Source of the DNA: Thermofilum sp.
GTDB lineage: Archaea > Thermoproteota > Thermoprotei > Thermofilales > Thermofilaceae
NCBI GenBank assembly: GCA_020832965.1
Contig: JAJHRM010000025.1
Span: 1-16,760 of the forward strand
Length of the DNA: 16,760 bases
Direction of reading: 5' to 3'
Made by a program: the position numbers and the translations under genes. The stretch's first letter is position 1, and every line of letters begins with the position of its first letter. Below, piece after piece: positions 1 through 16,760 of this stretch. The notes beneath the pieces are model-generated. The model searched no databases. It had not been told where the DNA came from and saw only the letters and a program-made list of their open reading frames with translations.

Positions 1-183
1 TCTCTAGCTGTGAAGGCCCGGGCGCTCGCCCTCGGCACGCGGGTAGTCGAGCAGCGGGTGAGGCAGGCCCTCTCTCTAGGCTACTACCAGGCTTTAGAAT
101 GGTTGAAGGACATCTCGTACGCGATGAGGGTGGGGCTCTCGCTGCTAAACACGCCGAAAGCCTACTGGCCCGAGATCACGTGA
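1..183 (+). CDS. C-terminal end of an unidentified protein (5' end outside window)
   Basis: Frame 1 is open from the first base to a TGA at 181-183, giving 60 residues that end ...YWPEIT. The codon choice (GCC, CTC, CGG, GTG, GAG) matches the GC-rich genes that follow, so this is probably a real coding tail. The segment is rich in Ala, Leu, Arg and looks helical (for example QALSLGYYQALEWLKDI), but I recognise no family or motif. The TGA overlaps a GTG at 180-182 that opens a 28-codon micro-ORF, so the gene may be translationally coupled to what follows. No function is proposed. Confidence 0.6.
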   Translation, partial: SLAVKARALALGTRVVEQRVRQALSLGYYQALEWLKDISYAMRVGLSLLNTPKAYWPEIT

Positions 184-266
184 ACACGAACACCGCAGGC
201 AGCGCGGAAGCGCTCGGCATCAGAGAAGCCGAATGGAAGGCGGAGAGAGCGGCGCCCGTCCAATGA
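180..266 (+). CDS. possible 28-residue micro-ORF in an overlap chain
   Basis: A GTG at 180 overlaps the stop of the upstream gene (GTGA), and the frame runs 28 codons to a TGA at 264-266. That stop in turn overlaps an ATG at 263 (ATGA). The peptide begins NTNTAGSAEALGIREAEWK and has no recognisable domain. The double overlap and GC-rich third positions argue for a translated unit; the tiny size argues for chance or for a remnant of a larger gene. No Shine-Dalgarno sequence is needed if translation is coupled. Confidence 0.3.
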   Translation: MNTNTAGSAEALGIREAEWKAERAAPVQ

Positions 267-589
267 GCAGCGTCGGCACGCACGCGCTCGCGCACCTGGG
301 AACCGCGATGCTGTACGCGCTGCACGTGACGCTGGACGCGCACACCCCGCCCACACCGGCGCTCCGGCCCCTCGCACCCTCCATCCAGGTGAAGATCGCG
401 GTGAGCGGCAGGATAAGCCCGCAGGGGCCGGCGCCGGCCGCGAGCGCGGCGGTGGCAACCAGCCCCACCGATTTCACCAGGAAACCGAGCGTAGAAGGGC
501 CCCTCGTCTCCGAGACGGGGCTCGTGCTGGCGGCAACCACGCTGGCGCTCACCGCGGCCGAGCACTTAGCTAAGAGCCGGGAATGCTAG
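263..589 (+). CDS. small hypothetical protein, 108 residues, coupled to the downstream GT2
   Basis: The ATG at 263 overlaps the preceding stop, and the TAG at 587-589 overlaps the ATG (583) of the glycosyltransferase as ATGCTAG. I chose this start over an in-frame ATG at 233 because of that overlap. The protein has a mildly hydrophobic N-terminus (residues 5-24), a Pro/Ala-rich middle, and a second hydrophobic helix near residues 86-103 (GLVLAATTLALTAA). It could be a small membrane-associated protein. I recognise no family. The antisense strand is also open over much of this stretch, so coding on this strand rests on overlap logic and codon choice only. Confidence 0.4.
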   Translation: MSSVGTHALAHLGTAMLYALHVTLDAHTPPTPALRPLAPSIQVKIAVSGRISPQGPAPAASAAVATSPTDFTRKPSVEGPLVSETGLVLAATTLALTAAEHLAKSREC

Positions 590-1677
590 CCGCGGCGGTT
601 GCGCTGGCCCTCCTCCACTTTGGGACACCGCTAGCCTACTACGCGTACCTCAAAGCCAAGTGGCTCGGCAGGCCCTGGGGCTTGAGGAGGGACGCCGGCT
701 ACAGGCCGAAGGTCACGGTCATCGTGCCCACCTACAACGAGGCGAAGTTCGTGGAAAAGAAGCTCGAAGACATCGCGAGGCAGAGCTACCCGAGGGAGCT
801 GCTGGAGGTGGTCGTGGTGGACTCGGCCAGCAGCGACGGCACAGCCGAGATCGCGAGGAGGTGGGCGCAGCGGGCCCCCCTCAAAGCGGTCGTCGTGGAG
901 GAGCCGGAGCGCAGGGGCAAGGCTTGCGCGCTCAACACCGCCCTCAAGCACGCGAGCGGCGAGATCGTCGTCATCACGGACGCCGACTCCACCTGGGCGA
1001 CCGAGGACACGCTCGAGAGGGCGGTCAGCTGGCTCGCAGACCCCCAAGTGGGCGCGGTAACCTGCCTCAAAAAGCCGGCGGGCAAGGGGGTTGCGGGCGT
1101 CGAGGAAGGCTACAGGGACTACTACAACACACTGAGAGTCGCGGAAAGCAAAATGTGGGCCACACCAATATTCCACGGCGAGCTCGCGGCCTTCCGCAGG
1201 AGCCTGCTCGAAACGAACGGGGGCTTCCCAACGGATTTGGGCGCGGACGACAGCCACACCGCCACCCTCATCGCGCTGAAAGGGTACAGGGCCATCGCGC
1301 CGGAGGACGTGTGGAGCGTCGAAGCCGTGCCCCGCGAGTACCACCGGTGGAGGGTACGGAGGGCCCAGCACCTTATCCAGCACTTCGCGCGGGCGCTGCC
1401 GCGGCTGCGCGAGGCGCCGCCCCCCTTCAGGAAAGCGCTGCTGATGGAGGCGTGGCTCCACCTCGCCAACCCGTGGCTGCTGCCGGCCGCGGCCCTCCTG
1501 CTCGCAGCGGAAGCGGCGAAGGGGTCGCCGCCCGCGATCGCGATGCTCGCGCTCGGCATCCTGCTGCTCGCGTACAAGCCCTACAGGACGTGGGTCGCCA
1601 TGCAGCTCTACCTGATAGCCGCCGCGCTCAGGAACCTCAAAACAAAGGAGATAGCGTGGGAGAAAGAGGCGAAGTAG
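583..1677 (+). CDS. membrane-anchored family 2 glycosyltransferase
   Basis: This encodes a 364-residue inverting GT-A glycosyltransferase that would transfer a sugar from a nucleotide donor at the cytoplasmic membrane face. Visible parts: an N-terminal hydrophobic anchor (about residues 2-22); the GT2 opening strand VTVIVPTYNE (44-53); VVVDSASSDGT; the metal/donor-binding DAD at 133-135; GADDS around 220-224 in the acceptor/base position; RRAQHLIQ around 259-266, which resembles the QxxRW-type region of processive synthases. Two C-terminal membrane segments lie at about 291-318 and 321-350. Length and layout fit membrane GT2 enzymes of the dolichol-sugar or hyaluronan/cellulose synthase type. 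The start codon overlaps the previous stop. The donor sugar cannot be predicted. Confidence 0.9.
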   Translation: MLAAAVALALLHFGTPLAYYAYLKAKWLGRPWGLRRDAGYRPKVTVIVPTYNEAKFVEKKLEDIARQSYPRELLEVVVVDSASSDGTAEIARRWAQRAPLKAVVVEEPERRGKACALNTALKHASGEIVVITDADSTWATEDTLERAVSWLADPQVGAVTCLKKPAGKGVAGVEEGYRDYYNTLRVAESKMWATPIFHGELAAFRRSLLETNGGFPTDLGADDSHTATLIALKGYRAIAPEDVWSVEAVPREYHRWRVRRAQHLIQHFARALPRLREAPPPFRKALLMEAWLHLANPWLLPAAALLLAAEAAKGSPPAIAMLALGILLLAYKPYRTWVAMQLYLIAAALRNLKTKEIAWEKEAK

Positions 1678-1678
1678 C

Positions 1679-1747
1679 GTGAAAATAGTGCTCGTGGCGC
1701 CCAGCTACAGGTCTAGCGTTACCATTCGCGTTAGCGCACGCGCTTGA
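1679..1747 (+). pseudogene. 22-residue remnant resembling the start of a glycosyltransferase
   Basis: A GTG at 1679, just after the upstream TAG, opens a frame reading MKIVLVAPSYRSS... and stops at TGA 1745-1747, sharing its last base with the ATG of the next gene. The KIVLVAPSYRS opening is what the first strand of a GT2 or GT4 enzyme looks like, but the frame ends at once. The likeliest reading is that a glycosyltransferase gene was deleted here leaving its first codons. It could also be a short coupling leader for the next gene. Confidence 0.4.
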
Positions 1748-2619
1748 TGAAAATCTTCGTGGGCATACCCTCCTACAACAGGGTCGCGGCGCTGGGGCTG
1801 TGCGTACGCTCGTTCGTGGGCAGCAAGCTGGTGAGAGGGTTCGTGATCGTGGCCGATGCCGCGTCGGCGAGCGAAGCCGAAGAGTACGCGGCAGCCGCAA
1901 AGCTCGCCGCGGACGCAGGGTTCGAGGTGATACACGACATCAGGGTCGGCAGGAGGGGCTCAGCGAAGGCGCGCAACAAAGTGTTCGAGCTGGCCGCAGA
2001 GAGGCTCGGCAACAGCGGCGCGCTCGTACTGTACGATGACGATTTCGTTTACCCGGGAGACCACGCACTGGTGCCAGCCCTCCGCTGGCTGAGAGAACCC
2101 TCGGTCGGCGCGGTAAGCGGTAGGGTTGTCAACTTGAGGAGAAGAGGAGTGGACCCGGACTTCGCGCTCAACGTGCCCCACTTGGCTGACATCCTGACTA
2201 AGCTCACGGGCTTCATCGTACTAGACAACAAGCACGGGCCTAGAGAGGTCGAGTACACAACACCGCTAATGGCGATGAAAGTTGAAGTGCTGAGAAGGGG
2301 CGTTAAGTACGACGAGAACTACAAGGGGACAGGGTACAGGGAGGAGAGCGACCTGCAGAGACAGGTCAGGGCGCTCGGGTACAAAATAATTTTCGAGCCC
2401 AGGTTCTACACGTACCACATAGCCGCAGAGAGCGGCGGCAACAGGTACTCGGACCTCGAAGACAGGATGTACTGGAAGTGGAGGAACCACACGTACTTCA
2501 TGAGCAAGTGGCGGTACCCCCTCCACAAAAAGGTGCTAAGCTACGCGATACTGACCGCGTACGCGCTGCTGAACGGGCCCCCTGCAGTGAAAGGGATAGC
2601 AAGGGCGGTGCGCGAATGA
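1747..2619 (+). CDS. family 2 glycosyltransferase (soluble type)
   Basis: A 290-residue GT-A enzyme. Motifs: opening strand KIFVGIPSYNR (2-12); SAKARNK (72-78), the common GT2 'ARN' element; YDDDF with DDD at 97-99, the metal/nucleotide-binding motif; and a C-terminal part with GYREESDLQRQVRALGYK (around 196-213) typical of the acceptor side. There is no clear membrane anchor, apart from a weak hydrophobic stretch near the C-terminus. ATG at 1747 is preferred over the in-frame TTG at 1744 because it overlaps the preceding TGA. The stop overlaps the ATG of the next GT4 gene (ATGA at 2616-2619), so the two are probably co-translated. Specificity unknown. Confidence 0.88.
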   Translation: MKIFVGIPSYNRVAALGLCVRSFVGSKLVRGFVIVADAASASEAEEYAAAAKLAADAGFEVIHDIRVGRRGSAKARNKVFELAAERLGNSGALVLYDDDFVYPGDHALVPALRWLREPSVGAVSGRVVNLRRRGVDPDFALNVPHLADILTKLTGFIVLDNKHGPREVEYTTPLMAMKVEVLRRGVKYDENYKGTGYREESDLQRQVRALGYKIIFEPRFYTYHIAAESGGNRYSDLEDRMYWKWRNHTYFMSKWRYPLHKKVLSYAILTAYALLNGPPAVKGIARAVRE

Positions 2620-3746
2620 AAATCGTCTACGTGCACCACCACTACTGGCCAGTCGTTGGGGGTCTGGAGAACGTGGTCAAGGCGCTGGCGGAAGGCATGG
2701 CAAAACTCGGGCATGAGGTTCACGTAATAACGAGCACACACGGAGCACAGGGCAGACCAAGGAAGGAGAAAGTAAACGGAGTGCACATACACAGAGTCAG
2801 AAGCATACGGCTCGGCTACCCAGACCTAACACGCCCACTGGAATACCCCACCGACGTGTTGAAAAACGCCGATGTAGTGCACGGACACAGCCAAAACAGC
2901 CTATTCACAGCGAAAACAGCTGAGAAGGCCAAGGAACTGGGGGCAACAACGGTAATACATTTCATAGCAGTGAATGCATTAAACGACCACCCAACCCCTT
3001 GGGTCAGGTTCCTAGGACCTTTCTATGCTAGTTACATGGTTAGGAAAGCTATTGAGTTGGCTGATCTCAGGCTTGTTAAGAGCTTTCGGGATCTAGAAAT
3101 TTTGAGGAGTAGGTATGGTGTTGAAGCTCATTACATACCTGATGGTGTTGGCGAGGAGATTGTTAATGCTCCTAACATGGCACAGGAGTTCAGGGAAAAA
3201 TATGGGATTCAAGAACCATTTGTCGTGTATGTTGGTAGATTGCATAAGCTGAAGGGTGTAGATGTATTGATCAAGGCTGTGAGCATAGCTGTGAAGGAGT
3301 ACCCAAAGCTTAAGGCAGTTATTATAGGGCCTGGGGATCAGAAGCCGTACAGAGAACTTGCGCAGAGACTAGGGGTAAAAGATAACGTCGTATTTCTTGG
3401 ATACGTAGATGAAAAGACAAAGATAGGAGCGCTAGACGCGTCAATAGCATTAGTGCTGCCAAGCATATGCAACTATGTCGAGGTCTTCTCGATAGTGATA
3501 TCAGAGGCGTGGGCAAGAAACAAACCAGCAATAGCATCAGCGGTAGGAGAAATACCGTATAGGGTCACACACATGGTCAACGGCCTACTGGTAACGCCGA
3601 GAAATCCTAAGGCGCTTGCCGAAGCAATATCACTACTCGCCAACGACAAAGAGTTAAGTAGAAAGCTCGGTAGCGAAGGTAGGAAAAATGTATCCACTTG
3701 GGACGAAATAGTTAGCAAACTGATTAAAATATACACAACGGGGTAG
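2616..3746 (+). CDS. family 4 (GT-B) glycosyltransferase
   Basis: A 376-residue retaining glycosyltransferase. The N-terminal GT-B domain starts KIVYVHHHYWPVVGGLENVV (GG loop at 15-16). The C-terminal domain begins near FVVYVGRLHKLKGVDVLIKA (202-221) and carries the GT4 E-x7-E nucleotide-sugar motif, Glu289 and Glu297 in VEVFSIVISEAW. The true start is the ATG at 2616, which overlaps the upstream TGA and begins the domain; a longer open frame reaching back to 2478 is only read-through over the upstream gene. Codon usage changes inside the gene: GC- or A-ending codons to about 2990, strongly T-ending codons (GTT, GCT, GGT, GAT) from about 2995 to 3310, then A/C-ending again. This suggests intragenic recombination. 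Confidence 0.92.
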   Translation: MKIVYVHHHYWPVVGGLENVVKALAEGMAKLGHEVHVITSTHGAQGRPRKEKVNGVHIHRVRSIRLGYPDLTRPLEYPTDVLKNADVVHGHSQNSLFTAKTAEKAKELGATTVIHFIAVNALNDHPTPWVRFLGPFYASYMVRKAIELADLRLVKSFRDLEILRSRYGVEAHYIPDGVGEEIVNAPNMAQEFREKYGIQEPFVVYVGRLHKLKGVDVLIKAVSIAVKEYPKLKAVIIGPGDQKPYRELAQRLGVKDNVVFLGYVDEKTKIGALDASIALVLPSICNYVEVFSIVISEAWARNKPAIASAVGEIPYRVTHMVNGLLVTPRNPKALAEAISLLANDKELSRKLGSEGRKNVSTWDEIVSKLIKIYTTG

Positions 3747-3748
3747 GC

Positions 3749-4448
3749 ATGCTCGTACTAGTAACCAGCGGAACAGGATTCACGGAGGCCACTTCGTGGA
3801 TAAATTGGCTAAGAAGGAGTAATTCAGAGCTAAGGTAAATGCAGAATGTTCGCGTCGTCCAGCAGCGTGTACGGCGAACCCGAGGAGATACCCGTCGGAG
3901 AGGACGCGCCCGTGAGGCCCGTCTCGGTGTACGGAGCGAGCAAGGCGGCCTGCGAGAACCTCATCCACGCCTACTCCAAGCTCTACGGGATAAGGGCGGT
4001 CACGCTCAGGTACGCGAACGTGGTGGGGCCGAGGCTCAGGCACGGCGTCGTCTGGGACTTTATAAACAAGCTGAAAAGGAACCCGGGCGAGCTCGAGATC
4101 CTGGGAGACGGCAAGCAGGTCCGAAGCTACGTGCACGTCAGCGACGCGGTCGAAGCCACGATCATCGCGTGGGAGAGGGGCGGGCACGGCTTTGAGGTGT
4201 ACAACGTGGCCAGCGAAGACTGGATCACCGTGGACGAGGTCGCGGACGAAGTAATAAAGGCGATGGGGCTCACCGGCGTGAAAAAAGTGTACAAGCCCGT
4301 GCTCCACGGCGTCGGGTGGCCTGGCGACGTCAAGCACATCGCGCTCAAAATCGAGAAAATAAAGGGGCTGGGCTACAAGCCACACATGAGCTCAAGAGAA
4401 GCGATCAGAGTTTCTGCGTGTAAACTTACCGAAGAGATATCCGACTGA
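3749..4448 (+). pseudogene. collapsed NAD-dependent sugar epimerase/dehydratase (SDR)
   Basis: The 5' part (ATG 3749 to TAA 3836-3838) reads MLVLVTSGTGF..., a damaged version of the Rossmann start V-L-V-T-G-G-x-G-F-I-G. After a frame change, the main open frame from ATG 3846 to TGA 4446-4448 gives about 200 residues: FASSSSVYG, the catalytic YGASK (Tyr29, Lys33 from this ATG), LRYANVVGPR, GDGKQVRSYVHVSDAVEA, and YNVASEDWITVDEVADEV. These are the middle and C-terminal parts of an extended SDR such as UDP-glucose 4-epimerase. About 100 residues of NAD-binding domain between the two parts are absent, so the product cannot bind NAD normally. A related gene with an intact N-terminus begins at 16695. 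Whether the 200-residue part is still translated is unknown. Confidence 0.85.
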
Positions 4449-4516
4449 AATAGTAAAACCAAAGCAAACAATCAGCGGCATTTGCTGAGTTTAAGGAGGC
4501 TCAGAGACAAAGTAGC

Positions 4517-4889
4517 GTGCGGGTCTCTATCGCAGTGCCGAGCTTAGCGACAGTATACCTCAATCACTTGTTGCGCGCGCTCTGAAGCCAGAGCATCAGG
4601 TCGAGCGAAGTCGTGATAGTCGTCAAGGGCGACGCGAAAGCCGTGGAAGAGCTGTGCGGCAAGCTTACTCGCGATCTCAACAAGGGAAAAAGAGGGTGAC
4701 GGGAGACATCGTGATATTCGCGGACGAGGACGCGATACCCCGAGGAAGTGGGTGGAAAAGTACGTCAAGCTACACGCCGCCTACCCCCACGCGGCTGGGA
4801 TCTGCAGCAGGGACATCTATTTGGACCTTAACGGGCTGAAGCTCAAGCCGACGCCCGACGACAGAGTGGGTGTGAGACTCTACAGGTAG
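4517..4889 (+). pseudogene. broken family 2 glycosyltransferase gene
   Basis: Three frames together spell a GT2 enzyme. GTG 4517 starts MRVSIAVPSLATVYLNHL; an in-frame TGA at 4583-4585 follows; the same frame continues as SIRSSEVVIVVKGDAKAVEE. A frame change near 4690 leads to VTGDIVIFADEDAIP, the GT2 D-x-D region. Another change near 4742 leads to RKWVEKYVKLHAAYPHAAG and DLNGLKLKPTPDD, ending at TAG 4887-4889. One nonsense codon, two frame changes, an apparent short internal deletion before VTGD, and loss of the C-terminal half make this a clear pseudogene. Its GC-rich codon usage matches the GT2 genes upstream. Confidence 0.82.
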
Positions 4890-4906
4890 CGCGAATCAAG
4901 AAAAAT

Positions 4907-4957
4907 GCGCTCAAGATCGAGAAGATAAAGAAACTGGGCTGCAAGGTGTTAAAATGA
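4907..4957 (+). pseudogene. short C-terminal epimerase remnant, imperfect repeat of 4341-4379
   Basis: Bases 4907-4945 encode ALKIEKIKKLGCK and match 4341-4379 of the epimerase pseudogene (ALKIEKIKGLGYK) at 33 of 39 positions by eye, all six differences being transitions. The frame ends at TGA 4955-4957, overlapping the ATG of the next gene (ATGA at 4954). It is best explained as the leftover 3' piece of a second epimerase gene, the rest of which has been lost. It lies exactly at the border of the AT-rich island. Confidence 0.6.
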
Positions 4958-6870
4958 GATTAAACAACAATTGTTTAATGTTGGTGATATTATTTTTGTC
5001 TATAAGTATGTCTCTCTCAGTGTTGATGTTTCCTGATGTAGATATATCGAGTATAGATACAACGTTTTACATATTAAACATGTTGCCTCTTATCTACTGG
5101 ATAAGTGTCTGCACATTAGTTTTTACCTTAATATTGAGCCTTGCACGAAAGAACGTGGCACCGTGCATTTTATTGCTTATATTATCTGTCGCATATGTGG
5201 AGCTACCGAGATTAATGTACGAAAACGGCTTTCAGATAGAATACTTTCACCAGGCGCAAATCTTCCATGTGTTGAACTACGGAACAGTAACCGACCCTAA
5301 GTATCCATTCCCCGTATCCGATGTAGCCCACGCAATATTTTCATCTGCGTTCATATATGTAACTGGCTTAGAAGCCAATTACGCTATTAGTCATCTATTA
5401 CCCATACTCCTACGAATAGTACTAACTATTTCTACATTAAGTATAATAACTTGTCTTAGAAACTCGAAATATTACATATACTTCCTAATTATAGCACCTC
5501 TGTACATAATAATTAGCGATACGGAGCCTAGTTTTGCAAATCATTATATTTTTGCCCTTCCCCTTTATGGAATGCTTATTTATTTATTAGTTATATTAGA
5601 TTGCGAAGAAAATGCGAAATTGCATGTTCCCTTATTATTAATTACTTCTGCTATAATATTTTCTCATATATATTTTGCAACATTAGTCATTATTTCATTA
5701 CTCACTCATCTTTTCTTTAATAAGATGATCAAAAATAGAACTCATTTATACGAACGATGGATCTTGTTGCTTGCTATTATTTTCTTTATATGGCATGGTT
5801 ATGCCTGTACATGGTCGATAGAGAAATTTTATGCGGAGATAAACTATGCACTGTTGCCGGCTATTGATAGATTTTTATCTTTTGAAATGAACCCATTTAT
5901 CTACTTTTTTAAAGCTAAAGAGAGATATGGATCTATACCAATTAAGATTTATTATGCAAATATGCTATTACTTAAGAATATCGTAGTGATAACTATTAAC
6001 CTTGTAGTTTTACTTATTTTAATCTATAATGTATTTTATCTTTTGCGTTTGCGAAGATTTAGTGAAATACTTAAGGTTCTCTTAGCGAAACGAACAGTGC
6101 ATCTATGGAGCTTATCAGCTATTCTCTTAGTGATTTATGGTATAACAGGGACAGCTCATCCTCAACGAGTTCTCGAAGCTTTCATTATTTCTAATTTTGG
6201 AACAATTTTAATCTTTCAAGAGTATTTGGAGAGAAAATTAAGTGTTTTCCAATGGAAAAACAAAAGGGCAGAAATTAGATTTAAGGAAAGCCGTTCCTTA
6301 CTACCATCTCTGACCATCTTAGTTGCAACTCTAATATGCATTTTATTTATACCACTTAAGATAGCGACACATTGGAGCACAAGTCTCACTTACATAGGCT
6401 TTTCACAAAAATACCTTCACCAAGCATCATTTATGGCGAAATTTGGAAACCATAGAATGTATATACACTATGTCGGTCCCACACCATACTGGTTCTTGAC
6501 AGAGATAACAAGTAGGTGGCCAAGATCATTTGTGTATGATCTGAATGGTCCTGAAGAAGAGACCTACTTTACGGAGACTCTTACAAATATAGAACGTAGC
6601 TTAAATACAACAGAAGAACACTACATTTACTATTCCCTATCTTCTCTATTTGCAATGAGAGCAAAGTACTTCATAGAACCATTGCTTGATAACTTCATTA
6701 AAAGTTATGAAAAAAGATTAGATAGGGCTTCTCTTGTTTACACGAATTCATTAACAGAGAACATAATTTATGTACCAGCAGGTGTTATAACTTTACACGC
6801 GTATACACGCAATTCTGCGGCTATCATTCTTCGAATGCTTCAATTTTCCAGCTTTGGAAGCTGCTGGTAG
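4954..6870 (+). CDS. large polytopic membrane protein, GT-C/Wzy-like, with a replaced 3' end
   Basis: The reading frame gives 638 residues with roughly 12 hydrophobic segments, at about 7-25, 38-63, 69-86, 144-167, 172-188, 197-215, 225-250, 268-284, 337-365, 384-398, 404-422 and 449-468. A polar region of about 140 residues follows. The first large loop (EYFHQAQIFHVLNYG, YPFPVSDVAHAIF) resembles the acidic first loop of GT-C glycosyltransferases and archaeal polysaccharide polymerases. There is no WWDYG motif, so it is not an AglB/STT3 oligosaccharyltransferase. It could polymerise or transfer lipid-linked glycan outside the membrane. The last roughly 28 codons (from about 6784) read out of frame through a GT4 fragment, so the native C-terminus has been lost. 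Base composition is far more AT-rich than the genes before 4450, suggesting transfer. Confidence 0.75.
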   Translation: MRLNNNCLMLVILFLSISMSLSVLMFPDVDISSIDTTFYILNMLPLIYWISVCTLVFTLILSLARKNVAPCILLLILSVAYVELPRLMYENGFQIEYFHQAQIFHVLNYGTVTDPKYPFPVSDVAHAIFSSAFIYVTGLEANYAISHLLPILLRIVLTISTLSIITCLRNSKYYIYFLIIAPLYIIISDTEPSFANHYIFALPLYGMLIYLLVILDCEENAKLHVPLLLITSAIIFSHIYFATLVIISLLTHLFFNKMIKNRTHLYERWILLLAIIFFIWHGYACTWSIEKFYAEINYALLPAIDRFLSFEMNPFIYFFKAKERYGSIPIKIYYANMLLLKNIVVITINLVVLLILIYNVFYLLRLRRFSEILKVLLAKRTVHLWSLSAILLVIYGITGTAHPQRVLEAFIISNFGTILIFQEYLERKLSVFQWKNKRAEIRFKESRSLLPSLTILVATLICILFIPLKIATHWSTSLTYIGFSQKYLHQASFMAKFGNHRMYIHYVGPTPYWFLTEITSRWPRSFVYDLNGPEEETYFTETLTNIERSLNTTEEHYIYYSLSSLFAMRAKYFIEPLLDNFIKSYEKRLDRASLVYTNSLTENIIYVPAGVITLHAYTRNSAAIILRMLQFSSFGSCW

Positions 6871-7154
6871 AGGATGCATACCAATTATAACAACGAAAAA
6901 TGAGCACTGCTGAGATCTTCGAGAATGGGAAAGAAGCCTTCATAATTAAACCAGGCGATTCAGATAGCATAGCCGATTACCTTACATGCTTATCCAATAA
7001 TGACAATTTAAGAAAAGAAATTTCTCGACGAATCTATGAGAAAAGTTTCAGTTACATATACAATAAAGTTCTGGGAGAATACCTAAATCTTGTATTTAAG
7101 TGCTCTGAAAGAAAAATGAAAGACTTGAGTATTACTGACTGTAAAAGGTTGTGA
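6789..7154 (+). pseudogene. C-terminal fragment of a GT4 glycosyltransferase, frameshifted
   Basis: In the frame one base ahead of the membrane-protein frame, 6791-6911 reads ...ILRLSFFECFNFPALEAA followed by GCIPIITTKNE. This contains the GT4 E-x7-E motif (ECFNFPALE). It stops at a TGA near 6909, but a different frame (ATG 6900) continues the protein as TAEIFENGKEAFIIKPGD and on to TGA 7152-7154, which is the expected remainder of a GT4 C-terminal domain. So this is the last third or so of a GT4 gene with one frameshift near 6900. The N-terminal domain is missing, and the fragment is fused onto the 3' end of the membrane-protein gene. Its stop still overlaps the start of the next gene, preserving an old operon join. 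Confidence 0.82.
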
Positions 7155-8317
7155 TGCTAGTGTTTCCCCTCTTAATAATATCCTATTGTTTTGCTTGGAG
7201 CCCAAAAGATATCAGGGAGGGTCTCACTCATAGATATTATGGCCTCTACTCTAACATGGCTAGGCATGTTTTGAAACATGGTAAACCTGTACATTGGTAT
7301 AGCGTTACCGAACGAAGATTGCTGAGAATATTTCATGGTAAATGTTCCTCATCTAAATGCTCATTGTTTGTAGCAGTGGCGAAAACTTTAGGAGAAGCGC
7401 TTACATTTGGCAAACCAGTAATTGTGATGTTGGATTACCCTCATAGCTTCCTTGGAATTAAGCATTTTATAACATATGTATCTTCACTTTTATTACTTCA
7501 TGCCTTTCGCTTGGTCGGCGCTGTTTTTGTTACTGTTGATAATATGGATCCCCCGATCGAACATTCCATTGAACTTAAAGGAAGGATAAGTTTTTCAGAA
7601 AAGTTGCTTTGGTTGTTGCTTAATAAGCTAGTTTTTCACTTCGATCTTATGGTATTTCATTCCCAGAGCTACAGAGTTTATCACAAATTGTACTACAAAC
7701 TTAGCTATGAGAAAACTACTGTTTATCCACCTGGAAGCTTCCCTGAGATAATTCCCTATGTAGAGCCGCCGTTAAAACAACCTGTCAAGGTTTTCCTGTC
7801 GGGTAGAATACATGAATGGATAGGTCTCAAGCAGCTCATTACACTTATGGATCGCCTTAAAGGTGAAGACATTGGGGTGAAATTTATAGTACTTGATAAG
7901 TCGATGCCTACAAACTTACGAAGAGAGGATATTGAGATAGTAAATATTTACATCAATTATTTTGACTTTACAAGGTTGCTAGCAGATGCCAATGTGTTGT
8001 TGTTGATACGACCTAGATCTCTGCATCATGTACTTACGGTTAGGGCTACCTTGGCTGATTATATGATGACGGGCAGACCTGTATTGTATCTTTATTCTCT
8101 CGGATCTAAGGAGATTGTGAGTAATGTGGAGGGATGTTATTCGTTTAGATCGATAGAGGAAATTCCAAATATTCTGCGGAAGCTAACTAGAGATTCCTCA
8201 TCGCTAAACAAGCTTTGTATAAACATTAGGACGTATGCTGAGAATCGTTTGGACTATAAAAAGCTAGCGTTAGATCTTCTGAGAGAAATAATAAATCGTA
8301 TTCGTAGTACGAATTAG
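7154..8317 (+). CDS. GT-B fold glycosyltransferase (GT4-like)
   Basis: The product is 387 residues from ATG 7154 (388 if the overlapping GTG at 7151 is used). The start overlaps the upstream TGA. The N-terminal half has LTHRYYGLYSNMARHVL followed by a Rossmann-like core with KPVIVMLDYPHSF. The second half begins at PVKVFLSGRIHEWIGLKQLI, the usual opening of the GT-B donor domain, followed by LLADANVLLLIRP and DYMMTGRPVLYLYS, which occupies the place of the E-x7-E helix. The canonical second glutamate is not obvious, so family assignment within GT-B is tentative. Codons are AT-rich like the rest of the island. Confidence 0.72.
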   Translation: MLVFPLLIISYCFAWSPKDIREGLTHRYYGLYSNMARHVLKHGKPVHWYSVTERRLLRIFHGKCSSSKCSLFVAVAKTLGEALTFGKPVIVMLDYPHSFLGIKHFITYVSSLLLLHAFRLVGAVFVTVDNMDPPIEHSIELKGRISFSEKLLWLLLNKLVFHFDLMVFHSQSYRVYHKLYYKLSYEKTTVYPPGSFPEIIPYVEPPLKQPVKVFLSGRIHEWIGLKQLITLMDRLKGEDIGVKFIVLDKSMPTNLRREDIEIVNIYINYFDFTRLLADANVLLLIRPRSLHHVLTVRATLADYMMTGRPVLYLYSLGSKEIVSNVEGCYSFRSIEEIPNILRKLTRDSSSLNKLCINIRTYAENRLDYKKLALDLLREIINRIRSTN

Positions 8318-8701
8318 GTGTTTAGTCGCATAAAAAAGATTGTGTTCATTACTGGTGCGTGTGAGTCTTGTTAAAAGATTATGGTATGATAAGCTCATCG
8401 AGACTCTCTCGTCGAAAAATGTTGAGGTAAGTGCCCATACGTATTATGTGTTTAGGGATCCATTTACAGTTATATCAGTTTACAATAGGAAGAATGTTTG
8501 GAACTGCCTCTCCGAAAGATTGCTGTCAGGTTCATAGTATGGATACGAGTATAATGGATTACTCTTGAAAACTGAGCTTTAAAAGTCTCAGATTACAGAT
8601 CTATACGTTATAAACTATTTAAGGGCTATGGAATACTTATGAAAAATATTAATAAGCTGATCGATGATGAATTACCTAACAAATTTCTCACAAAAGATTA
8701 A
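8318..8701 (+). pseudogene. degraded coding remains, family not identified
   Basis: No convincing intact gene lies between the two glycosyltransferases here. A short frame from GTG 8318 reads RIKKIVFITGACESC and stops at 8372-8374; a second frame (8340-8537) continues RLWYDKLIETLSSKNVEVS and YYVFRDPFTVISVYNRKN; a third open stretch, 8576-8701, gives LKVSDYRSIRYKLFKGYGI and INKLIDDELPNKF. Together they could be pieces of one decayed enzyme, the opening being similar to the first strand of many glycosyltransferases. The assignment is weak; 8340-8537 could instead be a small independent gene from a TTG start. Confidence 0.35.
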
Positions 8702-8733
8702 GATGTTACGAAAATATTGTGCTCGCGTTACTT

Positions 8734-9756
8734 ATGGACACGGACATAATTATCGTCACTAAATACCCTGTTGATGTTAGGAATTATATTTCAGGACAGG
8801 AGTTCTTCCTTTATATGTTAATGAAAGTTCTTACAAGGCATGGTATACATATAAAGATTATAGACATTAATAAGCTAATAAAAAGCTATGAATATTGCTC
8901 TTACAACTTTATACATTTATACTACTTGGGATTCAAAGATATAGTTAAACTTAGAAAACTGTGCAGAAAATCTAATATGATCTACCATGTGTATCATGTT
9001 GAAGATGTTTCGTGGACAAGAATGCATGAATTCTCATGGAAAGCTTTCCTATTAAGTATACAACCCCTAATTTATGCCTATCTTGCCACGTCAAAAAGTG
9101 TGTATACGTGGCTAAGGCTCAGAGCTTTTCTAGCAAGAAGCATTCTCATTGAACCCTACTATGAATGTCCCTGTAAAACTTTTCATTCCCATAACTACAT
9201 AGATATAATACGCGAGAAGCTTCATGACAATGAAATAAAAATACTTTACGTGGGAAGGTTGAATCCTTTTAGGTCTCCCCCGCGCATACTTCTAGAAATA
9301 GCCAAGGGCGTTAGCAAAAAAGCTAAGAAACCCGTAAGACTCATTATAGTAACGAAATTAGAAAATCTCTCTAACATTAATACGCTCAAATATAATAACT
9401 TGACGATTAACATCATAAACAGAAGGATCAACGATGAAGAGAAGTGCGAACTTTATAGGAGATCACAATTTTTCATTTACTTTGCACCATGGGGAAATGT
9501 TGCTATGAACCCTCCAATAACAATTCTGGAAGCTGTTTATCACGGTACGATCCCTATAGTTTCAGAAACTATTTCAGAAGATCTTAAGATACCAGATGCA
9601 TTTATAGCAAATAGTGTAAAAGAAGCTATTAATAAAATAACATTGCTATTATATAATACCAGCAAAGTACTTCATAATATCATATTTCTCAAAAAAATAT
9701 TCGAAAATTTTTATGATGAAGATAGATTCATTGATGCTTTTAAACGCCTTGTCTAA
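8734..9756 (+). CDS. GT4-like glycosyltransferase
   Basis: The product is 340 residues from ATG 8734; an in-frame GTG at 8719 would add five residues, but ATG gives the natural start DTDIIIVTKYPVDVRNYIS. The second domain begins at IKILYVGRLNPFRSPPRIL, a standard GT4 donor-domain opening, and contains NPPITILEAVYHGTIPIVSE, which matches the second half of the E-x7-E helix with Asn or Met where the first Glu usually stands. A role in glycan assembly is inferred. It is AT-rich like its neighbours and ends 47 bases before the next gene, which has its own promoter. Confidence 0.8.
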   Translation: MDTDIIIVTKYPVDVRNYISGQEFFLYMLMKVLTRHGIHIKIIDINKLIKSYEYCSYNFIHLYYLGFKDIVKLRKLCRKSNMIYHVYHVEDVSWTRMHEFSWKAFLLSIQPLIYAYLATSKSVYTWLRLRAFLARSILIEPYYECPCKTFHSHNYIDIIREKLHDNEIKILYVGRLNPFRSPPRILLEIAKGVSKKAKKPVRLIIVTKLENLSNINTLKYNNLTINIINRRINDEEKCELYRRSQFFIYFAPWGNVAMNPPITILEAVYHGTIPIVSETISEDLKIPDAFIANSVKEAINKITLLLYNTSKVLHNIIFLKKIFENFYDEDRFIDAFKRLV

Positions 9757-9769
9757 GCTATGAAAACAA

Positions 9770-9778
9770 CTTTTAAAG
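9770..9778 (+). promoter_or_regulatory. TATA box for the nucleotidyltransferase gene
   Basis: CTTTTAAAG lies about 29 bases upstream of the ATG at 9804, preceded by purine-rich GAAAACAAC as a possible BRE. This spacing gives a leaderless or nearly leaderless transcript, common in Thermoproteota. No Shine-Dalgarno sequence stands before the ATG, which agrees with this. Confidence 0.55.
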
Positions 9779-9803
9779 TGCTTAGCCGTAACTAATATAT
9801 AAA

Positions 9804-10910
9804 ATGGGTTCAAACAATAAGCAATATTTGCTGGCTTTCTTAAGAGCTATAGGCTCGCCGCTAGCGTCAAATCAGCCTCAAGTTGGTGGAGAGGTAAAAA
9901 GCAGTTACGTTCCTAAGCTTTACACTATAGCTGAGGTGAATAAGATACCATTAACATATCTTAACATAATCAGTCCAAAAGAAAGGCAAAGCCTCTCTGA
10001 GTACAAGTATCATTGCACACGTTTGCGTAGGTTGATGGAGATAATAAGTGAAATATCAGAGCTATTCGATAAAGAGGACATAGATTATGTCATATTTAAA
10101 ACAATAAGACCTTACCCTGAATATGTTGCAGATATAGATGTGCTTAACTTAGGCTTGCATAGAAACTATGAGAAGATGGTGGAGATTTTAAGGAGAGCAG
10201 GATACATATTCATAGATAGAGGGGCTTACTGCACAACCTTCCAAGATTATAAAACCAAGTTTAAGACGGATTTAATGATAGACGTTTACGATGAGATCAG
10301 CGTCGCCTACTTGATATACCTCGACAAACGAAAGCTAAGTTGCTACGTATCCGAGAAAGAACTCCCCACAGGGCAGAATGTTAGGGTTTTCAGCCCTGAA
10401 GCCGAGCTCTTAGTCACCATAGCCCACTCAGCTATAAAAGAGAACCGGTATATCCTAGCAGAATACTTTGCGACGCTACATTATTTAGCCCTAATGGATC
10501 ATCCTTCAATCGAAGAGCTCATCGACCTAGTGAGAGAAAACAAACTGGTGAATGCATTCCGCTGGCATTTAACAATAACATCAATGCTCCACAAATTTGC
10601 CTTTAATTCTATTCCAGAGAAGCTCTCTAACCTATTGTTTAAGCTTGGCGGTCCTTGGGGCAAAGTGTACAGACAAGTTTCTGAGTTGACGTATCCACCA
10701 TATAGGTGTGATACTTTAACCTTAATGGCCATCTTCAGAGAGAAGATGCAAGATAATATTTTTAGAAGGAGTCTGTATCACCAAATATTTAATTTTCCAA
10801 CAAAAACCTTCTGTAAGAAACTTCTAACAAAGCTTGCTGGCATGCTGACCCTACGAAGCACAGGGCAGCAGCGGCATTATAAGGGCTTCGTCTCTCTGGA
10901 GCATGAGTGA
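9804..10910 (+). CDS. nucleotidyltransferase-like protein (uncharacterised NTase family, PF14907-like)
   Basis: A 368-residue protein with a polymerase-beta-type nucleotidyltransferase core. IDYVIFKTIRPYPEYVADIDVLN (start about residue 93) holds the paired metal-binding aspartates Asp110 and Asp112. A third acidic strand, TDLMIDVYDE, supplies Asp160. A mostly helical C-terminal region follows, starting FSPEAELLVTIAHSAIKENRY. This layout matches uncharacterised NTases found near polysaccharide genes. The substrate is unknown; it could transfer a nucleotide to a sugar, protein or small molecule. The first 70 or so residues are extra to the core. A C-terminal paralogue, without catalytic residues, lies at 15216-15734. 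Codons are AT-rich at the start and more balanced after about 10250. Confidence 0.7.
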   Translation: MGSNNKQYLLAFLRAIGSPLASNQPQVGGEVKSSYVPKLYTIAEVNKIPLTYLNIISPKERQSLSEYKYHCTRLRRLMEIISEISELFDKEDIDYVIFKTIRPYPEYVADIDVLNLGLHRNYEKMVEILRRAGYIFIDRGAYCTTFQDYKTKFKTDLMIDVYDEISVAYLIYLDKRKLSCYVSEKELPTGQNVRVFSPEAELLVTIAHSAIKENRYILAEYFATLHYLALMDHPSIEELIDLVRENKLVNAFRWHLTITSMLHKFAFNSIPEKLSNLLFKLGGPWGKVYRQVSELTYPPYRCDTLTLMAIFREKMQDNIFRRSLYHQIFNFPTKTFCKKLLTKLAGMLTLRSTGQQRHYKGFVSLEHE

Positions 10911-11405
10911 AATGATGCTAGCAATGAACTTTACGCGAAAATTTTTAGCTGAGTTGTAGTGCACGCTGGGCAAATGCATTGTAGCAACCCTATCCAAGGT
11001 ATCCCATCCTTATTAAAGAAGGGCAAAGGTATCATCGTGAATTGACGAAATTTAGAGGCGCGCGCGGGCTTTTCATACTAACTACACCAAACATGGCCAG
11101 CTGGATAAATAGTTTTTGCTCTTTTTTGGTTATTTACCTTACGCTTATGAATGTCCTGGCAAATATGGAGAAGATTTGGAGAAAAGACCTTTCCAAAAAT
11201 ACCCTACTTGTTTTGGACATACAAAGCTTTATACTTTCAAAACGTTAAACAAACTATTGAATCAATATGGTTTTAATATTATTCGAGCAGTTATGCTATG
11301 GGATATGTTCAGAAGAATGCAATGATATTATATTTAGAGAGAATTTTTAGTAAGTTAAGGAAAAACTTAGGATCTGGAATTCTCTTAGTTGCTACAAAAG
11401 AATAG
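10911..11405 (+). pseudogene. remnant of an SAM-dependent methyltransferase (C-terminal half)
   Basis: The stretch 10911-11041 holds no gene I can support. From 11042 one frame reads GLFILTTPNMASWINSF, the post-catalytic strand and helix of many class I methyltransferases. After a frame change near 11115 a second frame reads GYLPYAYECPGKYGEDLEK, then HTKLYTFKTLNKLLNQYGF; after stops and further frame changes, ERIFSKLRKNLGSGIL and LVATKE end at TAG 11403-11405. The order fits one methyltransferase C-terminal region, and the SAM-binding half is missing. A GC-alternating tract, 11058-11066, sits at the point where the homology begins. Confidence 0.65.
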
Positions 11406-11435
11406 ATTTTTGCTTATTAAAATACAACTTATACT

Positions 11436-12158
11436 ATGGCTAAAATTTATTTAGTATTTAGTTTTGATGATTCTAGAAAATATATGCTAAAATGTGCAAA
11501 AATTATTGAAAAATATGGTTTAACAGGAACTTTTTATTTAGATTGTAGAGGTTTAAAAGACCTATCTGTTTTGAATGTGAGGTGGCTAGGGGATTTAGGT
11601 GAAGTTGGTTCTCATACTCTCACGCATCCTGACTTGACGGCTTTAGATGTGAAGAAAGCTTTTTACGAGTTATTAAAGTCAAAAATTATTTTGGAGGAAA
11701 TTTTAGAGAAGAGGGTGGAATCCCTAGCTTATCCTTATGGTCGTTATAACGATACTGTGGTAGAGCTTACCCGAAGGGCTGGTTATCTATGTGCTCGAAC
11801 AACGGAGCCTTTTAGTCTCAGTCCTTTCCAAGACCCCTTTAGATTAAAGGTTTCGTTTTATACAGATCCTCATGCTTTTAGGGATTTCTTTAAAGTTCTG
11901 AGAAATCCTAATCTCTTATTCCTATTTTTTAAGCCCTGGTTAATTAAGGTGTGGGATAAATTAATTAGGTCGGCGATTGAGGAGCTAATGAGAAGGGAAG
12001 GGGTATTTATGGTGCACATAATGGTGCACCCAACTTTTATAGCCGAGCGCGACGATTGGAATCGTTTTGAAAGTTTAATTGAAGACTTATCTTCATATAA
12101 TCTAATTAATTTAACTGTTTCTGATTTCGTTAAGAGAATGATCGGCGGTAACCTATGA
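11436..12158 (+). CDS. polysaccharide deacetylase (NodB/CE4 family)
   Basis: A 240-residue CE4-type enzyme that would remove N- or O-acetyl groups from a glycan using a divalent metal. NodB motif 1 is FSFDDS (catalytic and metal Asp at 11-12). Motif 2 is SHTLTHPD with metal ligands His60 and His64. Motif 3 is AYPYGRYND (98-106). The late motif MVHIMVHP supplies His194/His198. No signal peptide is visible, so it probably works on cytoplasmic lipid-linked or nucleotide sugars rather than outside the cell. The stop overlaps the ATG of the next gene (ATGA at 12155-12158), indicating translational coupling with a GT4. The upstream region is AT-rich, but no well-placed TATA box was found. Confidence 0.88.
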   Translation: MAKIYLVFSFDDSRKYMLKCAKIIEKYGLTGTFYLDCRGLKDLSVLNVRWLGDLGEVGSHTLTHPDLTALDVKKAFYELLKSKIILEEILEKRVESLAYPYGRYNDTVVELTRRAGYLCARTTEPFSLSPFQDPFRLKVSFYTDPHAFRDFFKVLRNPNLLFLFFKPWLIKVWDKLIRSAIEELMRREGVFMVHIMVHPTFIAERDDWNRFESLIEDLSSYNLINLTVSDFVKRMIGGNL

Positions 12159-13342
12159 GAGTGGCTATTTTCTCGAGCGCGCTCTGGCCCTTAGGGAGTG
12201 GCGGAGAGCTTGCCACATACCTTTACGCTGAGCTGATGCGCGGCTTAGGCGTTGACCCTATTTTTATCCTCAATGAACTTGATGAGGCTAGCTTGCAGCG
12301 GCATGAGTTCAAGCTCTTAAAGCCTAGGCGTGTGGGAAAAGGGAAGTATGCTATTGCGTTAGATATTAAGGCTTTGATCGAAGTTTTGCGTAACATTGAT
12401 GTGGCATACTTTGTTGCGAGCAACCTTGAGCTGATTCCTTTCGTTAAGAAGTTTGTCGGTAAGCCTGTCGTTGTTCATGTTCACTCGTATTACCCGCTCT
12501 GCCCTGTTGGGCACATGTACAATTTTTACAGGGGTGAGGTATGCGATGGTGGATGGGGGGATTGTGCTAAATGCATTTGGGTGTATGAGGCTCAGAGGAG
12601 GAGTTTCCCAGAAGCTTTCCTATCGGCCGCGCTGAATGCGACTATTGGAGGGTGTTTCTTGGGAACTTTAAGTATGGCGGATGCAATTGTTTTTGTCTCT
12701 GAAGCTCAGAGAAAGCTTTTCTTGAAAAATGCTTCGAAGAGAGGTTTTAATATTGATCATAAAAAAACATATATAGTTTACAATCCTCTTCCGAATTTGG
12801 AATTCGTAGAAATAGAAGGAGATGATTTGGGATTTTTAGGAGGTTTCGATCCAATAAAAGGTTTCGAAGTACTTTTTAAAGCATGGCATAAAGTGTATCC
12901 TAAGTATCAGCAAAATAAACTTTATGTTACTAAAGGTAAGCACATAAGGAGTTTTGAGAGGGTGGGCATCGTGGTTTACCGTCGCCTAATGCCTCCCACG
13001 GAGATCCTGACGGTTATTAGGAAGGTTAGAGCGCTGGTCGTTCCCTCGCTTTCGCCTGAGCCCGCGCCGTACGCGTGCGTGGAGGCATGTCTTTACGGGA
13101 GGTTGCTCATAGCCTCGGATATCGGTGGGATCCCCGAGATTGTCGGAGGTTTACCGGGTGTTAAGTTGACGCCGCCAGGAGATGAGAGTGAGTTGGCTGA
13201 CGCGTTGGAGTGGGCTCTCTCTATGAGCCGCGAAGAGGTCGTTGAGTTGGGTTTGAAGAATCGCGAAGGGGTGCTTAGTAGATTTAATAACTTTAAGTCT
13301 GCGAAAGAACTGTTGAAGATTTTCGAGAGAGTTTCAAGGTAA
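12155..13342 (+). CDS. family 4 glycosyltransferase with a four-cysteine cluster
   Basis: A 395-residue GT-B enzyme. The start RVAIFSSALWPLGSGGELAT shows the GT4 glycine-rich loop. VVVHVHSYYPLCPVGHMYNF opens a Cys cluster with Cys116, Cys130, Cys137 and Cys140, a pattern seen in a subgroup of GT4 enzymes and probably a structural metal site. The donor domain begins around residue 223, and the E-x7-E motif is Glu302/Glu310 in PEPAPYACVEA. The gene is coupled to the deacetylase by an ATGA overlap, so the deacetylated sugar may be related to its substrate. Bases about 12720-12960 (residues 188-268) are visibly AT-rich while both flanks use GC-ending codons, suggesting that the inter-domain block was exchanged. 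Confidence 0.9.
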   Translation: MRVAIFSSALWPLGSGGELATYLYAELMRGLGVDPIFILNELDEASLQRHEFKLLKPRRVGKGKYAIALDIKALIEVLRNIDVAYFVASNLELIPFVKKFVGKPVVVHVHSYYPLCPVGHMYNFYRGEVCDGGWGDCAKCIWVYEAQRRSFPEAFLSAALNATIGGCFLGTLSMADAIVFVSEAQRKLFLKNASKRGFNIDHKKTYIVYNPLPNLEFVEIEGDDLGFLGGFDPIKGFEVLFKAWHKVYPKYQQNKLYVTKGKHIRSFERVGIVVYRRLMPPTEILTVIRKVRALVVPSLSPEPAPYACVEACLYGRLLIASDIGGIPEIVGGLPGVKLTPPGDESELADALEWALSMSREEVVELGLKNREGVLSRFNNFKSAKELLKIFERVSR

Positions 13343-13407
13343 TTATGGAAGAAGAGTAGTGAGAGAAAGGGGGTTATCAGAGTCTAAGTAGTGTAAAGGG
13401 TGTGCTA

Positions 13408-14055
13408 ATGCGCGGCGTGATCGCGATTTGCGGCGTTGACGGTTCTGGCAAGTCTACGCAGGTAAAGTTGCTTGAAAAGTATTTGAGCCAGAAGGGCTTT
13501 AAGGTTAGGCGTGTGTGGTTCCGTTGGGTTGCTTTCCTCTCGTACCCGTTTCTTGCGTTGTGCCGTTTTCTGGGTTATACGCGGTGGAGGACTGTTGCTA
13601 GGAGCAACGTGAAGTACGCTGAGCGCAGGTTTTATCTGAACAAGGCGTTGGCTAAGGTTTGGCCGTGGCTGTTCGCGATAGATACTTTTATTAACTTTAT
13701 ATTTAGAATAAAGTTTAGAAAGATTCTCGGCTATGTTATCCTCTGTGATAGGTTCATCCCAGATGTGCTTGTGGATTTGATGTGTGAAACGAGGGATTTT
13801 CGTCTTCCGAGGCGCGTGGTAGGTAGGATATTGCTCTCGCTGGTTCCTGGAGATTCTAAGTTAGTGATAGTGGACGTTCGCGAGAAGACAGCTTACACTA
13901 GGAAGAACGATATTCCGAGCTTAGGTTATCTTAGAGAAAGAAGAAAGCTTTACTTATACTTAGCCAGAGTATTGAATATTCCCATAGTTAATGGTGAAAT
14001 GAAAATTCATGAAGTTAATACTGCTATTCTAAGGCTTTTGAAAATTATACCTTAA
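13408..14055 (+). CDS. thymidylate-kinase-like P-loop kinase
   Basis: A 215-residue protein from ATG 13408; an in-frame GTG at 13402 is possible but would lie almost on the purine-rich AAAGGG at 13395-13400. The Walker A motif GVDGSGKST occupies residues 9-17, and VILCDRFIPDVLVDLM matches the DR-Y/F-containing region of thymidylate kinases. The LID and thymidine-binding signatures of true Tmk are not evident, and a long basic hydrophobic insert (about 40-100) is present. It may phosphorylate a nucleotide or another small molecule in the glycan pathway. Such proteins often occur beside NTases in surface-polysaccharide clusters, so a role outside DNA precursor synthesis is my inference. Confidence 0.75.
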   Translation: MRGVIAICGVDGSGKSTQVKLLEKYLSQKGFKVRRVWFRWVAFLSYPFLALCRFLGYTRWRTVARSNVKYAERRFYLNKALAKVWPWLFAIDTFINFIFRIKFRKILGYVILCDRFIPDVLVDLMCETRDFRLPRRVVGRILLSLVPGDSKLVIVDVREKTAYTRKNDIPSLGYLRERRKLYLYLARVLNIPIVNGEMKIHEVNTAILRLLKIIP

Positions 14056-14084
14056 AGAAAAGAAGGTAGACTGCTTACGCGCCG

Positions 14085-14543
14085 GTGACGCTGCTGGTTG
14101 ACGAGGTGTCGCGGTACAAGCTTCAAGTAGTGCGTGTGTACCTGAGCGCTAGGGAGACTCTCCTCAGCGTCAAAGGGGTTTTGAGGAGGCTGAACGACCG
14201 CAAGGTGCTCGGTAGCTTCTACTTGGAGTTCGGCAGGAGGCTTGAGGTGCTCAAGCTCGTCAAGAGGTGTTATAGGCGCGGCCCGCTCTTGAGTCTCTGC
14301 GTCCGCCGCGTGATCCCGTGCGCGCTGAGGAGGATGGGCTACGAGGTCGTTGCCTTCGACGTCGAGCCGTGGCCCTACGTAGGGATCGCCGAGTGCTACA
14401 GCGTGGAGGCAGTCAGGCGTGACCTCGAGAGACTGTTCACAGCATCGCTGGTGCCAGATTGCATAGTGTTCTCGGAAGTGTGGAATGTCAATGTAAAATG
14501 TATCAATCAGGTGTGCTTGAGGGCTCAGTTTGAGCGTTGTTAA
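14085..14543 (+). pseudogene. N-terminal part of an SAM methyltransferase with damaged motif I
   Basis: GTG 14085 opens 152 codons. The region GPLLSLCVRRVIPCALRRMG followed by YEVVAFDVEPWPYVG has the order of a class I methyltransferase: motif I, helix, acidic end of strand 2. However, the glycines expected in motif I (LSLGxGxGxxP) are Cys, Arg and Arg. VRRDLER and DCIVFSEV match the motif II/III part, after which the sequence ends in an unrelated tail (from about 14480) rather than the catalytic half. Loss of the SAM-binding glycines and the C-terminal half make an active enzyme unlikely. The tail overlaps the next methyltransferase frame by a few bases. Confidence 0.65.
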
Positions 14544-15187
14544 GCTCTTTTATCGTAGGGTTGTCGGTTTGTTGAGCAAGCTTCGTGTTTATGAGGAAAG
14601 GACAGATGCTTACGTGAGGCTTTTCGAACGCCATACTAGCAGTGCTGGAGTTCTGTTGGATGTTGGGTGCGGTACAGGAGCTTTCAGTAGGGCTGTGGCT
14701 AGTGGGGGTCGTTTAGTTGTTGCCTTGGATATCGATGAGAGCGTTTTGAGGAAAATTGACGGTTCTGAAAGTATTGAAAGGGTTTGCGCGGATGCTCAGG
14801 GTCTTCCTTTCCGTGATGGTTCTGTGGATTGCGCGCTCGCTATCTCTCTTCTTGAGCATCTTGAGAGGCCGGAGAGGTGTATTGAGGGGCTTTTCAGGGT
14901 TTTGAAGCGTGGGGGTGTTGTTGTGGTTCAGCTTCCTAATCTTCAGTATGTTTTTGAGCCTCACTCGAAGTGGCCGCTGCTGTGTCTTATGCCGAGGAGG
15001 TTTCAAAGGAAGATTTTTGAATTACTCATACGTTAATATGGAGGTTACAGTTAAGAGGATATTATCACTGTTTCAGTGTTCTGGTTTTTGGATTAGAGAA
15101 ATTGTAAAGGTTTACCACCTAGGTTTGATGAAACTTTTACCTGTACCTCCTGCCTACATTTTCGTTGCTGTAAAAATTTCCGGTTAA
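14530..15187 (+). pseudogene. class I SAM methyltransferase (Methyltransf_11-like) with one frameshift
   Basis: The first frame, TTG 14530 to TAA 15034-15036, gives 168 residues with motif I LLDVGCGTGAFS (about 42-53), an acidic strand-2 end in VVALDIDES, ADAQGLPFRDGSVDCALA, LEHLERPERC, and RVLKRGGVVVVQLPN. All are hallmarks of small-molecule methyltransferases. The rest of the fold continues in the next frame: YVNMEVTVKRILSLFQCSGF and on to VAVKISG, TAA 15185-15187. One base too many in the stretch 15013-15036 (a run of five T lies at 15013-15017) would explain this. It may be a true pseudogene or a sequencing error in an intact gene of about 218 residues. The substrate would be a sugar or lipid carrier. 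Confidence 0.75.
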
Positions 15188-15215
15188 CTCGTGTGTTGTA
15201 GCGCGCGCGCTCGTC

Positions 15216-15734
15216 GTGGTCGAGCCGTACACGGTCACGCTAGAGAGGAGGGGTTTCATCGTGGACCTGTACACGGAGCCGGCGTTCGCGTGGGTCGTGT
15301 ACATGGACGGCGGGAGGCTGCTCCGCGAGTGCTCGGAGGACGTGGAGCTGGCGGGCGTGCCGGCTCGCGGCTTGTCGAGGGGGGCGGAGGTGGCGGTCGC
15401 GGCGGCGCACGCGGTCTACAAGGAGCACTTGGTCCTCCTGATGGACTGCCTGGTGGCTTGGAGCTGGCTGGGCGGCGAGGCCTGGAGCGTGGCGGCGGAG
15501 TGCGGCGTGGAGGCGGCGCTGGTGGAGCTGCTGAGGGCCTGCCGCCTCGTGGCGGGCGGGCTCGCCGAAGCACCCCTCAGGCTGGGGCCGGGCGCGCTGC
15601 TCAGGGTTTACGCGGGCAAGGCTGCGCGCGACCCGGTTTTCCGCGCGACGCTGCCGAACGCGTTGGAGTACCTGCTGTCTCGCGGGGATGCAGGCGCGAG
15701 GGTGCTGGCTAGGATTGCGAGGAAGAGCTACTAG
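15216..15734 (+). pseudogene. C-terminal half of a second nucleotidyltransferase-like gene
   Basis: GTG 15216 opens 172 codons to TAG 15732-15734. FIVDLYTEPAFAWVVYMDG aligns with LMIDVYDEISVAYLIYLDK of the 9804 gene, and LSRGAEVAVAAAHAVYKEH with FSPEAELLVTIAHSAIKEN. The homology therefore starts in the middle of the NTase core, after the DxD strand; the catalytic N-terminal half (about 150 residues) is missing. It could be a stand-alone helical domain, but loss by deletion is more likely because the upstream sequence is the end of a methyltransferase, joined through a GCGCGCGCGC tract (15201-15210). The gene is extremely GC-rich, opposite to its AT-rich paralogue, so the two have different origins. 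Confidence 0.7.
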
Positions 15735-16022
15735 TTGGCGGCTTCGGCGCCCGCCTTGTGCGCCTCCAGAGCAATTCCGTTTTCGCTCTCGCAGGGGCGC
15801 GCTGAAAGCGCTTTAGCTTTTCAGGAAAGAGCTCAATCCGCGCTTAAACCTCGCGGGGTGGTGCGGGAGCCGGCTGGCCAGCGCTAGGGTCGGCTTTTCT
15901 CCCTTCTGTCCCGCCTCTCTCGGGCTCGTTCCCCGGAAAGGTCCCCGTTGAGCCGGCTAAGCGGGGCTCGCTGAACCAGCTCAACGCGCTCTGCCTCTGG
16001 GGATCGGCGCGCTGGGGGAGGC
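15735..16022. other. GC-rich non-coding spacer
   Basis: No ORF on either strand shows convincing homology. A 10-base palindrome AAAGCGCTTT sits at 15805-15814 within a possible hairpin (TGAAAGC...GCTTTTCA, 15803-15823), and GAGCCGGCT occurs twice (15868-15876 and around 15949-15958). I found no tRNA T-loop, C/D box pair or other RNA signature. It separates the glycan debris from the PaREP1 gene. Confidence 0.45.
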
Positions 16023-16031
16023 TTTTTATAC
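16022..16031 (+). promoter_or_regulatory. TATA box of the PaREP1 gene
   Basis: CTTTTTATAC stands out in a GC-rich spacer, its centre about 25 bases before the GTG at 16052. This is the spacing for leaderless transcription in Thermoproteota. The preceding GGGGGAGG is purine-rich and could serve as BRE. It indicates that PaREP1 is transcribed independently of the glycan genes. Confidence 0.65.
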
Positions 16032-16051
16032 GGCACCGCGCTGCCAGGTGT

Positions 16052-16426
16052 GTGGCTGCCGCTGGGAGGCTCGAGTTGGCTAGGCGTTTGCTCGCCGAGG
16101 CTGAAGAGTGCCTGGCTAAGGGGGATGCCGTCCAATCTTCCGAGAAGCTCTACAAGGCTGCTGAGGAGTGCATCAAAGCCCTTGCAGAGCGCCTAAACTT
16201 AAAAGAGGTTAGGGAAGCCGAGGAGAAAGGCAGGTGGACGGTAACGCTTCTCGAAAAAGCTGTTGGGAAACTCGTGGACAAGTTAGGTGTGGACGTTGAG
16301 TTCGGATGGGCGGAGGCAAACTACCTGCACGTATGGGGGTTCCACGAAACAAAGCTCGACGTGGAAGACGTTAAGAGGAGAATACCCATAATAAGGAGAC
16401 TCGTAGATCTAGCACAGAAAACTTGA
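16052..16426 (+). CDS. PaREP1-family (HEPN-like) protein
   Basis: A 124-residue all-helical protein. GDAVQSSEKLYKAAEECIKA (about residues 23-42), followed by LAERLN and the C-terminal WAEANYLHVWGFHETKLDVE, matches the archaeal PaREP1/PaREP8 family first seen as repeated genes in Pyrobaculum. The family has a HEPN-like helical fold; its function is not established, and a partner nucleotidyltransferase or toxin role is only a possibility. GTG 16052 is chosen because it fits the TATA box spacing and begins the helical domain. Length is usual for single-domain members. Its codon mix is intermediate, unlike the NTase fragment before it. No antitoxin-like gene overlaps it. Confidence 0.85.
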   Translation: MAAAGRLELARRLLAEAEECLAKGDAVQSSEKLYKAAEECIKALAERLNLKEVREAEEKGRWTVTLLEKAVGKLVDKLGVDVEFGWAEANYLHVWGFHETKLDVEDVKRRIPIIRRLVDLAQKT

Positions 16427-16694
16427 TCTCTTTCGTAATTTTCTCAAAACTTAACCTTTCGCGCGCTAAAAATGAAGACTCAATTTATGAATTTCTTCAA
16501 AACAAGGTGGCCTTAACTACAGAAAAAGGGAGAAACTGCAACCCTAGAATGGAATGCGTTCCCCGGATGGATGTGGCTTCCAAAAAGATCCCACTTCAAC
16601 TGCTAAGAACCCTCAACGGCGCGCGCTGGCTTGAAGGTGGATTTCTGTGATGGGATAGGCTGTTGAGGCAAGTTGAGGGGAGGAGGCGAATCTT
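16427..16694. other. spacer between PaREP1 and the epimerase gene
   Basis: T-rich sequence just after the PaREP1 stop (16428-16445, CTTTCGTAATTTTCT) may serve as a transcription terminator. The rest holds no gene I can support; a 75-codon frame at 16423-16650 has no recognisable features. Two GC-alternating tracts occur at 16460-16466 and 16619-16626. The final part contains a strong Shine-Dalgarno sequence. Confidence 0.4.
16677..16686 (+). promoter_or_regulatory. Shine-Dalgarno sequence of the terminal epimerase gene
   Basis: GGGGAGGAGG lies 8 bases before the GTG at 16695. It is the clearest Shine-Dalgarno sequence in the window and decides the start codon, showing that this gene is translated from a leadered mRNA, unlike PaREP1. 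Confidence 0.6.
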
Positions 16695-16760
16695 GTGAAG
16701 AGGGTCTTGGTCACGGGCGGCGCCGGCTTCATAGGGAGCCACGTCGTGGACAGGCTGGTC
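16695..16760 (+). CDS. NAD-dependent sugar epimerase/dehydratase, N-terminal start only (3' end outside window)
   Basis: GTG 16695 opens KRVLVTGGAGFIGSHVVDRL and the frame runs off the window after 22 codons. VTGGAGFIGSH is the exact Rossmann NAD-binding motif of extended SDR enzymes such as UDP-glucose 4-epimerase, dTDP-glucose 4,6-dehydratase and UDP-glucuronate enzymes. Which reaction it catalyses cannot be told from 22 residues. It is the intact counterpart of the broken motif LVTSGTGF in the pseudogene at 3749 and probably supplies nucleotide sugar to this locus. Confidence 0.88.
   Translation, partial: MKRVLVTGGAGFIGSHVVDRLV

Follow-up and report, generated by a model that had tools for sequence, protein, structure and literature searches.

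A probable glycan-biosynthesis island in a Thermofilum contig: bracketing genes, a changing interior and gene remnants

The stretch of DNA analysed here, called the window below, comprises 16,760 nucleotides, apparently a complete contig and probably of metagenomic origin, from Thermofilum sp., an archaeon that is probably heat-loving and, to judge from its relatives, a hyperthermophile. Its open reading frames (ORFs) of at least 60 aa number 55, of which 23 were covered by a Pfam scan, and the families found make the locus rich in glycosyltransferases and sugar-modifying enzymes. All features lie on the + strand. The leftmost is the C-terminal part of a relative of the YdjM family (233–589), followed by an intact family-2 glycosyltransferase, GT2a (583–1677; PF00535, 2.4e-32), which forms the left bracket of the locus. 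Among 24 loci in named genomes, GT2a is closest to that of G001, the metagenome-assembled genome (MAG) Desulfurococcales archaeon EvPrim.Bin23 (76% identity), and metagenome proteins are up to 85% identical to it. Two further intact glycosyltransferases follow, GT2b (1744–2619; 67% identical to its match on contig C28 of genome G043 and 72% to L010) and GT4a (2616–3746; 59% to G043:C28). Adjoining GT4a is a scrap of an epimerase N-terminus (3749–3838, matched part 3749–3820), which keeps residues 2–11 and 14–21 in two frames, and then an epimerase without its NAD-binding part (3846–4448, matched part 3846–4442; residues 117–315 of 318; 78% to contig C30 of G001, 72% to G043:C28). The N-terminal half of a GT2, broken into three frames and recognized by blastx to the whole GT2 of G001:C30, lies at 4505–4886, and the tail of a second epimerase copy lies at about 4893–4955, where 50 nt match the tail of the first copy with 80% identity.

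The next gene encodes a large membrane protein without a family match (4954–6870; 89–90% identical to the homologues P0121 and P0122, 61% to contig C93 of G043). It overlaps a GT4 tail (6773–7154, matched part 6773–7091) that retains residues 274–379 of 387, with a frame break at 6897, by blastx to L179:3360–4520. Beyond it are intact GT4b (7151–8317; 60% to G043:C93), a polysaccharide deacetylase scrap found by blastx and shuffling (8343–8680; residues 62–99 and 170–201 of 268, two frames), intact GT4c (8719–9756; 62% to G043:C93) and an intact NTP_transf_5-like protein, NTP5 (9804–10910), whose PF14907 match of 30.8 bits is just under the cut-off and which is only 28% identical to the one in C93. 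These are followed by a methyltransferase C-terminal part identified by blastx (11066–11292; residues 128–201 of 206, two frames), an intact polysaccharide deacetylase (11436–12158; PF01522, 1.9e-15), intact GT4d (12155–13342; 69% to G043:C93) and an intact P-loop kinase weakly like thymidylate kinase (13402–14055; PF02223, 24.0 bits, under cut-off; 63% to G043:C93). At the right end are the N-terminal part of a methyltransferase, also found by blastx (14085–14543, matched part 14136–14480; residues 1–117 of 271; GC3 0.81), a methyltransferase recognized by Pfam and blastx and broken by a frame change near 15016–15036 (14530–15187), and the C-terminal half of a second NTP_transf_5-like gene, here NTP (15191–15734, matched part 15210–15731; residues 114–287), which forms the right bracket and is 82% identical to that of G001:C30 and 61% to that of G083. 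A PaREP1 family protein (16052–16426; PF05942, 1.7e-36) and the start of a further epimerase, cut by the contig end (16695–16760; 95% over 20 residues to the G043:C28 epimerase), complete the window, in which no tRNA was found. Intact genes make up about 64% of 3749–15734.

A preliminary description of this DNA had counted at least seven gene remnants between the intact genes and had listed eight. We compared the remnants by blastx with 21 reference proteins from relatives to see which residues each retains and in which frames, and set the chance level for seven of them with 300 dinucleotide shuffles each. All eight matched homologues, and two more were found: the deacetylase scrap, and the fragment at 233–589, which lies left of GT2a and outside the span then considered. 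None of 300 shuffles reached the score of the broken GT2, the GT4 tail, the methyltransferase C-terminal part, the epimerase tail or the deacetylase scrap. One in 300 did so for the epimerase N-terminal scrap and one for the C-terminal part of the frame-broken methyltransferase, and these two assignments therefore lean on position. The epimerase scrap adjoins GT4a, as the whole epimerase does in G043:C28, and about 95 residues are gone between it and residue 117. With a reduced search space, the E values of the two pieces of the deacetylase scrap were 0.04 and 0.01, and the best score among the 21 reference proteins was to the deacetylase. As a negative control, the gap at 15735–16051 scored at chance (96/300). 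The fragment at 233–589 has no Pfam match itself; over 293–598 it is 44% identical by blastx to residues 73–171 of 177 of L012:9413–9943, a PF04307 protein (2.8e-9) encoded at the same place in its own locus. Operon-type overlaps between remnants and intact neighbours, previously described as many, came down to one (7151–7154), with one more between two remnants (14530–14543).

A fuller counterpart of much of the interior is found in G043:C93, which carries, in the same orientation as the window, an epimerase C-terminal part, a membrane protein, an FkbM methyltransferase, GT4, GT4b, a deacetylase, a methyltransferase, GT4c, an NTP-like gene, GT4d and a kinase. The low-GC interior of the window at 4954–14055 is largely collinear with this cassette, and five genes are 60–69% identical. 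The GT4 tail and the deacetylase scrap sit where C93 has whole genes. The epimerase tail sits where C93 has an epimerase that is itself cut by the contig start, so that the whole gene is not seen there. Relative to C93, the window lacks FkbM, and its GT4 has lost residues 1–273; at 6700–7154 FkbM left no trace by blastx, and its score was at chance (230/300 shuffles). This loss would explain why the membrane protein, whose own part ends at about 6800, reads on into the GT4 remnant, while P0121 and P0122 end at about the same point without a GT4-derived extension. A similar relationship was seen on the left: G043:C28 carries GT2b, GT4a, a whole epimerase, GT4e and a methyltransferase, and G001:C30 has the order epimerase, GT4e, methyltransferase, GT2. 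In the window the corresponding part consists of GT2b, GT4a, the broken epimerase and the broken GT2, and GT4e and the methyltransferase are missing.

Several of the broken genes look like deletion leftovers, because a relative retains these genes and their order. The GT4 tail, the deacetylase scrap and the epimerase tail are most readily understood as scars left by internal deletions in one cassette rather than as residues of separate arrivals. The expectation that whole versions of the remnants would occur at the same place in relatives held for several of them, but not for the methyltransferase remnants, which are not in the positions expected from C93 and G001: the whole methyltransferase of C93 lies between the deacetylase and GT4c, while the C-terminal part in the window follows NTP5. 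Between GT4c and GT4d the window has NTP5, this methyltransferase part and another deacetylase. Collinearity with C93 does not account for the methyltransferase part, NTP5, the deacetylase at 11436–12158 or the remnants at 14085–15734.

We searched for the right bracket gene, with the G001 NTP as query, in 27 genomes picked for having GT2a relatives. A match was present in 18 and was not found with this query in the other nine. In 10 of the 18 NTP-bearing genomes, NTP is read from the same strand as GT2a and follows it at a distance of 10–21 kb, namely at 10.9 kb in G001:C30, 10.3 in G003 (where GT2a is split over two contigs), 10.1 in G083, 12–14 in G221, 12.9 in G141, 15.1 in G091, 18.0 in G016, 18.9 in G015, 20.3 in G089 and 20.8 kb in G048; GT2a is distant (42–47%) in G141 and G091. 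The distance in the window is 13.5 kb. NTP directly follows GT2a in G002 (L010). The remaining seven genomes have other arrangements: NTP precedes GT2a in G014 and G027, and does so immediately in G021 and G032, whereas the two genes converge in G007 and are on different contigs in G004 and G006. The gene is whole in G083 (293 aa), and in C30 and G083 its NTP_transf_5 match falls short of the Pfam cut-off; in C30 the first 45 or so residues are in another frame, which is a real break or an error, the contig having about 4.8x coverage. The bracket genes thus recur in relatives while the content between them varies, as the preliminary description had anticipated for the flanks and the interior. 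Relatives' interiors were compared by tblastn with window proteins only, and by this comparison conserved genes around variable content are present in the 10 genomes above. Identical remnants at identical places without variation, which would have spoken against turnover, were not the pattern seen: G001:C30 has a 5′-truncated epimerase and a frame-broken NTP as the window does, but its interior differs.

A change of content next to near-identical sequence, also expected from the earlier work, was seen in the sister MAG. Contigs C29 and C30 of G001 are 97–100% identical over 180 bp in GT2a and 75–97% to its end, then 52–80% over the next GT4, and beyond this their content is unrelated. We take the two contigs for alleles from a single population, but they could also be paralogous loci. 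Likewise, in G043 the contigs C28 and C93 are 95% identical over 408 bp of epimerase, after which C28 continues with GT4e and the methyltransferase and C93 with the membrane-protein cassette; these could be two copies in one genome.

In the preliminary description the remnants were traces of repeated arrivals: part of the locus would have been replaced by recombination with one incoming piece after another, and every replacement would have left its own remnant. The exchange of content and the lack of insertion sequences among the scanned ORFs agree with recombination with incoming DNA. For a separate arrival behind each remnant there are at least three composition classes in the window, the out-of-place methyltransferase remnants and the content replaced between the G001 contigs, but the GT4 tail, the deacetylase scrap and the epimerase tail lie at places collinear with C93 and are better read as internal deletions, the first epimerase lies at a place collinear with C28, and FkbM and the GT4 N-terminal part are absent as one block. 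As a general account of the locus, repeated arrival is therefore unlikely.

Base composition separates the interior from its surroundings. GC content is about 67% in the left flank and about 30–45% over 5000–12000, and is 0.33 in the membrane protein gene; it drops from 0.58 to 0.33 across the epimerase tail, near 4950, and at 15191 it goes up to 0.71. GC3 is 0.89 in GT2a, 0.83 in the epimerase part, 0.32 in the membrane protein and 0.91 in NTP. GT4b is also rare. At E ≤ 1e-3 it had matches in 2 of 214 genomes of the order, strong in G043 only, and none in G001, the nearest relative by bracket genes. At the same threshold GT4c had matches in 12 of 398 genomes of the phylum in a sample without G043, none of them close (best 1.2e-16 at 28% identity). 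These two lines of evidence bear on the possibility that the whole locus descends from a common ancestor with G043 and has eroded without import. Such plain vertical decay would agree with the identities to G043, which are alike for the left module and the cassette (59–72%) and close to those of core proteins between G001 and G043 (RpoB 61%, S3 59%), but it is at odds with the GC steps and with a GT4b that is strong in one of 214 genomes and has no match in G001, and we regard it as quite doubtful. Since core and cassette identities are alike, the case for transfer over descent rests on GC and rarity; and since the cassette identity (60–69%) is hardly above that of the core proteins, any transfer was not a recent one from G043 itself.

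The GC steps coincide with remnants, as they would if the contig were a chimaera of two organisms, one high and one low in GC, and contained frame errors. Against such an assembly artefact, ten long ORFs are open and breaks occur only in remnants, the collinearity with C93 spans several scars, the piece with GC3 0.81 (14085–14480) lies inside the low-GC block, and other assemblies also contain truncated genes of these kinds; we consider an artefact improbable.

The truncated genes of the left module and the right bracket show constraint. Between the window and G001, the epimerase part has identities of 0.84/0.85/0.59 at the three codon positions, the NTP part 0.87/0.91/0.67 and GT2a 0.82/0.88/0.57, with dN/dS of about 0.17, 0.15 and 0.14, respectively, and dS near saturation. 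Constraint like that of GT2a suggests that the epimerase and NTP genes were truncated late, when most of the divergence had already taken place, or that the pieces are still used; the remnants spread over several frames may be older. The oddest part of the data is the recurrence of 5′-truncated epimerases with open, constrained C-terminal halves in the window, G001:C30 and G091, in different gene surroundings. The truncations start near residue 101 in C30, 117 in the window and 148 in G091, and a fixed breakpoint was dropped, there being no single hotspot. Since C28 and C93 share the epimerase and then diverge, and the window has an epimerase piece before each module, one could speculate that the epimerase is a portable homology anchor through which modules of epimerase plus downstream genes recombine. 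The truncated epimerases (those of the window, G001:C30 and G091:C17) would then be footprints of such events or, given their open frames and codon constraint, C-terminal halves still in use. We hold this suggestion to be tentative and rather unlikely.

No transposase was present among the 23 Pfam-scanned ORFs of the 55 listed, and the repeat search gave no terminal repeats, in line with the earlier view that insertion sequences were not at work. The further proposal of phase- or antigenic-like diversification did not hold up. Several partial gene copies might suggest programmed variation within one genome, but neither a recombinase (among the scanned ORFs) nor an invertible element, a repeat tract or homologous silent copies (same ORFs and repeat search) were found. 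No direct repeat longer than 23 nt was detected with a seed of 11, a search that missed the 50-nt epimerase-tail pair, and inverted pairs were weak; that 50-nt pair, at 80%, is the one longer repeat. We therefore give programmed variation hardly any weight. As to a virus-borne cassette, no relative turned up in three scans of viral contigs, which covered NTP5, the membrane protein and GT2a, one of them being a single-protein scan that detects close relatives only.

We also considered whether the locus is gappy in general, and dropped this idea: coding density over the 10 kb after GT2a was 0.892 in 12 relatives and 0.878 in 18 control regions from 10 of the 12 genomes (p = 0.82), and 3749–15734 of the window, tiled in the same rough way with open remnants taken as coding, had 0.82, within the control range of 0.82–0.96. 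When short ORFs were scanned for partial homology, 14 of 16 relative loci had one or more rows, and C29 and L140 had none. This is only a hint, as the scan had no matched control, recovered only three of the window's remnants, and gave several rows judged to be alternative-frame matches (G43 4764, L010 4143, G027 6971 and 7082) or short paralogues.

Together, the bracket genes, the difference in content, the collinearity and the truncation points suggest, with a probability of roughly 0.7, that the locus is a glycan-biosynthesis island whose interior has been swapped among lineages between GT2a and the NTP_transf_5-like gene. The product may be a surface glycan, as the gene families indicate. 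An older high-GC module, GT2b–GT4a–epimerase–[lost genes]–GT2, would have been joined by a low-GC cassette running from the membrane protein to the kinase, of a type that another archaeon also carries behind an epimerase, with largely the same gene order. Import may have occurred by recombination through shared genes, and deletions inside the cassette and at its joins would then have left the GT2 half, the epimerase tail, the GT4 tail and the deacetylase scrap in what is a presumed order of events. For one concrete archaeal glycan locus we can thus name the bracket genes, the alternative interiors and a relative in which the remnants have more complete counterparts. This makes it testable in natural populations whether such islands change by deletion, by exchange through shared genes or by repeated arrivals, and whether viruses are the driver. 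Gene remnants alone are not proof of turnover, and some of those described here mark deletions within a cassette that survives more complete elsewhere.

Bacterial O-antigen clusters have conserved flanks and a swapped interior. The window shares this layout, in another kind of organism and with other bracket genes. Among the matches listed in a search of titles and abstract openings of the open-licence literature, we found no description of a locus bracketed by GT2a and NTP. In the parts of the literature drawn on here, three archaeal systems come close. Haloferax N-glycosylation gene clusters vary in content between related strains while the end gene aglJ is relatively conserved (PMC5867893); the window likewise has content that differs among relatives and a conserved end gene, but the Haloferax cluster is linked to aglB, whereas no oligosaccharyltransferase was present among the scanned ORFs of the window. 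A euryarchaeal surface-structure island is reported to be mosaic between co-occurring lineages, with recombination (PMC4535781). It resembles the window, whose product may likewise belong to the surface, in being mosaic across lineages, and differs in that its account describes S-layer protein genes and mobile elements, whereas the window has the GT2a/NTP bracket, no mobile element that we could find, and scars matched to a fuller relative. In Sulfolobus acidocaldarius, a 33-kb glycosyltransferase island with strain-specific deletions has been described (PMC5554439). Both that island and the window belong to thermophilic archaea, contain GT1, GT2, methyltransferase and membrane protein genes, and vary by deletion; the deletions reported there were seen within one species by read mapping, whereas the window points to exchange of content between lineages and carries scars inside genes. 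The kind of locus is thus already known, as a variable glycosyltransferase island, and what is new here is the bracket, the fuller counterpart and the map of scars.

At the right end of the window, a gene for a PaREP1-family protein (16052-16426) lies between the remnant of NTP, the NTP_transf_5-like gene that brackets the island on this side, and the start of a further epimerase at the contig end. In a related genome, G089, a whole epimerase is found directly to the right of NTP. The locus that is the fuller counterpart of the window's low-GC cassette (L179, G043:C93) carries two ORFs (12514-14452) to the right of its kinase and YdjM-family gene; neither had a Pfam match over the cut-off or was recognisable as a glycan gene.

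Epimerase relatives close to NTP were broken up between reading frames in G015 (L169, 4238-5123) and G014 (L172, 3303-3945). Immediately right of NTP in G048 (L170, G048:C1:417001-430000), an epimerase-like gene (9250-10500) is seemingly interrupted by a few hundred bp, and by eye a similar short sequence flanks the interrupting stretch on both sides. This interruption is possibly a small insertion.

A broken copy of the left bracket gene, GT2a, comprising its C-terminal part, was present in G027 (L147, 6861-7286), directly after an open epimerase gene and ~1.3 kb away from the full GT2a.

Among homologues of the window's membrane protein, P0130 has an N-terminal piece that by eye resembles a GT4 N-terminal region. 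P0130 looks, on visual comparison, like a scar-like GT4/membrane-protein fusion on a contig other than the window. Another relative of this protein, in G091:C17 (L171, 5036-6592), is truncated and has a 5′-truncated epimerase after it. This arrangement recalls the sister-MAG contig G001:C30, but the breakpoint is a different one.
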